This document shows, piece by piece, positions 1-64,000 of a DNA stretch of 64,000 nucleotides. Under the pieces are notes generated by a model. The model saw nothing but the letters and a program-made list of their open reading frames with translations, did no database searches and was not told where the DNA came from. This DNA is from Streptomyces hygroscopicus (GTDB taxonomy: Bacteria > Actinomycetota > Actinomycetes > Streptomycetales > Streptomycetaceae). Positions within the stretch are counted from its first letter, which is position 1; each line of letters starts with the position of its first letter. The DNA lies in the NCBI GenBank assembly GCA_002021875.1, contig CP018627.1, positions 2,728,001 to 2,792,000 of the forward strand, in the 5' to 3' direction. The position numbers were made by a program, and so were the translations under genes.

Positions 1-1
1 C

Positions 2-634
2 CGCCGCCTCGACGAACTCGCCATCGTCACCCTGGTGTTCATCGTGATCACCGCCGTGGTGTCGACCGTCGGCGCGCACTCGGCCCGCGCCCTGCTGATC
101 AAGGACTCGGCCGTCACCGGGCTGTTCGGGCTGCTGTGCCTGGCGACGCTGCTGACGCCGCGCCCGCTGATGTTCTACTTGGGGCGCAAGTTCGCCACCG
201 ACGGCACCGAGGCGAGCACCGCCTGGTGGAACGGCCTGTGGAAGGTCGATGGCTTCCGCAAGGCCATGCTGACGATGACGGCCGTCTGGGGCGTGGCCTA
301 CTGCATGGAGTCCGCGGTCCGGATCGTGCTGTCCTACACGCTGAGAACCGACACCATGGTGGTCCTGAGCCCGGTCCTGATCTACGCCGTGCTCGCCTCC
401 CTCGGCGTATGGACGGGCGTGTACGGCAAGCGGTCGCGCCGCAAGGGCCAGGCGCGCGCCGCCGCGGCAGCGGCAGCAGCGGCCGAGGCTGAGGCTGAGA
501 CAGTGGCCGAGGCGGAGGCTGAGGCTGAGACTGCGGCGGTGGCCGAGGCTGAGGCGGAGACCGAGGCAGCGGCGGCTGAGGGAACGCCCGCCGACGCAAA
601 AGCCGCTGAGGCAAAGGCCGCTGAGCCCGCCTGA
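2..634 (+). CDS. VC0807-like integral membrane protein, 5' end outside the window
   Basis: The frame is open from the first bases, so the true start lies upstream; a GTG at 35 is internal. About four hydrophobic segments are visible (nt about 17-75, 100-165, 265-330 and 355-425), with a conserved-looking stretch TPRPLMFYLGRKFATDGT between the second and third. This pattern matches the actinobacterial VC0807-type family, whose function is not established. The last 55 or so residues are a low-complexity Ala/Glu tail (AEAEAET repeats) following a basic KRSRRKG segment, presumably cytoplasmic. The family name is recalled from the motif, so it is moderately sure; membrane location is clear. Confidence 0.7.
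   Translation, partial: RRLDELAIVTLVFIVITAVVSTVGAHSARALLIKDSAVTGLFGLLCLATLLTPRPLMFYLGRKFATDGTEASTAWWNGLWKVDGFRKAMLTMTAVWGVAYCMESAVRIVLSYTLRTDTMVVLSPVLIYAVLASLGVWTGVYGKRSRRKGQARAAAAAAAAAEAEAETVAEAEAEAETAAVAEAEAETEAAAAEGTPADAKAAEAKAAEPA
468..600 (+). repeat. Imperfect Ala/Glu codon repeat in the C-terminal tail
   Basis: Tandem GAGGCTGAG-type units encode alternating Ala and Glu (AEAEAET repeated about three times) after a run of Ala codons. It probably arose by slippage and would make a long charged helix. It lies entirely inside the preceding reading frame. Confidence 0.7.
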
Positions 635-750
635 CACCGCGTAGCCGGCCGCGGGGTGAACTCCGGCGGCCGGGCGCGGCGATATGGGAAGCTGTTCGAC
701 AGCCGGACACGCATGCGGGGGCCGTGACGGCCGTCGAGAGGAGCAACAGC

Positions 751-1548
751 GTGACGGAGAACGGCTTCCGCGCCGAGGAGATCGATACCAGCAGGCCGCA
801 CCCTGCCCGGATCTACGACTACCTGCTGGGCGGCAAGAACAACTACGAGGTGGACCGCGAGGCGGGTGACCGGCTCGCCGCCGCGGCGCCCGAGGTGTGG
901 AGTGGCGTACGGGCCAACCGCGCCTTCCTGCGGCGCGCCGTGCGCTACGTGGTCGGCAGCGGCATCCGGCAGATCCTCGACATCGGCACGGGGCTGCCCA
1001 GCTCCCCCAACGTGCATGAGATCGCCCGGGAGTTGGCGCCGGACGTGCGCGTCGCGTACGTCGACAACGACCCGATCGTCAACACCTACGCCAATGTGCT
1101 CCTCCGCGGCTCCGCCGCGACCAGCATCGCACTGGCCGATCTGCGCGACCCGCGGGCCATCCTGGACCACCCCGAGGTCCGCCAGGTCATCGACTTCGAC
1201 GAGCCGGTGGCGTTACTCCTGGTCGCCATCGTCCACTTCCTCACGGAGGCGGAGGAGCCCGAGCGGGTCCTCGCCACCCTGCGCGACGGGCTGCCGTCCG
1301 GGAGCTTCCTGGTGCTCTCCCACGCCACGGGCGACTTCGCCGACCGCAGCGCGGCCCAGGCCGTGTACGACAACGCCACCGCCACCCTGAACCTGCGGTC
1401 CCACGCCGAGGTCGAGCGGCTCTTCGACGGCTTCACCCTGGTAGAGCCCGGTCTGGCCGAGGTGCCGTTCTGGCGCCCGGACGCCCCGCCGCAGACCGGG
1501 CCCGGCGAGATCGGCTACTACGGGGGCGTGGCGCGCAAGACGGGCTGA
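751..1548 (+). CDS. DUF574-family SAM-dependent methyltransferase
   Basis: Predicted class I SAM-dependent methyltransferase of the actinobacterial DUF574 (Methyltransf_19) family, 265 aa. The family hallmark RPHPARIYDYLLGGKNNY is at residues 15-32, the SAM-binding glycine motif DIGTG at 77-81 and the acidic strand end VAYVDNDP at 101-108. I chose the GTG at 751 because GAGAGGAG lies about 8 nt upstream; the GTG at 724 has no such site. The substrate is unknown, and members are abundant in Streptomyces without assigned products. It stands alone, and a hairpin follows its stop. Family assignment is firm, function is not. Confidence 0.92.
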   Translation: MTENGFRAEEIDTSRPHPARIYDYLLGGKNNYEVDREAGDRLAAAAPEVWSGVRANRAFLRRAVRYVVGSGIRQILDIGTGLPSSPNVHEIARELAPDVRVAYVDNDPIVNTYANVLLRGSAATSIALADLRDPRAILDHPEVRQVIDFDEPVALLLVAIVHFLTEAEEPERVLATLRDGLPSGSFLVLSHATGDFADRSAAQAVYDNATATLNLRSHAEVERLFDGFTLVEPGLAEVPFWRPDAPPQTGPGEIGYYGGVARKTG

Positions 1549-1573
1549 GCCGCCCGCGGGTGGCGCGCGGCTC
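1547..1573. terminator. Terminator-like hairpin between convergent genes
   Basis: The arms GAGCCGC (1547-1553) and GCGGCTC (1567-1573) can pair around a G+C-rich loop. It overlaps the methyltransferase stop and sits just before the convergent TetR stop at 1588. There is no T-run, as is usual in Streptomyces. Confidence 0.55.
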
Positions 1574-1587
1574 GGCATCGGCCGGTG

Positions 1588-2181
1588 TCAGCCGCGCTCC
1601 GCACAGCGGTGCGCGTCGTCCGTTCCCACCCCGCGGAGCACGGCGCGCGCGACGTCCTCGGGGAACTCCGGTCCGAGTCCGGAGTGGCCGAAGAGCGACC
1701 GGAAGACGATGGGGGCGGCGAACAGGTCCAGCACGAGGTCGACGTCGAGGCCGGGGCGGAGATCGCCGCGTGCGACTCCCTTCCGCAGGGACACCTCGCA
1801 CGCTTCCCGGCGAGGCGCCCAGACCGCGGTGAGGAAGGTGTCCCGCAGCTCCGGATCGTCCGCGAGGTCGGCCACGAGCGCCGGGAGCACATGGCCGAGG
1901 ACCGGGTCGTCCATGGCGACCCGGAGCGCTTCCAGATGGCCGACGATGTCGCAGTGCGTGCATCCGGTGTCCATGTCCACGACTCCGGCCCGGTCCCGCG
2001 CCATGGCGTCGACGACCAGGTGTTTCTGGCTCTTCCAGCGGCGGCGGATGGCGGGTTTGGTGGTGCCCGCCCGCTGCGCGATGGCTTCCATGGTCAGGGC
2101 CGGGTAACCGACCTCCGCCACGAGTTCGGTCACCGCGGCCAGCACTGCGTGGTCGATCCGCTCGTCCCGCCGGCGTGCCAT
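1588..2181 (-). CDS. TetR/AcrR-family transcriptional regulator
   Basis: A 197-aa TetR-type repressor. An N-terminal three-helix DNA-binding domain spans about residues 8-55, with the recognition region around AIAQRAGTTKPAIRRRWKS; the rest is a ligand-binding helical domain. The ATG at 2181 is chosen because AGGAGAG precedes it in the minus-strand mRNA and the TetR domain begins right there; the frame is open further upstream without homology. It is the second gene of a probable operon, 43 nt after the quinone oxidoreductase at 2225-3166. The perfect palindrome in front of that gene is the obvious operator candidate, which would make the operon autoregulated. The inducer is unknown. Confidence 0.93.
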   Translation of the reverse strand: MARRRDERIDHAVLAAVTELVAEVGYPALTMEAIAQRAGTTKPAIRRRWKSQKHLVVDAMARDRAGVVDMDTGCTHCDIVGHLEALRVAMDDPVLGHVLPALVADLADDPELRDTFLTAVWAPRREACEVSLRKGVARGDLRPGLDVDLVLDLFAAPIVFRSLFGHSGLGPEFPEDVARAVLRGVGTDDAHRCAERG

Positions 2182-2224
2182 CGAACTCTCCTGGAACCAC
2201 ACGAAACCCTGTTGTCCAGCCACC

Positions 2225-3166
2225 CTACCGGGGAGCCAGGACGACCTTGCCGAACGGCTTTCCGCTCTCCACCAGCCGGAGTGCGGCATCGGCCTCGGTG
2301 AGCGGCAGACGACGGTCGAGCACAGCCGAGAGCCGGCCGTCCGCCAGCAGCGTCACGATCCTCGCCCAGGAGGCGCGAAGGTCCTCGGGGGACAGCGAGT
2401 TCAGGCTGAAGGCGTACAGCGTCGGCGATGCGTGGAAGTGGCTCAGCAGCGGTGCGAACGCTTCCGGTCCGGGAGATCCACCGGCGCCGCCGCACAGGAC
2501 GTAACGCCCGTTGGGCCGCAGGAGTTCGAGGTGCTTACCCAGATCCGGTCCGGCGACCGTGTCCACGACGACGTCGTACTTCCCGCCGGGGAGGGCGGAC
2601 CCGGTCCGGTCGACGACCTGTGCGGCGCCCAGCGCCCGCAGGCGTTCGCCGCGGGCCGGGGACGAGGTGACGACGGTGACCTCGGCTCCGCGCGCGTGAG
2701 CGATCTGCGTGGCGAGCACGCCGATCCCGCCCCCGGCGCCGCGCACGAGCACACGTTCTCCCGCGGCGGTTCCCACCCGGTGCAGCGCGCCCTCGGCGAC
2801 CAGCGCGTTCACTCCCAGCGTGACCACGTCGGCCGCGTCGGTGCCCGGCGGTGCCGGAAAGACCCGGTCGGCGTCGGCGACGACCTTCTCGGCGTAGCCG
2901 CCGAAGGCGGGCAGGGCGAGAACTCGCTGCCCGGCCAGTGCCTCGGGCGCGTTCGGCCCGACCGTCGTCACGCGGCCGACGACTTCCAGGCCCGGCACCG
3001 AACCCGCGCCGGGAAAGTAGGCGTACTCGCCCCGCCGGGCCATCACGTCCACGTAGCCGACGCCGATCGCGTCGATGTCGATGAGCACCTGGCCCGGTCC
3101 GGGACCGGGTTCCGGGGCGTCAACCACGGCGAGATCCCCGGACGACCTGACGATGACGGCCTTCAT
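2225..3166 (-). CDS. Zinc-independent quinone oxidoreductase-type MDR dehydrogenase
   Basis: A 313-aa medium-chain dehydrogenase/reductase. The N-terminal GroES-like domain (about 1-115) lacks the zinc-binding Cys/His set. A Rossmann fold follows with the glycine-rich motif GAGGGIGVLATQIA at 143-156. This combination is typical of NADPH:quinone oxidoreductases and enoyl reductase relatives that reduce activated double bonds or quinones in the cytoplasm. It starts with ATG at 3166, preceded by GGAGCTGCC. It leads an operon with the downstream TetR gene, suggesting a repressor-controlled detoxification enzyme. The substrate cannot be read from the sequence. Confidence 0.93.
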   Translation of the reverse strand: MKAVIVRSSGDLAVVDAPEPGPGPGQVLIDIDAIGVGYVDVMARRGEYAYFPGAGSVPGLEVVGRVTTVGPNAPEALAGQRVLALPAFGGYAEKVVADADRVFPAPPGTDAADVVTLGVNALVAEGALHRVGTAAGERVLVRGAGGGIGVLATQIAHARGAEVTVVTSSPARGERLRALGAAQVVDRTGSALPGGKYDVVVDTVAGPDLGKHLELLRPNGRYVLCGGAGGSPGPEAFAPLLSHFHASPTLYAFSLNSLSPEDLRASWARIVTLLADGRLSAVLDRRLPLTEADAALRLVESGKPFGKVVLAPR

Positions 3167-3180
3167 GGGCAGCTCCGTTC

Positions 3181-3216
3181 ACCCTAACGTTCCGATCCGG
3201 ATCGGAACGTTAGGGT
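3181..3216. promoter_or_regulatory. Perfect 36-bp palindrome, probable TetR operator
   Basis: Left arm ACCCTAACGTTCCGATCC (3181-3198) is followed with no spacer by its exact reverse complement (3199-3216). It lies 15 bp upstream of the oxidoreductase start, where a repressor would block transcription or initiation. The nested core TTCCGATCCGGATCGGAA is itself symmetric, so two dimers might bind, as with QacR-type regulators. The candidate protein is the TetR encoded at 1588-2181. Confidence 0.75.
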
Positions 3217-3362
3217 GGAATCCGTCGAGCGTCAAGAGGTGTCGGTAAGAACCGCGTGACCAGCCGCAAACGGTGGTGATCTGGCGATGGCGTCACCCGT
3301 GTGGGTGAGTCCGTGACCGTACGGCTGCGGTGGGTGGAGCCCCGCGAGGACCATCGACAATC

Positions 3363-3480
3363 GTGGCCCATACCCCATTGGACCTGGATGAACCGCTGGA
3401 GCACTGGATGCCGCTGAAGGACGAGCAGGCGCTCGTGTCCGGCAAGCGGGGGCGACTAGGGGCCACGCAGAGAGTGCGGT
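3363..3480 (+). pseudogene. N-terminal remnant of a DUF4158/Tn3-type transposase
   Basis: From a GTG at 3363 the frame reads TPLDLDEPLEHWMPLKDEQ then ALVSGKRG. This closely resembles the start of DUF4158-containing Tn3-family transposases in actinobacteria (LDELVEHW...ELVAGKRG). Similarity stops after about 30 residues, whereas complete transposases are near 1000 aa. It abuts the broken end of the metallo-hydrolase gene, so it looks like the scar of a transposon insertion followed by deletion. The assignment rests on a short recalled motif. No other gene is seen in 3217-3486. Confidence 0.5.
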
Positions 3481-3516
3481 TCGGTGTCACGCGATTTGAC
3501 ACTCGGGTTGAACCGC
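3476..3516. repeat. Nested inverted repeat at the transposase/hydrolase junction
   Basis: Outer arms GCGGTTC (3476-3482) and GAACCGC (3510-3516) enclose inner arms TGTCA (3485-3489) and TGACA (3497-3501). It lies where similarity to both flanking broken genes ends, so it may be a transposon-end remnant or recombination scar. A chance or terminator hairpin is also possible. Confidence 0.4.
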
Positions 3517-3894
3517 GCGGCCGTCCTCCTCCAGGACGTAGGAGGTGTGGTGCGGGGTGTGGCCCGGGGTGGCGATCGTTCGCAGCACCAGGTGCTCGTC
3601 CACCTCGGAGGTGTCGCCGTCTGTGACGGGAGTGCGAGGGAAGGAGACGTCGGCGTCGGCCGGGACCAGGTAGCGAGCGCCGGTGAGGCGGGCCAGTTCC
3701 AGCCCGCAGGTGACGTAGTCGTTGTGCACGTGCGTCTCCGCCACGTAGGCGATGCGCACCCCCCGCCGGGCGGCGGTGGCGATCACCTGGTCGACGTCTC
3801 GCGGCGGATCTACCACGACCGCTGTCTGCGGGCCGCCGGCCAGGTAACTGCGGTTGCCCAGGCCCTCGAACTCCAGGGTGTCGACGAAAAACAC
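3487..3894 (-). pseudogene. Truncated MBL-fold hydrolase (persulfide dioxygenase-like), C-terminus lost
   Basis: From a GTG at 3894, with AAAGGAG 6 nt upstream, 135 residues match the N-terminal half of metallo-beta-lactamase/persulfide-dioxygenase proteins. Visible are the metal motif THVHNDYVTCG (with Tyr where the last His of HxHxDH is usual) and ATPGHTPHHTSYVL. The complete MBL-rhodanese family is about 450 aa; here the frame ends abruptly in unrelated AVQPECQIA next to the transposase remnant. The later metal ligands are missing, so it is probably not functional. Its intact upstream neighbour carries a rhodanese domain, which fits a former sulfur-handling pair. Confidence 0.75.
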
Positions 3895-4038
3895 GGTATG
3901 GCTCCTTTCTGGAATGGTGTAGCCGGGTGGGATTCCCGTCTCGGGAAATCGCCGACCACCGCCACCCCGACGCCACAGCTCCGAGACACTCGCGCCACTC
4001 CGAGCCGGTCGTGACATCCACGGCTCTCACGCCATAGT

Positions 4039-4069
4039 CCATTTCACAAACGATCACCGTCTGAAATGG
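4039..4069. promoter_or_regulatory. Inverted repeat between rhodanese and MBL genes
   Basis: CCATTTCA (4039-4046) and TGAAATGG (4062-4069) form perfect 8-bp arms 15 bp apart, in an unusually A/T-rich stretch of the 270-bp gap. It may be an operator or promoter element for the truncated MBL gene. Confidence 0.4.
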
Positions 4070-4164
4070 CGTAGGGAATTTCCCGAAGGATGCGAGGCGG
4101 GTGGCGTGTCCGGACAGCCTCATGCTGGGGCGGGTGCGACGGTTATCCGCCGGTTCTGCTCTCG

Positions 4165-4860
4165 TCAGCCCTCGCGTACCGCGGCTTTGGCACAATCGCC
4201 GTTGTTCACCGCGCCCTCGCGGTCGGGGAGGGTGACCGGCAGCCCTGCTGCCTCCCATGCCTCAAGGCCGCCTGCCACGCTGTAGACGGAGGACCGGCCT
4301 GCGCGAATCGCCTGCGCGCCGCCTTGCACGCTGCGTGTTCCCGTGCGACATACGAAGGCCAGTGGGCCGTCAGGCAGATCTGACAGCGAGGCCGGCAACG
4401 TGCTGAGCGCGGCGTGGACGGCGCCGGCCGGGTGACGCGCTGTCCATTCATCGTCTTCGCGGACATCGACCAGCGTGAGTTTCCCGTCTACGGCGCGACG
4501 ACGCGCCTCGGCAGGAGACAGGTCAGCGGGCGTGTGACCGTCGCCGGAGCCCAGGCTCTGCTTCGTGGCGGGCAGGACCGTCCGGATCGCCTCGTAGTTC
4601 GAGGCATGGGCGACGGCTATCTGCTGTCCCAGCATCGGGCAGACGTTCATCGCCTCTTCCCAGTGCGAGGTGGACTCCCATTCCGCCACGTTGACGAGAA
4701 AGAATTTGCTCCCCGGAACGATCGTGCGGAACATGTACGTCCGAATGAAACCGGGCTGAGCGGCCATCACTTCCGCGGCGTCCTGCCAGGCGTCGAGATA
4801 CGAGCTTTCCTTCTCCTCGTCGATCTCGATCGGAATGATCACGACATGGCGATTTTCCAT
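4165..4860 (-). CDS. Fusion of an antibiotic-biosynthesis-monooxygenase-like domain and a rhodanese
   Basis: A 231-aa two-domain protein. Residues 1-95 look like a dimeric alpha/beta-barrel ABM domain (VVIIPIEID..., PGFIRTYMFRT, NVAEWES). Residues 112-212 form a rhodanese domain with the active-site loop CRTGTRS, catalytic Cys171, and a LVDVRE start. Rhodaneses transfer sulfane sulfur; the ABM domain might bind a small oxidisable substrate or haem. The ATG at 4860 has GAGGAAG about 10 nt upstream. It lies upstream of the truncated persulfide-dioxygenase-like gene on the same strand, suggesting sulfide or persulfide metabolism. The order ABM-rhodanese is unusual to me; domain calls are firm, the role is inferred. 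Confidence 0.85.
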   Translation of the reverse strand: MENRHVVIIPIEIDEEKESSYLDAWQDAAEVMAAQPGFIRTYMFRTIVPGSKFFLVNVAEWESTSHWEEAMNVCPMLGQQIAVAHASNYEAIRTVLPATKQSLGSGDGHTPADLSPAEARRRAVDGKLTLVDVREDDEWTARHPAGAVHAALSTLPASLSDLPDGPLAFVCRTGTRSVQGGAQAIRAGRSSVYSVAGGLEAWEAAGLPVTLPDREGAVNNGDCAKAAVREG

Positions 4861-5065
4861 CTGCTGCTTCCTCGGGTATTTCGACTACCGACGTGCTGCT
4901 CGAGCCGGAGGTGCTCCCAGTGAATGCGGGAACACGACCGAGTCCGAGAGGTACCGGCTTTCGGCTGTGAGTCAAAACCTTCTGGAAGCAGCCTGCGCAC
5001 ACGTGTCCATGGGCGGCTAATTTCCTTGCTGAACTGGCAAGGCGGCGGCGTGTTGTTGTTGTGAC

Positions 5066-5110
5066 AGGAGGTGTTGTGGCAGGAGGTGTTGTGGCAGGAG
5101 CTGTCGCGTC
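5066..5110. repeat. 15-bp tandem repeat downstream of the binding-protein gene
   Basis: The unit AGGAGGTGTTGTGGC occurs perfectly twice (5066-5080, 5081-5095), then degenerates (5096-5110 and beyond). It lies in the 248-bp gap 4861-5108, which holds no convincing gene, just past the stop of the minus-strand gene at 5109. It looks like slippage repeats. Confidence 0.7.
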
Positions 5111-6698
5111 AGGAGGGGCAGGCGCTCTTGGAGCCGCCGCGGTAGGTGCGGTAGAGGGCGGCCGCGCCCGGGGCGCCGGAGCGGGCGCTCGACGGGTACT
5201 CGACCACGGGTACGGGTTTGCAGACGGCCCATTGGTCGTTCTTGCCCGGGCCCTCGAAGCCGTAGGTGCCTCCGGCGCCGACCAGGCAGGAACTGCACGA
5301 GTTGCCGCCGATGCTCGGGATGATGAGGGTGTTGTACACATCGTCCTTGGTCGGAATTCTCATCGCCTCCGGGGCCTTCTTGCCGCCCTCGTTGATCTCG
5401 GCGAAGGTGCGGTCCACGGCGCCCGCGAGCAGCGCGAAGGCGTCGTGGTACATCACGGCGTAGCCGTCATTCAGCGGGTCCCTGCCCAGCTTGTGCTGCT
5501 TCTGTATCTCCTCGAAGCGGTCGAGGAAGCGGCCGAGCGCCTTCTTGGGGTTGCTCTTCCCCGCCCACCAGGCGGGGTCGACGGAGGAGGCGTCCACGAT
5601 CGTGGCCCGTGCCTCGTCCAGCCACCGGGTGGGCGCGTCCGCGGTGAGGGTGGGCTCCAGACCGATGCCGACCTTCAGGATGCGCAGCGTCGTGGTGCGC
5701 CCGCAGCTTCCCTCCTGCGCCAAGCGCTCCATGAACGCGGGCAGGTCCTGGTCGCGGCCGGCGAAGAAGACGGTGTCGGGCTTCTCGTTGCAGATCTTCT
5801 GCACGGCATCGGTGAACCGCTGGGGGATGCCCTTGTCGGTTCCGGAGGTGCCGGTGAAGTTCGAGTTGTGGTTGGTCAGGTCGTACGCCGTGCCGAAGTG
5901 CCGCTCGAAGACGCTGCGCAGATTCTGGGAGTAGACGTCCTCGCTGCGGTTGTCCCAGACCAGGAAGCCCCGGTGCCCCGCCGGCTTCTTCTCCAGGTAG
6001 AGCTTGAGGGCGCGGGCGAACTGCTCGTTGTTCGGCGAGGTCTTGAAGAAGTACGGGGAGTTCATGTTGGCCGCGGTGATGACCGGGCCGACGGTGGGGA
6101 TGCTGTGCTTGCTGAGCGCGGCGATCGCCTTCCGGGTATCCGGGGTGCTGCTCGGGATGCCGGTCACGCCGACCAGCGGCGCCCGGGTGTCCTTGGACAG
6201 CTCGGCGAGGCGATCGACGACGGGCTCCCAGCGGTCGAGGTTCCGGCCGTCGGGGGCGAGCAGGAGCTGGTAGTGCGGCCCGCCGAAGCGGTTGGCCTGC
6301 CGTTGGGCGGCCAGGGCACCGGCGAGTCCGCGGCGGATCATGTCCACCGTCATGGCGCTGTGGTCGTCCGCGGTGAAGGGCATCATCAGCGCGATCCGCA
6401 CGTACGGGATCTTGGGTCCGCTCGGCGGATCCTCCCAGTCCTGCCGCACCCGCGCGTTCTCGTCCGCCACCGCCTCGATGAGGCTTTCGATGCCCGGGTC
6501 CGCCTCGAAGGCTTCCGCGGTGACGCCCACGCAGTCGCCCTCGATGTCCCGCAGATCGTCACCGCACCTGCCGGGGCCCTGCACCACGTTGACCACGATG
6601 GTGATCGCAAAGGCGACCAGGGCGCCGAGTCCGACGACGGCCAGCCATTCGAGCGGCCCCCACTCGCGAGGGTGACGGCGGAACAGACGGAACAGCAT
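5109..6698 (-). CDS. Membrane-anchored type-1 periplasmic-binding (receptor ligand-binding) protein
   Basis: A 529-aa protein with one N-terminal transmembrane helix (about residues 17-40, WLAVVGLGALVAFAITIVV), no lipobox, and an extracellular region resembling branched-chain amino-acid ABC binding proteins (PBP type 1: PYVRIALMMPFT, VGVTGIPSSTPDTRKAIAAL, PYFFKTSPNNEQFA). No ABC permease or ATPase genes are adjacent. Instead it starts 6 nt after the stop of a P-loop protein gene, with its ribosome site GAGGAAGC overlapping that stop. A sensory rather than transport role is therefore likely, as an outside ligand receptor for the upstream P-loop protein. Cysteines near the C-terminus (CSSC) could form disulfides. 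The ligand is unknown. Confidence 0.85.
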   Translation of the reverse strand: MLFRLFRRHPREWGPLEWLAVVGLGALVAFAITIVVNVVQGPGRCGDDLRDIEGDCVGVTAEAFEADPGIESLIEAVADENARVRQDWEDPPSGPKIPYVRIALMMPFTADDHSAMTVDMIRRGLAGALAAQRQANRFGGPHYQLLLAPDGRNLDRWEPVVDRLAELSKDTRAPLVGVTGIPSSTPDTRKAIAALSKHSIPTVGPVITAANMNSPYFFKTSPNNEQFARALKLYLEKKPAGHRGFLVWDNRSEDVYSQNLRSVFERHFGTAYDLTNHNSNFTGTSGTDKGIPQRFTDAVQKICNEKPDTVFFAGRDQDLPAFMERLAQEGSCGRTTTLRILKVGIGLEPTLTADAPTRWLDEARATIVDASSVDPAWWAGKSNPKKALGRFLDRFEEIQKQHKLGRDPLNDGYAVMYHDAFALLAGAVDRTFAEINEGGKKAPEAMRIPTKDDVYNTLIIPSIGGNSCSSCLVGAGGTYGFEGPGKNDQWAVCKPVPVVEYPSSARSGAPGAAALYRTYRGGSKSACPS

Positions 6699-6704
6699 GC
6701 TTCC

Positions 6705-8831
6705 TCACTGACCGGAGATAGGGAAGGGGCGCTTCTTCCGTGCCGCCGCGGGCCAACTGCGCGCGGCCTGACCCAGGACGGCGTGCCAGGACGGGTGGCG
6801 CGGGGAGAGGTAGGCCAGCTCTTCGCCGACCGCCTTGCACATATCGGGGTCCGGCTCGGCGTGCGGCTCGGACACATGCCACAGGGCGTGCAGCAGCCGG
6901 TTCACACAGCGCTCGATCTCATGCAGTTCGGCGTACCGGCCGTCGTGCGCGCCGAGGGCGATCTGCATCCGTTCGTCGGTCCACTCCGCGGCCGGTGGGG
7001 TGGGCGCGGTGGCGGCGTACCGCAGGCACAGCAGCCAGTGGGCGGCGGCCTGGGCGTCCTTCTCCGACTGGAACTCCTCCGTCAGCATGGCCACCACCGT
7101 CTCCGCATTTCCGGCCGCGAGGGTGTGCCGCAGGGCGTCCGCCTCGCCGCTCTCCCCGCGCTGGGCGTGGTGCATCCGCAGAAAGCGGTGGATGTCCTGC
7201 CAGCTACGGCCGTCCTCGGCCCGTGACGAGGTGCGGCGCGCCTCGTGCACGAGCAGCGTCCGCAGCAGCGTGTCGGCGACCAACGGCTGGTCGGGCGGGG
7301 TGAGTTGCTGCCACTGCTGCTCTTCGAGGTAGTCGGTGGCGGAGTTGGCGGGGAGCTGGTCCGGGCCCTGGAGACGCAGATTCTCGGCCAGCGCCTCCGC
7401 CGCGGTGCTGTCGCGGGCGAGTGAGAGCAGGGTCAGCCGGTCGCGCTGGCGCCGGTTGGGAAGCAGCCGCTCCAGGAGCGCTTCGGTGACGGCGCGGCCG
7501 TCCTTGGCGTGCAGTTCGAGGAGGTCGCGCGGGCCCACGCCGCGGCCCCGCTTGGTGGCGTCCAGGACCGCCGCGCACAGGACGGTGGTCACCGCGGGAT
7601 GCCCACCGGTCAGGGAGTGCACGGCGGAGGCCAGATAGGGGTGGAGCGGCCGGGCGGGCCAGTCCGGCACCAGGAGCGGAAGGATGTCGTCCCGGCTCAG
7701 CGGGGTGAGCGGCACGGCGAGCAGTCCGGCGGACGGGGCCAGGCCCTTGCGCTGCCAGCCGGAGGACTTCACCAGGTCGGGCAGGTCGCGGCGGATGGCG
7801 GCGGGCGCGTTCTCCGGTAAGCCGCCGAGGCGGGTGGCCACGACGACGAGTTCCTCGTGGTCGTGGCGTTCGGGCAGCGCGCGGTGCTCGAGCAGCAGGT
7901 CGAGGAAGTCCTGCCCCGGCGGGCAGTGGGCGTCGTCGAGCAGGATGAGCGGCCAGGGCTCCCGGTTCCACCGCTGCAGCCTGCCGTAGGAGGAGGCGAC
8001 ATCGTGGAGGAAGGCGGCCATCAGGCTCTGCTCGGCCGCGTGCCGGTAGTCGCCGCCCCGCTGGAACCACTCCCCGAGCAGCACCAGCGGATCCTGGCCG
8101 TCCGCGCCCCGTGGGAAGCGCCGCCGGTACCACTCCTGTGCCGCGGCCGGCTGATACCGGTCGGTGTACTCCGCCACCACCGCGGCGGTGACCGAATCCC
8201 GGCCCCACTCCGCGTCGGTCTGCGCGCCGATCGTCTCCAGACGGCCCTCGACGGCGGTGGCCCAGGCGTGTCTCAGCGCGTTCTCATCACCGTCGGCGAG
8301 GCGGCAGGCGAGCAGCAGCCGGGCGAACGTCAGGCACGCCACGTCGCGCTGCTCGCCATTGCCGCGGTACCAGCCGGAGACGGCGAACAGGCCGGGCACC
8401 AGGACCGGGAAGCGGCGGCGCACATCGGGGGCGAGCCCGCACACCAGCTCCACGAGGATCTCGACGAGGGTCGAGGCGGTGGGGGCTCGGCCGTCGGCCG
8501 GGGCGGGCGGGAAGGTCTCGGGTTCGGTCGCCACGGCGCGGACGTGGGCCAGCGGCAGCCGGTCCCGGTAGCGCGCGGCGAGCTCTTCGAGCACCGCGCT
8601 GCGCCCCATGCCGTGGTATCCCGTCACCAGCACCACGGGCAGGTCGCCCTGGTGCTCCCGGCCCACCCGGGACCGCTCGTCGTAGGCCAGGCCGGTCAGC
8701 CGGGGAACGAGCGAGCGCAGCAGAGAGTCCCGGCCATAGAGCGGTGACCCTTCCGATACGCGCATCCTGCTGCGTCCCGCCTCAGTCGTCCTCTGCTGCC
8801 CGGCAGCCGTGACCTCGGAGACGGGCGGCAC
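6705..8831 (-). CDS. STAND-like P-loop NTPase with degenerate Walker A
   Basis: A 708-aa cytoplasmic protein. A P-loop-like motif, GYHGMGRSA (residues 71-79), has Arg where the invariant Lys is expected. A Walker B-like WPLILLDDAHC lies near residue 300, and the order SPLYGRDSLL-P-loop-long helical region resembles STAND/AAA+ regulators. The C-terminal half is helical without recognisable repeats. The GTG at 8831 is used; an ATG at 8765 (MRVSEGSPLYGRD) is a possible alternative. Its stop lies 6 nt before the membrane receptor gene, so the two are co-translated and probably act together. The Arg substitution may mean slow or absent ATP hydrolysis. Function is not established. Confidence 0.8.
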   Translation of the reverse strand: MPPVSEVTAAGQQRTTEAGRSRMRVSEGSPLYGRDSLLRSLVPRLTGLAYDERSRVGREHQGDLPVVLVTGYHGMGRSAVLEELAARYRDRLPLAHVRAVATEPETFPPAPADGRAPTASTLVEILVELVCGLAPDVRRRFPVLVPGLFAVSGWYRGNGEQRDVACLTFARLLLACRLADGDENALRHAWATAVEGRLETIGAQTDAEWGRDSVTAAVVAEYTDRYQPAAAQEWYRRRFPRGADGQDPLVLLGEWFQRGGDYRHAAEQSLMAAFLHDVASSYGRLQRWNREPWPLILLDDAHCPPGQDFLDLLLEHRALPERHDHEELVVVATRLGGLPENAPAAIRRDLPDLVKSSGWQRKGLAPSAGLLAVPLTPLSRDDILPLLVPDWPARPLHPYLASAVHSLTGGHPAVTTVLCAAVLDATKRGRGVGPRDLLELHAKDGRAVTEALLERLLPNRRQRDRLTLLSLARDSTAAEALAENLRLQGPDQLPANSATDYLEEQQWQQLTPPDQPLVADTLLRTLLVHEARRTSSRAEDGRSWQDIHRFLRMHHAQRGESGEADALRHTLAAGNAETVVAMLTEEFQSEKDAQAAAHWLLCLRYAATAPTPPAAEWTDERMQIALGAHDGRYAELHEIERCVNRLLHALWHVSEPHAEPDPDMCKAVGEELAYLSPRHPSWHAVLGQAARSWPAAARKKRPFPISGQ

Positions 8832-8889
8832 CGCTCCCCCGAGACATCAGCCGCTGACATCCGTACCAACTACGCCTACATTCATGAAC

Positions 8890-8904
8890 TTACCCGTTGG
8901 GTAA
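8890..8904. promoter_or_regulatory. Short inverted repeat upstream of the P-loop protein gene
   Basis: TTACCC and GGGTAA form perfect arms around GTT, in the A/T-richer 129-bp gap between the NACHT gene and the STAND-like gene. It could be an operator for the two-gene unit or a weak terminator for the NACHT gene. Confidence 0.4.
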
Positions 8905-8960
8905 ACATCCCACCAGGTAATCGCGGCACCGGGTGTGAGCCGGGGGTGAGGTTGTGCCGG

Positions 8961-11900
8961 TCAGGGGTGCGGGTATATGTCGAGTTCCACGCTGTCGGGG
9001 AGCGAGTCCGCGCCGCGGATCTCGCCCGGGTAGACGAGCCGCACCCGGCGCAGCCGGGGCAGCCCGGCGAGGGAGGCGAGATCGAGCTCCGCGACCTGCG
9101 ACAGATGGATCTCCTCGAGCCCGGGAAGGCGCCGGGCGATCCGCCGCAGCGGTACCGCGGAACCGGCCCTGGCCCATACATCCAGGTGCGTGACCTGGGG
9201 GATCTCGGTGCGGGGGGCGAACAGCAGCATGCTGAGCTGCTGCGGCGAGAGCGTCAGCTTGCGCAACTGAGGCAACTCGGCGATGAGGGAGCCCCATTCG
9301 TCCGGCGCCAGGCGCTCGCTGGCGTCCTGCAGACGCAGCTCCTCCAGCCCCCGGCACTCCACGATCCCCGCGAGCTGCGCCGCCGACGACGGCAGGGAGA
9401 GCAGCCGCAGCTCGGCGGGGCGCGGGAGGTCGGGCAGACCGCGCCAGGGCACCTCCGGTCCGACGAGCAGCCCCTCCAGCCGGGGGCAGTCGGCCAGCTT
9501 CAGCAGGGGCTCGAACTGGGGGAGGTCCCGCAGCTCCAGCCTCCGCAGACGGGGCAGCCGGGTCAGCGGCGTGGGGTCCTTGACGTTCCGGCATCCCTGC
9601 AGGGCGACCGTCTCCAGCTCGGGGTAGGCGGAGAGCAGCGCGAGGTCCTCCAGTTGCAGAGTGCCCCGCAGGCGCAGCTCGCGCAGGTGGCGCGGGTCGA
9701 GCGCGGCGCGGATGTCCTCCGGGGCGAAGTCGCCGTGCAGGCCCACGCGTTGATAGCCGGAGATGGTGCGCAGCGCCTCCAGCTCGGCGGGTGAGCGCAC
9801 CGTGACGATCTCCTCGGGGGCGGTGTCGAGGAGCGGCCGTACGATCTCCTCCGCGTACACCTTCGTGTCGAACCGGTCCCAGTGGGCGAGGAGTTGGGCG
9901 CGCACCGCGGGCTGGCCGGTGCCGAGGAACTCCCGGAGCCTGGGGATGGCGGCGTCCCCGCCGATCTGGCAGATCGCGTGGACGGTGGCCAGCTCCTCGT
10001 CGCCCTCCAGGTCCTTGGCGTCGGGCAGCAGGCCGAGGAGCAGCGGGCCCGTCTGCGCCAGTGACCTGGCCTCCCGCAGGCTGCGCGGCGGCAGCAGCCG
10101 GGCGGCCCGGTCCTCGATGGCCTCGCGCACCGTCGGCTCCAGGCGGGTGGCCTGTTCGAGGGAGGCGAGGGCGAGGAGCCGCAGCCGCGCCTGGACCGTG
10201 GCGTCCTGCTCCCGGTCGCCCCGCTCGCGCAGGCGGGTCAGCAGGTCGGCACGCTCTTGGTGTCGAGCCTGTGCGACGGCCATCTGCACCACGTCCTCCC
10301 ACTGGTCCAGGTGTGCGTTGTTCACCAGCATGCCCATATCGCGCTCTTCCAGCACGGCCCTGGCACCCAGGAAGTCCTGGAAGGTGCGGTGGATGAAGTC
10401 GACCGCGCCCGGGGCCGGTTCGCGCAGCAGACCGGAGCGCTCCAGCAGATGCTGCAGGGCCTCTTCCGCCGTTCCGACGTCCGCGAGGCGGGGGACGGAG
10501 GGCTGCAGCCGCCGCACCACGTTCACCGCGTCGGGGCGGTCCAGTTGCGTCCGCTCGTTGCGGATCAGCCAGTACGCGAGCCTCTGGAGCGGCTCGGTGG
10601 CCGACTTCTGGTCCAGCGCCGGACGGCCGCGGCCGTAGACCTCGCGCTCCAGGTCGCGGCGCTCCAGGAGCATGGAGAGCGCCGCCTCGTAGAGGGAGGC
10701 GCGGCCCTGGGGCAGGAAGCCGCGCCGCTCCCGGTGCAGGGCGCAGATCAGGCCGCACATCAGCGGATTGGTCGCCAGACGGCTCAGTTCGGGGCTGCTG
10801 CGCAGGGACAGCGAGAGGGACTCGCCGAGCTCCTGCGAGGCTCCGGCCGCGGTGTGCCAGCGCCGGATGAACTGCTTCATGTCGGCGGGCCGCATCGCGG
10901 CGAGCGCGAACTCCTGGAAGCCCTCGCGGGCCAGCCAGCCCCGTTCGAGGGCCGAGGGGCGGGAGGTGAGCAGCCACAGATTGCCGGGGAAGACGGCGAG
11001 CAGCTTCTTCAGCCAGGCCCGCACACGGCTCCGGTCGTCCTTCGGGATCTCGTCGGCCCCGTCGATCAGGAGCACGCCGCGCCCGTGCCGCAGCACCCGC
11101 GCGGCCCAGCCGTCGGGCTCGGTGCCCACCAGCGGGCAGCCGATCCAGCGCAGGAAGTCCTCGGGCATGGGCAGTTCGGTGTCCTTGCGCGCCAGGGTGC
11201 GCAGCGGCAGGACGAAGGGGACGCGCCCGAACAGCTGCGACAGGCCGCCCGGCACCCGCTCCTGCTGCGCCGTGGAGAGGGCCAGCCACTGGACGAGGGT
11301 GGTCTTGCCGGTGCCGGCGACGCCGCGCAGCAGGATGCGCTCATGGCTGGCGAAGACCGCCTCGGCGGGGCCCGCGGCCCGCTCGGCCTCGGTGTCCCGG
11401 TCGGCGCCGGGCTCGCCGTTGACCACCGGGACCCGGTCGGTGCCGTCGCGGTACGGCCTGGCCTCCAGGCTCAGATAGGCGGTCTCCAGCGGCCAGTCCT
11501 GGCCGTCCGGTTCCCGGAGGTCGACGCCGTAGATCGTGAGCCTGCCGTGGCACTCGACGACGTAGCGCGCGTACTCCTCCTCGAACTGGATGTCCTGGTG
11601 GCTGATGTCCGGCAGCCGCCGCAGGATTGAGTCCAATTTCTCGCTCTGCTCCCGGATCTCGCGGCTCTGCTCGATCTGGGCTCGGGCCGCGAATCCGGGC
11701 CGCTGGCTGAAGAAGCGCATGAGATGGAGGCAGGCCGTCTCCAGGAGCCGGTCGTGGAAGCGGGCGGCGTCGTCGCTCAGCAGCCTGCGCGTGTCGGGGC
11801 CCGCGCGCCGGGACAGCTCCGCGGCCAGCCGCTCGGGGCCGAGCGCGAAGGCGTGGACGTCGTCCATGTCGAGATCGCCGAGGGCGTGCAGGGTGCGGGT

Positions 11901-12179
11901 CAGCGCCTGCCCGACGGAGTCGTGCTCGTCGGGCCCGATCGGCGGATCGTGCGGCCCGGCGGCCCGCACGGCGCGGCGGACCAACTCGCGGGCGAGCTTG
12001 TGCAGATCGTCCTCGGTGAGAGTGCGGTGCTCCCGGGCGAAGGACACCAGCCGGCGGATCGGCACGGGCCGCTCGCCGTACTCCGCCCCCGGCGCGCTCG
12101 CGGGCGGCAGCAGCAGCCGTTTGACCACCGGCACGACCACTGCCGATGCGATCCGCAGCCCCACCGTGCCGCCGTCCAC
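8961..12179 (-). CDS. NACHT-domain NTPase with C-terminal leucine-rich repeats (bacterial NLR-like)
   Basis: A 1072-aa protein. Residues 1-200 form a helical N-terminal region (DDLHKLARELVRRAV, FHDRLLETACLHLMRFF) resembling the helical domains that precede bacterial NACHT modules. The NACHT domain follows: Walker A GVAGTGKTT at 286-294, Walker B GVLLIDGADEIP at 368-379, then LWLLTSRPSALERGW and the winged-helix region ending in VDFIHRTFQDFLGARAV. From about 790 to the end, repeats of LRxLxLxxL type (LRELRLRGTLQLEDLALL, LRRLELRDLPQF) form a leucine-rich solenoid. This matches NLR-type immune sensors; related bacterial NACHT proteins defend against phage. No separate nuclease effector is visible. 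The start is ATG 12179. Confidence 0.92.
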   Translation of the reverse strand: MDGGTVGLRIASAVVVPVVKRLLLPPASAPGAEYGERPVPIRRLVSFAREHRTLTEDDLHKLARELVRRAVRAAGPHDPPIGPDEHDSVGQALTRTLHALGDLDMDDVHAFALGPERLAAELSRRAGPDTRRLLSDDAARFHDRLLETACLHLMRFFSQRPGFAARAQIEQSREIREQSEKLDSILRRLPDISHQDIQFEEEYARYVVECHGRLTIYGVDLREPDGQDWPLETAYLSLEARPYRDGTDRVPVVNGEPGADRDTEAERAAGPAEAVFASHERILLRGVAGTGKTTLVQWLALSTAQQERVPGGLSQLFGRVPFVLPLRTLARKDTELPMPEDFLRWIGCPLVGTEPDGWAARVLRHGRGVLLIDGADEIPKDDRSRVRAWLKKLLAVFPGNLWLLTSRPSALERGWLAREGFQEFALAAMRPADMKQFIRRWHTAAGASQELGESLSLSLRSSPELSRLATNPLMCGLICALHRERRGFLPQGRASLYEAALSMLLERRDLEREVYGRGRPALDQKSATEPLQRLAYWLIRNERTQLDRPDAVNVVRRLQPSVPRLADVGTAEEALQHLLERSGLLREPAPGAVDFIHRTFQDFLGARAVLEERDMGMLVNNAHLDQWEDVVQMAVAQARHQERADLLTRLRERGDREQDATVQARLRLLALASLEQATRLEPTVREAIEDRAARLLPPRSLREARSLAQTGPLLLGLLPDAKDLEGDEELATVHAICQIGGDAAIPRLREFLGTGQPAVRAQLLAHWDRFDTKVYAEEIVRPLLDTAPEEIVTVRSPAELEALRTISGYQRVGLHGDFAPEDIRAALDPRHLRELRLRGTLQLEDLALLSAYPELETVALQGCRNVKDPTPLTRLPRLRRLELRDLPQFEPLLKLADCPRLEGLLVGPEVPWRGLPDLPRPAELRLLSLPSSAAQLAGIVECRGLEELRLQDASERLAPDEWGSLIAELPQLRKLTLSPQQLSMLLFAPRTEIPQVTHLDVWARAGSAVPLRRIARRLPGLEEIHLSQVAELDLASLAGLPRLRRVRLVYPGEIRGADSLPDSVELDIYPHP

Positions 12180-12325
12180 AGCAGCCCCTCCCTCGCGGCG
12201 TCGGCGCGCGTTCCCGGCCGAGCCCCGTGCAACCCCTCACCTCCCGCTCACCATAGCCGCGAAGACCCCTCCAGGGTGAGGGTCCACAGGGCGCGAAGCG
12301 CGGTCGCACCGGTACGGTTTGGCCC

Positions 12326-13054
12326 ATGGATGTTTCCGGAACAGCTTCCGCCGATGAAAACACCAGGCCGCGGGCGGTCATCAAGACCACCGCGCGCCAA
12401 CTGCTGGTGAAACTGGGGGCCGGAGGGCTGACCCTGGACGCCGTCGCCCGTGAGGGCGGACTCGCCGTCAGCGATGTGGAGGCCGTCTTTCCGCATCGGG
12501 ACGACCTGCTGACCGCGCTGCTCATCGACGCCTACAACGACTCCGGCGCCGCGATGGAGCAGGCCGATCAGGCCGCCAGGGACGCCGGCGCGCCGGCGGG
12601 CGCGCGGCTTCTCGCGGCCACCCGCGCGCTACGGCGGTGGTCGTTCGCCAACCCCGCCGAGTTCACGCTGGTCTACGGCTCGCCCGTGCCGGACTACCAC
12701 GCCCCGCAGGACACGGTCCCGCCCGCCTCACGCACCCCCGCGGTGCTGGCCGGCATCGTGCGTTCGGCGCTGGAGGCCGGTGAACTCACCGCGCCCCGGC
12801 GTCAGGTGCCGGGGCCGCCGCTGCTTCTGCCGGAGGCCGAGGCGCTCTTCGGCGGGGTGCCCGAGGCTCCGTTCTCGGACCTCATCGAGCGCGGCATCGT
12901 GCTGTGGAGCAGCCTGGTCGGGCTCCTGGTCTTCCAGGTCTTCAGCCGTACCCATGACAGCGTCCGGGACGAGACCGCGTTCTTCGACTACGCCATCGCG
13001 GTGGCGGCCGAAGGAATCGGACTCGTGGTTCCCTTGGGCGAGCACACCGACTGA
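12326..13054 (+). CDS. TetR/AcrR-family regulator
   Basis: A 242-aa TetR-type regulator. The DNA-binding domain is at about residues 16-62 (LTLDAVAREGGLAVSDVEAVFPHRDDLL), with a C-terminal region of the WHG type often found in actinobacterial TetRs (WSFANPAEFTLVYGSPVPDY). It is divergent from the NACHT gene across 146 bp and lies about 29 nt upstream of the MAB_1171c-like membrane protein gene, so it may control either. The ATG at 12326 has no strong ribosome site and might be leaderless. Ligand unknown. Confidence 0.9.
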   Translation: MDVSGTASADENTRPRAVIKTTARQLLVKLGAGGLTLDAVAREGGLAVSDVEAVFPHRDDLLTALLIDAYNDSGAAMEQADQAARDAGAPAGARLLAATRALRRWSFANPAEFTLVYGSPVPDYHAPQDTVPPASRTPAVLAGIVRSALEAGELTAPRRQVPGPPLLLPEAEALFGGVPEAPFSDLIERGIVLWSSLVGLLVFQVFSRTHDSVRDETAFFDYAIAVAAEGIGLVVPLGEHTD

Positions 13055-13083
13055 ACCGTTCGGCACCTGTGGGGGAAAGGGCC

Positions 13084-14238
13084 GTGACCACCATCAAGAC
13101 TCTCTGCTTCGTCATCGCGGCGCTCTCGTCGTATGCCGCGCTGATCTACCGACTGTTCCAGATCAGGCGCAGCTGGCGGGACACCGCCTACCGCACACTC
13201 GTGATCACCCTGCTGCTGCAGTGCCTCACCTTCACGATGGGTGCCTTCGCCATGGGGAGCGAGCGCTTCCTGGGCGTCGGCAACCTCGCGATCCTGGTGA
13301 TGCATCTGTCGGCGGTCGCCTTCTGCGTCAGCGCGCAGATCATCCTGCTGCACTGGGCGTCCGCCACCGAGGAGTCGGGGCGCAAGGCCCGCTACTGGCT
13401 GATCATCGGCGTCGCCCTCGACGCGCTGCTGACGGCGCTGTTCTTCATCGCCGACGGCCCCGGGCGGCCGGCCGAGGACTTCAACACCGGGAGCGGCCAG
13501 CCGCTGATCCTCACCTACCTCCTGGTCTTCATGGTCTCCCAGGCGGTTCCGTGCCTGACCATCCTGCGCCAGTGCGTGCCCTACGCCCGGATGGCGGGCA
13601 AGACCTCGCTGGGGCAGGCGCTGCGGATGCTCTCCGTCGCCGCGGTGATCCTCTTCCTCTACTGCCTGGCCAGGGTGGTCAACGTCCTCACGGCCGCGGG
13701 CGGGCTCGACATCGGCGGCTGGACGCTGGCCGCCTCCGTCTTCAGCGCGCTGGGCATCGTCACCCTCTCGCTCGCCCTGACGATCTCCTCCTGGGGGCCC
13801 TCGGCCACCAGGCTGCTGGAGTGGGCGCGCGGTTACCGGTCCTACCGGGCCCTGTATCCGCTGTGGCGGGATCTGTACGAGTCCTCTCCGGACATCGTGC
13901 TGGAGCCGCCCGGGGCCGCGGTCTCCGACCTCAACTACCGGCTCCACCGGCGGGTCATCGAAATACGGGACGGCTGGCGGGAGTTGCGGCCCTATATCGA
14001 CCGCACCTCGGGCGGGGACGACCAGGCGGGCTCCAGGGGGAGCGAGGAGTCCCGGCAGGCGTTCGCCGAAGCGGCGCAGATCAGGCAGGCGCTGCACGCC
14101 AAGCGCACCGGCACCATTCCCGATGACAACGCGGACACCGGCGACTTCGAGGACCGCGACACGGACAACTTCACCGCCGAGGTCGTCTGGCTCACCAAGG
14201 TGGCATCCGCCTACCGGCGGCTCGCCAAAGCGCGCTGA
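13084..14238 (+). CDS. MAB_1171c-type integral membrane protein
   Basis: A 384-aa protein with about seven transmembrane helices in its first 240 residues (TIKTLCFVIAALSSYAALIY, LVITLLLQCLTFTMGAFAM and others), then a cytoplasmic tail rich in charged residues (YRALYPLWRDLYESSPDIVL, LHRRVIEIRDGWRELRPYI). This architecture matches the MAB_1171c-type 'putative transporter' family of actinobacteria, typically found beside XRE regulators and ImmA/IrrE proteins as here; transport has not been shown. The GTG at 13084 is preferred because GGGGGAAAGG lies upstream; GTG 13069 is in frame. A hairpin follows. Confidence 0.82.
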   Translation: MTTIKTLCFVIAALSSYAALIYRLFQIRRSWRDTAYRTLVITLLLQCLTFTMGAFAMGSERFLGVGNLAILVMHLSAVAFCVSAQIILLHWASATEESGRKARYWLIIGVALDALLTALFFIADGPGRPAEDFNTGSGQPLILTYLLVFMVSQAVPCLTILRQCVPYARMAGKTSLGQALRMLSVAAVILFLYCLARVVNVLTAAGGLDIGGWTLAASVFSALGIVTLSLALTISSWGPSATRLLEWARGYRSYRALYPLWRDLYESSPDIVLEPPGAAVSDLNYRLHRRVIEIRDGWRELRPYIDRTSGGDDQAGSRGSEESRQAFAEAAQIRQALHAKRTGTIPDDNADTGDFEDRDTDNFTAEVVWLTKVASAYRRLAKAR

Positions 14239-14245
14239 GAGAGGG

Positions 14246-14282
14246 ATCCCGCCCGGTCTGCCCCCGTCAGGCCGAGCGGGAT
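14246..14282. terminator. Terminator-like hairpin after the membrane protein gene
   Basis: ATCCCGCCCGG (14246-14256) pairs with CCGAGCGGGAT (14272-14282), with one mismatch, followed by TTT. It separates the membrane protein gene from the XRE gene. The rest of the gap 14283-14546 holds GAGCCGGGCC direct repeats (about 14361-14382) and the inverted repeat listed next, with no gene. Confidence 0.6.
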
Positions 14283-14483
14283 TTCCCCCGTGATTCCCCC
14301 GTTTTCCTCTTCCGGGCCGAGCGGGTGGCCCCCGCCCGGCCCAGCTCGGCACAGCCCTGAGAGCCGGGCCGAGCCGGGCCGATAGGACTGACAACCCACT
14401 CGGCCACCCCCGTGAGCGGAGTTAGCTGGCAGCTATCGGCGAGGTCCACGTTGGCGGAGTTGGGCCAGATTGTCAACTGACCG

Positions 14484-14509
14484 CTAATCTGCGAAACTGA
14501 CGATTAGCC
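14484..14509. promoter_or_regulatory. Inverted repeat upstream of the XRE gene
   Basis: GCTAATC (14484-14490) and GATTAGC (14503-14509) are perfect arms 12 bp apart, 37 bp upstream of the XRE start, in a locally A/T-rich stretch. This is a candidate autoregulatory operator of the XRE protein. Confidence 0.5.
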
Positions 14510-14546
14510 GGGGGCAAAGCCGAGGAGGTGAGGGAGGGAGATTCGC

Positions 14547-14987
14547 ATGTCCGAGACTGACGACCGGCCCACGCTGGCAGTGCGTCTGGACAACCTCTTC
14601 AAGACGGTTCGTCCCAAAGGCAGGCACTGGACCAACGCCGAGGTGGCGGAGGAGCTGAAGCGGGCCAACCCCGAGCTCAAGGTCGGGGGTGTGTATCTGT
14701 CGCAGTTGCGGACGGGCAAGCGCTCCAATCCCTCACCGGACCTGCTGGCCGCCCTGGCGCGCTTCTTCGGCGTGTCGGTGGCCTACTTCTTCGACGACCA
14801 GGTCGCCGAGTCGGTGCTCAGCGAGGTCGCCGCCATCGAGGCGCTCCGGCAGGCCGGGGTGCGCGCCGTGGCGATGCGGGCGGCCGGGATGAAGAAGGAG
14901 AACCTCGAGGCCATCACGACCATCATGGACCAGTACCGGCAGCTTCAGGGCCTTCCGCCCGTCACCGACACCTCGGACCAGGAATGA
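14547..14987 (+). CDS. XRE-type helix-turn-helix regulator
   Basis: A 146-aa cytoplasmic regulator. The helix-turn-helix region spans about residues 8-78: NAEVAEELKRANPELKVGGVYLSQLRTGKRSNPSPDLLAALARFFGV in sequence parts, a Cro/C1-like fold adapted as in BldD-type proteins. The C-terminal helices (RAAGMKKENLEAITTIMDQY) probably dimerise. ATG 14547 is preceded by GAGGGAGGGAG. The ImmA/IrrE-like protease gene begins 13 nt after its stop, the classic arrangement in which a metalloprotease inactivates a paired repressor. That relationship is inferred from ImmR/ImmA and DdrO/IrrE. Confidence 0.9.
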   Translation: MSETDDRPTLAVRLDNLFKTVRPKGRHWTNAEVAEELKRANPELKVGGVYLSQLRTGKRSNPSPDLLAALARFFGVSVAYFFDDQVAESVLSEVAAIEALRQAGVRAVAMRAAGMKKENLEAITTIMDQYRQLQGLPPVTDTSDQE

Positions 14988-15000
14988 GGGGTGCGGCTGG

Positions 15001-15570
15001 GTGAGGGGCGCCAACAAGGGACGGTCGGCCGACCACGACCGGCGCAGTCAGCTCAAGAAGCTCCGGAAGGCCGGTGCGCGGCGGATCGCCGACCTCGACC
15101 TGCCGGAGGTGGCCGATGTGGCCGAACTCTGCCGCCATCTCGGCGAGGTCCGCGGCCGCCCCATCACGCTGGTCCCGATGCAGATGCCCGCGACGCACCC
15201 GTGCGGCATGTGGGTCGCCGCCCGCGACGAGGACCTCATCTTCTACGACGCCAACACGACCAGCGCGCATCAGGAGCACATCATCTTGCATGAGCTGGGC
15301 CACATCATCTGCTGCCATCGCGGGGCGGGTTGGCTGGACGAGGCGAGCGCCCGCCTCCTTTTCCCCAACCTCGACCCCGACCTCGTGCGTGACATGCTCC
15401 TGCGCGCGACCTACGACGACGTCCAGGAGCAGGAGGCGGAGATCATCGCCTATCTGCTCTCCCAGCGGGTGGGCGGCGCCGAGGAGCGGCATGGCACCGC
15501 CCCGGCCGAGAACTCCGGGGCAGCCGGACAGGACGCCATGCTCAGCCGGATCGAACGCACCCTGATCTGA
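15001..15570 (+). CDS. ImmA/IrrE-family metalloprotease (toxin-type partner)
   Basis: A 189-aa protein with the zinc-protease signature HELGH at residues 97-101 (IILHELGHIICCH) and a downstream EQEAEIIAYLLS segment supplying the third ligand, as in ImmA/IrrE (DUF955) enzymes. These cleave XRE-type repressors in response to a signal, derepressing linked genes. The GTG at 15001 is selected because AGGGG lies about 10 nt upstream and it starts just after the XRE stop at 14987. The two genes form one unit. The convergent polyketide synthase-like gene ends 22 bp after its stop. The natural substrate is presumed to be the XRE protein at 14547-14987. Confidence 0.92.
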   Translation: MRGANKGRSADHDRRSQLKKLRKAGARRIADLDLPEVADVAELCRHLGEVRGRPITLVPMQMPATHPCGMWVAARDEDLIFYDANTTSAHQEHIILHELGHIICCHRGAGWLDEASARLLFPNLDPDLVRDMLLRATYDDVQEQEAEIIAYLLSQRVGGAEERHGTAPAENSGAAGQDAMLSRIERTLI

Positions 15571-15592
15571 CATGGATCCGACGGTGTCCCCC

Positions 15593-18500
15593 TCATCCCC
15601 CGGCGGCTGCCACCTCCTCGGCGAGGATCGCCACGGTGCGGCGGATGTCGTCCTCACGGTGCTCGCTGGTGACGAAGAACCGCAGCCTGGCGAGCCCCTC
15701 CTCGACGGCCGGGTGGAAGATCGGATCGGCGATGACACCGCGCTCGAACAGCCGGTCCGCGACGCGCAGGGTCCGCGCCGAGTCGCCGAGGACACACGGC
15801 ACGATCGGCGTGTGGGCGCTGGAGCCGGTCGCCAGACCGGCCGCGGCGGCCAGGCCCAGGAACAGCTCCGCGTTGCGCCGCAGGGCGGTCACCCGGTGCG
15901 GTTCCGCGAGGATCAGCTCGGTGGCGGCCAGCGCCGCGGCCGCGTTGGCCGGGGTCAGGCCGACGCTGTAGACGAAGCCGGGCAGCGTATGCCGCAGCCA
16001 CCGCACCATCCGGGCCGAGCCGCCGAGATATCCACCGCAGCTGGCGAAGGTCTTGGAGAGGGTGCCCATCCACAGATCCACGCCGGACCGGTCGACGCCG
16101 AAGAACTCGCCCACGCCACGGCCGCGTTCGCCCACGGTGCCGATGCTGTGCGCCTCGTCCACCATCAGCAGGGCGCCGTAGCGCCGCTTCAGCTCGATCA
16201 CGGCGGGCAGGTCGACCAGGTCGCCGTCCATGCTGTAGGCGCCCTCGACGGCGATCAGCACCCGTCTGAACCGGGACCGGTTGCGCCGCAGCGCGTCCTC
16301 CAGCGCGTCGATGTCGTTGTGGGGGAACGGGCGCCGCGCCGCCCCGGACAGGGCGCAGCCCTGGAGGATGCTGTCGTGGGCGAGCGCGTCGTGCACCACG
16401 AGGTCGCGCGCGCCGACGAGATGCCCTATCGCGGTGACATTGGTGGCGTGGCCGCTCACCAGTGCCAGGCAGTCGGGGACGCCGAGGAAGTCGGCGAGCG
16501 CCCGCTCCAGCCGTACGGTCAGCTCCCGTTCGCCGGAGAGCACCCGGCTCGCGGAGACCGAGGTGCCGTACCGGTCCACCGCCTGGTGCACGGCCTCGTT
16601 GACCGCCGGATGGCCGGAGAGCCCGAGGTAGTTGTAGCTGCCGAAGGACAGGTACGGCCGTCCGTCGATCATGGTCGTGTCGCGGATGTTGCCCTGATGG
16701 ACCCGGAAGTACGGGAAGTCCGCGCCACTGCCGGCGATCGCGCTCAAGCGCTCCTCGAACTGCCGCACCTCGGGGAAGTCATCGGCGCGGGCACTCGCCG
16801 CGTCCCAGTCCGCCCGCGTCTGCTGGGGCAGCGGCGCACCGGCGGCCGGCTCCTGCGCGAGGTGCGGATCGACCAGCGCGACCAGCCGTTCCACTGTGAG
16901 GTCGGGCGAGAAGATCTCCTCGGTGCGGAATCCCGGTATGCGCTTGCCGATGTTGACCTCCAGCTCCTGCAGCATCAGGGAGTCGAAGCCGAGGTCGGTC
17001 ACCAGCCCCATCCGCTCGGTCAGGTCGGCGAGCGGGAAGACGCCGGTCCGCGACAGCTCTTCGAGCACGATGGACCCGGCGGACGCCCCGTCGGCCCGCG
17101 CCGCCGCGGGCGAGCCCGCCGGCCCCTCCCTCATCGCCCCGAGGTCGTGGGCGGTGCCCTCGTCCTCGGGAGCGCGCGCCGACTCGTCCACCACCCAGTG
17201 GTGGCGTGGGGCGAGCGGGCTCGGCGGCAGGGTGATGGGGGGTATGCGCTCCCTTACCGGGCGAAGCCCCTCGCCGGTGACCGCGCGCCGCGCGAGCTGG
17301 GCCAGCGCGGCCGAGTGCGCGTCGGCGGGCAGCGAGCCCGGCTCCGGTACGGCGGCCTCCGGCGGCTCACCGGGTGGCACGGTGCCGACCGCCAGCCCCG
17401 CCCCGAGATCTCCGGTACGGCCGGCCGCCACGGCCTCGGCCGCCGCGGTCAGCCGGGTGGCGGCGTCGGCGGCGTCCTCCGCCACCAGGGCGAGGCGTTC
17501 GGCGAGGGGAGCCCGGCGGGCCAGGGTGTCCGCCACCCCGGCCAGCGGCGGCCGGTCATCGGCGAGGGTGTGTGCCAGCTCCCGGGCGTAACGGGCCAGC
17601 CCGGCCCGGTCGCGGGCGCTGAGCACCAGCAGCTGCGGACCGCCGTCCGGTGTGGGACGGGCCGGTGCCGTGGCGCACTCCTCCACCACCAGATGGACAC
17701 CGGTGCCGCCGAAGCCGAAGGCGCTCACCCCCGCCCGGCGCGGCTGCCCGGCGTCGGGCCAGCCGGTCGGCTTCGTCGGGATGGTCAGCCGCGCGGCGTC
17801 GAGTCCGGAGCGGTCGGCCAGGTCGAAGTCCGGCTGCGGCGGTATCACCCCCCGGTGCACGGCCAGCACGGTCTTGACGAGTCCGGCGATCCCCGCGGCG
17901 TTGAGCGCGTGGCCGACGACCGCCTTCACCGCGCCGAGGAACGCCGGTGCGCCCCGCTCGCCCCGCAGCTCCCGCAGGACACCGACCTCGACCGGGTCGC
18001 CGACCGTGGTCCCGGTGCCGTGCGCCTCGAGGTATCCCATCGCCTCCGGGGCCAGGTCCGCGTCGCGGTAGGCCCGGCGCAGGGCTCTGAGCTGACCGGC
18101 CGCCTGGGGGTGCATACCGCCCTGCACGGTCCCGTCGTTGGCCGTACCCACGCCCCGGATCACCGCGTAGACCCGGTCACCGGCGGCCAGCGCGTCGGCC
18201 AGCGGGCGCAGCGCCAGGACCCCGGCGCCCTCCCCCAGGACGAAGCCATCGGCCTCCGCGCCGAACGGCAGGCATCTGCCGCTGCGCGAGATGGCGCCGA
18301 TCCGGCACAGCCCCACCAGCAGGTCCGGGGCGAGGATCAACTGGGCGCCGCCCGCGAGCGCGATCCGGCACCGGCCCGCGCGCAGCGCGAACACGGCGTT
18401 GGCCACGGCCATGAGTCCACCGGAGCACGCCGAGTCCAGCGCATAGCTCTCGCCGTGCAGATCGAAGACCGAACTGACCGTGTTCGGCCCCATGTTGAGC

Positions 18501-19069
18501 AGCAGCCCGGCCACCGAGGAGCCGTGCAGCCCGTCCACCGCGCGGACCGTCTCCGGCCACCGGGGGTCGCTCGCCCGTGCCCCGAACTCGCCGCCGGTGA
18601 GCTGGCGCATCCGGATCCGCATGGTGCTGAGTTCGCGGTAGCCGCTCTCGGTGAGCGCCGTGATCACCGAGGTCTCCTCGCGATCGAAGCCCTCGGCCTC
18701 CCATCCGGCGTCCTGGATCGCCTCCCGGGCCAGGTCGATCAGCAGCCGGCCCTGCGGATCCATCGATCTGGCCCGCCGTGGCGGGATGCCGTAGTGCGCC
18801 GCGTCGAAGTGGCCCACGTCCGGCAGCAGGGCCATGGTGTCCGTATAGGCCGCGGACGAGTCACGTAAGTTGTCGCTGAGGAAGGTGGCGGTGCGCCACC
18901 GCGAATCGGGGACGGTGGCGAACTGCGCCCGCGGCTCGTTGAGGAGCCGCCAGTACTGGTTGACGTTGCGCGCCCCCGGGAACCGGCAGGCCATTCCCAC
19001 GATCGCGACGTCATCACGCCGCGTACCAGCTGAACCCACTTCGGATCCCTTCGCTGTCACAGATGTCAC
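15593..19069 (-). CDS. Ketosynthase-ACP-alpha-oxoamine synthase fusion (PKS/AOS hybrid)
   Basis: An 1158-aa multidomain enzyme. A beta-ketoacyl synthase occupies about residues 20-465: active Cys215 in LDSACSGG, His350 in EAHGTGTT, Lys382 and His387 in VKAVVGHALNAAG. A 170-residue linker follows with no acyltransferase motif. An acyl carrier domain has Ser697 in TDLGFDSL. A C-terminal PLP-dependent alpha-oxoamine synthase (about 770-1155) has VDEAHSIG and Lys1006 in TLSKTFAS. The expected chemistry is decarboxylative condensation of an ACP-bound acyl chain with an amino acid to give an alpha-aminoketone, as in BioF, serine palmitoyltransferase and prodigiosin PigH/RedN. The GTG start overlaps the preceding epimerase stop (GTGA). 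The product is unknown. Confidence 0.9.
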   Translation of the reverse strand: MTSVTAKGSEVGSAGTRRDDVAIVGMACRFPGARNVNQYWRLLNEPRAQFATVPDSRWRTATFLSDNLRDSSAAYTDTMALLPDVGHFDAAHYGIPPRRARSMDPQGRLLIDLAREAIQDAGWEAEGFDREETSVITALTESGYRELSTMRIRMRQLTGGEFGARASDPRWPETVRAVDGLHGSSVAGLLLNMGPNTVSSVFDLHGESYALDSACSGGLMAVANAVFALRAGRCRIALAGGAQLILAPDLLVGLCRIGAISRSGRCLPFGAEADGFVLGEGAGVLALRPLADALAAGDRVYAVIRGVGTANDGTVQGGMHPQAAGQLRALRRAYRDADLAPEAMGYLEAHGTGTTVGDPVEVGVLRELRGERGAPAFLGAVKAVVGHALNAAGIAGLVKTVLAVHRGVIPPQPDFDLADRSGLDAARLTIPTKPTGWPDAGQPRRAGVSAFGFGGTGVHLVVEECATAPARPTPDGGPQLLVLSARDRAGLARYARELAHTLADDRPPLAGVADTLARRAPLAERLALVAEDAADAATRLTAAAEAVAAGRTGDLGAGLAVGTVPPGEPPEAAVPEPGSLPADAHSAALAQLARRAVTGEGLRPVRERIPPITLPPSPLAPRHHWVVDESARAPEDEGTAHDLGAMREGPAGSPAAARADGASAGSIVLEELSRTGVFPLADLTERMGLVTDLGFDSLMLQELEVNIGKRIPGFRTEEIFSPDLTVERLVALVDPHLAQEPAAGAPLPQQTRADWDAASARADDFPEVRQFEERLSAIAGSGADFPYFRVHQGNIRDTTMIDGRPYLSFGSYNYLGLSGHPAVNEAVHQAVDRYGTSVSASRVLSGERELTVRLERALADFLGVPDCLALVSGHATNVTAIGHLVGARDLVVHDALAHDSILQGCALSGAARRPFPHNDIDALEDALRRNRSRFRRVLIAVEGAYSMDGDLVDLPAVIELKRRYGALLMVDEAHSIGTVGERGRGVGEFFGVDRSGVDLWMGTLSKTFASCGGYLGGSARMVRWLRHTLPGFVYSVGLTPANAAAALAATELILAEPHRVTALRRNAELFLGLAAAAGLATGSSAHTPIVPCVLGDSARTLRVADRLFERGVIADPIFHPAVEEGLARLRFFVTSEHREDDIRRTVAILAEEVAAAGG

Positions 19070-20007
19070 CCGGCGGTGGACAGTCGTTCACGCCACCACT
19101 CGACCGTCGCCTTGACCTGATCGTCGACGGGGGTGGCGCGCACCGCGAACGCGGCTTCGTAGGCGCTCGCGTCCACGACGAAGGGACGGTCGAACTGGTA
19201 GCGGACCTCCTTCAGTTCGCGCAGCAGCGGGGAGACCAGCGACGCGAGACCCGTCACGGCGGACGGCAGCCTGCGCACCGCGACCGGCCCGGTCTCCGCC
19301 TGCGTGGCGAGGCGGTCGACCATCTCCCGGGTGGACCGCGCGGGCGCCGTCGGTACGTGCCAGGCCCGGCCCCAGGCCCGCTCCTCGCCCGCGACCTCGG
19401 CCAGGGCGGCGGCCACGTCGGGGAGGTAGCTCCAGCTGTGCGGGGTGTCCGGGTCCCCGAGCGAGGAGACCGGCTTGCCGCGCAGCACCTTTGGCATCAC
19501 CCGCGCGGCCAGGTGCCCGCCGTCGGTCACACCGGGCCCGAAGAAGTCCGACGCCCGTACCTCGACCGCCTTGACCCGGCCCTGCTCATCGAGGTCCCGC
19601 GCCTGCTCCCACACGGCGGCGCGCACCCGCCCCTTGGTGCCGGTCGCCGCGAGCGGCAGCTCCTCGGTCATGGGGCCGTCGACCGGGCCGTAGCCGTAGA
19701 GGTTGCCCAGGATGACCAGGACGGCCCCGGTCGCCTCGGCGGCCGCGCAGACCGACGAGGCCAGCGGCGGCCAGTCGCTCGCCCAGCGGTGGTAGGGCGG
19801 TGCGGCACAGTTGTAGATGGCGGCCGCGCCCTGCGCGGCCTCGGTCAATCGTGCGCTGTCCGTCGCGTCCAGCGCGACATGCTCGAGGCCCGGCTCCGGG
19901 CTTCGGCCCGATGTGGTGACAACCCGTACCGAATGGCCCTTTTCGGCCAGCAGCCGAGCGGTGGCCGCTCCGGCGGGCCCGAATCCTATGACGACATGAA
20001 GGCTCAC
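19066..20007 (-). CDS. NAD(P)-dependent epimerase/reductase of the SDR superfamily
   Basis: A 313-aa extended short-chain dehydrogenase-like protein. The N-terminal nucleotide-binding motif is GFGPAGAATA (residues 8-17), an atypical variant of GxxGxxG. The usual YxxxK catalytic pair is not obvious: the region holds LYGYGPVDGP and WEQARD instead, so it may be an atypical member. Its stop overlaps the start of the PKS/AOS fusion by 4 nt, so both are translated from one message and it probably reduces or modifies the aminoketone product. The promoter must lie in 20008-20151, where no gene is seen. Confidence 0.85.
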   Translation of the reverse strand: MSLHVVIGFGPAGAATARLLAEKGHSVRVVTTSGRSPEPGLEHVALDATDSARLTEAAQGAAAIYNCAAPPYHRWASDWPPLASSVCAAAEATGAVLVILGNLYGYGPVDGPMTEELPLAATGTKGRVRAAVWEQARDLDEQGRVKAVEVRASDFFGPGVTDGGHLAARVMPKVLRGKPVSSLGDPDTPHSWSYLPDVAAALAEVAGEERAWGRAWHVPTAPARSTREMVDRLATQAETGPVAVRRLPSAVTGLASLVSPLLRELKEVRYQFDRPFVVDASAYEAAFAVRATPVDDQVKATVEWWRERLSTAG

Positions 20008-20151
20008 GCGCGCACACTAGCGCGAGAATCTGTGGCCATCGGTGCAGACTTTCCGACACCCGTTCGGGTGCGGTGGAAGATGTCGCGATCTCGTCGGTGA
20101 ACGATGGCGTCCGGCCACTGGTGCGGGGGCCGGACGCCACGGCCGGACCGT

Positions 20152-21726
20152 TCAGCGGGAGGCGCCGGTCCCCACCGACGGGAGGTAGCGCGGCGCCCGC
20201 CAGGCGTGAAGTCGCCGCTCCACCGCGGCCCCCAGCGACAGAAGCTCGGTGTCCGCGTGGTCACCGGCCATCAGGAGCAGGCCCACGGGCAGCTCGTCCA
20301 CGAACCCGGCGGGCACCGACAGGGAGGGATATCCGGCCACGGCCGCGGGGGTCGAGGACGGGATCACGTCGTTGTCGCCCCGCGCGCAGTCGGTCGTCCA
20401 GGCGGGCGGGTTGGTCGGCGAGGCGATGGCGTCCAGGTGGTGGGTGGCCATGGTCTCGTCGATGGACCGCCGGGAGAGGTCCTTCAACTCGGCGCGCATG
20501 GCCCGGTATTCCGGGTCGGTGGTGGCAGGCGCGGCGAGAGCCTGCTCGAACAGCTCCTGGCCGGCGAAGCAGGTCTGCTCCGCCGGGTGGGTGCGGTTGA
20601 ATTCGATCAGTTCGGCGAGGTTGCGCGGCCCCTCGCGGGTGGCGAGGTAGGCGTCGATGTCCCGGTGGAACTCGCTCAGCAGCGCGGGGAATTCGAGCTC
20701 GGACAGCCGCTGCTGATACGGGGGCGTCACCTCGACGACCTCGGCTCCCGCTGTGCTCAGTTGCTTCGCGGTACGGGTCATCACGGCGTCCACGTCCGGC
20801 CCGAGGGAGGGCAGCCGCCACAGGCCGATGCGCTTGCCGCGCAGCGCGCCGGGGTTGGTCGGCCCGTCCGCGGCGCGGCCGCCGCTGAGCACCGAGAAGG
20901 TGAGCGCGGTGTCGATCACGTTGCGCGCCATGGGCCCGGCGGTGTCCTGCTCGGCGGAGATCGGGACCACTCCGGCCTGGCTGACGAGGCCGAGGCTGGG
21001 CTTGTGGCCGACCACCCCGTTCATCCCGGCCGGGCACACGATGGAGCCGTCCGTCTCGGTACCGATCGCCACCTGCGCCAGCGACGCGGCGAGCGCGGCA
21101 CCCGAACCGGCGGACGATCCGCACGGGTTCCGGTCCAGTACGTAGGGGTTGTTGGTCTGCCCGCCCACGGCCGACCACCCCGATGTCGGCTTCGTGGCGC
21201 GGAAGTTGGCCCACTCGGACAGGTTGGTCTTGCCGAGGATCACCGCCCCCGCGTCGCGCAGTCGCGTCACCAGGGCGGCGTCCGTGTCCGGCGGACTGCC
21301 GGCCAGGGCCAGCGACCCGGCGGTCGTGGGCAGGCCGCGGGTGTTCACGTTGTCCTTGAGCAGGACCGGGATGCCGTCGAGCGGGCCACGGGTGGCGCCG
21401 TGCCGGTGCCTGGTGTCGCTGGCGGCCGCCTGCCGCAGGGCGGTCGGGTCGGTGCGCAGCACCGCGTGGATCGTGGGGTCGATGGCCTTGATCCGCCGCA
21501 GATAGGCGCTGGTCAGCGCCGACGAGGTCAGCGAGCCGTCCGCCATCCGCGCCTGGAGTTCGGGGATCGTCACGGTGTCCAGATCGACCCCGAGTCCCGT
21601 CGACGAACCAGCGCCGCCGCCGGAGTCGGCGGCCTCCGCACGCGGTTGCGGCGCGCCCGCGCAGAGCGAGCCCACGACCAGGATGGCGCTCAGCGTGGCC
21701 AGGCCCCGCTTCCTCATGACGCTCAT
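20152..21726 (-). CDS. Secreted amidase (amidase-signature family)
   Basis: A 524-aa exported amidase. A signal peptide lies at the N-terminus (VMRKRGLATLSAILVVGSLC, then AGAPQPRAEAA). The Ser-cisSer-Lys triad is recognisable: Lys near residue 124 in PVLLKDNVN, the GSSAGSGAA loop near 203-211, and nucleophile Ser near 228 in GTETDGSIVCPAG. The family hydrolyses C-N amide bonds; the substrate is unknown. The ATG at 21726 is preferred over 21744 because GTGAGGATC sits before it. It appears to be monocistronic; the ABC binding-protein gene ends 124 bp upstream on the same strand. Confidence 0.93.
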   Translation of the reverse strand: MSVMRKRGLATLSAILVVGSLCAGAPQPRAEAADSGGGAGSSTGLGVDLDTVTIPELQARMADGSLTSSALTSAYLRRIKAIDPTIHAVLRTDPTALRQAAASDTRHRHGATRGPLDGIPVLLKDNVNTRGLPTTAGSLALAGSPPDTDAALVTRLRDAGAVILGKTNLSEWANFRATKPTSGWSAVGGQTNNPYVLDRNPCGSSAGSGAALAASLAQVAIGTETDGSIVCPAGMNGVVGHKPSLGLVSQAGVVPISAEQDTAGPMARNVIDTALTFSVLSGGRAADGPTNPGALRGKRIGLWRLPSLGPDVDAVMTRTAKQLSTAGAEVVEVTPPYQQRLSELEFPALLSEFHRDIDAYLATREGPRNLAELIEFNRTHPAEQTCFAGQELFEQALAAPATTDPEYRAMRAELKDLSRRSIDETMATHHLDAIASPTNPPAWTTDCARGDNDVIPSSTPAAVAGYPSLSVPAGFVDELPVGLLLMAGDHADTELLSLGAAVERRLHAWRAPRYLPSVGTGASR

Positions 21727-21850
21727 GATCCTCACGCTCCTCATGCGGGTCAGCGCACTATAGGCCGGCGGCCCGGCGCAAGGGCCTTTCGCGCCGCCGT
21801 TTCGCGCTTCCTCTCCCGCCGCGCGGGCGCGTGCCCGCGATACCGCCGGC

Positions 21851-23005
21851 CTAGGGCTTGTGGCCGACCGCCTCCGCGTAGAACGAACGGTCCACGACCT
21901 CGTCCTCGGGCAGCGGGTCGCCCTCGACCACCCCGGCGGTGGCGTACGCCTTCTGCAGCCGGTCCACCGTGCCCTCGCGGATCTCCCAGTCCATGCGCAG
22001 CGACGGCACGGCGGCCAGTGTGTCCGGCTCGGTCTTGAGCGCTTCGCCGAGGTCGTCGAGGAACGTCTTGTCCTTCTTGTAGTCCCCGGCGAAATAGGTG
22101 TTGACGGTGCGGATGTAGGCGCGCAGGAACGCCACCCCCGCGTCCGGGTCCCCGGTCAGCAGATCGGGGCCGAACAGGAGCCCGCCGAGCGGTTCGCCGC
22201 GCGGCTGGCCGCCGAGGAAGGCGTAGCCCGCGTCGCCGTCCACCTGGCGCCACACCGGGTCGAGCAGCCATGCGGCGTCCACTCCGCCGTTCTTCAGCGA
22301 GGTGAGGACCTCGGCCGGGCCGAGCTGCTGGAAGCGGACGCTGTCCACGTCGGCCTGGTGCGCGGCGAGCACCTTCTCCATCGGGTACGTGATGACCGAG
22401 CCCTTGCCGATGAGCGTGCCGACCGTACGGTCCTTGAGGCTGACCTCGCCCGCCGTCTCCCCCGGTTTGAGCCTGGCCCAGAATCCGCTCTTGGAGCCGG
22501 GCGCGGGGGTGAAGTTGCCGGCGACCCAGCGAATGTCGAACCCCTGGCGGATGCCGTTGAGCACGGCGGCCTCCGGCGCCGCGTACTGGACGTCGATATC
22601 GCCCTTGGCGAGCAGCGGAAGCGCGTCCGGGGTGGGCAGCAGCTTCAGTTCGACGTCGAGCTTCTCCTTGCCGAACTCGCCCTTCTCCATGCCGATCCGC
22701 AGGGGTGCGAGGTACTCGGCGGTCAGCGTGCTGGCGGAGACGACGATCTTCGTCTTCTTCTTCAGCGGCTTCGGCGCGGGCGCGCGGGGCGCGCAGCGGG
22801 CGGGCGCGCGGGCGGCGGACGCGTCGGCGGGGTCGGTCCAGCCCTTGGCGCAGCCCGCGACGGGGGTGATCGGGCGGGGCTTGCCCGGTGTGCCGGAGCG
22901 CGCCGACTCCGAGGTCTGCGCGTCGCAGGCGGCGAGGGAGCCGAGGACGCCGAGCAGGGTCACGCCCGTGACCAGGGCGCGGGCGAGGGAGAGTCTCCGT
23001 GCCAT
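21851..23005 (-). CDS. ABC importer substrate-binding lipoprotein (nitrate/sulfonate/taurine type)
   Basis: A 384-aa lipoprotein with lipobox LAAC (Cys27) and a type-2 periplasmic-binding fold of the SsuA/TauA/NMT1 kind (IVVSASTLTAEYLAPLRIGM, LAKGDIDVQYAAPEAAVLNG, KDRTVGTLIGKGS). It would capture a small organic anion or thiamine-precursor-like ligand outside the cell. It starts 43 nt after the permease stop and is the last gene of the ATPase-permease-binding protein operon. An Ala/Arg/Pro-rich linker with extra cysteines (residues about 50-80) precedes the ligand domain, which is unusual. Confidence 0.9.
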   Translation of the reverse strand: MARRLSLARALVTGVTLLGVLGSLAACDAQTSESARSGTPGKPRPITPVAGCAKGWTDPADASAARAPARCAPRAPAPKPLKKKTKIVVSASTLTAEYLAPLRIGMEKGEFGKEKLDVELKLLPTPDALPLLAKGDIDVQYAAPEAAVLNGIRQGFDIRWVAGNFTPAPGSKSGFWARLKPGETAGEVSLKDRTVGTLIGKGSVITYPMEKVLAAHQADVDSVRFQQLGPAEVLTSLKNGGVDAAWLLDPVWRQVDGDAGYAFLGGQPRGEPLGGLLFGPDLLTGDPDAGVAFLRAYIRTVNTYFAGDYKKDKTFLDDLGEALKTEPDTLAAVPSLRMDWEIREGTVDRLQKAYATAGVVEGDPLPEDEVVDRSFYAEAVGHKP

Positions 23006-23048
23006 GGGTGCCGCCTTCCGGGGCTGGGGGTCGGAGCCGGGGTGAGAG

Positions 23049-23954
23049 TCAGGGCCGGGGCCGGCCGCGGTCCCGCGGCGCCCAGGGAGTGAGCCGACGG
23101 CCGATGAGGCGGACGAGTTCGGAGAAGACCACGCCGAGCACGGCCACGCAGACGATGCCGACGAACATCACGTCGTTCTGGAAGAGCGTCCGCGAGTCGA
23201 AGATCAGGTGGCCGAGGCCGTCGTTCGCGGCGATCTGCTCGGAGGCGACGATGACCAGGACCGCCACTCCGGAGGCGACCCGCATGCCGACCAGGACTTG
23301 CGGCAGCGAGGCGGGCAGCAGGACATGGCGGAACATCTGCCAGGGACCGGCGCCGAATACCTGCCCGGCCTCCCGGTAGCCCTCGGCGACGCCCATCACG
23401 GCGGCCATGGTGGAGATCCATACGAAGAAGAAGACGGTGGTCGCGACGAGCGCGATCTGAGGGCCCTCACCGAGGCCGAACATATTGAGGAACACGGGGA
23501 GCAGCGCGAGCTTGGGCACCACGTACAGGGCGTCGAGCAGCGGTTCCAGCGCGGCGCGGACCATCCGCAGCGCGCCCATCAGCAGCCCGAAGAGATACCC
23601 CGCGGCCGTGCCGAGGGCGTACCCGGCGACCACCCGCTGGAGCGTGGCCCATACGTCCGGCCACAGTTTGCCGTCGGCGGCGCGCTGCCAGCCGTCCGCC
23701 GCGATGGTGGACGGCGCGGGGTAGATGCGCGAGTCGATCCAGTGCTGATCCGCGGCGAGCTGCCACAGCAGGATCAGCGCGGAGGGGACGGCCAGGGCGA
23801 GGGCCAGCTCGATGCCGCGGCGCCGCCGGTGGGCGCGGACGGGATCGCGCTCCCCCGGTCCGGGGCGCCGCACCAGCACGGTCTCGACGGGCCCGCCGAC
23901 GGTTTCACCGGGCCGGGCGGTCCGGGCCGAGGCGGGCGCGCTCTCGCCCTTCAC
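23049..23954 (-). CDS. ABC importer permease (SsuC/TauC type)
   Basis: A 301-aa membrane protein with about six transmembrane helices and the cytoplasmic EAA-type loop EGYREAGQVFGAGPWQMFRHVLLPASLP that docks the ATPase. The GTG at 23954 is chosen because GTGA overlaps the ATPase stop by 4 nt; the longer upstream frame is the antisense of nothing and overlaps the ATPase gene. The family is SsuC/TauC/NrtB, importing sulfonates, taurine, nitrate or related compounds. Confidence 0.92.
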   Translation of the reverse strand: MKGESAPASARTARPGETVGGPVETVLVRRPGPGERDPVRAHRRRRGIELALALAVPSALILLWQLAADQHWIDSRIYPAPSTIAADGWQRAADGKLWPDVWATLQRVVAGYALGTAAGYLFGLLMGALRMVRAALEPLLDALYVVPKLALLPVFLNMFGLGEGPQIALVATTVFFFVWISTMAAVMGVAEGYREAGQVFGAGPWQMFRHVLLPASLPQVLVGMRVASGVAVLVIVASEQIAANDGLGHLIFDSRTLFQNDVMFVGIVCVAVLGVVFSELVRLIGRRLTPWAPRDRGRPRP

Positions 23955-24778
23955 GAGGACTTCCCCACCGTGTCCACCGCAGTGGCGGCACCGGCTCCGG
24001 CCCGCTGGACCTCGTCGCGCAGCAGCTCCCACAACTCGGACTGCAGCGCGGCGAACCGCGGAGCGCGGCGCATCGCCCCGGTGCGCGGGCGTTCGAACGG
24101 CGGGTGGCGTTCGGCGATCACCCTGCCGGGCCTGGCCGACATCACCACCACCCGGTCCCCGAGCACGATCGCCTCCTCCAGACTGTGGGTGACGAACAGC
24201 GCGGTGGTACGGGTCGCCTGGCACACCGCGAGCAACTCGTCCTGGAGGATGGTGCGCAACTGGGCGTCGAGCGCGGCGAACGGTTCGTCCAGCAGCAGCA
24301 CCTCCGGCTCCACCGCGAGCGCCCGGGCGATCGCCACGCGCTGCCGCATCCCGCCCGACAGGGTGGCCGGGTAGGCATCGGCGAAGTCGGCGAGACCGAG
24401 CCGGGCCAGCCAGTCCCTGGCCCGCGCGTCGGCGGCCTTGCGTGGCACGCGCTGCACATCGAGGCCGAAGCGGACGTTGGCCAGCACGGTCTTCCAGTCG
24501 TAGATGCCGTAGTCCTGCGGGATCATCGCGGCCGGATGGCGCCGGCCCGCGCGCAGCTCGACCTCACCGCCGCTGGGGCGGACGAGTCCGGCGACGATGC
24601 GCAGGAACGTGGACTTGCCGCATCCGGACGGGCCGACGATGCAGCAGAACTCCCCGTGCCGGATGTCCAGGTCGAGTGGTCCGAGGGCGTGCACCTGCCG
24701 GGTTCCGTGCCCGAAGGTGCGGGTCACCGCGCTGGCACGTACTTTCGGCGCGGTCCCGGGTGTGGTGTGCGGCTCCAC
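23951..24778 (-). CDS. ABC importer ATPase (SsuB/TauB type)
   Basis: A 275-aa ABC ATPase with Walker A GPSGCGKST (49-57), signature LSGGMRQR (140-147), Walker B VLLLDEPFAALD (160-171) and switch His in TALFVTHSLEEA. It closely follows the SsuB/TauB pattern. The GTG at 24778 has CAGGAG 8 nt upstream. It is the first gene of the importer operon; a TGACGG/CCGTCA palindrome lies 66 bp upstream. Such operons usually respond to sulfur or nitrogen supply, but the operator here looks TetR/GntR-like. Confidence 0.94.
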   Translation of the reverse strand: MEPHTTPGTAPKVRASAVTRTFGHGTRQVHALGPLDLDIRHGEFCCIVGPSGCGKSTFLRIVAGLVRPSGGEVELRAGRRHPAAMIPQDYGIYDWKTVLANVRFGLDVQRVPRKAADARARDWLARLGLADFADAYPATLSGGMRQRVAIARALAVEPEVLLLDEPFAALDAQLRTILQDELLAVCQATRTTALFVTHSLEEAIVLGDRVVVMSARPGRVIAERHPPFERPRTGAMRRAPRFAALQSELWELLRDEVQRAGAGAATAVDTVGKSS

Positions 24779-24843
24779 CCGTAACTCCTGATCCGGTTCG
24801 GCGGGTGTCGTGCGACAACGGCTGCGCGCACCACCTCACGATA

Positions 24844-24856
24844 TGACGGACCGTCA
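24844..24856. promoter_or_regulatory. Palindromic operator candidate upstream of the ABC importer
   Basis: TGACGG-A-CCGTCA is a perfect 13-bp palindrome, with further symmetry in the flanking AT steps (ATATGACGG against CCGTCAGAT, one mismatch). It lies 66 bp before the ATPase start. TetR- and GntR-type regulators commonly bind such sites; no regulator gene is adjacent, so a trans-acting one is implied. Confidence 0.55.
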
Positions 24857-24890
24857 GATTCGGGCAAGGGTCGCGGAACGACTGGCGGAC

Positions 24891-26819
24891 TCAGGACAGC
24901 CGGCGGCACAGCAGCGCGTCCGGGCTCCCGGAGCTGCCCACCCGCGTGGTGAAGGCGATCCCGGCGGCGTACTCGTCGGCCGCGCACTGGCCCTTGTAGG
25001 CGCCGTGCGCGAAGTCGCCCCCGGCGGCGTCGGCGGGCCGGTTGTCGGACCGGTCGAACCACACGGTGCGTCCCGTGGTGCCGAGCGGGGTGCGGGCCGG
25101 GGCGCACAGCGCGGCGGACACCCGGCCGCCGCGGCGGCTGTAGCCGATGAGGAAGTGGTCCGAGGGGCACTGGAACTTGGTGTAGCCGGAGGCCCAGTCG
25201 CCACCGGCGGGCACATACCGCTCGTCCGTGACGACCGTATGGGCGGTGCCGGGGGCGCGCGGGTCGTCGGCGCCGGTGTCGGTGCACAGTCCGCGCCCGG
25301 CGGTGTGGCCGAGGCCGATCAGCCGCAACCCGTCGGGGCAGGCGGCCTTGTAGGCGCCCGGATCCCAGTCGCCGTGGGTCCGCTCGATCAGCGACTGCAC
25401 CTGGTCGCCGTGGTCGGTGGCGAGCATGCGCCAGGCGGGGACGGGGTCGACGGGCCCGGTGTGCTCGGGCGCGGTCATCAGCCGCTGCCAGGGCGTGGCG
25501 CGCCAGTCGCCCTGGTCGAGGATTCCGGTGCGGTGGCCCGCGGAGTCGTAGCGCAGCAGCGCCCAGTCGTCGCTGCCCTCCCAGCCCACCAGTGGCCAGT
25601 AGGCGAAGTCGGCGTCGTGGTCGGCGAAGTAGTCGGTGAGGTTGGTGAACCACGCGCGCGGGGCGGTGCCGGTCTCGGCCGAGCCGATGCCGAACTCGCT
25701 GATCCACACGGGTGCGGTGTAGTGCCGCCCGGTGTCCTCGGCGACGAAGAACGCCTGGTCGGTGAGGACTTTGCGGAGCTCGTCGCGGCTGAGGTCCTGG
25801 TACCGGGGGTCGTGGGTCTCGCCGACGCCGGTGGCGCCGCTGTGGCGGGGGCCGGTGTAGCCGTAGAAGTGCGCGGAGTAGACCAGCTTGTGGGCGTTCA
25901 CGAGGGTGTGCGAGAGGGTGCGCGCGGGCGCCAGGGTGGGCCGTTCGTGGGGCAGCCCGTCGACCGGTATCCCCGTCCAGTTGATGCCCTCGATGACGAT
26001 GAGGAGGTCGGGGTTGCCGTCGGTGAGGATGCGGTCGGCGGCTTGTTGCGCGGCGGCGTACCAGTCGTGCGTGTCGCCGAGCCCCCAGTTGGGGTCGTCC
26101 AGGATGTCGCGGCGCACCTCGTTGTAGAGGTCGGCGCCCACGACGCGTGGCTCATCGGCGTAGCGGCGGGCCATGAAGACCCAGTCGGCTATCCAGCGCT
26201 CGGTGGTCTGGCCGCTGTTCCACCGCTCGTTGCCGTCGACTCCGCAGCACCACCGGGTGGTGTTGGTGTGGTTGTTGAGGATGACGGCGAACCCGTCGCG
26301 GCCGAGGGCGGACACCACGGCGTCGAAGATCTGCAGCGGTGTCTTCCCGCGCAGTTGCGGGTTGGCGGCCACGGCACCGTCCGGCACGGTCGCGGCGGCG
26401 TGGATCATCTCGTTGGAGAACGGCAGCCGGATGCTGTTGATGCCGAGCCGGTGGAAGTCGGCGAGCAGCGTCGGCAGGGGGACCCGGTCCAGGCCGAGGG
26501 GTATGCCGTGGGAGTTCTGGCCGGCGTGGTGGTTGGCGGGGTCGTCAACGCTGCCGCTGCCCGTCCACGACCCCTGCGCACCGTCCCAGTTGGCCGACTT
26601 GAGCCGGAAACGGTCGCCCTTGGCGTCGACGATGTACCGGCCGCGGGTGGACAGCGGCGGCTGCCAGGTGTCGGCTGCGGGAGTGGCGGCCGGGGCGGTG
26701 GCGGGGGTGGCAGGCTCGGCGGGCTGTTGCGCGGCGGCGACCGGCCCCGGCGCCGCCGCCAGCAGCGCGAGGATCGCCGCGAGTCCCGTCAGATACCCGA
26801 GTGATCTCCTGATCGGCAT
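24891..26819 (-). CDS. Secreted glycoside hydrolase family 5 enzyme with C-terminal Cys-paired repeats
   Basis: A 642-aa exported hydrolase. Signal peptide residues 1-30 are followed by a Pro/Ala linker. The GH5 catalytic barrel spans about 50-440: acid/base Glu234 in DLYNEVRRD, nucleophile Glu375 in VWISEFG, and an HFYGY strand. The C-terminus has three repeats of about 50-60 residues with the pattern GDW-x-GAYKxxCP...LC, starting near residue 455, 505 and 565, resembling a carbohydrate-binding or beta-trefoil-like module. It should cleave beta-1,4-glucan or related polymers outside the cell. The ATG at 26819 follows GGGGAAGG. It is the last gene of the saccharide locus, 128 bp after GH3. 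Confidence 0.9.
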   Translation of the reverse strand: MPIRRSLGYLTGLAAILALLAAAPGPVAAAQQPAEPATPATAPAATPAADTWQPPLSTRGRYIVDAKGDRFRLKSANWDGAQGSWTGSGSVDDPANHHAGQNSHGIPLGLDRVPLPTLLADFHRLGINSIRLPFSNEMIHAAATVPDGAVAANPQLRGKTPLQIFDAVVSALGRDGFAVILNNHTNTTRWCCGVDGNERWNSGQTTERWIADWVFMARRYADEPRVVGADLYNEVRRDILDDPNWGLGDTHDWYAAAQQAADRILTDGNPDLLIVIEGINWTGIPVDGLPHERPTLAPARTLSHTLVNAHKLVYSAHFYGYTGPRHSGATGVGETHDPRYQDLSRDELRKVLTDQAFFVAEDTGRHYTAPVWISEFGIGSAETGTAPRAWFTNLTDYFADHDADFAYWPLVGWEGSDDWALLRYDSAGHRTGILDQGDWRATPWQRLMTAPEHTGPVDPVPAWRMLATDHGDQVQSLIERTHGDWDPGAYKAACPDGLRLIGLGHTAGRGLCTDTGADDPRAPGTAHTVVTDERYVPAGGDWASGYTKFQCPSDHFLIGYSRRGGRVSAALCAPARTPLGTTGRTVWFDRSDNRPADAAGGDFAHGAYKGQCAADEYAAGIAFTTRVGSSGSPDALLCRRLS

Positions 26820-26946
26820 GCGGCCTTCCCCTGGGTCAGCGGCCGGGCGGTCCCTGCCGGGCAGGTGACTGTAGGACGGCCCGCTCGAAGTGTCGAGTAC
26901 GCCCACACCCGCCGGGCCCTGCCGGGCCGCCGCCGACCGGCCCGGA

Positions 26947-29241
26947 TCAGCCGATCACCAGCCGCGCCCCCTGCGTCTCGGCGGAGGACGGACCGGTCTC
27001 CAGCATCAGTTCTCCGGGTTCGACGGCGAGACCGAGGTCCCGGGTGACGGAGGCGAGGGTGTCGGCGTCGATCGCGAACACGGCGTCGGCCTCCTCCCCC
27101 GGCCGCAGGTCGAGACGGGCGAAGCCGCGCAGCTCGCGGACGCGGGGCCAGGAGGAGCCGCCCGACAGCCGCCGCAGATAGAGCTGGACCGTCTCGCGCA
27201 CCGGCCGCTCGCCGGTGTTGCGCACGGTGACCCGGCAGATGAGGGTCGGATCGTCCGGCGTGACGCGGGCGCGGGAGAGCCGTGGCGGCTCGTAGGCGAC
27301 CGTGGTGTACGACAGGCCGTGGCCGAAGGCGTATCGGGCGGTGGCGGGCTGGTCCACATAGCCGCGGTAGCCATGGTCCTTGGCGTTGTAGAACACCGGA
27401 AGCTGCGCGGCCGACCGGGGAATCGACACCGGCAGCCGCCCCTCGGGCCCGACCGCGCCGAACAGCACATCGGCCACGGCCCGTCCGCCCCACGGGCCCG
27501 GGTACCAGGCGCTGAGCACCGCCCCGGCCGTGCCGGAGAAGTCGGGCAGGGCGTGCGGACGGCCCTGGACGAGGACCACGACGACCGGCACGCCCGTGGC
27601 CGCCACCGCGTCCAGGAGCGCCAACTGCCCGTCGGGCAGGCGCAGCTCGGCCAGGTCGACGCCTTCGCCACTCGTCATACCGCCAGGGTCGGCGGAGGTC
27701 ACGACGGCAGCGCCATTGGTGTCGAAGGAGGTGTCCCCCGAGCGCGCGCTGGACCCGCCCAGGACGAGGACCGCGATGTCCGCCGCTGCCGCCAGCGCGA
27801 CCGCCTCGGGGACACCGGAGAGGTCGCCGCCGACCAGATCGCACCCCGGCGCATAGCTGACCTCGGTGTCCGGCGGGGCGGCCGACCGGATGCCGTCCAG
27901 GACCGTGACATGGTGGGAGCCGGGGCGCTGTGGCGCGGTGTAGTCGCCGATCTGCTGGGCGATGGAGTCGGCGTTCGGGCCGAGGACGGCGATCCGGCGG
28001 GTGGATGGCGCCAGCGGCAGGATTCCCCCGTCGTGGGCGAGCAGTGTGATGGACGCGCGGGCGATGCGTTCGCTCAACTCGCCTGGATCGGGGCGCTGTT
28101 CGGCAGCGGGTGTATGCGGCTCGGTTCGCTGTTCACCGGTATGCGCAGAGGGCTGTTCGAAGAGGCCCAGGCGGAACTTCAGCGTGAGGACCCGGGCCAC
28201 GGCGGTGTCCAGGGTCCGCTCCGCGACGAGCCCCTGGGCGACCGCCTCGGCCAGCCGCGGAAAGCAGGCGTCCCAGAGACTCAGATCGCATCCGGCGTTC
28301 AGGGCGAGGGCGCCCGCGGCCACCGGGTCGCCCGTGAGCCGGACCAGCCGGTCGACGGCGGCGCCGTCCGCCATCACGATGCCGTCGAACTCCAGCCGCT
28401 CCCGCAGGAGTTCGGTCAGCAGCGGGCGGCTGGCGACACAGGGCAGGCCGTCGAATTCGTTGTAGGCCGCCATCACCCCGGCGGCCCCGGCGCGGATCCC
28501 GGCCCGGGCCGCCGCCAGATGGATCTCGTGCACTTCGCGGGCGCCCAGTTCGGTGGCCGCGCTGTTGCGTCCGCCGACCGTGGCCCCCTGTCCGGCGAAG
28601 TGTTTGAGCACGACGGCCACGTCGGCGGTGCGCATGCCGCGCACCAGCGCCTCGGTGAGCCGCGCCGCCAGGTACGGGTCCTCGCCGAAGCACTCCTCCG
28701 CGCGGCCCCAGCGCGGGTCGCGGACCAGGTCGAGGGCGGAGACGAGCGCCACATGGCCGCCCCGCGCCCGCACCTCCGCGCCGACGGCTGCTGCCGCCGC
28801 CTCGTAGAGCCCGGGGTCCCAGGTGGCGCCGACGGCGAGGTTGACCGGCAACACGGTGCCGTCCAGGGCCTGGTGGCCGTGGGGAACCTCCTCGACGAAC
28901 AGCACCGGTATGCCCAGCCGGGTGTTCTCCACGACGTGCCGCTGCACGGAGCCCGCGACCCGCGCCCCGTCCGCCGCCGTGATGCCATCGGCGAAGCCGA
29001 CGCCGGACCACGCGTCGGCCCGCTGCAGCCCGTACAGGGCGCCCATCCCGCCGTACGCGGCGACCTCGGCGCGGAAGGCGTCGGTGAGCCGGTGGCCGTG
29101 GCCGTCCCGCTCGTAGGCGTGCCAGCCGTACATGCGCTGGTTGACCTGGCCGACCTTCTCGGTGAGCGTCATGCGCCCCAGCAGGTCGCGGACCCGCTCG
29201 GCCACGGGCGCGGCCGGGTCGCGGTAGAGGTGGCCGGTCAC
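26947..29241 (-). CDS. Glycoside hydrolase family 3 beta-glycosidase
   Basis: A 764-aa cytoplasmic GH3 enzyme (no signal peptide). The N-terminal barrel holds VLKHFAGQG and the nucleophile region EFDGIVMADGAAVDRL, with Asp292 as the predicted nucleophile. The second alpha/beta domain begins around 370-400, and a fibronectin-III-like C-terminus ends the protein. Family members remove terminal glucose, xylose or similar sugars from beta-linked oligosaccharides. GTG 29241 overlaps the preceding gene's stop (GTGA), so translation is coupled to the GH-A hydrolase. It likely degrades oligosaccharides imported by the ABC system upstream. Confidence 0.94.
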   Translation of the reverse strand: MTGHLYRDPAAPVAERVRDLLGRMTLTEKVGQVNQRMYGWHAYERDGHGHRLTDAFRAEVAAYGGMGALYGLQRADAWSGVGFADGITAADGARVAGSVQRHVVENTRLGIPVLFVEEVPHGHQALDGTVLPVNLAVGATWDPGLYEAAAAAVGAEVRARGGHVALVSALDLVRDPRWGRAEECFGEDPYLAARLTEALVRGMRTADVAVVLKHFAGQGATVGGRNSAATELGAREVHEIHLAAARAGIRAGAAGVMAAYNEFDGLPCVASRPLLTELLRERLEFDGIVMADGAAVDRLVRLTGDPVAAGALALNAGCDLSLWDACFPRLAEAVAQGLVAERTLDTAVARVLTLKFRLGLFEQPSAHTGEQRTEPHTPAAEQRPDPGELSERIARASITLLAHDGGILPLAPSTRRIAVLGPNADSIAQQIGDYTAPQRPGSHHVTVLDGIRSAAPPDTEVSYAPGCDLVGGDLSGVPEAVALAAAADIAVLVLGGSSARSGDTSFDTNGAAVVTSADPGGMTSGEGVDLAELRLPDGQLALLDAVAATGVPVVVVLVQGRPHALPDFSGTAGAVLSAWYPGPWGGRAVADVLFGAVGPEGRLPVSIPRSAAQLPVFYNAKDHGYRGYVDQPATARYAFGHGLSYTTVAYEPPRLSRARVTPDDPTLICRVTVRNTGERPVRETVQLYLRRLSGGSSWPRVRELRGFARLDLRPGEEADAVFAIDADTLASVTRDLGLAVEPGELMLETGPSSAETQGARLVIG

Positions 29242-31172
29242 CGCAGCTCCAGGACGCGCACCCCGTACGGGCCGAGCGACACCTCCGCGACCGGTGCGCC
29301 GGAGGCGAGGTCGCGCAGGGTGCCGTCGGCGACGGGGCGGACGGTGAGCTCGTCGGGGCTCTGGCTGACCAGCCATACGAAGCGGCGCCCGTCGTCATGG
29401 ACGAGCAGGTCGGCGCCGGCATGGGGGCTGTCGACCGTCACCGGGCGGCGGGCCCCGGCGATGTCGGCGAGCGCCGCGTACAGCCGGTGGGTTTCCTCGG
29501 GGTTGGCACGCGCGGTGCGGGCGGCCATGTGCTCCAGGGGGTAGGTGGCCAGGACGGTGCGTCCGCGCCCGGTGTCGCGCACCAGGAGGGCGGGCCGCCC
29601 GTGGGCGTCGACGGCCACCACCCGGGCGTCCCGCGGCACGACCGGCAGATACGCCCGGCTGTCCTCGTTGCCCGCGACGGGGAAGCGCAGCGAGGTCCCG
29701 GCCGTCAGCCCGCCGAAGTCCTCGGTGAACGTCATCTCCAGGACATCGTCCTCGATGGGCTCGGCGACACCGTAGGAGAGCTGCAGCTCGACGCCGAACA
29801 GCCCGTCCAGGTCGTCGAACCACGGGCCGCGGGTCCCGGGGTATTCGCCGGAGCAGAACGAGAGGTAGACCGTGGCGCCCGCGCGGGCGCGGCGTTCGAG
29901 CTCACGCCGGGTGCGCGTGGTGAGCTGGCGGGTGGCCGGCAGCAGGTACAGGGCCGCGTCGCCGGGCAGTCCGTCGGCCTCCCGGGTGAAGCCCACCGGC
30001 AGGTCGGCGGCGCGGGTGGCGACATAGCTCTGGTGCAGGGAGGTGAAGATCAGCGGGCGGTCGGCGGGCCTGCTGTAGGGGTAGCCGCGCTCCAGGAAGG
30101 CGGGCACGACCAGCGCCGCGTCCGCGTCGGCGCGTCGGCAGTGTGCGAAGTCCACGTCCCTCAACACCTCGGCGAATGCGGCGAGTTCGAGCAGCGGGGC
30201 CTTGGGGGCACCGGTGCTGTCGGTGATGCCGAAGTGCATCTCGAAGGGGTGGTGGTCGTACGGCGAGCGGTCCCACAGGTCGTCGTAGTCGGTGTTGTTC
30301 CAGGCGATCCAGCCCGTGGCCCCGCCGAGCAGGGAGTTGTGCAGGGTCTGCCGGTAGTAGACCGCCGCGTTCCGGTCGGACACGGTGTCCGTGGAGAGGC
30401 CGAACTCCTCCAGGACGACGGGCTGTCCGGTGACCGACGCCAGTTCGCACTCGAAGGCGGCGCGCAGGTGCTGACGGGGCCGGTCGGTGTCCGAGCGGTA
30501 CACATGCGGGCCCACGAAGTCCACGTACTCGGCGGTATCGCGCAGCGAGAAGCCGTTGTCGCGGCCGGTGACCTCGATGCCCCACGCGCCGTCGCCGAGC
30601 GAGACCGGCTGGGTTCCCCCGGCCGCCCGTACGGCGTTGCACATGGCCTGCGCCCAGGCCGTCACCACATCGGAGGAGGGCGGATCCACCTGGTAGATCC
30701 GGCCGTAGCCGGGCATCTCGTTGGTGATGAGCCAGCCCGTGACCGCCGGGTGGTCCTTGAAGCGGCGGGTCATCTGGGACACGAACCACGCCTGGCGGCC
30801 GACCATCCACACGTCCTCGTAGAGGTCGCGGCCCCCGCGCCAGGCGGGGTCCCAGTTCTCGCCCGACATGTGTCCGACGATGAAGGTGGGCACCGTCCCC
30901 ATGCCGGTCTCGGTGTGGGCGTCGAGGAAGTCGCGGAAGCGTTCGCACAGCGTCTCGTCGACGCGGTCGGGCTGCGGATGGAAGTCGGGCCAGTAGAAGA
31001 ACGACCGGGTCATCGTCAGGCCGTGCTCGCGCAGCACCCGCAGTTCCGCGCGGACCGTCTCCGGGTCGTAGTCGCGCCACATCAGGGGCCCGCCGGTGCG
31101 GGACCAGAAGTTGGCGCCGAGCCAGGGCAGGACGGCGGGGTTGTGGATGAGCTGGGCGCTGTGGCGTCGCAT
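29238..31172 (-). CDS. Clan GH-A glycoside hydrolase (GH5-like beta-mannosidase/galactosidase)
   Basis: A 644-aa cytoplasmic enzyme. Residues about 10-330 form a TIM barrel with acid/base Glu152 in WLITNEMPGYG and nucleophile Glu255/256 in VVLEEFG. A second domain (about 340-560) resembles the glutamine-amidotransferase-like domain of beta-galactosidases, and a small beta domain closes the chain. The substrate could be a beta-mannoside, beta-galactoside or beta-glucoside; I cannot decide. The ATG at 31172 has GAGAAGGA upstream. It follows the LacI gene (63-nt gap) and is coupled to GH3. Confidence 0.85.
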   Translation of the reverse strand: MRRHSAQLIHNPAVLPWLGANFWSRTGGPLMWRDYDPETVRAELRVLREHGLTMTRSFFYWPDFHPQPDRVDETLCERFRDFLDAHTETGMGTVPTFIVGHMSGENWDPAWRGGRDLYEDVWMVGRQAWFVSQMTRRFKDHPAVTGWLITNEMPGYGRIYQVDPPSSDVVTAWAQAMCNAVRAAGGTQPVSLGDGAWGIEVTGRDNGFSLRDTAEYVDFVGPHVYRSDTDRPRQHLRAAFECELASVTGQPVVLEEFGLSTDTVSDRNAAVYYRQTLHNSLLGGATGWIAWNNTDYDDLWDRSPYDHHPFEMHFGITDSTGAPKAPLLELAAFAEVLRDVDFAHCRRADADAALVVPAFLERGYPYSRPADRPLIFTSLHQSYVATRAADLPVGFTREADGLPGDAALYLLPATRQLTTRTRRELERRARAGATVYLSFCSGEYPGTRGPWFDDLDGLFGVELQLSYGVAEPIEDDVLEMTFTEDFGGLTAGTSLRFPVAGNEDSRAYLPVVPRDARVVAVDAHGRPALLVRDTGRGRTVLATYPLEHMAARTARANPEETHRLYAALADIAGARRPVTVDSPHAGADLLVHDDGRRFVWLVSQSPDELTVRPVADGTLRDLASGAPVAEVSLGPYGVRVLELR

Positions 31173-31234
31173 GGTCCTTCTCGGGTGTCGGTGGTACGGG
31201 TGGGGGGTGCCCGGAGCGGGGCCGGGGTCGGGCG

Positions 31235-32278
31235 TCAGCCGGGGGCGGGTCCGGTGGACTCGCGGACGACCAGCCGCGGCCGGTCGTCGAGCACCGTCTC
31301 CTCGACGTCCTCGCCGCAGCGCGCGAGGAGCAGCCGGGCGGCGGCCGCGCCGACCCGCCGCACCTGCTGGTCGACCGTGGTGAGCCGGGGGTGCAGCCAG
31401 CGGCCGAGCGTCAGGTTGTCGTAGCCGACGACGGACAGATCGTCGGGGACGCGCAGCCCGCCGCGCTGGGCGGCGCCGATGCCGCACATGGCCATGGAGT
31501 CGTTGGCGTAGACGATCGCCGTGGCCCGGTCGGCGGGCTCCAGCAGGGCCTGGGTGGCGGCGACGGCGGACACTTCGGTGAAATCGGTGTGCAGGACCGC
31601 GTAGGGCCGCAAGCCCGCTTGCCGGAGGGCCGTCTCGAAGACACCGCCGCGCAGCCGGGTGTGCCGCAGGTCGGCGGGGCCCGCCACATAGGCGATGCGC
31701 CGGTGTCCGAGCCCGAGCAGATGGCGGACGACCTCCTCGACGGCGGCGTCCTGGTGGCCGAGGCCGACGCGCGGCACGGCGGCGGCGCGGTCGGGAGGAC
31801 CGAGCAGCACGGCGGGCAGGCCGAGGCGGGACAGCAGGGCGGGGCGCGGATCGTCGGCGCGGGCGTCGGTCAGGACGGCCCCGTCGACGCGGCCCTCGGC
31901 CGCCAGCCGCTTGTAGAGGGCGTTCTCCTCCTGCGCGCCCGCGACCAGGTGCAGCAGCAGACCGTAGCCGCGGGGCGCCAGTTCGCCCTCGATGCCGGTG
32001 ATCAGCTCGCTGAAGTGCGGGTCCGCGCCGAGCACATCGGTGGGGCGCCTGACGACGAGGGCGAGGGTGCGGGTGCGGGCGCTGCGCAGGGCGGCGGCGG
32101 ACGCGCTCGGCGACCAGCCGAGCTCCATCGCGGTGTCCAGGATGCGCGCCCGGGTCGCCTCCGACAGCCGGCCCTTGTCGTTGAACGCCTGGGACACGGC
32201 CGCGGTCGACACCCCGGCGGCGGCGGCCACCTGCTTGATGGTGGGGCGCCGGCCCTGCTTCACGGTGGGTGTGCTCAC
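31235..32278 (-). CDS. LacI-family repressor of the saccharide locus
   Basis: A 347-aa LacI-type regulator. The helix-turn-helix TIKQVAAAAGVSTAAVSQAFN is at residues 13-33, followed by the hinge ASAAALRSARTRTLALV and a periplasmic-binding-like sugar-sensing domain. The GTG at 32278 overlaps the permease stop (GTGA), so it is translated within the transport operon. It probably represses the locus through the TTAAC-N5-GTTAA site in front of the binding-protein gene, released by an imported sugar. Embedding the repressor inside its own operon gives negative feedback. Confidence 0.93.
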   Translation of the reverse strand: MSTPTVKQGRRPTIKQVAAAAGVSTAAVSQAFNDKGRLSEATRARILDTAMELGWSPSASAAALRSARTRTLALVVRRPTDVLGADPHFSELITGIEGELAPRGYGLLLHLVAGAQEENALYKRLAAEGRVDGAVLTDARADDPRPALLSRLGLPAVLLGPPDRAAAVPRVGLGHQDAAVEEVVRHLLGLGHRRIAYVAGPADLRHTRLRGGVFETALRQAGLRPYAVLHTDFTEVSAVAATQALLEPADRATAIVYANDSMAMCGIGAAQRGGLRVPDDLSVVGYDNLTLGRWLHPRLTTVDQQVRRVGAAAARLLLARCGEDVEETVLDDRPRLVVRESTGPAPG

Positions 32279-33102
32279 GCCTTGACCGCCCCGTTGATGA
32301 GCGCCTGCTGCATGCGCTTCTGGAGCACCGTGTAGACGACCCATACGGGGACCAGGGTCAGTACGGTACCGGCGGTGAGGACGCCGTAGTCGGTGCCGGT
32401 GATGGCCTTCAGGGTGGGCAGGGCCACCTGCACGGTGCGCTGTTCTGGGTCGGGGCCGATGATGATCAGCGAGTACAGGTACTCGTTCCAGAAGGTGAGG
32501 AAGTTCAGCAGGAGCACGGTCGCGATGCCGGGCAGGCACATCGGTATGTAGATGTGCCGCAGCACCGTGTAGGTGGACGCCCCGTCCATCCGGGCGGCCT
32601 CCTCCATCTCCCTGGGAATGGTCCGCATGAACTGCACCAGGATCACCACCGACAGCGGCATCGCCGTCGCGGGCAGGAAGAAGACCATGAACAGCCGGGT
32701 GTGGAACAGCCCGGTGGCGGCCGCGAGCAGGAAGGTGGGGAAGAGCGCCGCGAACGTCGGGATGAGGAAACCCAGCGAGAAGATCTTCTCCATCGCCGAG
32801 GCGAGCCGGCTCGTCGAGCGGGCGAGCGCGAACGCCGCGGGCAGCGCCAGCAGCAGGGTCAGCGCCAGCGCGAGGACCGTCACCAGCGCCGAGTTGACGA
32901 CGGCCGTCCCCAGGTCGGCACTGTTGTAGGCGGTGCGGAAGTTGCCGAGGCCGAAGGACGAGGGGAGCGCGAAGGGGTGGGCGAAGATCTCCTCGTTGCT
33001 CTTGAACGCGGAGGCGAGGAAGTAGTAGAGCGGCACGATCAGCAGCACCGCGTAGGTCCACACCAGAAGGTGTGCGGGCAGCCAGCGTTTGCCGAGTTTC
33101 AT
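32275..33102 (-). CDS. Carbohydrate ABC permease, second subunit (MalG type)
   Basis: A 275-aa membrane protein with six transmembrane helices and the EAA loop MEEAARMDGASTYTVLRHIYIP, typical of MalG-type CUT1 permeases. ATG 33102 follows the other permease by 17 nt. The partner ATPase is not encoded here; Streptomyces CUT1 importers commonly share MsiK, an established feature of the genus. Confidence 0.94.
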   Translation of the reverse strand: MKLGKRWLPAHLLVWTYAVLLIVPLYYFLASAFKSNEEIFAHPFALPSSFGLGNFRTAYNSADLGTAVVNSALVTVLALALTLLLALPAAFALARSTSRLASAMEKIFSLGFLIPTFAALFPTFLLAAATGLFHTRLFMVFFLPATAMPLSVVILVQFMRTIPREMEEAARMDGASTYTVLRHIYIPMCLPGIATVLLLNFLTFWNEYLYSLIIIGPDPEQRTVQVALPTLKAITGTDYGVLTAGTVLTLVPVWVVYTVLQKRMQQALINGAVKA

Positions 33103-33119
33103 GGTGAGCCGCCTTCGGG

Positions 33120-34058
33120 TCAGTAGTTCTGGCGGAACGCGCGGCGGATGGTGAGCAGCCCGACGAGCCCGGCCAGGAAGAGGATGACGCCGACGGTCTG
33201 GCTGTAGCCCAGGTCGGCCGCGATGAACGCCTTCTGGTAGACGAGGAAGGACAGCGTCGTGGACGAGCTGCCGGGACCGCCCTGGGTGAGCAGCAGGACG
33301 TGCTGGGCCGAACCGAAGAGGGTCCACAGGAACTGCAGCATGGTGACGACGCCGACGTAGTCGCGGATCACGGGGAAGTGGATGCGCCACATGGTCCGCC
33401 AGTGCCCGGCCCCGTCGAGCTGCGCCGCCTCGCCGAGGTCGTCCGGGACGCTGTCGAGCCGGGCGGCGAACAGGACGGCGGTGAAGCCGATCCCGCTCCA
33501 CACGTCCAGGGCGATGAGACAGGCCAGGGCCGTCGACGGCGAGGCGAGCCAGGCGTCGGTGAGCGAACCGAGCCCCACCGACTGCAGCGCGCCGTTGGCC
33601 AGCCCGTCCGGGGACAGCGCCGCGTAGAACACCATCGCCTTGGCGGGGGTGGAGATCAGGCCGGGGATGAACAGCAGATAGCGGATGACGCGGTGCCCGG
33701 GCGGCTTCTGCGCCACGTAGTAGCCCAGCATGTAGGCGCACACGATCATGATCGGGAGCGCCACCGCCAACTGGACGGCGGTGTTGCGCACCGCGTCCCA
33801 GAACACGGGGTCGTCGAGGACCGTGCGGACGTTGCCGAGACCGGCGAAGGACACCGGCTGGAGCATGCCCGGCCAGTGCAGGGCGGCGATCACGAAGATG
33901 GCGATCACCGGGCCGATCATGAAGACCGCGTACCAGACCAGCGCCGGGACGGCGAGGATCGTGCCCCCCTGCCGGGGCATGCCGGTACGCCCCGTGGTGG
34001 CGGGCGGTGCGGGCTCACGGATCGCGGCCCCGCCCGGGGTCGACGTCAACGTCGTCAT
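33120..34058 (-). CDS. Carbohydrate ABC permease, first subunit (MalF type)
   Basis: A 312-aa membrane protein with six transmembrane helices, a poorly conserved cytoplasmic N-terminus, and the EAA loop LGEAAQLDGAGHWRTMWRIHFP. It pairs with the MalG-type subunit encoded next to form the translocation channel of a CUT1 importer. ATG 34058 has a GGGAGCCACCTC leader. The gap to the binding protein gene is 52 nt. Confidence 0.94.
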   Translation of the reverse strand: MTTLTSTPGGAAIREPAPPATTGRTGMPRQGGTILAVPALVWYAVFMIGPVIAIFVIAALHWPGMLQPVSFAGLGNVRTVLDDPVFWDAVRNTAVQLAVALPIMIVCAYMLGYYVAQKPPGHRVIRYLLFIPGLISTPAKAMVFYAALSPDGLANGALQSVGLGSLTDAWLASPSTALACLIALDVWSGIGFTAVLFAARLDSVPDDLGEAAQLDGAGHWRTMWRIHFPVIRDYVGVVTMLQFLWTLFGSAQHVLLLTQGGPGSSSTTLSFLVYQKAFIAADLGYSQTVGVILFLAGLVGLLTIRRAFRQNY

Positions 34059-34110
34059 GAGGTGGCTCCCGTGGAGTCGGGCTCGGGATAAGAGCGAACG
34101 GGCGGGCGGT

Positions 34111-35400
34111 TCACGCGGAGCGGTACGCGGTCTCGAGCGCGGCGCGGACCTTCGCGGCGCTGGTGCCGCGGGTGAAGGACGTGCTGGTCGCGGTGATCAG
34201 CGGCTGGGCGGCGGCGGGCGGGACGTACACATCGGGCAGCAGCGCCTGGCTGACCGTGGAGCCGAGCCGCTGGGCCGCGGCGACCAGCGGGAAGTCCGTG
34301 CTGAGGGTGTCGGAGCGCAGCGCCATGTCACGGCCGCTCTCCTTGATGAACCGGGAGACGGTGTCCGGCCGGTACATGAAGCGCAGGAACTTCTCGACGG
34401 CGTCGATCTTCTTGGTGCCGTTCGGGCTGATCCAGAACCCGATCAGGGTGTAGGTCCGCAGGATGGTGGGCTTGTCGTGGACGGCGCCGCCGGTCAGGGG
34501 CCAGCCGCCGACCTCGGTGTGCCGGGCCACCTTCTCGGGCACCTTGGCCAGCGCCGAGGACATCGCCGACTCGATGGCCGCGGCCTGGGTGTTGAACTGC
34601 GTGGTCATCGTGTCCGAGGTGAGGCCCTGGGCCTTGTCGGCGAAGACGCCCGCGTCGCGCAGCGTCACGAAGTAGTCGATGCCCTCCCGGGCGCCCCTGC
34701 TGCCGAAGTCCCCGGTGGTGTAGGCGTGCCGGGCCTCGTCCTCGGTGAGGAAGGTCTGGATGATCTGGGCGAGCAGCTTCTGCCCGGTCCAGTCGTTGCC
34801 GCCGACGGTCACGGGCGCGATCCCCTTGGCGCGCAGCTTGCGGGCCGCGGCGATCAGCTCATCGCCCGTGGTGGGTATCGCGTCGACGCCCGCCCGGTCC
34901 AGCAGGGCCCTGTTGTAGGCGATCGGCCAGTTGGTGGCGAAGTAGGGGAAGGCCCGCACCCGGCCCTTGGCGTCGGTCCACTCGGCCAGCGCCTGCGGGA
35001 GCACGCGCGTCCGGAGCCCCCAGTCGTCCAGATAGCGCTTGACGTCGACCGTGGCGCCGACGTCGGTCCATGCCAGCGTCTTGTCGTAGAGGTTGACCAT
35101 GACGACGTCCGGCTCCTTGCGGGCCAGCCGCGAGGTCTCGTAGACCTGCGCGAGGTCGTCGCCGTTGATGAGGTTCTTGACCTTGAGTCCCGGATTTTCC
35201 TTGCGGAACCGGTCCAGGGCCGCGAGGTAGGTCGGCGATCCCGGGGCGGTGGTGCCCAGCTGGCTGTGCACGACGAGCGTATCGGGATCGGAGTCCGCTC
35301 CGGTCAGCGCGGAGCAGCCGGACAGGCCGGGCAGGACGGTCGCGGCGGCCAGGCCGGAACCGGTGGCGAGGAAGCCGCGCCGAGTCAGCGGTGAGTGCAC
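34111..35400 (-). CDS. Extracellular sugar-binding lipoprotein of the ABC importer
   Basis: A 429-aa solute-binding protein (SBP family 1). Its N-terminus carries a twin-arginine motif TRRGFLATG and lipobox LSGC (Cys29), so Tat export and lipid anchoring are both predicted. The body shows the SBP1 pattern (PGLKVKNLINGDDLAQVYETS, PYFATNWPIAYNRALLDRAG). GTG 35400 is preferred to an in-frame TTG at 35415 because GGAGACC lies in front of it. It is the first gene of the import and hydrolase operon, with an operator candidate 24 bp upstream. The sugar is unknown but is probably a beta-linked oligosaccharide. Confidence 0.92.
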   Translation of the reverse strand: MHSPLTRRGFLATGSGLAAATVLPGLSGCSALTGADSDPDTLVVHSQLGTTAPGSPTYLAALDRFRKENPGLKVKNLINGDDLAQVYETSRLARKEPDVVMVNLYDKTLAWTDVGATVDVKRYLDDWGLRTRVLPQALAEWTDAKGRVRAFPYFATNWPIAYNRALLDRAGVDAIPTTGDELIAAARKLRAKGIAPVTVGGNDWTGQKLLAQIIQTFLTEDEARHAYTTGDFGSRGAREGIDYFVTLRDAGVFADKAQGLTSDTMTTQFNTQAAAIESAMSSALAKVPEKVARHTEVGGWPLTGGAVHDKPTILRTYTLIGFWISPNGTKKIDAVEKFLRFMYRPDTVSRFIKESGRDMALRSDTLSTDFPLVAAAQRLGSTVSQALLPDVYVPPAAAQPLITATSTSFTRGTSAAKVRAALETAYRSA

Positions 35401-35423
35401 TGCGGGGGTCTCCAACCAGGCGG

Positions 35424-35438
35424 TTAACAGGTGGTTAA
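35424..35438. promoter_or_regulatory. LacI-type operator candidate before the sugar importer operon
   Basis: TTAAC-AGGTG-GTTAA forms perfect 5-bp arms in an A/T-rich patch 24 bp before the binding-protein start. Additional GGTTAA steps overlap it. The in-operon LacI at 31235-32278 is the probable ligand-responsive repressor. Confidence 0.5.
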
Positions 35439-35548
35439 TCGTTCTACCTCGAGGGTGAGAGGAATGTAGGAGCCACTTCGCCTCTGGTCAAGCCCTTGCC
35501 GGGGCCGAAAAACACCTCACCGGGGACGGCGGGTACGGAGAAACGGAA

Positions 35549-35580
35549 CGGCGCCCACCGGGAGGTCCCGATGGGCGCCG
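35549..35580. terminator. Strong hairpin terminator after the carboxylesterase gene
   Basis: CGGCGCCCA (35549-35557) and TGGGCGCCG (35572-35580) are perfect arms, with further CCGGGA/TCCCG pairing in the loop. It follows the carboxylesterase stop (35628, minus strand) and insulates it from the sugar operon promoter. Confidence 0.75.
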
Positions 35581-35627
35581 AAGCCGAGCTCGCAGTGATG
35601 GCGGCGGTACGACCGTCCGCGCGGGCG

Positions 35628-37121
35628 CTATTCCCAGGCCCGCCGTATCCGGGCGCCGGGGTCCGCCACCTGCGTCCATGCCTCGGCGATGCGCATGGTC
35701 GTCCGGCGCACGCTCTCGTACGGCGGCCAGCCGGGGTCGCCCGTCCTCGCGAACCGGATCCAGGTGGCGTGGAGGCGGGACGCGAGACCGGCGGGCGGCT
35801 CGGCCGGGCCGAGGATCGCCTCGGGGCCGTGGAGCCGTGGCAGATCGGTGCGGTCGAACACGAACGGCAGCTCCATGACGTGCGTGGCGCCGAGCCGCCC
35901 GTCCAGGGCCCGCGACCGCCAGGCGAACTCATAGACGTGCGTCCGCGCCGAGGGATGCTGGGCGTGGGCGGCCGCGAGCCGCCGCGTGCCCGCGCCGAAC
36001 AGGGCGTCCGTCATGATGGCGGACCGCAGTTCCCCGGCGGAGGCCCCGGGCCGCTCGCGGCGGTAGACCTCCACCAGCTTCTGCGGGGCGGGGTGGGAGC
36101 GTGCCGCCACGGCGTGGACGTCCTCCTCGGTCGAGGACGCCAGGTGGCCGAGCGGGGCCAGATAGAGGTTGCCCTCCTCGGTGTTCGTGCCGAGCAGCAG
36201 GTCGATGCCCGCGCCGCGACCGGCGGTCACGGCCTCGGCCGGCTGCTGGTCCAGGACGAGGCTGAACGGGCTCAGGCCGATCAACGGATCGAAGTGCCCG
36301 TCGACCGTGAGATCGATGCCCGCGAGCTGGGGCATGGCCTCGACGAAGCGCTCATCGGGGACCGACGCCAGCGCCGCCGCGGTCGGGGCGGTCCCCAGGA
36401 TGCGGGCGAGGGCCTGGGTGACCCGGTCGGCCTGGGCGGGGGCGAACGCTCCCAGGCCGTTGCCGCTCTGGATGATCGCCCGCTGGAAGAGACCTTCGGC
36501 CCGCGGGTCGGCCACCACCGCGCCCACGATCGTGGCGCCCGCCGACTGCCCGAAGAGTGTCACCCGGGACCGGTCGCCGCCGAAGGCCGCGATGTTCTCC
36601 TCGACCCAGCGCAAGGCCGCGATCACATCCAGCAGACCCCGGTTGTCGGGGGCGTCGGGGAGGTGCAGGAAACCGGGCACGCCGAGCCGGTAGTTGAGGG
36701 TGACCAGGACGACGCCGTCACGGGCGAAGCCGGTGCCGTCGTAGAGCTCCGACCGGGTCGACCCGGCCACGAATCCGCCGCCGTGCACGAACACCATCAC
36801 CGGCAGGTCGTCGCGTGTGGTGTCGGGCGTCCAGACATTCACCGCGAGGTAGTCCTCGCCCGGGACCCAGCCCTGCCCGAAGTACGGGGACATGTCGAGG
36901 TCGCCGAACGCGTCGCGCTTGGGCTGCGGTGCCGTGGGACCCGCGGCGGTGGCATCCCGGACACCGTCCCATCGCGGGTGGGGCGTCGGCGGGGCGAACC
37001 GGGTGGCGCCCAGTGGCGGGGCGGCATAGGGGATGTGCCGGAAGACGGTGGCGTGCTCCTCCTGGCGGCCGCGGACGGCGCCTTGGGAGGTGGCCACGAT
37101 GGGGGCGAAGGTGTTCGTCAT
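35628..37121 (-). CDS. Type-B carboxylesterase
   Basis: A 497-aa cytoplasmic carboxylesterase/lipase (no signal). The oxyanion loop is HGGGF (113-117) and the nucleophile is Ser193 in GQSAGATIVG. The acid is probably the Glu in NTEEGN and the His is in GATHVMELPFVF. The family cleaves carboxylic esters. It lies 67 nt after the MBL-fold hydrolase gene on the same strand, so both may degrade one ester or lactone compound. The ATG at 37121 has no close ribosome site, but no better start is seen; homology begins at once. Confidence 0.93.
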   Translation of the reverse strand: MTNTFAPIVATSQGAVRGRQEEHATVFRHIPYAAPPLGATRFAPPTPHPRWDGVRDATAAGPTAPQPKRDAFGDLDMSPYFGQGWVPGEDYLAVNVWTPDTTRDDLPVMVFVHGGGFVAGSTRSELYDGTGFARDGVVLVTLNYRLGVPGFLHLPDAPDNRGLLDVIAALRWVEENIAAFGGDRSRVTLFGQSAGATIVGAVVADPRAEGLFQRAIIQSGNGLGAFAPAQADRVTQALARILGTAPTAAALASVPDERFVEAMPQLAGIDLTVDGHFDPLIGLSPFSLVLDQQPAEAVTAGRGAGIDLLLGTNTEEGNLYLAPLGHLASSTEEDVHAVAARSHPAPQKLVEVYRRERPGASAGELRSAIMTDALFGAGTRRLAAAHAQHPSARTHVYEFAWRSRALDGRLGATHVMELPFVFDRTDLPRLHGPEAILGPAEPPAGLASRLHATWIRFARTGDPGWPPYESVRRTTMRIAEAWTQVADPGARIRRAWE

Positions 37122-37188
37122 GTGCGGGGTGTGTCTCTTCCTCGGTTCCTCGGTATCGCTCCGGTCCGGATCACAGGCGGGTCCGGGG

Positions 37189-38091
37189 TCACAGGCGCGC
37201 GAAGGCCGCCCATTCCTTGATGGCGAACCCGCCGCCGTCGCGCCGCACCTCCGCGGCGCCATGACCGCCCAGGTGGGCGGGGAAGACCAGGGTGTTCTCC
37301 TCGGCCGCCCGGCCCAGGATCCGGCGGCGGGTGGCGCGGGATTCGGCCGGGTTCTCGCAGAAGCAGCTATTGGTGTCGGGATCCGCGATCTGCACCGGGT
37401 TGTGCAGCATGTCCCCCACGAAGAGCGCGCGATCGCCTCGGGAATCGAGAGCGAGCACGGACGATCCCGGTGTGTGTCCGGGGGCGAGTTCCAGTCGCAG
37501 ATTGGCGTCGATGTCGAGGCTGCCGTCCCACAGCACCGCCTTGCCCGCTTCCTGGATGGGGACGACGGAATCCTCGAAGACATTCTGATTGCCCCTGCCG
37601 AACACTGTCTTGTGCTCATTCTCCGGATTCCAGAACTCGAAGTCGCGCTCCGGCATGAGATAGGTGGCATTCGGGAAGGTCGGCACCCACTGCCGACCGT
37701 CGAGCCGGGTGTTCCAGCCCACGTGGTCGACGTGCAGATGCGTGTTGATCACGACGTCGACGTCTTCCGGCCGCACTCCGGCCCTGGCGAGATTCCCCAG
37801 GAAGTCGGTGTTCAGATAGCCCCACACCTGGGCGTAGGGCCGGTGCTTGTGGTTGCCCACACCGGTATCGACGAGAATGGTCTTGCCCTCGCTGCGCAGG
37901 ACCCAGGTCTGAATCGCGGATCGCACATTGTCGGCGGCGGGATCGTAGAAGTCAGGGACCAGCCAGGACGCGTTGTCCTCCCAGACCTTCTCCGGGCTTT
38001 CCGGGAAGAATGCCCGGGGCGACAGGTCGACCGGGCCGTAGTATTCCTCGACGCGTGTGATGGTGACATCGCCCAGCGTTATCTGCTGCAT
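37189..38091 (-). CDS. MBL-fold metallo-hydrolase
   Basis: A 300-aa metallo-beta-lactamase-fold enzyme with NTHLHVDHVGWN (His118, His120, Asp122, His123) binding two metals, and the later ligands in ELAPGHTPGSSV, FVGDMLHN and FPAHLGGHG. It resembles lactonase/PqsE-type hydrolases of the AHL-lactonase superfamily, but lactonase activity is only a possibility. The ATG at 38091 starts a probable two-gene unit with the carboxylesterase. It is divergent from the xylanase across 371 bp. Confidence 0.92.
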   Translation of the reverse strand: MQQITLGDVTITRVEEYYGPVDLSPRAFFPESPEKVWEDNASWLVPDFYDPAADNVRSAIQTWVLRSEGKTILVDTGVGNHKHRPYAQVWGYLNTDFLGNLARAGVRPEDVDVVINTHLHVDHVGWNTRLDGRQWVPTFPNATYLMPERDFEFWNPENEHKTVFGRGNQNVFEDSVVPIQEAGKAVLWDGSLDIDANLRLELAPGHTPGSSVLALDSRGDRALFVGDMLHNPVQIADPDTNSCFCENPAESRATRRRILGRAAEENTLVFPAHLGGHGAAEVRRDGGGFAIKEWAAFARL

Positions 38092-39836
<1,745 letters not shown>

Positions 39837-39864
39837 CCGACGGCAGCAGCATCCTGATGCACGA

Positions 39865-39915
39865 CGGCGCCCCCATGTTCGCCACCGTGGCCAACGGTGT
39901 GCGACGGGGGCGCCG
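39865..39915. terminator. Bidirectional hairpin between xylanase and LLM genes
   Basis: CGGCGCCCCC (39865-39874) pairs perfectly with GGGGGCGCCG (39906-39915), and CACCGT/ACGGTG pairs inside. It lies between two convergent stops (39836 and 40006) and can end both transcripts. Confidence 0.8.
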
Positions 39916-40005
39916 GCCACAGGCGCTGCGGGCCGCTCATCTTCGCGGGGGTCACGGCCAGGGCGGCCGTGCGCGGGCCACGCCGGACCAGCTCCTCCAG
40001 TACGC

Positions 40006-41031
40006 TCACCGGCCGACTTCCGGCCGCAGGGCGGGCAGCACCTCGGAGCCGACGCTTTCGATCAGCTCGGTGGGCGGGTCGTAGGAACCGACGTGCTGGA
40101 GGAACACATCGGTCACCCCGTCGGCGTGCAGCGCGGTGAGCCGTTCGGCGATCTCCTGGGCGGTTCCGAACAGGCAGAACTCCTGGGCGAACCGGAGCAC
40201 CGCCGCATCGCTCACCCAGGCCGAGCAGATCTCGACGGCCGCGTCCCAGTCCTCGGCGTGGACGAGGTCCGGATAGACCCCCTCCACCCGTGCGGGTACG
40301 TCCAGTTCGATCCCGGCCAGGGCGAGGAAGGGCGCTCCGCCGTTCTGGGCGATCGAGGCGCAGATCGGCTTGAGCAGCCGGGCTTCGGCCTCGATGTCGT
40401 CGGTCACCGCACAGAACGCCGAGACCGTCAGCGGGATGGCCGCCGCGGTGCGGCCCGCGGCCTCGGCGCCCTCCCGCACCCGGGCGGTGGCACTGGCGAG
40501 GGTGTTCCGCGAGACACCGCTGAGCAGGATGACACCGTCGGCGATCTCCCCGGCGAGCCGCAGATTGCGGGGGCCGCTGGCGGCCATGTGGATCGGCACG
40601 TTCGGATCCGGGTCCCGCAGCCGGGACCGTACGCCGTTGAAGTCCCACTCCTCCCCCGCGAACAGCGCCCGCAGCGTGGCGAGCCCGTCGCGCAGCTCCG
40701 CCCCGGTGCTCTGGCGCATGCCGATGGGGCCGACCGAGCTGTTGCCCACGCCGAGGCCGAGTGTGAACCGGCCGGGGGCCAGCTCGGCGACGCTGCGGGC
40801 GGCCGAGGCGACGACGGCCGGGTGCCGGGTGGCCAGGTTGGTGACCGCGCTGCCCAGGCCGATCCGCTCGGTGCCCAGCGCGGCGGCGGTCAGGACCGTG
40901 AACACGTCCCGCCACAGTAGCTGGGAGTCGGGGAACCACACCTGGTCGAAGCCCAGTTCCTCGGCCCGCCGGGCGGTCCTGGCCAGCCGGTCCACTCGGT
41001 CGCACGGCGGTATACGGACTCCGATGCGCAT
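40006..41031 (-). CDS. LLM-class F420-dependent oxidoreductase
   Basis: A 341-aa bacterial luciferase-like TIM-barrel flavin/F420 enzyme, starting MRIGVRIPPCDRV with the family patterns RRAEELGFDQVWFPDS, LGSAVTNLATRHPAV and APGRFTLGLGVG. In actinobacteria these usually use reduced F420 to oxidise or reduce small molecules; the substrate is unknown. ATG 41031 follows GGAGGAGAG. The upstream GTACGGTATGACGTAC operator is nearly the same as one in front of the TetR gene at 41627-42298, so the two probably form a regulon. Confidence 0.92.
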   Translation of the reverse strand: MRIGVRIPPCDRVDRLARTARRAEELGFDQVWFPDSQLLWRDVFTVLTAAALGTERIGLGSAVTNLATRHPAVVASAARSVAELAPGRFTLGLGVGNSSVGPIGMRQSTGAELRDGLATLRALFAGEEWDFNGVRSRLRDPDPNVPIHMAASGPRNLRLAGEIADGVILLSGVSRNTLASATARVREGAEAAGRTAAAIPLTVSAFCAVTDDIEAEARLLKPICASIAQNGGAPFLALAGIELDVPARVEGVYPDLVHAEDWDAAVEICSAWVSDAAVLRFAQEFCLFGTAQEIAERLTALHADGVTDVFLQHVGSYDPPTELIESVGSEVLPALRPEVGR

Positions 41032-41061
41032 CTTGCTCTCCTCCGGTGCGTGCACGCTTTA

Positions 41062-41084
41062 GTACTATGTACGGTATGACGTAC
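41062..41084. promoter_or_regulatory. Operator site A upstream of the LLM gene
   Basis: GTACTATGTAC (41062-41072) overlaps GTACGGTATGACGTAC (41069-41084), whose ends GTACG/CGTAC are inverted. It lies 31 bp before the LLM start. The 16-bp part matches site B (42353-42368, opposite strand) at 14 of 16 positions, and the 11-bp part recurs at 41504. Confidence 0.6.
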
Positions 41085-41091
41085 GAGAGTC

Positions 41092-41301
41092 AAAGGCCAC
41101 GCCCGCGCTCAGGATGCCGCCGGCCATCAGCACGACGCGTCCGCCGCACTCGCGGAACACCTCGACCACGGGCAGCCCGTTCACCGTGTTCCGCGCCTTG
41201 ACCGCCTCGAATTCGGGGCTCTCCGCCAGGCTGAGCCGCACGAAGAGGCCCACCCCGACGGGCACCGCGCTCAGCAGGAACGGAATCCGCCAGCCCCATG
41301 A
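41092..41301 (-). pseudogene. Remnant of an MHS-family MFS transporter
   Basis: The frame reads SWGWRIPFLLSAVPVGVGLF, then VRLSLAESPEFEAVKARN and VVEVFRECGGRVVLMAGGIL. This matches the middle of metabolite:H+ symporters (loop after helix 6, then helix 7). The normal protein is about 430 aa; here unrelated residues precede it and it ends at a stop inside the LLM operator. Clearly a fragment, lying between two copies of GTACTATGTAC. Confidence 0.7.
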
Positions 41302-41503
41302 GCGCAGTTGGCAGCGCTCGTGTGCCCTGGTCCCGGCCGGGGCCACGAACATGGGTTGCCGTCATGAGGGTCCTTTGTCCGTAGGGACGGGCGAGGCGTG
41401 GGAAGAGGTGGTGGCGGCGCGCCCCTGACAGCTGCAGCGGGCCTTGGGAAACCGCAGGACGCCTGGGGCCGAATCGAAGTCGGCTCAGCGATCGCAAGTG
41501 GTC

Positions 41504-41526
41504 GTACTATGTACCGTTCGGTGTAT
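41504..41526. promoter_or_regulatory. Operator-like site C near the transporter remnant
   Basis: GTACTATGTAC (41504-41514) is identical to part of site A and continues into ACCG-TT-CGGT, a short palindrome. It lies upstream of the transporter remnant on the minus strand, so it was probably its promoter/operator before decay. Confidence 0.45.
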
Positions 41527-41626
41527 GCCGTCAAGGGATCCCGACAGCACCCATAGTGGATACGGAGAGAAGACAGCTCAGCCCCGGGCCGAAGGACCCG
41601 GGGCCGGTGAAACCAGGCAGCGCGTC

Positions 41627-42298
41627 TCAGCCGCCGGTCTGCCGCAGGACGCCCGCGATGAGGCAGTCGAGCCCGAAGAGGAACTGTTCGTCGCTGGGCA
41701 GAGTGGTCATGTCCTCGGCGAGCTCCACCATGTTGGGGAAGTCCTCACGTGGCAGGGCTGCGTAGAAGTGCCTGCGGCGGCGCCGCAGCTCCTCGGCCTC
41801 GGGATGGTCCGCCTTCCCCCACGGGCGGGGGGCCTGGTAGCTGGCGAATCCCAGGCTGTACTGCACGATCAGGCCGTAGACCCGCACCGCCTCCCGGTCC
41901 GCGAACCCTGCCTCGCGCAGCCTCCCGATGACCGCTTCGAACGCGCCCCGCATGGACTGCGGACCGGTGCTCACCCGCGTGGAGAAGAGCCGCACGATGC
42001 TGGGGTGCTCCCGCATCATGTCGAGGAAGGCCAGCGCCAGGGCCCGTACGACCGCCTCGGGCGAGGTCTCCTCGGCGGTGGGCAGCCGGAAGTTCCCCAT
42101 GACGTGGTCGGCGATGCCGTCGAGGATCTCCTCCTTGCTGCGGAAGTAGCTGTAGAGCGTCATCGCGCCCACGCCGAGGTCCGAGGCGAGCCGCCGGATG
42201 GTCAGCACCTCGATGTCTTCCTCGTCGCAGATCCGGGTGGCGACCTCGATGATCCGCTCAGCAGTGAGCGCCCTCGCACGCGACCGCGGACCCGCCAC
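41627..42298 (-). CDS. TetR-family regulator with TetR_C-type ligand domain
   Basis: A 223-aa TetR regulator. The helix-turn-helix is about 31-54 (LTIRRLASDLGVGAMTLYSYFRSKEEIL), and the C-terminal ligand domain resembles the TetR(D)-like group (HPSIVRLFSTRVSTGPQSMR). GTG 42298 is chosen because AGGAGAG lies 6 nt upstream; a longer ATG at 42361 would overlap the operator. It is the obvious binder of the GTACGGTATGNNGTAC sites before itself and the LLM gene, so autoregulation is expected. The inducer is unknown. Confidence 0.93.
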   Translation of the reverse strand: MAGPRSRARALTAERIIEVATRICDEEDIEVLTIRRLASDLGVGAMTLYSYFRSKEEILDGIADHVMGNFRLPTAEETSPEAVVRALALAFLDMMREHPSIVRLFSTRVSTGPQSMRGAFEAVIGRLREAGFADREAVRVYGLIVQYSLGFASYQAPRPWGKADHPEAEELRRRRRHFYAALPREDFPNMVELAEDMTTLPSDEQFLFGLDCLIAGVLRQTGG

Positions 42299-42352
42299 CT
42301 GGGCTCTCCTCTTCTCACACCACCGGAATCCGGCGACGCGCCCGGCGCCGTC

Positions 42353-42368
42353 GTACCGCATACCGTAC
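42353..42368. promoter_or_regulatory. Operator site B upstream of the TetR gene
   Basis: GTACCGCATACCGTAC, whose reverse complement is GTACGGTATGCGGTAC, lies 55 bp before the TetR start. It differs from site A at two of 16 positions. The agreement at two promoters supports a real operator. Confidence 0.6.
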
Positions 42369-42473
42369 AGCCGCCCTCGGGCATTTTCCCCCTCGGGCGA
42401 ACCGCCGGTCCGGCGGGCTGTGAGACGTCGACAAGACGCGGACGAGAAGAGGTGGCCGGAGCCGATCGGGCGG

Positions 42474-43538
42474 TCAGGAGGCGGTGTTCGCGCGGGCGGC
42501 GAGGTCCAGGGCGATGTCCGTGATCATGTCCTCCTGGCCGCCGACCATCTTGCGGCGGCCGACCTCGACCAGGATCGCGCGGGTGTCCAGACCGTGGCGG
42601 ACCGCGGCGGCCTCCGCATGGCGCAGGAAGCTGGAGTACACGCCCGCGTAGCCGAGGGTGAGGGTCTCGCGGTCGACCCGGACCTCGCGGTCCTGCAAGG
42701 GCCGGACGACATCGTCGGCGGCGTCCATGAGGGGGAACAGACCGCAGCCGTGCTTCCAGCCCATCAGGTCGGCGACGGCGATGAACGCCTCCAGCGGGCA
42801 GTTGCCCGCCCCCGCGCCCTGGCCCGCGAGGGAGGCGTCCACGCGCGTGACGCCGTTCTCGACGGCGACCACGGTGTTGGCCACCCCGAGGGCGAGGTTG
42901 TGGTGGGCGTGGATGCCGAGTTCGGTGTCCGGGTCGAGCACCTCGCGGTAGGCGCGGAAGCGGTCGCGGACACCGTCCATGGTCAGTCGGCCACCGGAGT
43001 CGGTGACGTACACGCAATGGGCGCCGTAGGACTCCATCAGCTTGGCCTGGCGGGCGAGTTCGGCCGGTTCGGCCATATGGGACATCATCAGGAACCCGGC
43101 GACGTCCATGCCCATCTCGCGGGCGGCGGAGATGTGCTGGGCGGAGATGTCGGCCTCGGTGCAGTGGGTGGCGACGCGCACGGAGCGGATGCCGAGGGCG
43201 TGGGCCCGCCTCAGGTCGTGCAGGGTGCCGATGCCCGGCAGCAGCAGTGTGGTGGGAATCGCCTTGCCGGAGGCCCCGACGACGGCCTCGATCCAGTCCC
43301 AGTCGGTGTGGGCGCCGATGCCGTAGGTGACGCTGGAGCCGGACAGGCCATCCCCGTGGGCGATCTCGATGGCGGCCACCCCGGCGGCGTCCAGGGCGGC
43401 GGCGATGGTGCTCGCCTGCTCGACGGTGTAGCGGTGGCGGACGGCGTGCATGCCGTCCCGCAGGGTCACGTCCTGGATGTACAGGGCGGGCGGGGCCGAC
43501 GGGGTGGGGGCGGTTGCGCCGGCGTCGGTCGTGGTCAT
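42474..43538 (-). CDS. dmpG: 4-hydroxy-2-oxovalerate aldolase
   Basis: A 354-aa HMGL-like aldolase: [15 protein letters not shown] at residues 23-37, the metal ligands in the [14 protein letters not shown] motif, and the C-terminal communication domain typical of DmpG/BphI. It splits 4-hydroxy-2-oxovalerate (or homologue) to pyruvate and an aldehyde that is channelled to the acylating dehydrogenase encoded just upstream. ATG 43538 overlaps that gene's stop (ATGA), matching the physical complex known for the family. It is the last gene of the lower meta-cleavage operon. Confidence 0.96.
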
Positions 43539-44500
43539 CGTGCGGCCTCCTCGCCGGAGCGGTGTGCGGCCAGGCGCTCCGCGGTGCGCAGCGCGGCCGA
43601 GGTCATGATGTCGAGGTTTCCGGCGTAGGCCGGGAGGTAGTGGGCGGCGCCCTCGACCTCGAGGAAGACCGAGACCTTCACCGCGTCGGTGTGCGCGGCC
43701 CCGGCGGGCAGCAGGGAGCGCAGCGGGTCGTCGGCGCCCACCTGGTCGAACTGCACCTTCTGCTTGAGGCGGTATCCGGGCACATACGCCTGGACCCGGC
43801 CGACCATCTCCTCTACGGAGGCGGTGACCTCCTCGGTGTCGCAGCCGGAGACCAGGCAGTGCACGGTGTCGCGCATGATCAGCGGCGGCTCGGCCGGGTT
43901 GAGGATGATGATGGCCTTGCCGCGGGCGGCGCCGCCGACGCGCTCGATGGCCGAGGCGGTGGTCTCGGTGAACTCGTCGATGTTCGCCCGGGTGCCGGGG
44001 CCCGCGGAGCGGGAGGAGATGGACGCGACGATCTCCCCGTAGTGGACGGGGGTGACCGCGCCCACCGCGGCGACGATCGGGATCGTGGCCTGGCCGCCGC
44101 AGGTGACCATGTTGACGTTCGGCGCGCCGAGGTGGGCGTCGCCGTTGACCGGGGGCACCACATAGGGGCCGATGGCCGCCGGGGTGAGGTCGACGAGGGT
44201 ACGGCCGAGGGGGCGCAGCACCTCTTCGTGGCGCTTGTGGGCACCGGCGGAGGTCGCGTCGAAGACGATCTCCACGTCCGCGAACTCGTCCAGCTTCACC
44301 AGCCCGTCCACGCCCTCGTGGGTGGTGGCCACCTTCAGCCGGCGGGCGCGGGCCAGCCCGTCGGAGTCGGGGTCGATGCCGGCCATCGCGGCGATCTCCA
44401 GGGTGTCGGAGAGCCGCAGCACCTTGATCAGGAGGTCGGTGCCGATGTTGCCGGATCCGATGATCGCCACCTTGGTGCGGGTGTTCGTCTCGCTGCTCAC
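43535..44500 (-). CDS. dmpF: Acetaldehyde dehydrogenase (acylating)
   Basis: A 321-aa CoA-acylating aldehyde dehydrogenase: NAD site GSGNIGTD at 15-22, active Cys134 in NMVTCGGQA, and the family end [22 protein letters not shown]. It turns acetaldehyde or propanal from the aldolase into acyl-CoA. GTG 44500 overlaps the hydratase stop (GTGA) and its own stop overlaps the aldolase start, giving a tight E-F-G operon. The length is normal. Confidence 0.96.
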
Positions 44501-45330
44501 CGGTTGTCTCCTTCCGCGGCGAACCCGACTCCTACCGCGCCCAGGTTCGAGATACGGGCTTGGAACACATCGCCCGGGGCGGCCGGGACCATCGGTCCCA
44601 GGGCCCCGGTCAGGACGAGGTCGCCCGCGCGCAGCGGGTCGCCCCGCTCGGCGAGGGCCGAGGCCAGCCAGACGGCCGCGTTGAGGGGGCCGCCGAGGCA
44701 GTCGGCGCCGGTTCCTTCGGAGACCAGCTCGCCGTTGCGCGTCATGGTCATCTGCACGGAGCGCAGGTTGACCCCGGTCAGCGGGACGGGGAAGGCGCCG
44801 AGGACGTACATCCCGCAGGAGGCGTTGTCGGCGACGGTGTCGACGATGGAGATGTCCCAGTCCCGCACCCGGCTGTCGACGATCTCCAGCGCGGGCAGCG
44901 CGAAGTCGGTGGCGCGCAGCAGGTCGACGACGGTGCACTGGGCGTGCGGCAGGTCGCTGCCGAGCACAAGCGCCACCTCGGCCTCCACCTTGGGCTGGAG
45001 CAGCCGCCCGGCGGGCACCTCGCCGCCCTCCGGCACGGCCATGTCCGCGAACAGCGCGCCGAAGTCCGGCTGGTCCACGCCGAGTTGGCGCTGCACGGCG
45101 AGCGACGTCAAACCGATCTTCCGGCCGACGACGCGGCGGCCGGCGGCCTGCTCGCGCTGCAGGTTCAGCCGCTGCACCGCGTAGGCGGCCTCGATGTCAC
45201 CGTCGCCCAAGAGCGTGCGCACCGGTGGGCAAGCGGTCCCGCCGCGGGCGGCCTCCGCCAGTGCGTCGGCGGCCTTGACCACGGCCCCGGGGAAGGCGTC
45301 CGTCGGGACGCGGTCGGGCACATTCGGCAC
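44497..45330 (-). CDS. 2-keto-4-pentenoate (2-hydroxypenta-2,4-dienoate) hydratase
   Basis: A 277-aa hydratase of the MhpD/DmpE family in the FAA-hydrolase superfamily. Metal-site carboxylates are in [15 protein letters not shown], and conserved stretches are [22 protein letters not shown] and [11 protein letters not shown]. It hydrates the dienol from ring cleavage to 4-hydroxy-2-oxovalerate. GTG 45330 has AGGAGGT close upstream. It heads the three-gene lower meta-cleavage operon. No ring-cleaving dioxygenase is in the window, so the upper pathway lies elsewhere. Confidence 0.95.
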
Positions 45331-45425
45331 GGGCTACCTCCTGAGGTGGAACGTGGGTGCCGGGCCCCCGGCGCTCCCCATGTGGCCTCCGGTATAGACG
45401 CGCGGGCCGCCATGAGCCAACTTTT

Positions 45426-45442
45426 GTTCCGTTACGCGGAAC
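45426..45442. promoter_or_regulatory. IclR-type operator candidate
   Basis: GTTCCG-TTACG-CGGAAC is a perfect 17-bp inverted repeat. Its form matches sites bound by IclR-family regulators of aromatic catabolism. It is 96 bp upstream of the hydratase start; no IclR gene is in the window. Confidence 0.6.
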
Positions 45443-45562
45443 GCGGTGGGCACTGGGATGTCGAACGAGGCGGCGCTGACCTGCCATGCCCGCATCCGGC
45501 CGGATGGGCGTACCGCCGCACGGAACTCCCTCGGCGAGGGGCCTGCCTCCGTCGCTCGGCTC

Positions 45563-45591
45563 TTGACGCCACCCAAGGAGTTCCGTACAAA
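45563..45591 (+). promoter_or_regulatory. Housekeeping-type promoter candidate for the alpha/beta hydrolase
   Basis: TTGACG (45563-45568) and TACAAA (45586-45591) are separated by 17 bp and lie 51 bp before the hydrolase start. The -10 deviates at the final position. The CGTAC-AAA-GTACG palindrome overlapping it could be an operator. Confidence 0.45.
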
Positions 45592-45641
45592 GTACGACCA
45601 GGACCGCGGGCTCGCCAACCCGCCACATCGGGAGAGTGCAT

Positions 45642-46442
45642 ATGCTGACCGCCCACTACACCTCCAGCCGCTTCGGCCAGCTTCACCACGTCGAGTGCGG
45701 TGAGGGCGAGCCGGTGCTGCTGCTCCACCAGACCCCGCGGTCATGGACCGAGTACCGCGATGTGCTTCCGCTGGTCGGCGCCACCCACCGAGCGATCGCG
45801 ATGGACACCGTCGGCTACGGGGCCTCGGCGAAACCCGCGGACGATCAGAGCATCGAGATGTTCGCCGACGGGGTCGAGGACCTGGTGGCCGGGCTGGGGC
45901 TGGAGTCGTTCCACCTGGTCGGCCACCACACCGGCGGAGTGATCGCGGTGGAGGTGGCGGCGCGCCTGGGCTCCCGGGTGCGGAGCCTGGTGCTCTCGGC
46001 GACCCCGTTCATCACCCCGGAGAAGCGCGCCCGAGCGGCGTGGAAGCGCCCGGTCGACTGGGTGCAGCCGAAACCGGACGGCTCCCACCTCATGGAATTG
46101 TGGAACCGGCGCAGGCACTTCTACGAGCCGGGGCAGGAGGCCGCGCTCAACCGGTTCATGGCCGACGCCGTGCGGGTGCTGGACCGGGCGGAGGACGGCC
46201 ACATCGCGGTTCGGCTGTTCGCGATGGACGAGCGGCTGCCGCGGATCACCGCCCCGGCCACGGTCATCTGCGGGCAGGACGACGATCCGTCGATGCCCAG
46301 CTTCGAGCCCATGGTGAACGCCCTGTCCGCCACGGGGCACATCGTGCCCCGAGCGGGTGTGCCGTTCCCCGAACAGCGGCCGGAGGAGTTCGCCAGGCTG
46401 GTGCTGGACGCCGTCGCATCAGCCGGGGCGACGGACCGCTGA
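45642..46442 (+). CDS. Alpha/beta-fold hydrolase with His at the nucleophile position
   Basis: A 266-aa alpha/beta hydrolase with the fold motifs VLLLHQTPRSW (oxyanion strand) and AIAMDTVGYGAS. The nucleophile elbow reads GHHTGG (94-99), so His96 replaces the usual Ser of GHSxG. The acid/His region near CGQDDDPS and the C-terminus lacks a clear catalytic His. It may be inactive, use another residue, or belong to a divergent family. ATG 45642 has GGGAGA 8 nt upstream. Divergent orientation from the meta-cleavage operon suggests a meta-cleavage product hydrolase role, but the missing Ser weakens this. Confidence 0.85.
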   Translation: MLTAHYTSSRFGQLHHVECGEGEPVLLLHQTPRSWTEYRDVLPLVGATHRAIAMDTVGYGASAKPADDQSIEMFADGVEDLVAGLGLESFHLVGHHTGGVIAVEVAARLGSRVRSLVLSATPFITPEKRARAAWKRPVDWVQPKPDGSHLMELWNRRRHFYEPGQEAALNRFMADAVRVLDRAEDGHIAVRLFAMDERLPRITAPATVICGQDDDPSMPSFEPMVNALSATGHIVPRAGVPFPEQRPEEFARLVLDAVASAGATDR

Positions 46443-46455
46443 CGATGGCGTGGCC

Positions 46456-47577
46456 TCAGGGCGCGGGGAACAGCGAGCGGTAGAAGGGCGTCTCACGGAA
46501 ACCGTCCCCGTGATGCGTCGAGCTCCAGCTCAGTGGCACCGCCGGGCCACCGGCCCGGTACAGCTCGCCGACGAGCGCGTAGTCGGGGTGTACACCGTCA
46601 TCGCTCATCGCCGTGGTGAAGTCGAACTCGAACCGGTCGCCCGGCCGTACCCGCAGACCCTCCTCCGACAGCGGGGCGTACACCGGGGTCCAATTGCTCG
46701 ACTGGACCAGCGAGTCGAGCGGCTCGTCACCCTCGGCCACCCACAGGCGCACGCCGAGCGCGAGCCCGGAGAAGCGGCCCTCCCGGGTGAAGGTCAGCTC
46801 GACGGCGTCGACGCCCTCCGGCTGCAGGTCGCCGTTGTACTCCAGCGGCTCCACCTCGACGGCATCGGACAGATACGACCGCTGCCGCACCCTCGGGTTG
46901 TCCTGCAGCCCTTCGAGGACCACCCGCAGATCGAAGGGGCGGCCCACCGACGCGAACACCTCTTCCACGTAACGGAAGACGAGGGGCGGAAAGCCGGGGA
47001 GCGTGCCGAGATTCGCGCTGTTCAGGTCCAGGGCGACGGCGGTGGTGGCACTGCGGTGCGGGATGAACACCCCGCCGGGCTTCACCAGGCGCTCCCGCGC
47101 GTCCCGCAGGACGGCCCCCGCCCCTTCCGAGCCGCCGAGCGTGCCGATGATCTCGGAGACGCACATATCGACGGGCTCGGGCAACTCGATCTCGGTGGAC
47201 AGCCCCTCCACCACCGTGATCCGGTCGGCGAAGCCTGCCTTTTCGATGTTCTTCCGGGCGATCCGCGCGGACTCGGGGATGACCTCCACGGCCCACACGT
47301 GCCGCGCTCCGGCGCGGGCGGCGGCCAGCGCCCACACCGCGTCCTGCCCCGTGCCGATGTCGAGCACCGTCCGGCCGGGGGCGTAGCGCCGGACGGCTTT
47401 GGTGTATGCGCTCATCCGACGCTCGTCGTTGATCATCGCCTCATACGCGACGTCGTCGTACACCGGATACTCGCCGATCGAAGCGAACAGCCACACCGGG
47501 CTCGACTCCAATTCGCACGCCCGTACCGGCACCTTGCGACCCGGTGCGGACAACTCTGCGAGGAAGGAACGCGGCAT
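46456..47577 (-). CDS. PRMT-like class I SAM-dependent methyltransferase
   Basis: A 373-aa protein. SAM motif I is VLDIGTGQDAVWAL (71-84), motif post-I VWAVEVIPESA, and CVSEIIGTLGG (139-149) corresponds to the double-E loop of protein arginine methyltransferases. The C-terminal half (about 180-373) is a beta-barrel-like domain as in PRMTs. The substrate could be a protein arginine or a small guanidino compound; it is unknown. The ATG at 47577 follows GGGAAAGG. It converges on the hydrolase gene with 13 bp between stops. Confidence 0.85.
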   Translation of the reverse strand: MPRSFLAELSAPGRKVPVRACELESSPVWLFASIGEYPVYDDVAYEAMINDERRMSAYTKAVRRYAPGRTVLDIGTGQDAVWALAAARAGARHVWAVEVIPESARIARKNIEKAGFADRITVVEGLSTEIELPEPVDMCVSEIIGTLGGSEGAGAVLRDARERLVKPGGVFIPHRSATTAVALDLNSANLGTLPGFPPLVFRYVEEVFASVGRPFDLRVVLEGLQDNPRVRQRSYLSDAVEVEPLEYNGDLQPEGVDAVELTFTREGRFSGLALGVRLWVAEGDEPLDSLVQSSNWTPVYAPLSEEGLRVRPGDRFEFDFTTAMSDDGVHPDYALVGELYRAGGPAVPLSWSSTHHGDGFRETPFYRSLFPAP

Positions 47578-48127
47578 CTTCAGACCTTTCCCTGGAGTGA
47601 CTTTTCACGACCAGCATGCCAGGCAGGAAAACCTGGAATCCCTAGCAATTGAACTCGCCATGGGTGAATAAAGTCCGAATATGGCCCGGTTAAAGCAATG
47701 TAAAAGCCAGAGAAGCGAGGCGATCGATGCTCGATATCGCCGCCGCCCGGCCACGGCGGCGGCCACGCCCGTGATCGCGCGCCAACAACGGCCATCGAGG
47801 GACCTTGTGCCGCCACGAGGCGGTCTCATCGAACAGACGTGCCCCAATAATTGGCATGTTCGCGATCAGACGAGGGTTGCTTGTGAAGGGAAAATCGGCT
47901 TGATTTCGCGGATGGAGCCCCGGATTCCGGCGCTGGACCGTCCGAAAGTAATCGGAACTCATATCCAAGCTGGTTATCCATAGTAATTGGCGAGACAGGC
48001 ACTCATGCCCGCCGCGCCGCCAACGGACCATCGCCCGTTGACGGCGTGCGGAAATATGAAAGTTGAACGGATCCCGCCGAATGCGATGTCCGCGGCCCGC
48101 GATGTCAGCTCCGCCGGAGCGGGACCG
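47578..48127. other. 550-bp intergenic region without a convincing gene
   Basis: Base composition is noticeably less G/C-rich than the surroundings and no frame shows coding bias. It holds the PRMT-like gene's promoter, CCAGG-CAGGAAAA-CCTGG, CCAAT-A-ATTGG (47844-47854) within a longer broken palindrome reaching CGAACA/TGTTCG (about 47830-47862), and TCCGA-AAGTAA-TCGGA (about 47940-47955). It may be acquired or decayed DNA. Confidence 0.5.
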
Positions 48128-48640
48128 TCAATCGTTGAAACAGTGACCTTCCGCGATGTCCGCGATCAGCGCGGGACGCGTCGGCCGCCACCCCAGGCGT
48201 TCCCGCGTCCCCGCGCTCGACGTCGGGCTGTCGAGCGACACCAGGGGGCCGAGGAAGCCGAGGTGGTCGCCCGCGTCCTCGGGCGCGACCCCGGCCACCG
48301 GCACTCTCAGCCGACGGCCGATGGCCTCGGCGATCTCCCGGAACGTCACCCCCTCATCGCCGACCGCGTGCAGGCGCGAGCCGGCCGGGGCCGCCTCCAC
48401 CGCCAGCCGGTACGGATACGCCGCGTCCAGCCGGTGCACCGCGGGCCACCGGTTGGATCCGTCGCCGACATAGGCGGACACGCCCTTCGCGCGGGCGATG
48501 CCGATGAGAGTCGGTGTGAAGCCCTTCAGGTCTCCCTCGCCGTGCACCAGCGGCGCGAGCCGCAGCGCGGCCGAGCGCACACCGCGCTCCCCCATCGCGA
48601 TCACGGCGTGCTCGGTCGGCACCCGCAGGGCCCACCGCGG
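48128..48640 (-). pseudogene. C-terminal fragment of an SDR epimerase/dehydratase
   Basis: The minus frame reads ALRLAPLVHGEGDLKGFTP, VSAYVGDGSNRWPAVHRLDA, then LHAVGDEGVTFREIAEAIG and ERLGWRPTRPALIADIAEG, the C-terminal half of an NAD-dependent epimerase (about 300 aa when whole). The N-terminal nucleotide-binding half is absent; upstream sequence in this frame (48641-48769) is unrelated. No start with homology or ribosome site is seen. It is a truncated, presumably inactive gene with a rearrangement breakpoint near 48640. Confidence 0.75.
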
Positions 48641-48842
48641 CACGCGAACTGCGCGACCGGCGTCCCGCCGCCGAGGTGCGCACCCTGCAGCTGGACTTCC
48701 GCCAGGTGCGAGCGGCCCTCCTGGACCGCTCGTGGCGGACTTCCTCGCCATCGCCGTGCACCAGCTCACCGGGCCGCGTCGGCTCCGCCGTACGGCTGTT
48801 CCGCCCGCAACGGATCAGGCGCCGTTCACCTGACCGCCCCTG

Positions 48843-48865
48843 TGTGGTCACGGACCTTGACCACA
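48843..48865. promoter_or_regulatory. Inverted repeat upstream of the phosphoesterase gene
   Basis: TGTGGTCA (48843-48850) and TGACCACA (48858-48865) are perfect arms 7 bp apart, 48 bp before the start at 48913. It is an operator candidate. Confidence 0.5.
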
Positions 48866-48912
48866 GTGCGGTCCGGGGTCACCGGTTCTTCACACGATGC
48901 GCGGGAGTGTCA

Positions 48913-50787
48913 ATGGACGCAGCGGGGCGCGACCAGCTCGGCAGACGGACGCTGTTGCGGGCCACCGCCGTGATCCCGGCCGCGGGCACCGCCGCCGTCG
49001 TATCGGGTACGACACCCGCTCACGCGGCCACCGCGAAGGCCGGCGGCCACCGGTACGCCCCCGAGTCGCCGCGGTTCAGCCTCGCGGTGCTGCCGGATAC
49101 GCAGTACCTCTTCGACGCCGACAGCTCCGACCCGGAGCCGCTCCGGGCCACCTTCCGGTACCTGGTGTCCCAGCGCGAGGACGCCAACATCGCCTTCATG
49201 GCGCACCTGGGCGATGTCACCGAACACGGCTCGCGGGAGGAGATCACGCTGGCCGCGACGACATTCGGGACCATCCACGGCAAGGTCCCCTACAGCGTCC
49301 TGGCCGGCAACCACGACATCGACTCCGGCACCGACGACCAGCGCGGCGACAGCGCCTATCTCGACGCCTTCGGTCCGCGGCGGTACTCCGCCATGCCCAC
49401 CTTCGGCGGCGCCTCGCCCGACGGCTACAACAGCTACCACGTCCTGCCCGCGGGCGGGCGTGAGTGGCTGGTCCTCGCGCTCGACTGGCGGATCTCCGAC
49501 TCCGGACTGCGATGGGCGCAGAAGGTGCTCGACGCCCACCCCACCCTGCCCGCCGTCCTCACCACCCACGACCTGGCCTGGGCCGACGACGAGGGCAGCG
49601 CACAGCTCTCGGACAACGGCGGGCGGCTGTGGGACGGCCTCGTCCGCGGCAACGACCAGATCTTCCTCGCCCTGGGCGGGCACTACTGGCCCCCCGGGCG
49701 CACCGTCCTGACCAATGACGCCGGGAACGACGTCCACATCCACATCACCAACTACCAGGACCGGTACTACGGCGGCGCCGGAATGATCCGCCTCTACGCC
49801 TTCGACCTCGTCCGCGGTGTGATCGACGTGGAGACGTTCTCGCCCTGGTTCCTCAGCCGCGACCCGGAGAAGAGAACACCTCTGGAGGCGGAGACCATCG
49901 AACTGACCGGCCCCGTCGACCGGTTCAGCCTGAGCATCGACTTCGAACGCCGCTTCTCCTCCTTCGCGCCGGTCGTACCGCGCAAGCCGCGCCCGGCCTC
50001 CGCCGTCATGCCGCGCGGCACCCTCGCGTACTGGCGCTTCGACGCCTCGGGAACCGCCTCCCGCGCGGGCGCGGACGGACCGGTCGGCGCGGATACGGTG
50101 CTCCGCGACCTGTCCGGCCACGGCAACGACCTCCGGGTGACGCGCCTGCACGACAGCGAGCCCGACATCCTGACGTGGTCCGGCGAGCACCACGGCGACC
50201 AGCCGGCCCATGCCAGCCTGCGCTTCGACGGCGGCAAGGCCCCCGACCGCGGTGCGGTCCTGACCACCTCCGCCACCGCGCCGCTGAACTCCGAGAAGTT
50301 CACCGCTGGTTACACCATCGAGACGTATCTCAAGCTCCCGGACCCCTTCGAGGGCGACCACGCCTGGATGGGCATCCTGAGCTGGCAGGGGCGCAACGGC
50401 GACGCGGGGAAGACCACCGGCTGGTCGCCCGACGAGCCGACGTGCAGCCTCAACGTGACCCCCGAGCGCTTCCTGCAGTTCGTGGTCTACCCCCATGTGC
50501 AGGACGCCGATCCCACCTCCTGGAGCCACGCACTGCCGGTGGGCCGGTGGACCCACATCGCCGTCGTCAACGACGGCCATCACACCGTGGTGTACGTCGA
50601 CGGCTCGAAGATCGCCCGCAATCCCTCCCAGCCGTCGACGGGGATCGCCACCCTCGGCAAGCCCTTCGTGATCGGTGGCACCCAGTTCGAGGAGAAGTTC
50701 GGCCAGGGCTTCTACGGCTGGATCGGCGACACCCGCATCGTCAAACGAGCCCTGGGACCAAGGGACTTCATGACCGCCCCCGCCTAG
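48913..50787 (+). CDS. Tat-exported metallophosphoesterase with C-terminal LamG-like domain
   Basis: A 624-aa secreted protein. A twin-arginine signal LGRRTLLRATAVIP begins at residue 9 with cleavage near THA-AT about 39. The calcineurin-type phosphoesterase domain spans about 54-330: DTQ (62-64), HLGD (98-101), GNHD (132-135), TTHD near 218; the last motif is GGHYW rather than GH.H. A concanavalin/LamG-like domain (about 375-610) follows, ending YGWIGDTRIVKRAL. It probably hydrolyses phosphoesters outside the cell while binding a glycan or surface. ATG 48913 has GGGAG upstream. A hairpin follows the stop. Confidence 0.92.
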   Translation: MDAAGRDQLGRRTLLRATAVIPAAGTAAVVSGTTPAHAATAKAGGHRYAPESPRFSLAVLPDTQYLFDADSSDPEPLRATFRYLVSQREDANIAFMAHLGDVTEHGSREEITLAATTFGTIHGKVPYSVLAGNHDIDSGTDDQRGDSAYLDAFGPRRYSAMPTFGGASPDGYNSYHVLPAGGREWLVLALDWRISDSGLRWAQKVLDAHPTLPAVLTTHDLAWADDEGSAQLSDNGGRLWDGLVRGNDQIFLALGGHYWPPGRTVLTNDAGNDVHIHITNYQDRYYGGAGMIRLYAFDLVRGVIDVETFSPWFLSRDPEKRTPLEAETIELTGPVDRFSLSIDFERRFSSFAPVVPRKPRPASAVMPRGTLAYWRFDASGTASRAGADGPVGADTVLRDLSGHGNDLRVTRLHDSEPDILTWSGEHHGDQPAHASLRFDGGKAPDRGAVLTTSATAPLNSEKFTAGYTIETYLKLPDPFEGDHAWMGILSWQGRNGDAGKTTGWSPDEPTCSLNVTPERFLQFVVYPHVQDADPTSWSHALPVGRWTHIAVVNDGHHTVVYVDGSKIARNPSQPSTGIATLGKPFVIGGTQFEEKFGQGFYGWIGDTRIVKRALGPRDFMTAPA

Positions 50788-50812
50788 TCCCACCATCTTT
50801 CACAGGTGGGGA
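50788..50812. terminator. Hairpin after the phosphoesterase gene
   Basis: TCCCACC (50788-50794) pairs with GGTGGGGA (50805-50812), with one bulge, immediately after the stop codon. The remaining gap to 51074 shows no gene. Confidence 0.55.
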
Positions 50813-51074
50813 AACGACCGGCTTCCACGCCATGGGCCGTTCGGCCCCACTCCGTGTCCGTAAGGTCACCGCGCCTCACAAACCCGTGAACGAGCCGCGG
50901 TACCGGCGCGTCACTCGACCCACCGGACAGGCTCCAGTCCGCTTCTTGGGGGTGGAGTCCGCGGCCTGTCAATACCGCACTCACCAGGAAGTGCGAACCG
51001 GCCAGCCGCATGGTCCGGCGCCATGTGCGCTCGTAGCGTCGTGGGTGACAGCTTCGTCCGATCCGAGGAGCACC

Positions 51075-52631
51075 ATGCGCGTCCCGTCCGCGGTCACCAT
51101 CAGCCTGGGTCTGGCCGGTTTACTCACCGCGGCCGTGCCCGCCACGGCCACACCGCGTCAACCCACTGACGGTGCCCCTGCCCACCACCAGCGCCTCGTC
51201 TGGGGGCCCTGCTCAAAGGCGCAGACGGAGCTGAACGCGGCGGGGGCGGAGTGCGCCAAGGTGACCGTCCCCCTCGACTACTCCGACCCCGGCGGCCGTA
51301 CCATCCAGGTCGCGATATCGCGGATCAAGGCTACGTCCACGGCCGGTAGGCGCGGCATTCTGCTGTCCAACCCCGGTGGTCCCGGCGGGACCGGTCTCGC
51401 CAACACCCTCGCGCTGCGCCCGGCGCTGAAGGAGGTGGCGGACCACTACGACCTGATCGGCTTCGACCCGAGGTTCCTCGGCGAGAGCACCCCCATCCGT
51501 TGCGCGCCCGGACGTCCCTCGCCGCCACCCGGCCCGGTCACCTCCCCGCGCGAGGACTTCGAGGAGACGGTCCGGTCCGCGCGGGACACGGCTCGGCGCT
51601 GCCAGGAGTACGGGGACAACGCGGAGTTGCTGCCGCATGCCTCGACCCGGAACGTGGCCCGCGACATGGACGCGATCCGGGCCGCGCTGAGCGAATCCAG
51701 ACTGTCCTACTACGGCGTCTCCTACGGTGCCGACCTGGGCGCCGTATACACCCAGTTGTTCCCCCGCCGGGCCGACCGCGTGGTCATCGACTCCTCCACC
51801 GACCCGGCCGCCACCCAGTACGAGCTGTTCCAGCGGGCCGGCGACCCGCTGGAGGCGGGGCTGGACGAGTGGGCCGGATGGGCCGCCCGGCACAACGACC
51901 GCTACCGGCTGGGCCCGACCGGTAGCCAGGTGCGGGCGACCGTTCAGGAGCTGCTCGACCACGCCGAGCGCCGACCGGTGGCGGTCAGCGGACAGCAGCT
52001 GAACGCCCCCGTGCTGCGGCTGTTGCTCCGGCAGCTCGTCCAGCACCAGGAGAGCGACGCCGCCCTGGCCTCGGTGGTGCGCGATCTGGCCGACGCCGAC
52101 GCCGGGAAGCCGATCGAGCCCGGCCCGGAGCTCGCCGCCATGCTCCAGTTGCTCAACTCGCCGGACCTCGAGGACAGCATGGTGGGCGGGGCACTGTTCA
52201 TGTGCGGTGACGGCGGCTGGCCCGCTGGAGGCTGGCCGGAGAACCCGGAGACGTACTGGCACAACAGCGTTCGCAGTCGTGCCACGCAGCCGGTCTTCGG
52301 CCCGGTGGTCAACGGGATGATCGCACCGTGCGCGTTCTGGAAGACCGAACCGCGCGAGCCGGGCACCTCCATCCACAACAACGTGCCCGTCCTGATGCTG
52401 CAGGCCCGTCGCGACAACAACGTCCCCTACGACGGCGCCCTGGCACTGCACCGCAGGCTCACCGGCTCGCGACTGGTGACCGCGGACATCCGCTCGCACG
52501 GTGTCTACGGGCGGGGCATCGACGGCCATCAGCCCGTCCCCTGTGCCGACCAGGCCGTCAACGACTACCTGCGCGGCGGAACGCTGCCGACCGACGACAT
52601 CACCTGCGCCCCCACGGGAGCCGCCCGATGA
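51075..52631 (+). CDS. Secreted tripeptidyl aminopeptidase-like alpha/beta hydrolase
   Basis: A 518-aa exported serine peptidase of the Tap/SlpD group (family S33). A signal peptide ends near ATATP (about 26). The family oxyanion strand is ILLSNPGGPGGTG, nucleophile Ser216 lies in YYGVSYGADLG, acid Asp is in LMLQARRDNNVPY, and the catalytic His is in SHGVYG near the end (a TAP C-terminal domain). It removes N-terminal peptides or esters outside the cell. ATG 51075 has GAGGAG just upstream. Its ATGA stop/start overlap couples it to the next serine hydrolase. Confidence 0.93.
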   Translation: MRVPSAVTISLGLAGLLTAAVPATATPRQPTDGAPAHHQRLVWGPCSKAQTELNAAGAECAKVTVPLDYSDPGGRTIQVAISRIKATSTAGRRGILLSNPGGPGGTGLANTLALRPALKEVADHYDLIGFDPRFLGESTPIRCAPGRPSPPPGPVTSPREDFEETVRSARDTARRCQEYGDNAELLPHASTRNVARDMDAIRAALSESRLSYYGVSYGADLGAVYTQLFPRRADRVVIDSSTDPAATQYELFQRAGDPLEAGLDEWAGWAARHNDRYRLGPTGSQVRATVQELLDHAERRPVAVSGQQLNAPVLRLLLRQLVQHQESDAALASVVRDLADADAGKPIEPGPELAAMLQLLNSPDLEDSMVGGALFMCGDGGWPAGGWPENPETYWHNSVRSRATQPVFGPVVNGMIAPCAFWKTEPREPGTSIHNNVPVLMLQARRDNNVPYDGALALHRRLTGSRLVTADIRSHGVYGRGIDGHQPVPCADQAVNDYLRGGTLPTDDITCAPTGAAR

Positions 52632-53836
52632 GCCCGAGGGGACCGGTCATCAGCCGGCGCAGGGGTATGGCGGCTGCCGCGGCGGCCGTTCTGGTGGGCG
52701 CCGGCTCCGGCACCGCCTCCGCGGTGCCACCCGCCGCGCGGCCACGCCGAAACAACGCCCTCCAGGCCGACGTGGACGCGATCCGGGCGACCGGGGCCAC
52801 CGGAGTGCTGGCGGAAGTGCGCAGCGCGCAGGGGCGCACCCTCGCGCGGGCCGGCACAGCGGATCTGACGGCCGGTCGCCCGGTGCCCTGGGACGCCTAT
52901 TACCGCCTCGGCAGCGACACCAAACCCTTCACCGCCACCATCGCCCTGCAGTTGGCCGGCGAAGGCAGACTCGCACTGACCGACACCGTGGAACGGTGGT
53001 TGCCAGGGGTGGTCAAAGGGAACGGCAACGACGGCGGCAAGATCACCATCGCCAATCTGCTCCGCCAGACCAGCGGCCTGAACGACTACCTCGCCGCAGC
53101 GGGCGGAGAGGACGTGTTCACCCCCGAGGGCTACCTCAAGACACGGTTCCGGGCCTCCACGCCGCGGGAACAGCTGGAGGCCGCCCTGAGCCGGCCTCCG
53201 CTGTGGGTGCCGGACGCCGCCGACCCGGCGGAGGAACAGCGCTGGGGCTACTCCAACACCAACTACGTCATCGTGGGCCTCGTCATCGAACAGGTCACCG
53301 GACGCCCCTGGGCCCAGGAGATCCACGAACGCATCATCGAACCGCTCGGGCTCAGGAACACCCTCATCCCGGGTACCTCCGCGTATGTCCCGCGGCCGAC
53401 CGCGACGGCATACACACAGTTCCCCGGCAGCCCGCACCTGACCGACACCTCCCTCGCCACCGGCGGCGGCGCGGACGGCGGCATCATCAGTACCACCCAC
53501 GACCACGCCGTCTTCCTGCGCGCGCTGCTGGGCGGCCGACTGCTGCGCGCCGCCCAACTGTCCACGATGAAACGGACCGTGGCGGCCGACGGCTGGATTC
53601 CGGCCGACGGCGTGCGCTACGGCATGGGCATCGCCTGGCGGCCCGGGGGGAACCGCGAGGGCATCTGGTTCCACGGCGGAACCCACCTCGGAATCGTCTC
53701 GGAGAGCGGCGTCACAGCCGACGGCAGCCGCGCCGCGACCACCGCCACTTTCACGCTGCGCACCGACGAGGCACCAGCCGAGGCCCAGGCCGGGGCCACC
53801 CTCCGCCTCGTCGACCACGCCCTGGCCCACCAGTGA
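52628..53836 (+). CDS. Secreted beta-lactamase-type serine hydrolase (DD-peptidase family)
   Basis: A 402-aa exported serine hydrolase of the class C beta-lactamase/DD-carboxypeptidase superfamily. It shows a signal peptide (RRRGMAAAAAAVLVGAG), the SxxK motif SDTK (Ser96-Lys99), YSN in WGYSNTNY near 212, and HGGT near 350 in place of KTG. It probably acts on D-Ala peptides or esters at the cell surface. ATG 52628 overlaps the upstream TAP gene stop, so the two form an exported-hydrolase operon ended by a hairpin near 53872. Confidence 0.93.
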   Translation: MSPRGPVISRRRGMAAAAAAVLVGAGSGTASAVPPAARPRRNNALQADVDAIRATGATGVLAEVRSAQGRTLARAGTADLTAGRPVPWDAYYRLGSDTKPFTATIALQLAGEGRLALTDTVERWLPGVVKGNGNDGGKITIANLLRQTSGLNDYLAAAGGEDVFTPEGYLKTRFRASTPREQLEAALSRPPLWVPDAADPAEEQRWGYSNTNYVIVGLVIEQVTGRPWAQEIHERIIEPLGLRNTLIPGTSAYVPRPTATAYTQFPGSPHLTDTSLATGGGADGGIISTTHDHAVFLRALLGGRLLRAAQLSTMKRTVAADGWIPADGVRYGMGIAWRPGGNREGIWFHGGTHLGIVSESGVTADGSRAATTATFTLRTDEAPAEAQAGATLRLVDHALAHQ

Positions 53837-53871
53837 TAGCCGTGAAGGCGTGGCGAGGGGAGCACGTGACC

Positions 53872-53893
53872 GAGGGCCGAGGAATCGGCCTTG
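53872..53893. terminator. Hairpin after the exported-hydrolase operon
   Basis: GGCCGA (53875-53880) and TCGGCC (53885-53890) are perfect arms around GGAA, extended by mismatched AGG/CTT pairs. It lies 36 bp after the serine hydrolase stop. Confidence 0.5.
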
Positions 53894-54010
53894 GTGCCGG
53901 GGCGCAGGCCGACCCATCGGACACGGCCCAGTGTCTTCTGGATCAGAGGGGGTAGGTGGCGTTCGTCCCGCCCGATCGCCCCGCCCTCCCCCTATGACCA
54001 GGAGAGACAC

Positions 54011-55135
54011 GTGCCCAGAACGCTTGTCACGGGTATCGCCGCCACCGCCGTCGCCACCGTCCTGCTCACGGGCTCCGGAGCCGTGAGCGCCACCGCCACG
54101 GCCACCGCGCCACGTGAGCCGCACGCCACCGATGTCCACCGGGTCCGTATCCAGGACGACTTCGACTCGCTCGGCCCCGAGGTGCGGGGGATGAAACTGG
54201 ACTCGGGGCGCACCGCCCACTACATCGACGAGGGACCCCGGGACGGAAAGCCGGTTCTCTACCTCGGCGGCACGGGCACCAGCGCGCGGGTGGCCCATAT
54301 GACGGACTTCCTGCGCAGCACCCGGGAGTCCCTCGGGCTGCGGCTGATATCGGTCGAGCGCAACGGCTTCGGGGACACCGAGTTCGACAAGAGCCTGGGG
54401 AAGGCCGACTTCGCCAAGGACGCGCTTCAGGTGCTGGACCGTATCGGGGTGCGCAAGGTCAGTGTGGTCGCCATCTCGGGCGGCGGTCCGTACGCCGCCG
54501 AGTTGGCGTCCCTGGCCCCGGACCGTGTCCAGTCACTGCACCTGGCCGCCGCCCTGCCGCCGTACGGCGCGAAGCGTCCGTACTGCTCGATGTCCGACGA
54601 GGAGCTGGGCAAGTCGTTGGAGAAACAGATCGCCGACCCCCGCGTCTGGTGGGCGTTCCCGGACGACAGCCCGACCAAGCGCATCCCCGGCTTCGCCGAC
54701 ACCGCCTTCGAGGACGGCGCCCGCACCTACAACCAGCGCGGCCAGAAGTCCGACCCCGCGCCTCAGGTGCATGAGCAGAAGCTCTACTGCCAGCGGCCCG
54801 GCCCCGACCTGTCAAAGCTGACGGCCCCCGTCACCATCTACAGCGGGAAGAAGGACACGACCGTGCCGCCGAGCACGATCGACACCTGGAAGGAGCACCT
54901 GCCCGGCGACCCGGCCGTGCGCAGCTACGCCGACTCGGGGCATGACGTGCAGTACCGGCACTGGGACCAGATCCTCGTCGACCTCGCCGGGCACACGGAC
55001 CGCACGGTGATCTGCTACCGGGGCCACAGCTCCATGCCATCTGCCCGGATCGCCGACCCGCTGGTCGAGAAGGGCCGGGCCACGCTCGGTAGCTGCGCCT
55101 GGCAGAAGTCCGATGGGGACGGCCCCGTCGACTGA
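54011..55135 (+). CDS. Secreted alpha/beta hydrolase
   Basis: A 374-aa exported hydrolase. A signal peptide covers about 1-30. Alpha/beta motifs are VLYLGGTGTSARV, nucleophile Ser156 in VVAISGGGPYAAEL, acid Asp in IYSGKKDTTVPPS and catalytic His in DSGHDVQYRHW. The C-terminal extension (about 330-374) with CYRGHSS and GSCAWQ probably forms a disulfide. The ligand is unknown. GTG 54011 has GGAGAG just upstream. It is a single gene, convergent with the methyltransferase at 55155. Confidence 0.9.
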   Translation: MPRTLVTGIAATAVATVLLTGSGAVSATATATAPREPHATDVHRVRIQDDFDSLGPEVRGMKLDSGRTAHYIDEGPRDGKPVLYLGGTGTSARVAHMTDFLRSTRESLGLRLISVERNGFGDTEFDKSLGKADFAKDALQVLDRIGVRKVSVVAISGGGPYAAELASLAPDRVQSLHLAAALPPYGAKRPYCSMSDEELGKSLEKQIADPRVWWAFPDDSPTKRIPGFADTAFEDGARTYNQRGQKSDPAPQVHEQKLYCQRPGPDLSKLTAPVTIYSGKKDTTVPPSTIDTWKEHLPGDPAVRSYADSGHDVQYRHWDQILVDLAGHTDRTVICYRGHSSMPSARIADPLVEKGRATLGSCAWQKSDGDGPVD

Positions 55136-55154
55136 GACGAGATCCCGAGACACG

Positions 55155-55775
55155 TCACGGCCGCCGCGCCCAGAACAGGGCGTGGCCGCCGTCGCCCTCG
55201 GGGGCGAATTCCTCTCCCTCGACGGTCAGTCCGGCCCGGGTGAGCCAGTCCCGGTAGGTCGCGACGTCGGCGTGGCTCCACCACATCGTGGCGCCACCGC
55301 CGAGCCAGTTGTCATCGGTGCCGGTCCAGGCGGTGTGCCCGGTGGTGGCCAGGAGCCAGCCACCCGGGCGTAGCCAGGTGGCGATCCTGGCGAGGAGGGG
55401 AGGCTGTTCCGCCAGGGGAATGTGGATCAGGGCGTAGAGGGAGACCACGGCGTCGAAGGAGGCGGCCGGGAACTCCACGGCCGTGGCATCGGCCTGGCGG
55501 AACTCGGCCTCCGGCACCAGTTCCCGCGCCCGGCGGATCTGCTCCCCGCTGATGTCGACACCGGTCACCCGGTGTCCTGCGGACGCCAGCACCCGGGCGA
55601 CCGGGATGCCGCAGCCGCACCCGAGGTCCAGCACCGTGGCGGCGGGCGGGATGCGCTGTTGGAGTGCCCCGAGCCAGGGCTGGTACTTGGTTTCGGTGGC
55701 ATAGGACTGTTCGTAGTGGCGGGAGAGCGCGTCATACCCGCGCCTGACCACGTCCTTGGGATCGTCGATGTCCAC
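55155..55775 (-). CDS. Class I SAM-dependent methyltransferase (UbiE-like)
   Basis: A 206-aa methyltransferase with VLDLGCGCGIPVARVLA (48-64), VTGVDISGEQIRRAREL and FDAVVSLYALIHIP, a Methyltransf_11/25 pattern. It methylates an unknown small molecule in the cytoplasm. The GTG at 55775 is chosen because family similarity (VDIDDPKDVVRRGYDALS) begins there; the frame continues upstream without similarity and the ribosome site is weak. It stands alone. Confidence 0.88.
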   Translation of the reverse strand: MDIDDPKDVVRRGYDALSRHYEQSYATETKYQPWLGALQQRIPPAATVLDLGCGCGIPVARVLASAGHRVTGVDISGEQIRRARELVPEAEFRQADATAVEFPAASFDAVVSLYALIHIPLAEQPPLLARIATWLRPGGWLLATTGHTAWTGTDDNWLGGGATMWWSHADVATYRDWLTRAGLTVEGEEFAPEGDGGHALFWARRP

Positions 55776-56164
55776 GGCGAGGCACGCTAGTTGGGGGCGA
55801 GTGCGTTCCGCGAACGGATTTCGTGCGTCGGTGCGGCGCCGTTCGCGCCTTCGGCGCCTTTGAGCATGGGTCCGGGGGTGTCCTGGCCAGGCGCCGTCGC
55901 CGACCACCGGGCCGGTGGGGGCGAGGCCCGGTGGCGCCCCCGTCGGCCCATGGTGAGGACCGGTCCGGACTGCGGCGGAGGGGTGGGGGTACCTCTGGGA
56001 AACGTTTGATAAATTAGTTGCGCCAGATCAAGTATTTCTGAGGGGATACCCGGGAGAGGCTGCCCCGCCGGCCCGGCGGACGGCGACGGCGCCGTGCCCC
56101 CGCCCCCGCCGCCGCTGCTCACATGCGCCGAAGGCGCGAGACGATGCCCGCGCCTGGGAGCCCG
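55776..56164. other. Intergenic region framed by two mirror-image hairpin repeats
   Basis: These 389 bp hold no convincing gene. CGCGCCTTCGGCGC (55844-55857) recurs inverted as GCGCCGAAGGCGCG (56125-56138), with nearby TGAGCA also shared. Each copy can form a GCGCC-TTC-GGCGC hairpin, so they may act as terminators for the neighbours on each side. Confidence 0.5.
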
Positions 56165-56365
56165 TCAGATGTTCCGCACCACGGCGACGAACTCCGCCCA
56201 GGCCCCGGCGGGGACGACCAGGGCAGGGCCGTCCTTGACCTTGGAGTCGCGGATACCGACCTGGGCGGTGTGGGGGAGGTGGGTGATCTCCACGCACGCG
56301 GTGCCGTTCGCCTCGCTGTAGGAGGACTTGAACCAAACACTCTCCGGCGCAACATCAGATGACAT
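56165..56365 (-). CDS. DUF397-domain protein 1
   Basis: A 66-aa DUF397 protein: ESVWFKSSYSEANGTACVEI at residues 6-25, VGIRDSKVKDGPALVVP and AWAEFV. This small actinobacterial family partners with XRE/DUF5753 regulators of the WhiJ type. ATG 56365 follows GGGAGG; the gene overlaps the second DUF397 gene by 11 bp. Confidence 0.92.
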   Translation of the reverse strand: MSSDVAPESVWFKSSYSEANGTACVEITHLPHTAQVGIRDSKVKDGPALVVPAGAWAEFVAVVRNI

Positions 56366-56579
56366 GCCCCGCCTCCCGTATCTGCTCGATGAACTCCGCC
56401 CAGGCCGTGACCGGAACGACCAACGCGGGGCCAACCTTGTTCTTCGAGTCGCGGATGCCTACCTGGGCGGTGCGGGGCAGGGGGGCGATCTCCACGCAGC
56501 CGGTGCCGTTGTTCTCGCTGTACGAGGACTTGAACCAGGCGCTCTCTGGGGCGACGTCAGGCGCTACGCGGTAAGTCAT
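56355..56579 (-). CDS. DUF397-domain protein 2
   Basis: A 74-aa paralogue: ESAWFKSSYSENNGTGCVEI at 12-31, VGIRDSKNKVGPALVVP, AWAEFIEQIREAGHV. It shares about two-thirds identity with the neighbouring DUF397 protein, so they are tandem duplicates. Its start is 1 nt downstream of the XRE gene's stop, so the three are one operon. Confidence 0.93.
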   Translation of the reverse strand: MTYRVAPDVAPESAWFKSSYSENNGTGCVEIAPLPRTAQVGIRDSKNKVGPALVVPVTAWAEFIEQIREAGHVI

Positions 56580-56580
56580 G

Positions 56581-57444
56581 TCAGATCTCCCGTGCTAGTT
56601 GTTGTAGAAACGCCGGTGTCTCGCCGGGGGCGAGGGCACCTGCCCGCAGAGCCTCGAACCTGCGGGAGAAGGACCAGATGGTCGTCTCCTTGTCGCTGAT
56701 GTCCGACCCGTCGATCGCATCGCTCTGCACGACTGTCGGCAACGGACTGCCGAACTCCCACAGATTGAAGTTGGCGCCGGTCCTGTACGTGGCCGTGGCC
56801 ATGGGAAGGATCTGGACCGTCACATTGTCGAGCCCGGCCAGGGTCTGAATCTCCTCGTACTGCTCGCGCATGATCTCCGGGCTGCCCACCACTCGTCTCA
56901 GCGACGCCTCGTCCTGGATGACCCAGAGTTCCAAGGGGCTGTCTCTGCGCCTCAGGGCCCGTTTCCGCTCACCACGGATCTGGATGTGGCGCTCGACGAA
57001 CTCGGTGTTGGTTTCTTCGACCGGCTTGGCGGCCAGGAACATCTCCCGGGTGTAGCGCTCCGTTTGCAGCAGGCCGAAGATGACGTGGGGCTGCCACGTA
57101 CGGCTGGTGCGGGCTCCGCTTTCCAGGCCGATGTACATCCCCATGCCCGACGGCAGCACACTGCGATAGATGGACCACCATCCCCGGTTGAGGGAGTCGC
57201 GATGGATCTGTAGGAGGAAGTCCGCGTCTTCCTCGTCCTCGACGCCGTATCGGTCCAAGAGGGCCTTCAGGTCCGCGGCCTTGGGCAGGGCCGACAGGCC
57301 GTTCTCGACGCGGAACAGTTTCGTGGTGGAAAACGTCAACCCGTCCACCGCCTCCGCCAGAGTGAATCCGGCCTTGTCCCTCAACCGCTTGAGCTCCCAG
57401 CCGAGTTGCATGCGACGGACCGTCGGTCCCGTTGGTGCTGCCAC
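56581..57444 (-). CDS. XRE/DUF5753 regulator (WhiJ-like)
   Basis: A 287-aa regulator. The helix-turn-helix is in the first 80 residues (LKRLRDKAGFTLAEAVDGLTF, STTKLFRVENGLSALPKAADL) and the DUF5753 (Scr1-type) effector domain covers about 105-280 (EARTSRTWQPHVIFGLLQTE-like, LWVIQDEASLRRVVG, VTVQILP). GTG 57444 follows GGGAGGC. Such proteins with DUF397 partners control development and antibiotic production in Streptomyces, and DUF397 may antagonise DNA binding. The 222-bp divergent promoter region lies between it and the small hypothetical at 57667. Confidence 0.94.
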   Translation of the reverse strand: MAAPTGPTVRRMQLGWELKRLRDKAGFTLAEAVDGLTFSTTKLFRVENGLSALPKAADLKALLDRYGVEDEEDADFLLQIHRDSLNRGWWSIYRSVLPSGMGMYIGLESGARTSRTWQPHVIFGLLQTERYTREMFLAAKPVEETNTEFVERHIQIRGERKRALRRRDSPLELWVIQDEASLRRVVGSPEIMREQYEEIQTLAGLDNVTVQILPMATATYRTGANFNLWEFGSPLPTVVQSDAIDGSDISDKETTIWSFSRRFEALRAGALAPGETPAFLQQLAREI

Positions 57445-57666
57445 GAGTATGCCTCCCGCTGGGGCGAGCCTGCCATGTCGCCGTGCGAGTTCTGAGTCTG
57501 GCAAGGACAGACCGCCACATCAGGTCATTTGCCTACTCGGTCACATATGCCATCTGAAGCGGAAATTAGCTGTCATCTTGCGCGCCAGCTTCCGCGCATC
57601 CGAAGCTGTTTCCGCCACCGCGCCATCACTCGCGGTAGCCGAACCTCGGAACGCCATGGAGCCCTC

Positions 57667-57978
57667 ATGCCTTCATCACGCCCCCGTCTGCCGCCCTGGC
57701 CCGGACTGAACAGGCAGCCCTGCTTCCTCGTCACCGACGACACCGGCACCAGCCACCTTTCACGGCTGGCCGACGAGATGGAGGCCGTACAGCTACGGAC
57801 CGGGGCCGAGCTTCTCGGGCATGCCCGGCCGCTGCTCCGGGACCGCAAGGCCGACGCCTGTGAGCTGCGCTTCGTGGGGCAGCGGCTCGCCGAGGCGCTG
57901 CATGACGCGCTGCGGGTGGCGGAGAGCCGGGGGCAGCGGCTGGAGGACCGGGAAGAGACCGCCCCCGAGCAGAGTTAG
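57667..57978 (+). CDS. Small conserved-looking hypothetical protein
   Basis: A 103-aa protein from ATG 57667 (GGAG upstream). Residues 35-100 are amphipathic helices (MEAVQLRTGAELLGHARPLL, LRFVGQRLAEALHDALRVAE). It is divergent from the WhiJ-like operon, a position such small proteins often hold in Streptomyces, suggesting a shared regulatory module. I do not recognise a domain. The flavin monooxygenase gene starts 8 nt after its stop. Confidence 0.7.
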   Translation: MPSSRPRLPPWPGLNRQPCFLVTDDTGTSHLSRLADEMEAVQLRTGAELLGHARPLLRDRKADACELRFVGQRLAEALHDALRVAESRGQRLEDREETAPEQS

Positions 57979-57985
57979 TAGAAGC

Positions 57986-59089
57986 ATGAACAACAGCGTG
58001 GACGTCGTGGTCATCGGTGCCGGACAGGCGGGGTTGTCCGGGGCCTATCACCTGAGGCGGGCCGGGTACGAGCCCGGTACGGGCTTCGTGGCGCTCGACC
58101 ACGCGCCCGCGCCCGGCGGGGCGTGGCAGTTCCGGTGGCCGTCGCTGACGTACGGCAAGGTGCACGGGATGTACGACCTGCCCGGCATGCGGCTGACCAG
58201 CGACGACGCGGATCCCGAGCGGCCTTCGTCCGAGGTGATACCGGCGTACTTCGCACGGTACGAGCGCGCCTTCGAGCTGGGGGTCGTCCGGCCTGTGCAT
58301 GTCACCGCCGTACGGGACGGGGACGACGGGCGGCTGCTGGTGGAGACCTCGGCCGGGGCATGGTCCGCCCGCGCGCTGATCAACGCGACCGGGACCTGGG
58401 ACCGGCCCTTCTGGCCGCGCTACCCCGGGCAGGAGACCTTCCGGGGGCGGCAACTGCACACCGCGCGGTATCCGGGGCCCGAGGCGTTCGCCGGGCAGCG
58501 GGTGATCGTCGTCGGGGGCGGTACGTCCGGGGTGCAGCATCTGCTGGAGGTCGCGGAGGTGGCGGCGGAGACGACCTGGGTGACACGGCGCCCGCCGGTG
58601 TTCCACACCGGGCCGTTCGGCCAGGACCAGGGGCGCGCCGCCGTCGCGCTGGTGGAGGAGCGGGTCCGGCGAGGGCTGCCGCCGCAGAGCGTGGTGTCCG
58701 TGACCGGGCTGCCCATGACGGAGGCGATGGAGCGGGCCCGGGCCAAGGGCGTGCTGGAGCGGCTGCCGATGTTCGAGCGGATCACCCCGTCCGGGGTGGC
58801 CTGGGCGGATGGGCGTCATGTCGACGCGGACGTGATCCTCTGGGCCACCGGCTTCCGCGCCGCGATCGACCATCTCGCCCCGCTGCGACTGCGCGAGCCC
58901 GGTGGCGGGATCGCCGTCGAGGGCACCAGGGCGGTCCGGGATCCGCGGGTGCATCTGGTCGGCTACGGGCCGTCGGCCAGCACGGTGGGCGCCAACCGGG
59001 CGGGCCGGGCCGCCGTACGGGAGATCCAGGAGCTGCTGGACACGCGCGACGGCCGGCGGTCACCGGAGAGGATCGCCGTCGGGCCTTGA
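57986..59089 (+). CDS. FAD-dependent NAD(P)-binding monooxygenase-like oxidoreductase
   Basis: A 367-aa flavoprotein. FAD site GAGQAGLSG at residues 11-19, NADPH site VGGGTSGVQH near 173, the ATG motif ILWATGFR, and a hinge INATGTWDRPFW. It resembles flavin-containing monooxygenase and thioredoxin-reductase-like proteins that oxidise small nucleophiles. ATG 57986 has a weak AGAAG site; translation may be coupled to the small upstream gene. Its 3' end overlaps the convergent LacI gene by 30 bp. Confidence 0.9.
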   Translation: MNNSVDVVVIGAGQAGLSGAYHLRRAGYEPGTGFVALDHAPAPGGAWQFRWPSLTYGKVHGMYDLPGMRLTSDDADPERPSSEVIPAYFARYERAFELGVVRPVHVTAVRDGDDGRLLVETSAGAWSARALINATGTWDRPFWPRYPGQETFRGRQLHTARYPGPEAFAGQRVIVVGGGTSGVQHLLEVAEVAAETTWVTRRPPVFHTGPFGQDQGRAAVALVEERVRRGLPPQSVVSVTGLPMTEAMERARAKGVLERLPMFERITPSGVAWADGRHVDADVILWATGFRAAIDHLAPLRLREPGGGIAVEGTRAVRDPRVHLVGYGPSASTVGANRAGRAAVREIQELLDTRDGRRSPERIAVGP

Positions 59090-60142
59090 CCGAGTGCGGG
59101 GTGGGCCGGTGCTTCCCCGGACGACGAGGGTGGGGTTGAGGACGATGTCCCGGTCGGCGGTGCGCCCCTCGTCGAGTCGTTCGACGGCTGCCCGGACGGC
59201 GGTCTCCGCCGCCTCGGCGGCGTCCTGGCGCACCGAGGTGAGGTCGATGAAGGACAGCCGGGCGAGTTGGCTGTCGTCGTAGCCGACGATGGACACGTCC
59301 TCGGGCACTCTGACGCCCGCGCGCAGGAACGTGCCGAGCAGACCGTGCGCACAGCGGTCGTTCCCGGCGATGACCGCCGTGGGCAGCTCGGGCAGCGCGA
59401 GCAGGTCCCGGGCCGCCTGGGCGCCGGATTCCTCGGTGTAGTCGCCGGGGTGGACCCGGATGTGATCGGCGAGTCCGTGGCGGCGCATTGCGGCGCGGTA
59501 TCCGCGTCGCCTCTCGTCGGCGCCGGGCATGGCGCCGCCTTCGATGTGCGTGATGGCGCGGTGCCCCAGCGTGACGAGGTGGTCGACCGCTTGGCCCATC
59601 CCCTTGCGCTCGGCGGTCCGGACGACATCCACACCGGCGGCTCTGGTGCGCGGGCTGATCTCCACGATGGGGGTCCGTCCGACGCCCGTGGTCAGGTGTT
59701 GCCGACTGGACGTCGCGCCGATGGTGATGATGGCTTCACTGCGCAGTCCGAGCAGCTCTTCCACCCCCTGACGCTCGTCGCGGGTGGCGAACATGGCGTT
59801 GAGCACGAGGGTGTAGCCGTGCTTCTGGGCGGCGGGGTAGAGGGCCTCGACGATGCCCACGTCGTGTGGCTGGCGCACGGTGAACAACACGCCCAACTGC
59901 CGGCTTCGCGTGCGTCGCAGAAGCTGGGCGGCGGTGTCGGGACGATAGCCGAGTTCCTCGGCCGCTTGGAACACGCGTCGGCGCGTCTCGGAACTCGCGC
60001 CGGGCTGGTTGCGGAACACCAGTGACACCAGGGCCTGCGAGACACCGACACGCGCGGCGACGTCGGACATGGTCGGACGCTTGGGGCGCCCCACTGAGGT
60101 TCCCGGCTCACCCGTCCGGCCGGCGCCCCCCGGATCCCTCAT
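59060..60142 (-). CDS. LacI-family regulator of the sugar-porter locus
   Basis: A 360-aa LacI-type repressor. HTH TMSDVAARVGVSQALVSLVF at about 24-43, followed by hinge AAQLLRRTRSRQLGVLFTV and the sugar-sensing domain. ATG 60142 follows GAGGAGGT. It is divergent from the MFS sugar transporter, and the AGTACGTA/TACGTACT palindrome between them is the likely operator. Inducer unknown. Confidence 0.93.
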   Translation of the reverse strand: MRDPGGAGRTGEPGTSVGRPKRPTMSDVAARVGVSQALVSLVFRNQPGASSETRRRVFQAAEELGYRPDTAAQLLRRTRSRQLGVLFTVRQPHDVGIVEALYPAAQKHGYTLVLNAMFATRDERQGVEELLGLRSEAIITIGATSSRQHLTTGVGRTPIVEISPRTRAAGVDVVRTAERKGMGQAVDHLVTLGHRAITHIEGGAMPGADERRRGYRAAMRRHGLADHIRVHPGDYTEESGAQAARDLLALPELPTAVIAGNDRCAHGLLGTFLRAGVRVPEDVSIVGYDDSQLARLSFIDLTSVRQDAAEAAETAVRAAVERLDEGRTADRDIVLNPTLVVRGSTGPPRTRSRPDGDPLR

Positions 60143-60165
60143 GTGGACCTCCTCGTGTTCATGTC

Positions 60166-60195
60166 TTGACATGCGTCACACCGCGCTCCCATAGT
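60166..60195 (+). promoter_or_regulatory. Promoter candidate for the MFS transporter
   Basis: TTGACA (60166-60171), then 18 bp, then CATAGT (60190-60195). The following operator overlaps its -10, consistent with repression by LacI. The start codon is 225 bp downstream, so the leader would be long. Confidence 0.4.
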
Positions 60196-60215
60196 ACGTA
60201 GCACTTGTACGTACT
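60193..60215. promoter_or_regulatory. Inverted repeat between the LacI and MFS genes
   Basis: AGTACGTA (60193-60200) and TACGTACT (60208-60215) are perfect arms with a 7-bp spacer, followed by another TTGTACT. It lies in the 277-bp divergent region (60143-60419), which otherwise has no gene, and is the natural LacI site. Confidence 0.55.
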
Positions 60216-60419
60216 AGTTGTACTGACAAACAGACAAAGGCCCTCCGTAGCCGCGCGATCGCGGCTGGGCAGCCACGAGACCGCGCGGCAGGCGACCCCT
60301 GCCGAGATGGCTGCGCCGCCGCACCGGGCCCAAGCACGCCCCCACTCAGTCGACACCGGGATACCACCGCACGTGTCGGGGCGCCACCACGACCTCCGCT
60401 GCCTCCACGAGGAGACACG

Positions 60420-61856
60420 ATGAACACCCGACTCGACGCCGAGAACTCGGGCATCGCACCGCAAGAACCCGAACTGCCGCCGGACACCAAAGGTCCCCAT
60501 TCACGACGGCTCGGCCTGGTCGCCGTCATCGTGACCTTCGGCGGGCTGCTGTTCGGCTACGACACCGGCGTCGTCAACGGCGCCCTCGATCCTCTCACCG
60601 ACGACCTCGGACTGACCGCGCTCACCGAGGGAATCGTCGTCAGCAACCTCGTCTTCGGTGCCGCCTTCGGCGCCATGATCGGCGGAGTGCTGTCGGACCG
60701 GCACGGCCGCCGCCACAACATCCTGCTGCTGTCCCTGGTGTTCATGGTCGGCACCGTGGGCTGCGTCCTGTCGCCGAACTGGCAGGTACTCGCCCTCTTC
60801 CGCTTCATCCTCGGCCTCGCCGTGGGCGGTGCCTCGGCGACGGTTCCGGTCTATCTGGCCGAACTCGCCCCGGTCGAACGCCGCGGCTCCATCGTCACCC
60901 GCAACGAGGTGATGATCGTGTCCGGCCAATTCGCCGCGTTCGTCATCAACGCGGTCATCTTCAATCTCTGGGGCGAAACCGACGGCATCTGGCGGCTCAT
61001 GCTCCTGGTCGCCGTGCTTCCGGCGATCGGGCTGTTCATCGGCATGCTGCGGCTGCCGGAAAGCCCGCGCTGGCTGGTCGCCCAGGGCCGTGACGACGAG
61101 GCACTCGCGGTCCTGTCCCAGGTCCGCACCCCCGAGCGGGCCCAGGCGGAGATGGCCGAGGTCCACCGCCTCGCCGAGGAGGAGCGGGTCGCCAAGACCG
61201 CGGGCCGGGTGGATCTCGGAGTGCGATGGGTGCGTGTGCTCATCCTGATCGGGGCGGGCCTCGGCATCTGTCAGCAGTTCACCGGCATCAACTCCGTCAT
61301 GTACTACGGTACGCAACTGCTCGGCGACGCCGGGTTCTCGGGCGACTCCGCCATCATCGCGAACACCCTCAACGGCGCTTTCAGCGTCATCGGCATCGCG
61401 GTGGGCGTGTCGGTCATCAACAAGATCAAGCGACGCACCATGCTGCTCGGCGGGTTCACCCTCACCACGACGTTCCACCTGCTCGTCGGTCTTTCCGCGA
61501 TGCTGCTGCCCGAGGGCGGTGCGAAGGCGTGGTTCATTCTCGTGTTCGTCGTGCTCTTCGTCTTCTCCATGCAGGCCACCATCGGTCCGCTGGTCTGGCT
61601 CATCCTCTCCGAGATGTTCCCGCTGAAGATCCGCAGCCTGGCCATCGGTGTCAGCATCTTCGTGCTGTGGATGGCGAACGCCCTGGTCGCCCTCGGCTTC
61701 CCGCCCGTCGTGAAGGCTCTGGGGATCTCGAGCACCTTCCTCGGCTTCGCCGCTTTCGGTGTGCTGGCCATCATCTTCATCGCAACCTGTGTTCCCGAGA
61801 CCAAGGGCCGCTCGCTGGAAGAGCTGGAAGACGACTTCCGCGCCCGCTACTCCTGA
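60420..61856 (+). CDS. Sugar-porter family MFS transporter
   Basis: A 478-aa, 12-helix major facilitator of the sugar porter group: signature GGLLFGYDTGVVNGAL in helix 1, DRHGRR loops, PESPRWL after helix 6, GICQQFTGINSVMYYG in helix 7 and PETKGRSLEELE at the C-terminus. It probably imports a hexose or polyol with protons. ATG 60420 has GAGGAGA upstream. The stress protein gene follows after 45 bp, probably in the same operon. Confidence 0.95.
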   Translation: MNTRLDAENSGIAPQEPELPPDTKGPHSRRLGLVAVIVTFGGLLFGYDTGVVNGALDPLTDDLGLTALTEGIVVSNLVFGAAFGAMIGGVLSDRHGRRHNILLLSLVFMVGTVGCVLSPNWQVLALFRFILGLAVGGASATVPVYLAELAPVERRGSIVTRNEVMIVSGQFAAFVINAVIFNLWGETDGIWRLMLLVAVLPAIGLFIGMLRLPESPRWLVAQGRDDEALAVLSQVRTPERAQAEMAEVHRLAEEERVAKTAGRVDLGVRWVRVLILIGAGLGICQQFTGINSVMYYGTQLLGDAGFSGDSAIIANTLNGAFSVIGIAVGVSVINKIKRRTMLLGGFTLTTTFHLLVGLSAMLLPEGGAKAWFILVFVVLFVFSMQATIGPLVWLILSEMFPLKIRSLAIGVSIFVLWMANALVALGFPPVVKALGISSTFLGFAAFGVLAIIFIATCVPETKGRSLEELEDDFRARYS

Positions 61857-61901
61857 TCCGCCCTTCCCCGTCCCGTCCGTCCCGAGAGGAGGGCCCGCAC
61901 C

Positions 61902-62261
61902 ATGACCGTCATGACCGCTATCGCCGAGGGCCGCGAGGGAGACCACGCGCTGACCGCGGGAGTCGCCGAGGCCCGTCTGCTGGGCACCGATCTGGTACTG
62001 GTCAATCTGCGTCTGTCAGCACTGGACCGCTCCGGCCTGCCCGAGGACCTGAAGATCACGATCGTCGAGCGCAGCGGTCCCGGTGACCGCGACCCCGTCG
62101 ACGCCGTTCTGGACGAAATCGAGGCCCGGCCCGATGTCGACCGGCTGGTCATCGGCATCCGCCGACGATCGCCCGTGGGCAAGGCGCTGCTGGGCAGCGT
62201 GAGCCAGCGGCTGCTGCTGGAGAGCAGCGTCCCCGTCGTCGCCGTCAAACCCCCGGTCTGA
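61902..62261 (+). CDS. Universal stress protein (UspA family)
   Basis: A 119-aa UspA-domain protein. The ATP-binding pattern G-2x-G-9x-G is met in VIGIRRRSPVGKALLGSVSQ and VPVVAVKPP ends the fold. It is likely a small cytoplasmic stress or signalling protein acting with the transporter. ATG 61902 follows GAGAGGAGG. A strong hairpin follows its stop. Confidence 0.93.
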   Translation: MTVMTAIAEGREGDHALTAGVAEARLLGTDLVLVNLRLSALDRSGLPEDLKITIVERSGPGDRDPVDAVLDEIEARPDVDRLVIGIRRRSPVGKALLGSVSQRLLLESSVPVVAVKPPV

Positions 62262-62275
62262 CCGGGCCCCGGCGT

Positions 62276-62320
62276 CGGGAAGGGCCCCTGGAATTCGCCC
62301 GTGCCGGGCCCCTTCCCGAT
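62276..62320. terminator. Bidirectional terminator between the stress protein and LacI genes
   Basis: TCGGGAAGGGCCC (62276-62288) pairs with GGGCCCCTTCCCGA (62307-62320), with one bulged base, across a small loop. It separates the convergent stops at 62261 and 62346. Confidence 0.75.
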
Positions 62321-62345
62321 GCCGCGGAGACCGGTGAACCCGAGG

Positions 62346-63365
62346 TCACGCGCCCGGCCTCGGCGCGAACGTCGAGTCCCTGACCACCAGTTCGGGCTGC
62401 AGGACGATCCGCCGGTGCTGATGGTCCTCCGCTTCCTCACCGGTCTCCTCGATGAGCAGCTCGGCCGCCGTCCGCCCCATCCGGAACGCGGGCTGGCGCA
62501 CCGACGTCAGCGGCACCGCGGCCGCCGCCGCGAACTCGATGTCGTCGTACCCCACCAGCGCCACCTCCCCCGGCACCGACACCCCGGCCGCGAAAAGGGC
62601 CTGCAGCACTCCGAGCGCCAGGAGGTCGTTGGCGCAGAACACGGCTGTTGGACGCGGTGAGATGCCCAGCAGCCGCGCGCCCGCGTCCCGGCCCGAGGCC
62701 ACGTCCAGCCGCTCGGCCTCGATGTGCACCATCGCCTCCGTCGCCAGCCTCTCCTCCGCGAACGCGCTGAGCAGCCCGGCGCGCCGGTCCTGGCACTGCG
62801 GGAGCAGCATCGGACCGCTGACGTAGACCACGGAGCGGTGTCCCTGGGCGATGAGGTGACGGCCGGCGAGCGCCCCGCCCTCGATGTCGTCGACCGACAC
62901 CGAGCAGCCGTCGGCGCTGGGCACCTCGCGGTCCACGAAGACGAACGGGATGTCGTGGCGCCGGAAGCCCTCCAGGTTGGCCCCGGTGACATCGGCCGGG
63001 GTGACCAGCACCCCGCGCACCCGGTGCTCGGCGAAGAGGCTGAGGTAGTCGGCCTCCTCCTCGGGGCTCTGGGCGCTGTTGCACACCATCACCCCCAGCC
63101 CCGCCTCCCGCGCCGCACGCTCCGCACCGCTCGCCACGTCCACGAAGAACGGGTTCGCCATGTCCAGCACCAGCAACGCGATGATGCGGCTGCGCCCCGC
63201 GCGCAGTTGACGCGCGGACTCCTGGCGTACGTAGCCCGTGCGCTCGATGACGGCCTGCACCCGGTCGCGCGTGGCCTCGGCGACCATCTCGGGCCGGTTG
63301 ATCACGTTCGAGACGGTTCCGACGGACACTCCCGCCTGCCGCGCGACGTCCTTGATCCCCACCAT
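62346..63365 (-). CDS. LacI-family regulator (tandem copy 1)
   Basis: A 339-aa LacI-type regulator. HTH GIKDVARQAGVSVGTVSNVI at residues 3-22, followed by hinge ARQLRAGRSRIIALLVLD and a sugar-binding domain of the RbsR/CcpA kind. ATG 63365 begins where homology does; the in-frame extension upstream is unlike LacI. The next gene upstream (63532-64000) is a close duplicate. Targets are unknown. Confidence 0.92.
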   Translation of the reverse strand: MVGIKDVARQAGVSVGTVSNVINRPEMVAEATRDRVQAVIERTGYVRQESARQLRAGRSRIIALLVLDMANPFFVDVASGAERAAREAGLGVMVCNSAQSPEEEADYLSLFAEHRVRGVLVTPADVTGANLEGFRRHDIPFVFVDREVPSADGCSVSVDDIEGGALAGRHLIAQGHRSVVYVSGPMLLPQCQDRRAGLLSAFAEERLATEAMVHIEAERLDVASGRDAGARLLGISPRPTAVFCANDLLALGVLQALFAAGVSVPGEVALVGYDDIEFAAAAAVPLTSVRQPAFRMGRTAAELLIEETGEEAEDHQHRRIVLQPELVVRDSTFAPRPGA

Positions 63366-63531
63366 GCGTCCCACGACCCGGAGCCTCCGTCTTCCCGCGA
63401 CCCACCGCGGTCGCGGGAACATGGTAGTGCTCTGTTCGACCGGTCGGGCAGGACCGGGCCGCCGCTGCGGGCCGCTCGGCACCGCTCCGGGGCCACTCCG
63501 GAGCCGCTCCGGGCCACCGCGGGGCCCCGTC

Positions 63532-64000
63532 TCAGCCGCGGGGGCGGACCAGGCTCGACCCGCGGACGACGAGTTCGGGCTGGAGGACGATCCGCTGGTG
63601 GCGGTGGTCCGCTGCCCGCTCCCCCGTCTCCTCGATCAGCAGCTCGGCCGCCATCCGCCCCATCCGGAACGCCGGCTGGCGCACCGACGTCAGCGGCACC
63701 GCGGCCGCCGCCGCGAACTCGATGTCGTCATACCCCACCAGCGCCACCTCCCCCGGCACCGACACCCCCGCCCCGTACAGCGCCTGCAGCACTCCCAGCG
63801 CCAGCAGGTCGTTGGCGCAGAACACCGCCGTCGGCCGCGGCGACATGCCCAGCAGCCGCGCCCCCGCGTCCCGGCCGGACGTCACATCCAGCCGCTCCAC
63901 CTCGACATGGCGCAGCGCGGACTCACCGAGCCCCTGCTCGCGCAGGGCGCGCAGCGCGCCCTCGCGGCGGTCGCGGCACTGGGCCAGCCGCATCGGCCCG
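63532..64000 (-). CDS. LacI-family regulator (tandem copy 2), cut by the window edge
   Basis: The last 156 codons of a LacI gene that continues beyond position 64000. Its product matches copy 1 almost residue for residue (for example VSVPGEVALVGYDDIEFAAA and VPLTSVRQPAFRMGR in both), and the DNA is also nearly identical through most of this stretch. Its DNA-binding domain is outside the window. Confidence 0.93.
   Translation of the reverse strand, partial: GPMRLAQCRDRREGALRALREQGLGESALRHVEVERLDVTSGRDAGARLLGMSPRPTAVFCANDLLALGVLQALYGAGVSVPGEVALVGYDDIEFAAAAAVPLTSVRQPAFRMGRMAAELLIEETGERAADHRHQRIVLQPELVVRGSSLVRPRG

Follow-up and report, generated by a model that had tools for sequence, protein, structure and literature searches.

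The window, that is, the whole stretch of 64,000 nucleotides analysed here, carries a gene for a fusion of a ketosynthase (KS), an ACP and a PLP alpha-oxoamine synthase (AOS), with the gene of an atypical SDR directly upstream and overlapping it by 4 nt (GTGA) (Table 1). ORF coordinates, Pfam domains, codon bias and homologues agree that this pair of genes, first noticed in a sequence-only reading, is real. Codon composition favours both ORFs as genes, and together with the homologues this bias ruled out a chance ORF. Full-length relatives of the fusion protein, with identities down to 57%, were found in several genera (best 80 of 579 loci). The overlap was borne out for the annotated GTG start and is shared by 40 of the 60 loci examined, two of which are duplicates. 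In the best database match, a protein of 1148 aa with 100% identity over the compared part, the shorter length suggests that the KS-ACP-AOS start possibly lies about 10 codons later, and the overlap would then be gone. The sequence-only reading had the two genes right, and its bounds missed the conserved neighbours on the forward strand at 12326-15570. An Rfam scan of the window gave no matches.

Table 1. Features of the KS-ACP-AOS locus, with positions in the window.
Feature	Position	Strand	Description
TetR-family regulator (TetR_C_33)	12326..13054	+	usual fourth regulatory gene
MAB_1171c-family protein, DUF6545 C-terminus	13069..14238	+	7 TM helices and cytosolic helical domain, GPCR-like modelled fold
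Inverted repeat TTAGCTGGCAGCTA	14422..14435	+	in front of XRE gene; candidate operator with good conservation over 48 loci
Inverted repeat GCTAATC-N12-GATTAGC	14483..14508	+	in front of XRE gene; conserved in left arm, only partly in right; weaker candidate operator
XRE-family regulator	14547..14987	+	next to the ImmA/IrrE-like gene
ImmA/IrrE-like metallopeptidase	15001..15570	+	HELGH motif, conserved QEQEAE further downstream
KS-ACP-AOS fusion gene	15593..19069	-	1158 aa, GTG start; about 1148 aa if later start
PLP alpha-oxoamine synthase domain	15614..16717	-	residues 785-1152; Lys1006
Divergent ACP	16853..17104	-	residues 656-739; Ser697 in GFDSLM
AT deletion scar	17210..17437	-	pre-AT linker runs directly into post-AT linker (LPPSPLAPRHHWVV), acyltransferase gone
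Ketosynthase domain	17675..19024	-	residues about 16-465; Cys215-His350-His387
Atypical extended SDR gene	19066..20007	-	313 aa; Rossmann GFGPAG, TKGRVRA at expected YxxxK position
Promoter-like element TCGCGCTAGTGTGCG	20011..20025	-	-10-like TAGTGT; conserved; SDR start codon 6-7 nt on in most relatives

The domain order KS-ACP-AOS without an acyltransferase (AT) was confirmed by Pfam (ketoacyl-synt 210.5 bits, Ketoacyl-synt_C 114.5, KAsynt_C_assoc 52 and Aminotran_1_2 132.3) and by an ACP profile built from the family. The window ACP is under the Pfam cut-off (14.9 against 20.8 bits), and the family profile matches the ACPs of all 18 AT-containing and all four RedL-like relatives in the set, including that of L080, which Pfam recognises at 31.9 bits. 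The active-site residues C215, H350, H387, S697 and K1006 are intact and kept in 45 of the 45 aligned family members (those more than 45% identical and 80% covered); their loss in homologues, which the sequence-only reading had named as evidence against itself, was not found there. An N-terminal acyl-activating domain is absent from the protein, the KS starting near residue 19. The idea that AOS chemistry is the likely release step was supported. The best models of the AOS domain were BioF, SPT and KBL, every score lying below its own cut-off, and the choice of amino acid is therefore undecidable from the sequence. The closest PDB match was serine palmitoyltransferase (212 bits), with the CqsA chains at 104 bits, and the CqsA-type model NF005526 gave 164.4 bits, so far under its cut-off of 428 that membership of that type was ruled out. 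CqsA, invoked earlier as the analogue, is thus a weak one. CqsA and LqsA autoinducer synthases share the alpha-oxoamine synthase fold and the class of chemistry with the window AOS; they are single-domain and CoA-dependent.

The loss of the AT was clean when the window protein was aligned to five AT-containing relatives, and the linker region matches RhiE/CurL-type linkers. Pfam found no acyltransferase domain in the window protein, and an AT profile matched the KS-AOS frame in none of 63 AT-less loci and in all AT-containing ones except L073, which is cut (17 of 18). The suggested KS phylogeny, built like the AOS tree from chosen rows (16 AT-less proteins and relatives), placed the AT-less proteins in one clade (100/99 for the KS, 100/100 for the AOS). 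This absence from one clade within an otherwise AT-containing family is most simply explained by a single loss. The cluster has no discrete AT, and none of the 147 FabD-model matches of the genome falls inside the window, which ruled out membership of the trans-AT PKSs. The search for an external AT and a phosphopantetheinyl transferase (PPTase) thus yielded four PPTase matches and a FabD-like gene beside fabH at 4816777-4818764 in the genome (175.7 bits, below the cut-off of 260.9), and no AT in the window. The closest relatives are actinobacterial KS-AT-ACP-AOS proteins (L071-L077, L079-L089), identical in domain order except for the AT. Their best segments are 49-56% identical (best 80 of 579 loci), and an AOS part of 60-64% identity occurs in 13 of 199 genomes, a sample in which AT-less and AT-containing proteins were separated by identity alone. 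In contrast to the AT-less loci, these relatives have no SDR, ImmA, XRE or MAB_1171c (MAB) gene seen alongside (L073 offers no upstream DNA and L088 1.8 kb only), and an MmpL-type gene lies near 11 of the 18, indicating a lipid-like exported product.

Among testable AT-less loci the SDR was retained in 59 of 59, ImmA in 58 of 58, XRE in 57 of 57 and MAB_1171c in 55 of 62; minus two duplicates (L143 = L041, L145 = L029) the counts are 57/57, 56/56, 55/55 and 53/60. Split copies (L055/L056, L058/L063, L060/L065) further bring the 63 loci to 58 distinct ones. L016 and L066 have room for the MAB protein and are without it, and the TetR gene was not found in the six Amycolatopsis loci. The content persists through three or more gene orders and with differing outer flanks; ten loci (L016-L019, L042, L043, L051, L055, L056 and L058) have the outer flanks of the window, and L021 has the amidase in common with it. 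These loci come from the best 80 of 579 confirmed, in which near relatives are over-represented. The conserved set contains no exporter, and no further gene family recurred with it in a synteny listing whose neighbours were not annotated singly. We found no study of the cassette in the open-licence literature, which leaves most subscription journals outside.

The membrane protein matched the MAB_1171c model NF042915 at 334.2 bits (curated cut-off 100). Its own hydropathy profile and predicted structure gave seven TM helices, N-out, in a GPCR-type arrangement, with sequence identities of 7-13% in the GPCR-fold comparison. A crude hydropathy count over 44 family members found seven TM helices in 18, six in 13, five in nine and four in four, so that the seven-helix topology rests on the profile and model of the window protein. 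With profiles built from cassette loci that were afterwards counted, cassette MAB proteins scored at least 465 bits and other MAB proteins at most 221; judged by such profiles, the triad of membrane protein, XRE and ImmA is of a dedicated type. A MAB_1171c match occurs in at least 65 of 81 sampled Streptomyces genomes among the matches listed. Forty MAB loci were hand-picked across the score range of these matches, and five that were cassette loci were excluded; in 16 of the remaining 35, a same-direction enzyme gene (P450, amidase, amidohydrolase, aldo-keto reductase, PAP2-like or FAD protein) follows within 30 nt. The Mycobacterium abscessus namesake is described, in the part of the report available, as a transport protein tied to biofilm mass and drug susceptibility and not as a receptor (PMC8707978).

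The ImmA-like protein reached 17.7 bits with Peptidase_M78, below the cut-off of 22, and had no match among solved structures; its HELGH motif is conserved at the 97% level over 48 rows. An HExxH peptidase beside an XRE regulator is the arrangement of ImmA-ImmR/IrrE systems, in which ImmA is required for proteolytic inactivation of ImmR according to the available text of PMC2701414. Unlike ImmA-ImmR, the cassette pair stands together with a 7TM protein and a biosynthetic operon, and cleavage is putative. Within the allowed mismatches, the XRE-type inverted repeats lie in front of the XRE gene alone, plus one two-mismatch match at 57566, and the search gave none at the SDR promoter. This ruled out a shared XRE operator there, so that XRE control of the synthase is hypothetical. 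The short distance from the promoter-like element to the SDR start codon in most relatives suggests a leaderless mRNA; a search of the genome for further exact copies of the element gave none and thus pointed to no regulon.

The SDR matched Pfam Epimerase at 56.6 bits and has a Rossmann fold with its glycine-rich motif, and it is without the Tyr-Lys pair of YxxxK, where four RedL-like fused SDRs have PYNRSK. The model was of moderate quality (pLDDT 79, with segments 105-122 and 155-162 under 50), and the active site is therefore not readable from it. SimC7, a polyketide ketoreductase without the catalytic Tyr, was among its Foldseek matches. Without YxxxK, the reduction to an amino alcohol put forward earlier cannot be assumed as a simple step. 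SDRs without a neighbouring synthase occur in 14 Streptomyces loci and are intermixed with 28 chosen cassette SDRs on a tree in which the two labels hardly clustered (62 of 500 shuffles were as low). Judging from this tree, SDRs seem to come and go at the cassette position or to lose their partners. Among 17 SDR stretches, 15 gave an SDR call, L236 gave none and L249 proved to be a KS-AOS piece on a short contig. In L154 and L248 the SDR stands beside XRE and MAB genes and no KS-AOS. Together, the missing YxxxK and the 14 solitary loci mean that the SDR may not be a biosynthetic step.

Among known systems, RedL of undecylprodigiosin synthesis likewise has a KS, ACP and AOS core in one chain, and its AOS condenses the chain with an amino acid. 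In the available parts of PMC11188435 and PMC12654105, RedL releases the chain in this way and RedK then acts on the product. The four RedL-like proteins fetched here, named by architecture and neighbours rather than by comparison with RedL itself, carry a fused SDR, as the cassette has its SDR partner; these fused SDRs keep YxxxK, whereas the window SDR does not. One of them, L176 (FAAL-ACP-KS-AT-ACP-AOS), has an FAAL, an extra ACP and an AT that the window protein lacks, and its C-terminal SDR domain was weakly matched by the cassette SDR profile (E 1.3e-9). The weak match and the different catalytic motif led us to reject the SDR as a RedK orthologue, RedK itself being outside the comparison. 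The four form a separate clade with one AT-containing row, L072, and no 7TM, ImmA or XRE match was seen in their loci. G2P368 of S. violaceusniger is a likely family member by length, species and domains, a judgement made apart from any sequence comparison. The part of its report available (PMC3870968, BMC Struct Biol 2013) describes a 1136-residue KS and fold-type-I PLP protein in which no carrier domain was recognised and 400 residues in the middle were left unassigned; in the window protein, the middle consists of linkers with the AT scar and the divergent ACP. A 1136-aa S. hygroscopicus protein (P0007) is 87% identical to the window protein. SgaA/SgaB of Pseudomonas fluorescens, a PKS and an AOS that yield sphinganines with serine, differ from the single chain of the window in being two proteins of a two-gene cluster with an iterative PKS, as far as the accessible text of PMC12134224 goes.

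We believe, with a probability of roughly 60%, that the locus encodes a dedicated small-molecule synthase inside its own regulatory cassette. An external enzyme, most simply housekeeping FabD, would load the ACP with a malonyl or other acyl group, the acyl-primed KS would then form a beta-ketoacyl-ACP, and the AOS would release the chain by decarboxylative condensation with an alpha-amino acid. Glycine as the partner would lead, by cyclisation, to a 4-keto-2-alkylpyrroline, as happens at the RedL step on the way to undecylprodigiosin, and a chain that had not been elongated would give a plain alpha-aminoketone. Modification of the AOS product is the probable task of the SDR. The XRE protein may control production of, or the response to, the product, and ImmA would remove it, as it does ImmR, when triggered by something that the membrane protein senses.

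Parts of this scheme could be otherwise. It is possible, though rather improbable, that the KS does not elongate and merely transfers an acyl group to the ACP, so that the AOS yields a simple alpha-aminoketone or a sphingoid-like base, near the product of the sequence-only reading. The absence of an AT and the match to serine palmitoyltransferase are in line with such a transfer; however, all 45 aligned members keep the Cys-His-His triad that decarboxylative condensation requires, and the AT-containing relatives should elongate. We hold it similarly improbable that the SDR is a protection or turnover enzyme for this product or a neighbour's, instead of a pathway reductase. Solitary SDRs, with the same leaderless-type promoter as the cassette SDRs at seven of the eight whose start was located (six others were unlocated), and the SDRs of L154 and L248 would fit such a role, but the SDR is present in every testable AT-less locus, mostly with the 4-nt overlap, and a Tyr-less SDR can still be a polyketide ketoreductase, as in SimC7.

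The role of the cassette as a whole is a separate matter. It seems unlikely to us that the locus is a specialised-metabolite pathway standing on its own, for an antibiotic, a pigment precursor or a lipid, with ordinary pathway regulators and a membrane protein that is a sensor of stress or of a different compound, or a transporter. The wide occurrence of MAB_1171c beside varied enzymes, the MmpL-type genes near AT-containing relatives and the transport role given for the namesake all favour it, yet a conserved set without an exporter and the dedicated-subfamily ImmA and XRE in every testable AT-less locus argue against it. Less probable still, XRE and ImmA might be a toxin-antitoxin-like or mobile-element stress module riding along by chance. 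XRE-COG2856 pairs are listed as such in the available text of PMC2701414; nevertheless, the gene content is conserved across genera in rearranged orders, and no other gene family recurs with the set in the synteny listing. A full signalling circuit is a doubtful extension of the dedicated cassette that we prefer: an amino-ketone or pyrroline signal made by KS-ACP-AOS and SDR, a MAB_1171c receptor of GPCR fold and ImmA proteolysis of the XRE repressor, with the other Streptomyces MAB_1171c triads, many beside a different small-molecule enzyme, forming a wider enzyme-receptor family. A signal role had been suggested from the enzymes, from which alone it does not follow; the GPCR-like 7TM, ImmA-like and XRE neighbours give it real, still indirect support. 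We know of no precedent for such a chemical-signalling circuit, whose new part would be a cassette that senses its own product.

Should the ligand indeed be that product, a bacterial membrane protein shaped like a GPCR would act via a repressor-cutting protease, and the synthase of its ligand would be genetically tagged and readily testable. If the product is a plain metabolite, one AT loss and a fixed regulatory cassette would mark a clear recruitment of a PKS-AOS enzyme to a new role. The cassette is also a compact system in which AOS chain release and external loading can be studied.

The synthase gene lies in a genome of 12.0 Mb assembled as one contig, which the nearest protein matches place in Streptomyces. 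The sequence-only reading had described a chain that joins a KS (C215, H350, H387), an ACP (S697) and a PLP alpha-oxoamine synthase (AOS, K1006) without an AT, and overlaps an SDR gene by 4 nt. This was borne out: the five residues are invariant in 45 of the 45 family members aligned, Pfam identified the KS N- and C-domains, KS-AT linker types and Aminotran_1_2 but no AT domain in the window protein, and the ORF coordinates place the end of the SDR gene over the start of the synthase gene. The ACP scored 14.9 bits with the Pfam PP-binding model (cut-off 20.8). Because the family's own ACP profile matches the ACPs of all 18 AT-containing (KS-AT-ACP-AOS) and all four RedL-like relatives in the set, this domain is, judged by its sequence, a genuine but divergent carrier.

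Features of the locus, with positions along the window
Feature	Position	Strand	Remarks
NACHT region	5109-12179	-	NNH1-NACHT, then 708-aa protein (sub-threshold AAA match) and 529-aa periplasmic-binding-like protein
NNH1-NACHT protein	8961-12179	-	1072 aa; LRR matches below cut-off
Inverted repeat 1, upstream of XRE	14422-14435		Well conserved over 48 loci; candidate operator
Inverted repeat 2, upstream of XRE	14483-14508		Mainly left arm conserved; window copy perfect; weaker candidate operator
KS-ACP-AOS synthase gene	15593-19069	-	ORF, 1158 aa
SDR gene	19066-20007	-	ORF, 313 aa
GH5 and GH3 glycosidase genes, adjacent	24891-29376	-	Separate sugar locus

In an alignment to five AT-containing relatives, the AT between the pre-AT and post-AT linkers is missing from the window protein and from three relatives of the AT-less type. 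A profile of the AT region matched the KS-AOS frame in none of the 63 AT-less loci and in 17 of the 18 AT-containing loci, the remaining one (L073) being cut there. The KS phylogeny proposed in the earlier reading united 16 AT-less proteins in one group (maximum likelihood, 37 rows, support 100/99), as did an AOS tree (42 rows, 100/100). Because neither tree has an outside root, a single loss of the AT is put forward as just the simplest reading of the sequences. Among 199 sampled genomes of the genus, the AT-less type occurred in 16 (AOS 81-100% identical), a 60-64% identical relative in 13 and a RedL-like relative (47-49%) in seven, all at E <= 1e-80 and told apart by identity alone.

The flanks of 74 public loci were read, and the same neighbours recur around the synthase. 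In a profile search of the 63 AT-less loci, counted where there was room for the gene, the SDR was found in 59/59 loci (57/57 after dropping two duplicates), an ImmA-like peptidase in 58/58 (56/56), an XRE regulator in 57/57 (55/55), the 7TM protein MAB_1171c in 55/62 (53/60) and, under a loose room criterion, TetR in 48/62 (46/60). Five of the seven MAB_1171c absences (L023, L056, L062, L063, L065) are on short contigs, which do not explain the other two (L016, L066); further TetR absences are those of six Amycolatopsis loci and L027. At the 18 AT-containing loci there was no match to SDR, ImmA, XRE or MAB_1171c (L073 has no upstream DNA and L088 just 1.8 kb), and TetR matched weakly at three. 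An MmpL-family homologue, identified by Pfam in L074 and by homology to it elsewhere, lies near the synthase gene in 11 of these 18 (L074, L075, L076, L079, L080, L082, L084, L085, L086, L087, L089), making them candidate aminolipid export loci. SDR-KS faces ImmA-XRE-MAB-TetR in most Streptomycetaceae, MAB_1171c is divergent from the SDR in Amycolatopsis, and in L048, L180 and L181 a co-directional TetR-MAB-SDR-KS faces ImmA-XRE. Outer flanks close to those of the window were found in ten loci, which we take to be of the S. violaceusniger group, and partly in L021. The NACHT region, whose genes resemble a bacterial NACHT (NLR-like) module, adjoins the cassette in near relatives of the window strain only. 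Because the gene set survives rearrangement and relocation, the cassette is most likely a functional unit.

In the regulatory half, HELGH and downstream acidic residues of the ImmA-like peptidase are conserved in the alignment, as is the XRE protein over its whole length. The two inverted repeats upstream of XRE suggest that it may regulate itself; the second is the weaker candidate because conservation falls largely on the left arm and a search allowing <=3 mismatches also finds it in 44 of 100 shuffled windows. A -10-like element, TAGTGT or a closely similar sequence, precedes the SDR gene. The strict GCTAnnnT pattern was found in 42 of 53 loci, with start estimates off, and offsets thus too large, in a few of the 42, and near variants in several of the other 11. 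The start codon usually lies just 6-7 nt beyond this element, which suggests a leaderless transcript.

Both sequence and a moderate model (pLDDT 79) make the window SDR an extended SDR, with WbmH as the best Foldseek match (E 3.8e-14). It has TKGRVRA in place of YxxxK, and K125, R127 and R129 are invariant (23/23). SimC7, presumably a polyketide ketoreductase that likewise has no catalytic tyrosine, ranked 26 in the Foldseek list (TM 0.78 by target). Solitary SDR relatives occur at 14 loci in unrelated contexts (L233-L235, L237-L247), and the leaderless-type promoter precedes seven of the eight with a located start, six starts not being located. In L154 and L248 the SDR, with a variant promoter, stands beside XRE and MAB_1171c without a synthase. 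Orphan SDRs are scattered among the cassette copies in the tree. That the SDR is retained without the synthase fits a biosynthetic role no better than a protective, signal-processing or eavesdropping one.

Of 81 genomes sampled from the genus, 65 had a MAB_1171c match; of 149 drawn across the phylum, only four had one above the cut-off, all four of this genus. In 40 loci, chosen across the score range among the matches listed, we counted 35 non-cassette MAB_1171c genes. A co-directional enzyme gene lies <=30 nt downstream of 16: five amidohydrolases, four P450s (one, L160, from an over-long ORF), two amidases, two aldo-keto reductases, two PAP2-like proteins (Pfam matches below cut-off) and one FAD protein, nine assigned directly by Pfam and seven by BLAST clustering with those nine. 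Since 19 of the 35 have no such partner, pairing with a small-molecule enzyme is frequent, yet not universal. MAB_1171c overlaps by 4 nt the downstream gene for an amidohydrolase (L138), an aldo-keto reductase (L140), a PAP2-like protein (L152), a P450 (L153) or an amidase (L157, L166), possibly a wider family of enzyme-receptor pairs.

AOS enzymes condense an acyl thioester with an amino acid and release CO2; RedL joins a beta-ketoacyl chain to glycine to give a 4-keto-2-alkylpyrroline, and RedK completes 2-undecylpyrrole (PMC11188435, PMC12654105). RedL- and RedK-like functions are joined in one chain in the ~2,600-residue proteins L176-L179, where KS, ACP and AOS share the polypeptide with an SDR at the C-terminus (in L176, FAAL-ACP-KS-AT-ACP-AOS-SDR). 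In the window cassette, the ACP would be loaded from outside, the KS would elongate the chain, the AOS would release it and the SDR would process the product. Searches for a phosphopantetheinyl transferase and a trans AT, which the earlier reading had proposed, gave four PPTase matches in the genome and a FabD-like gene beside fabH at 4816777-4818764, but the latter's 175.7 bits fall below the curated cut-off. ImmA would relieve XRE repression as it does for ImmR (PMC2701414), and the 7TM protein perhaps signals this step.

A protein of this type has already been published as a curiosity: a 2013 paper (PMC3870968) describes S. violaceusniger G2P368 as combining KS and PLP parts and lacking any carrier domain that could be recognised, whereas the window protein shows a divergent ACP. 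The window protein shares 87% identity with an S. hygroscopicus protein of 1136 aa. This analysis adds, for the synthase, its carrier domain, the AT scar and the grouping of AT-less proteins in a single clade, and, for its surroundings, the cassette, the GPCR-like model of the membrane protein and the pattern of enzymes beside the triad. The window enzyme is a novel form within the PKS-AOS enzymes, and the signalling reading of the cassette, if true, would be of a new kind.
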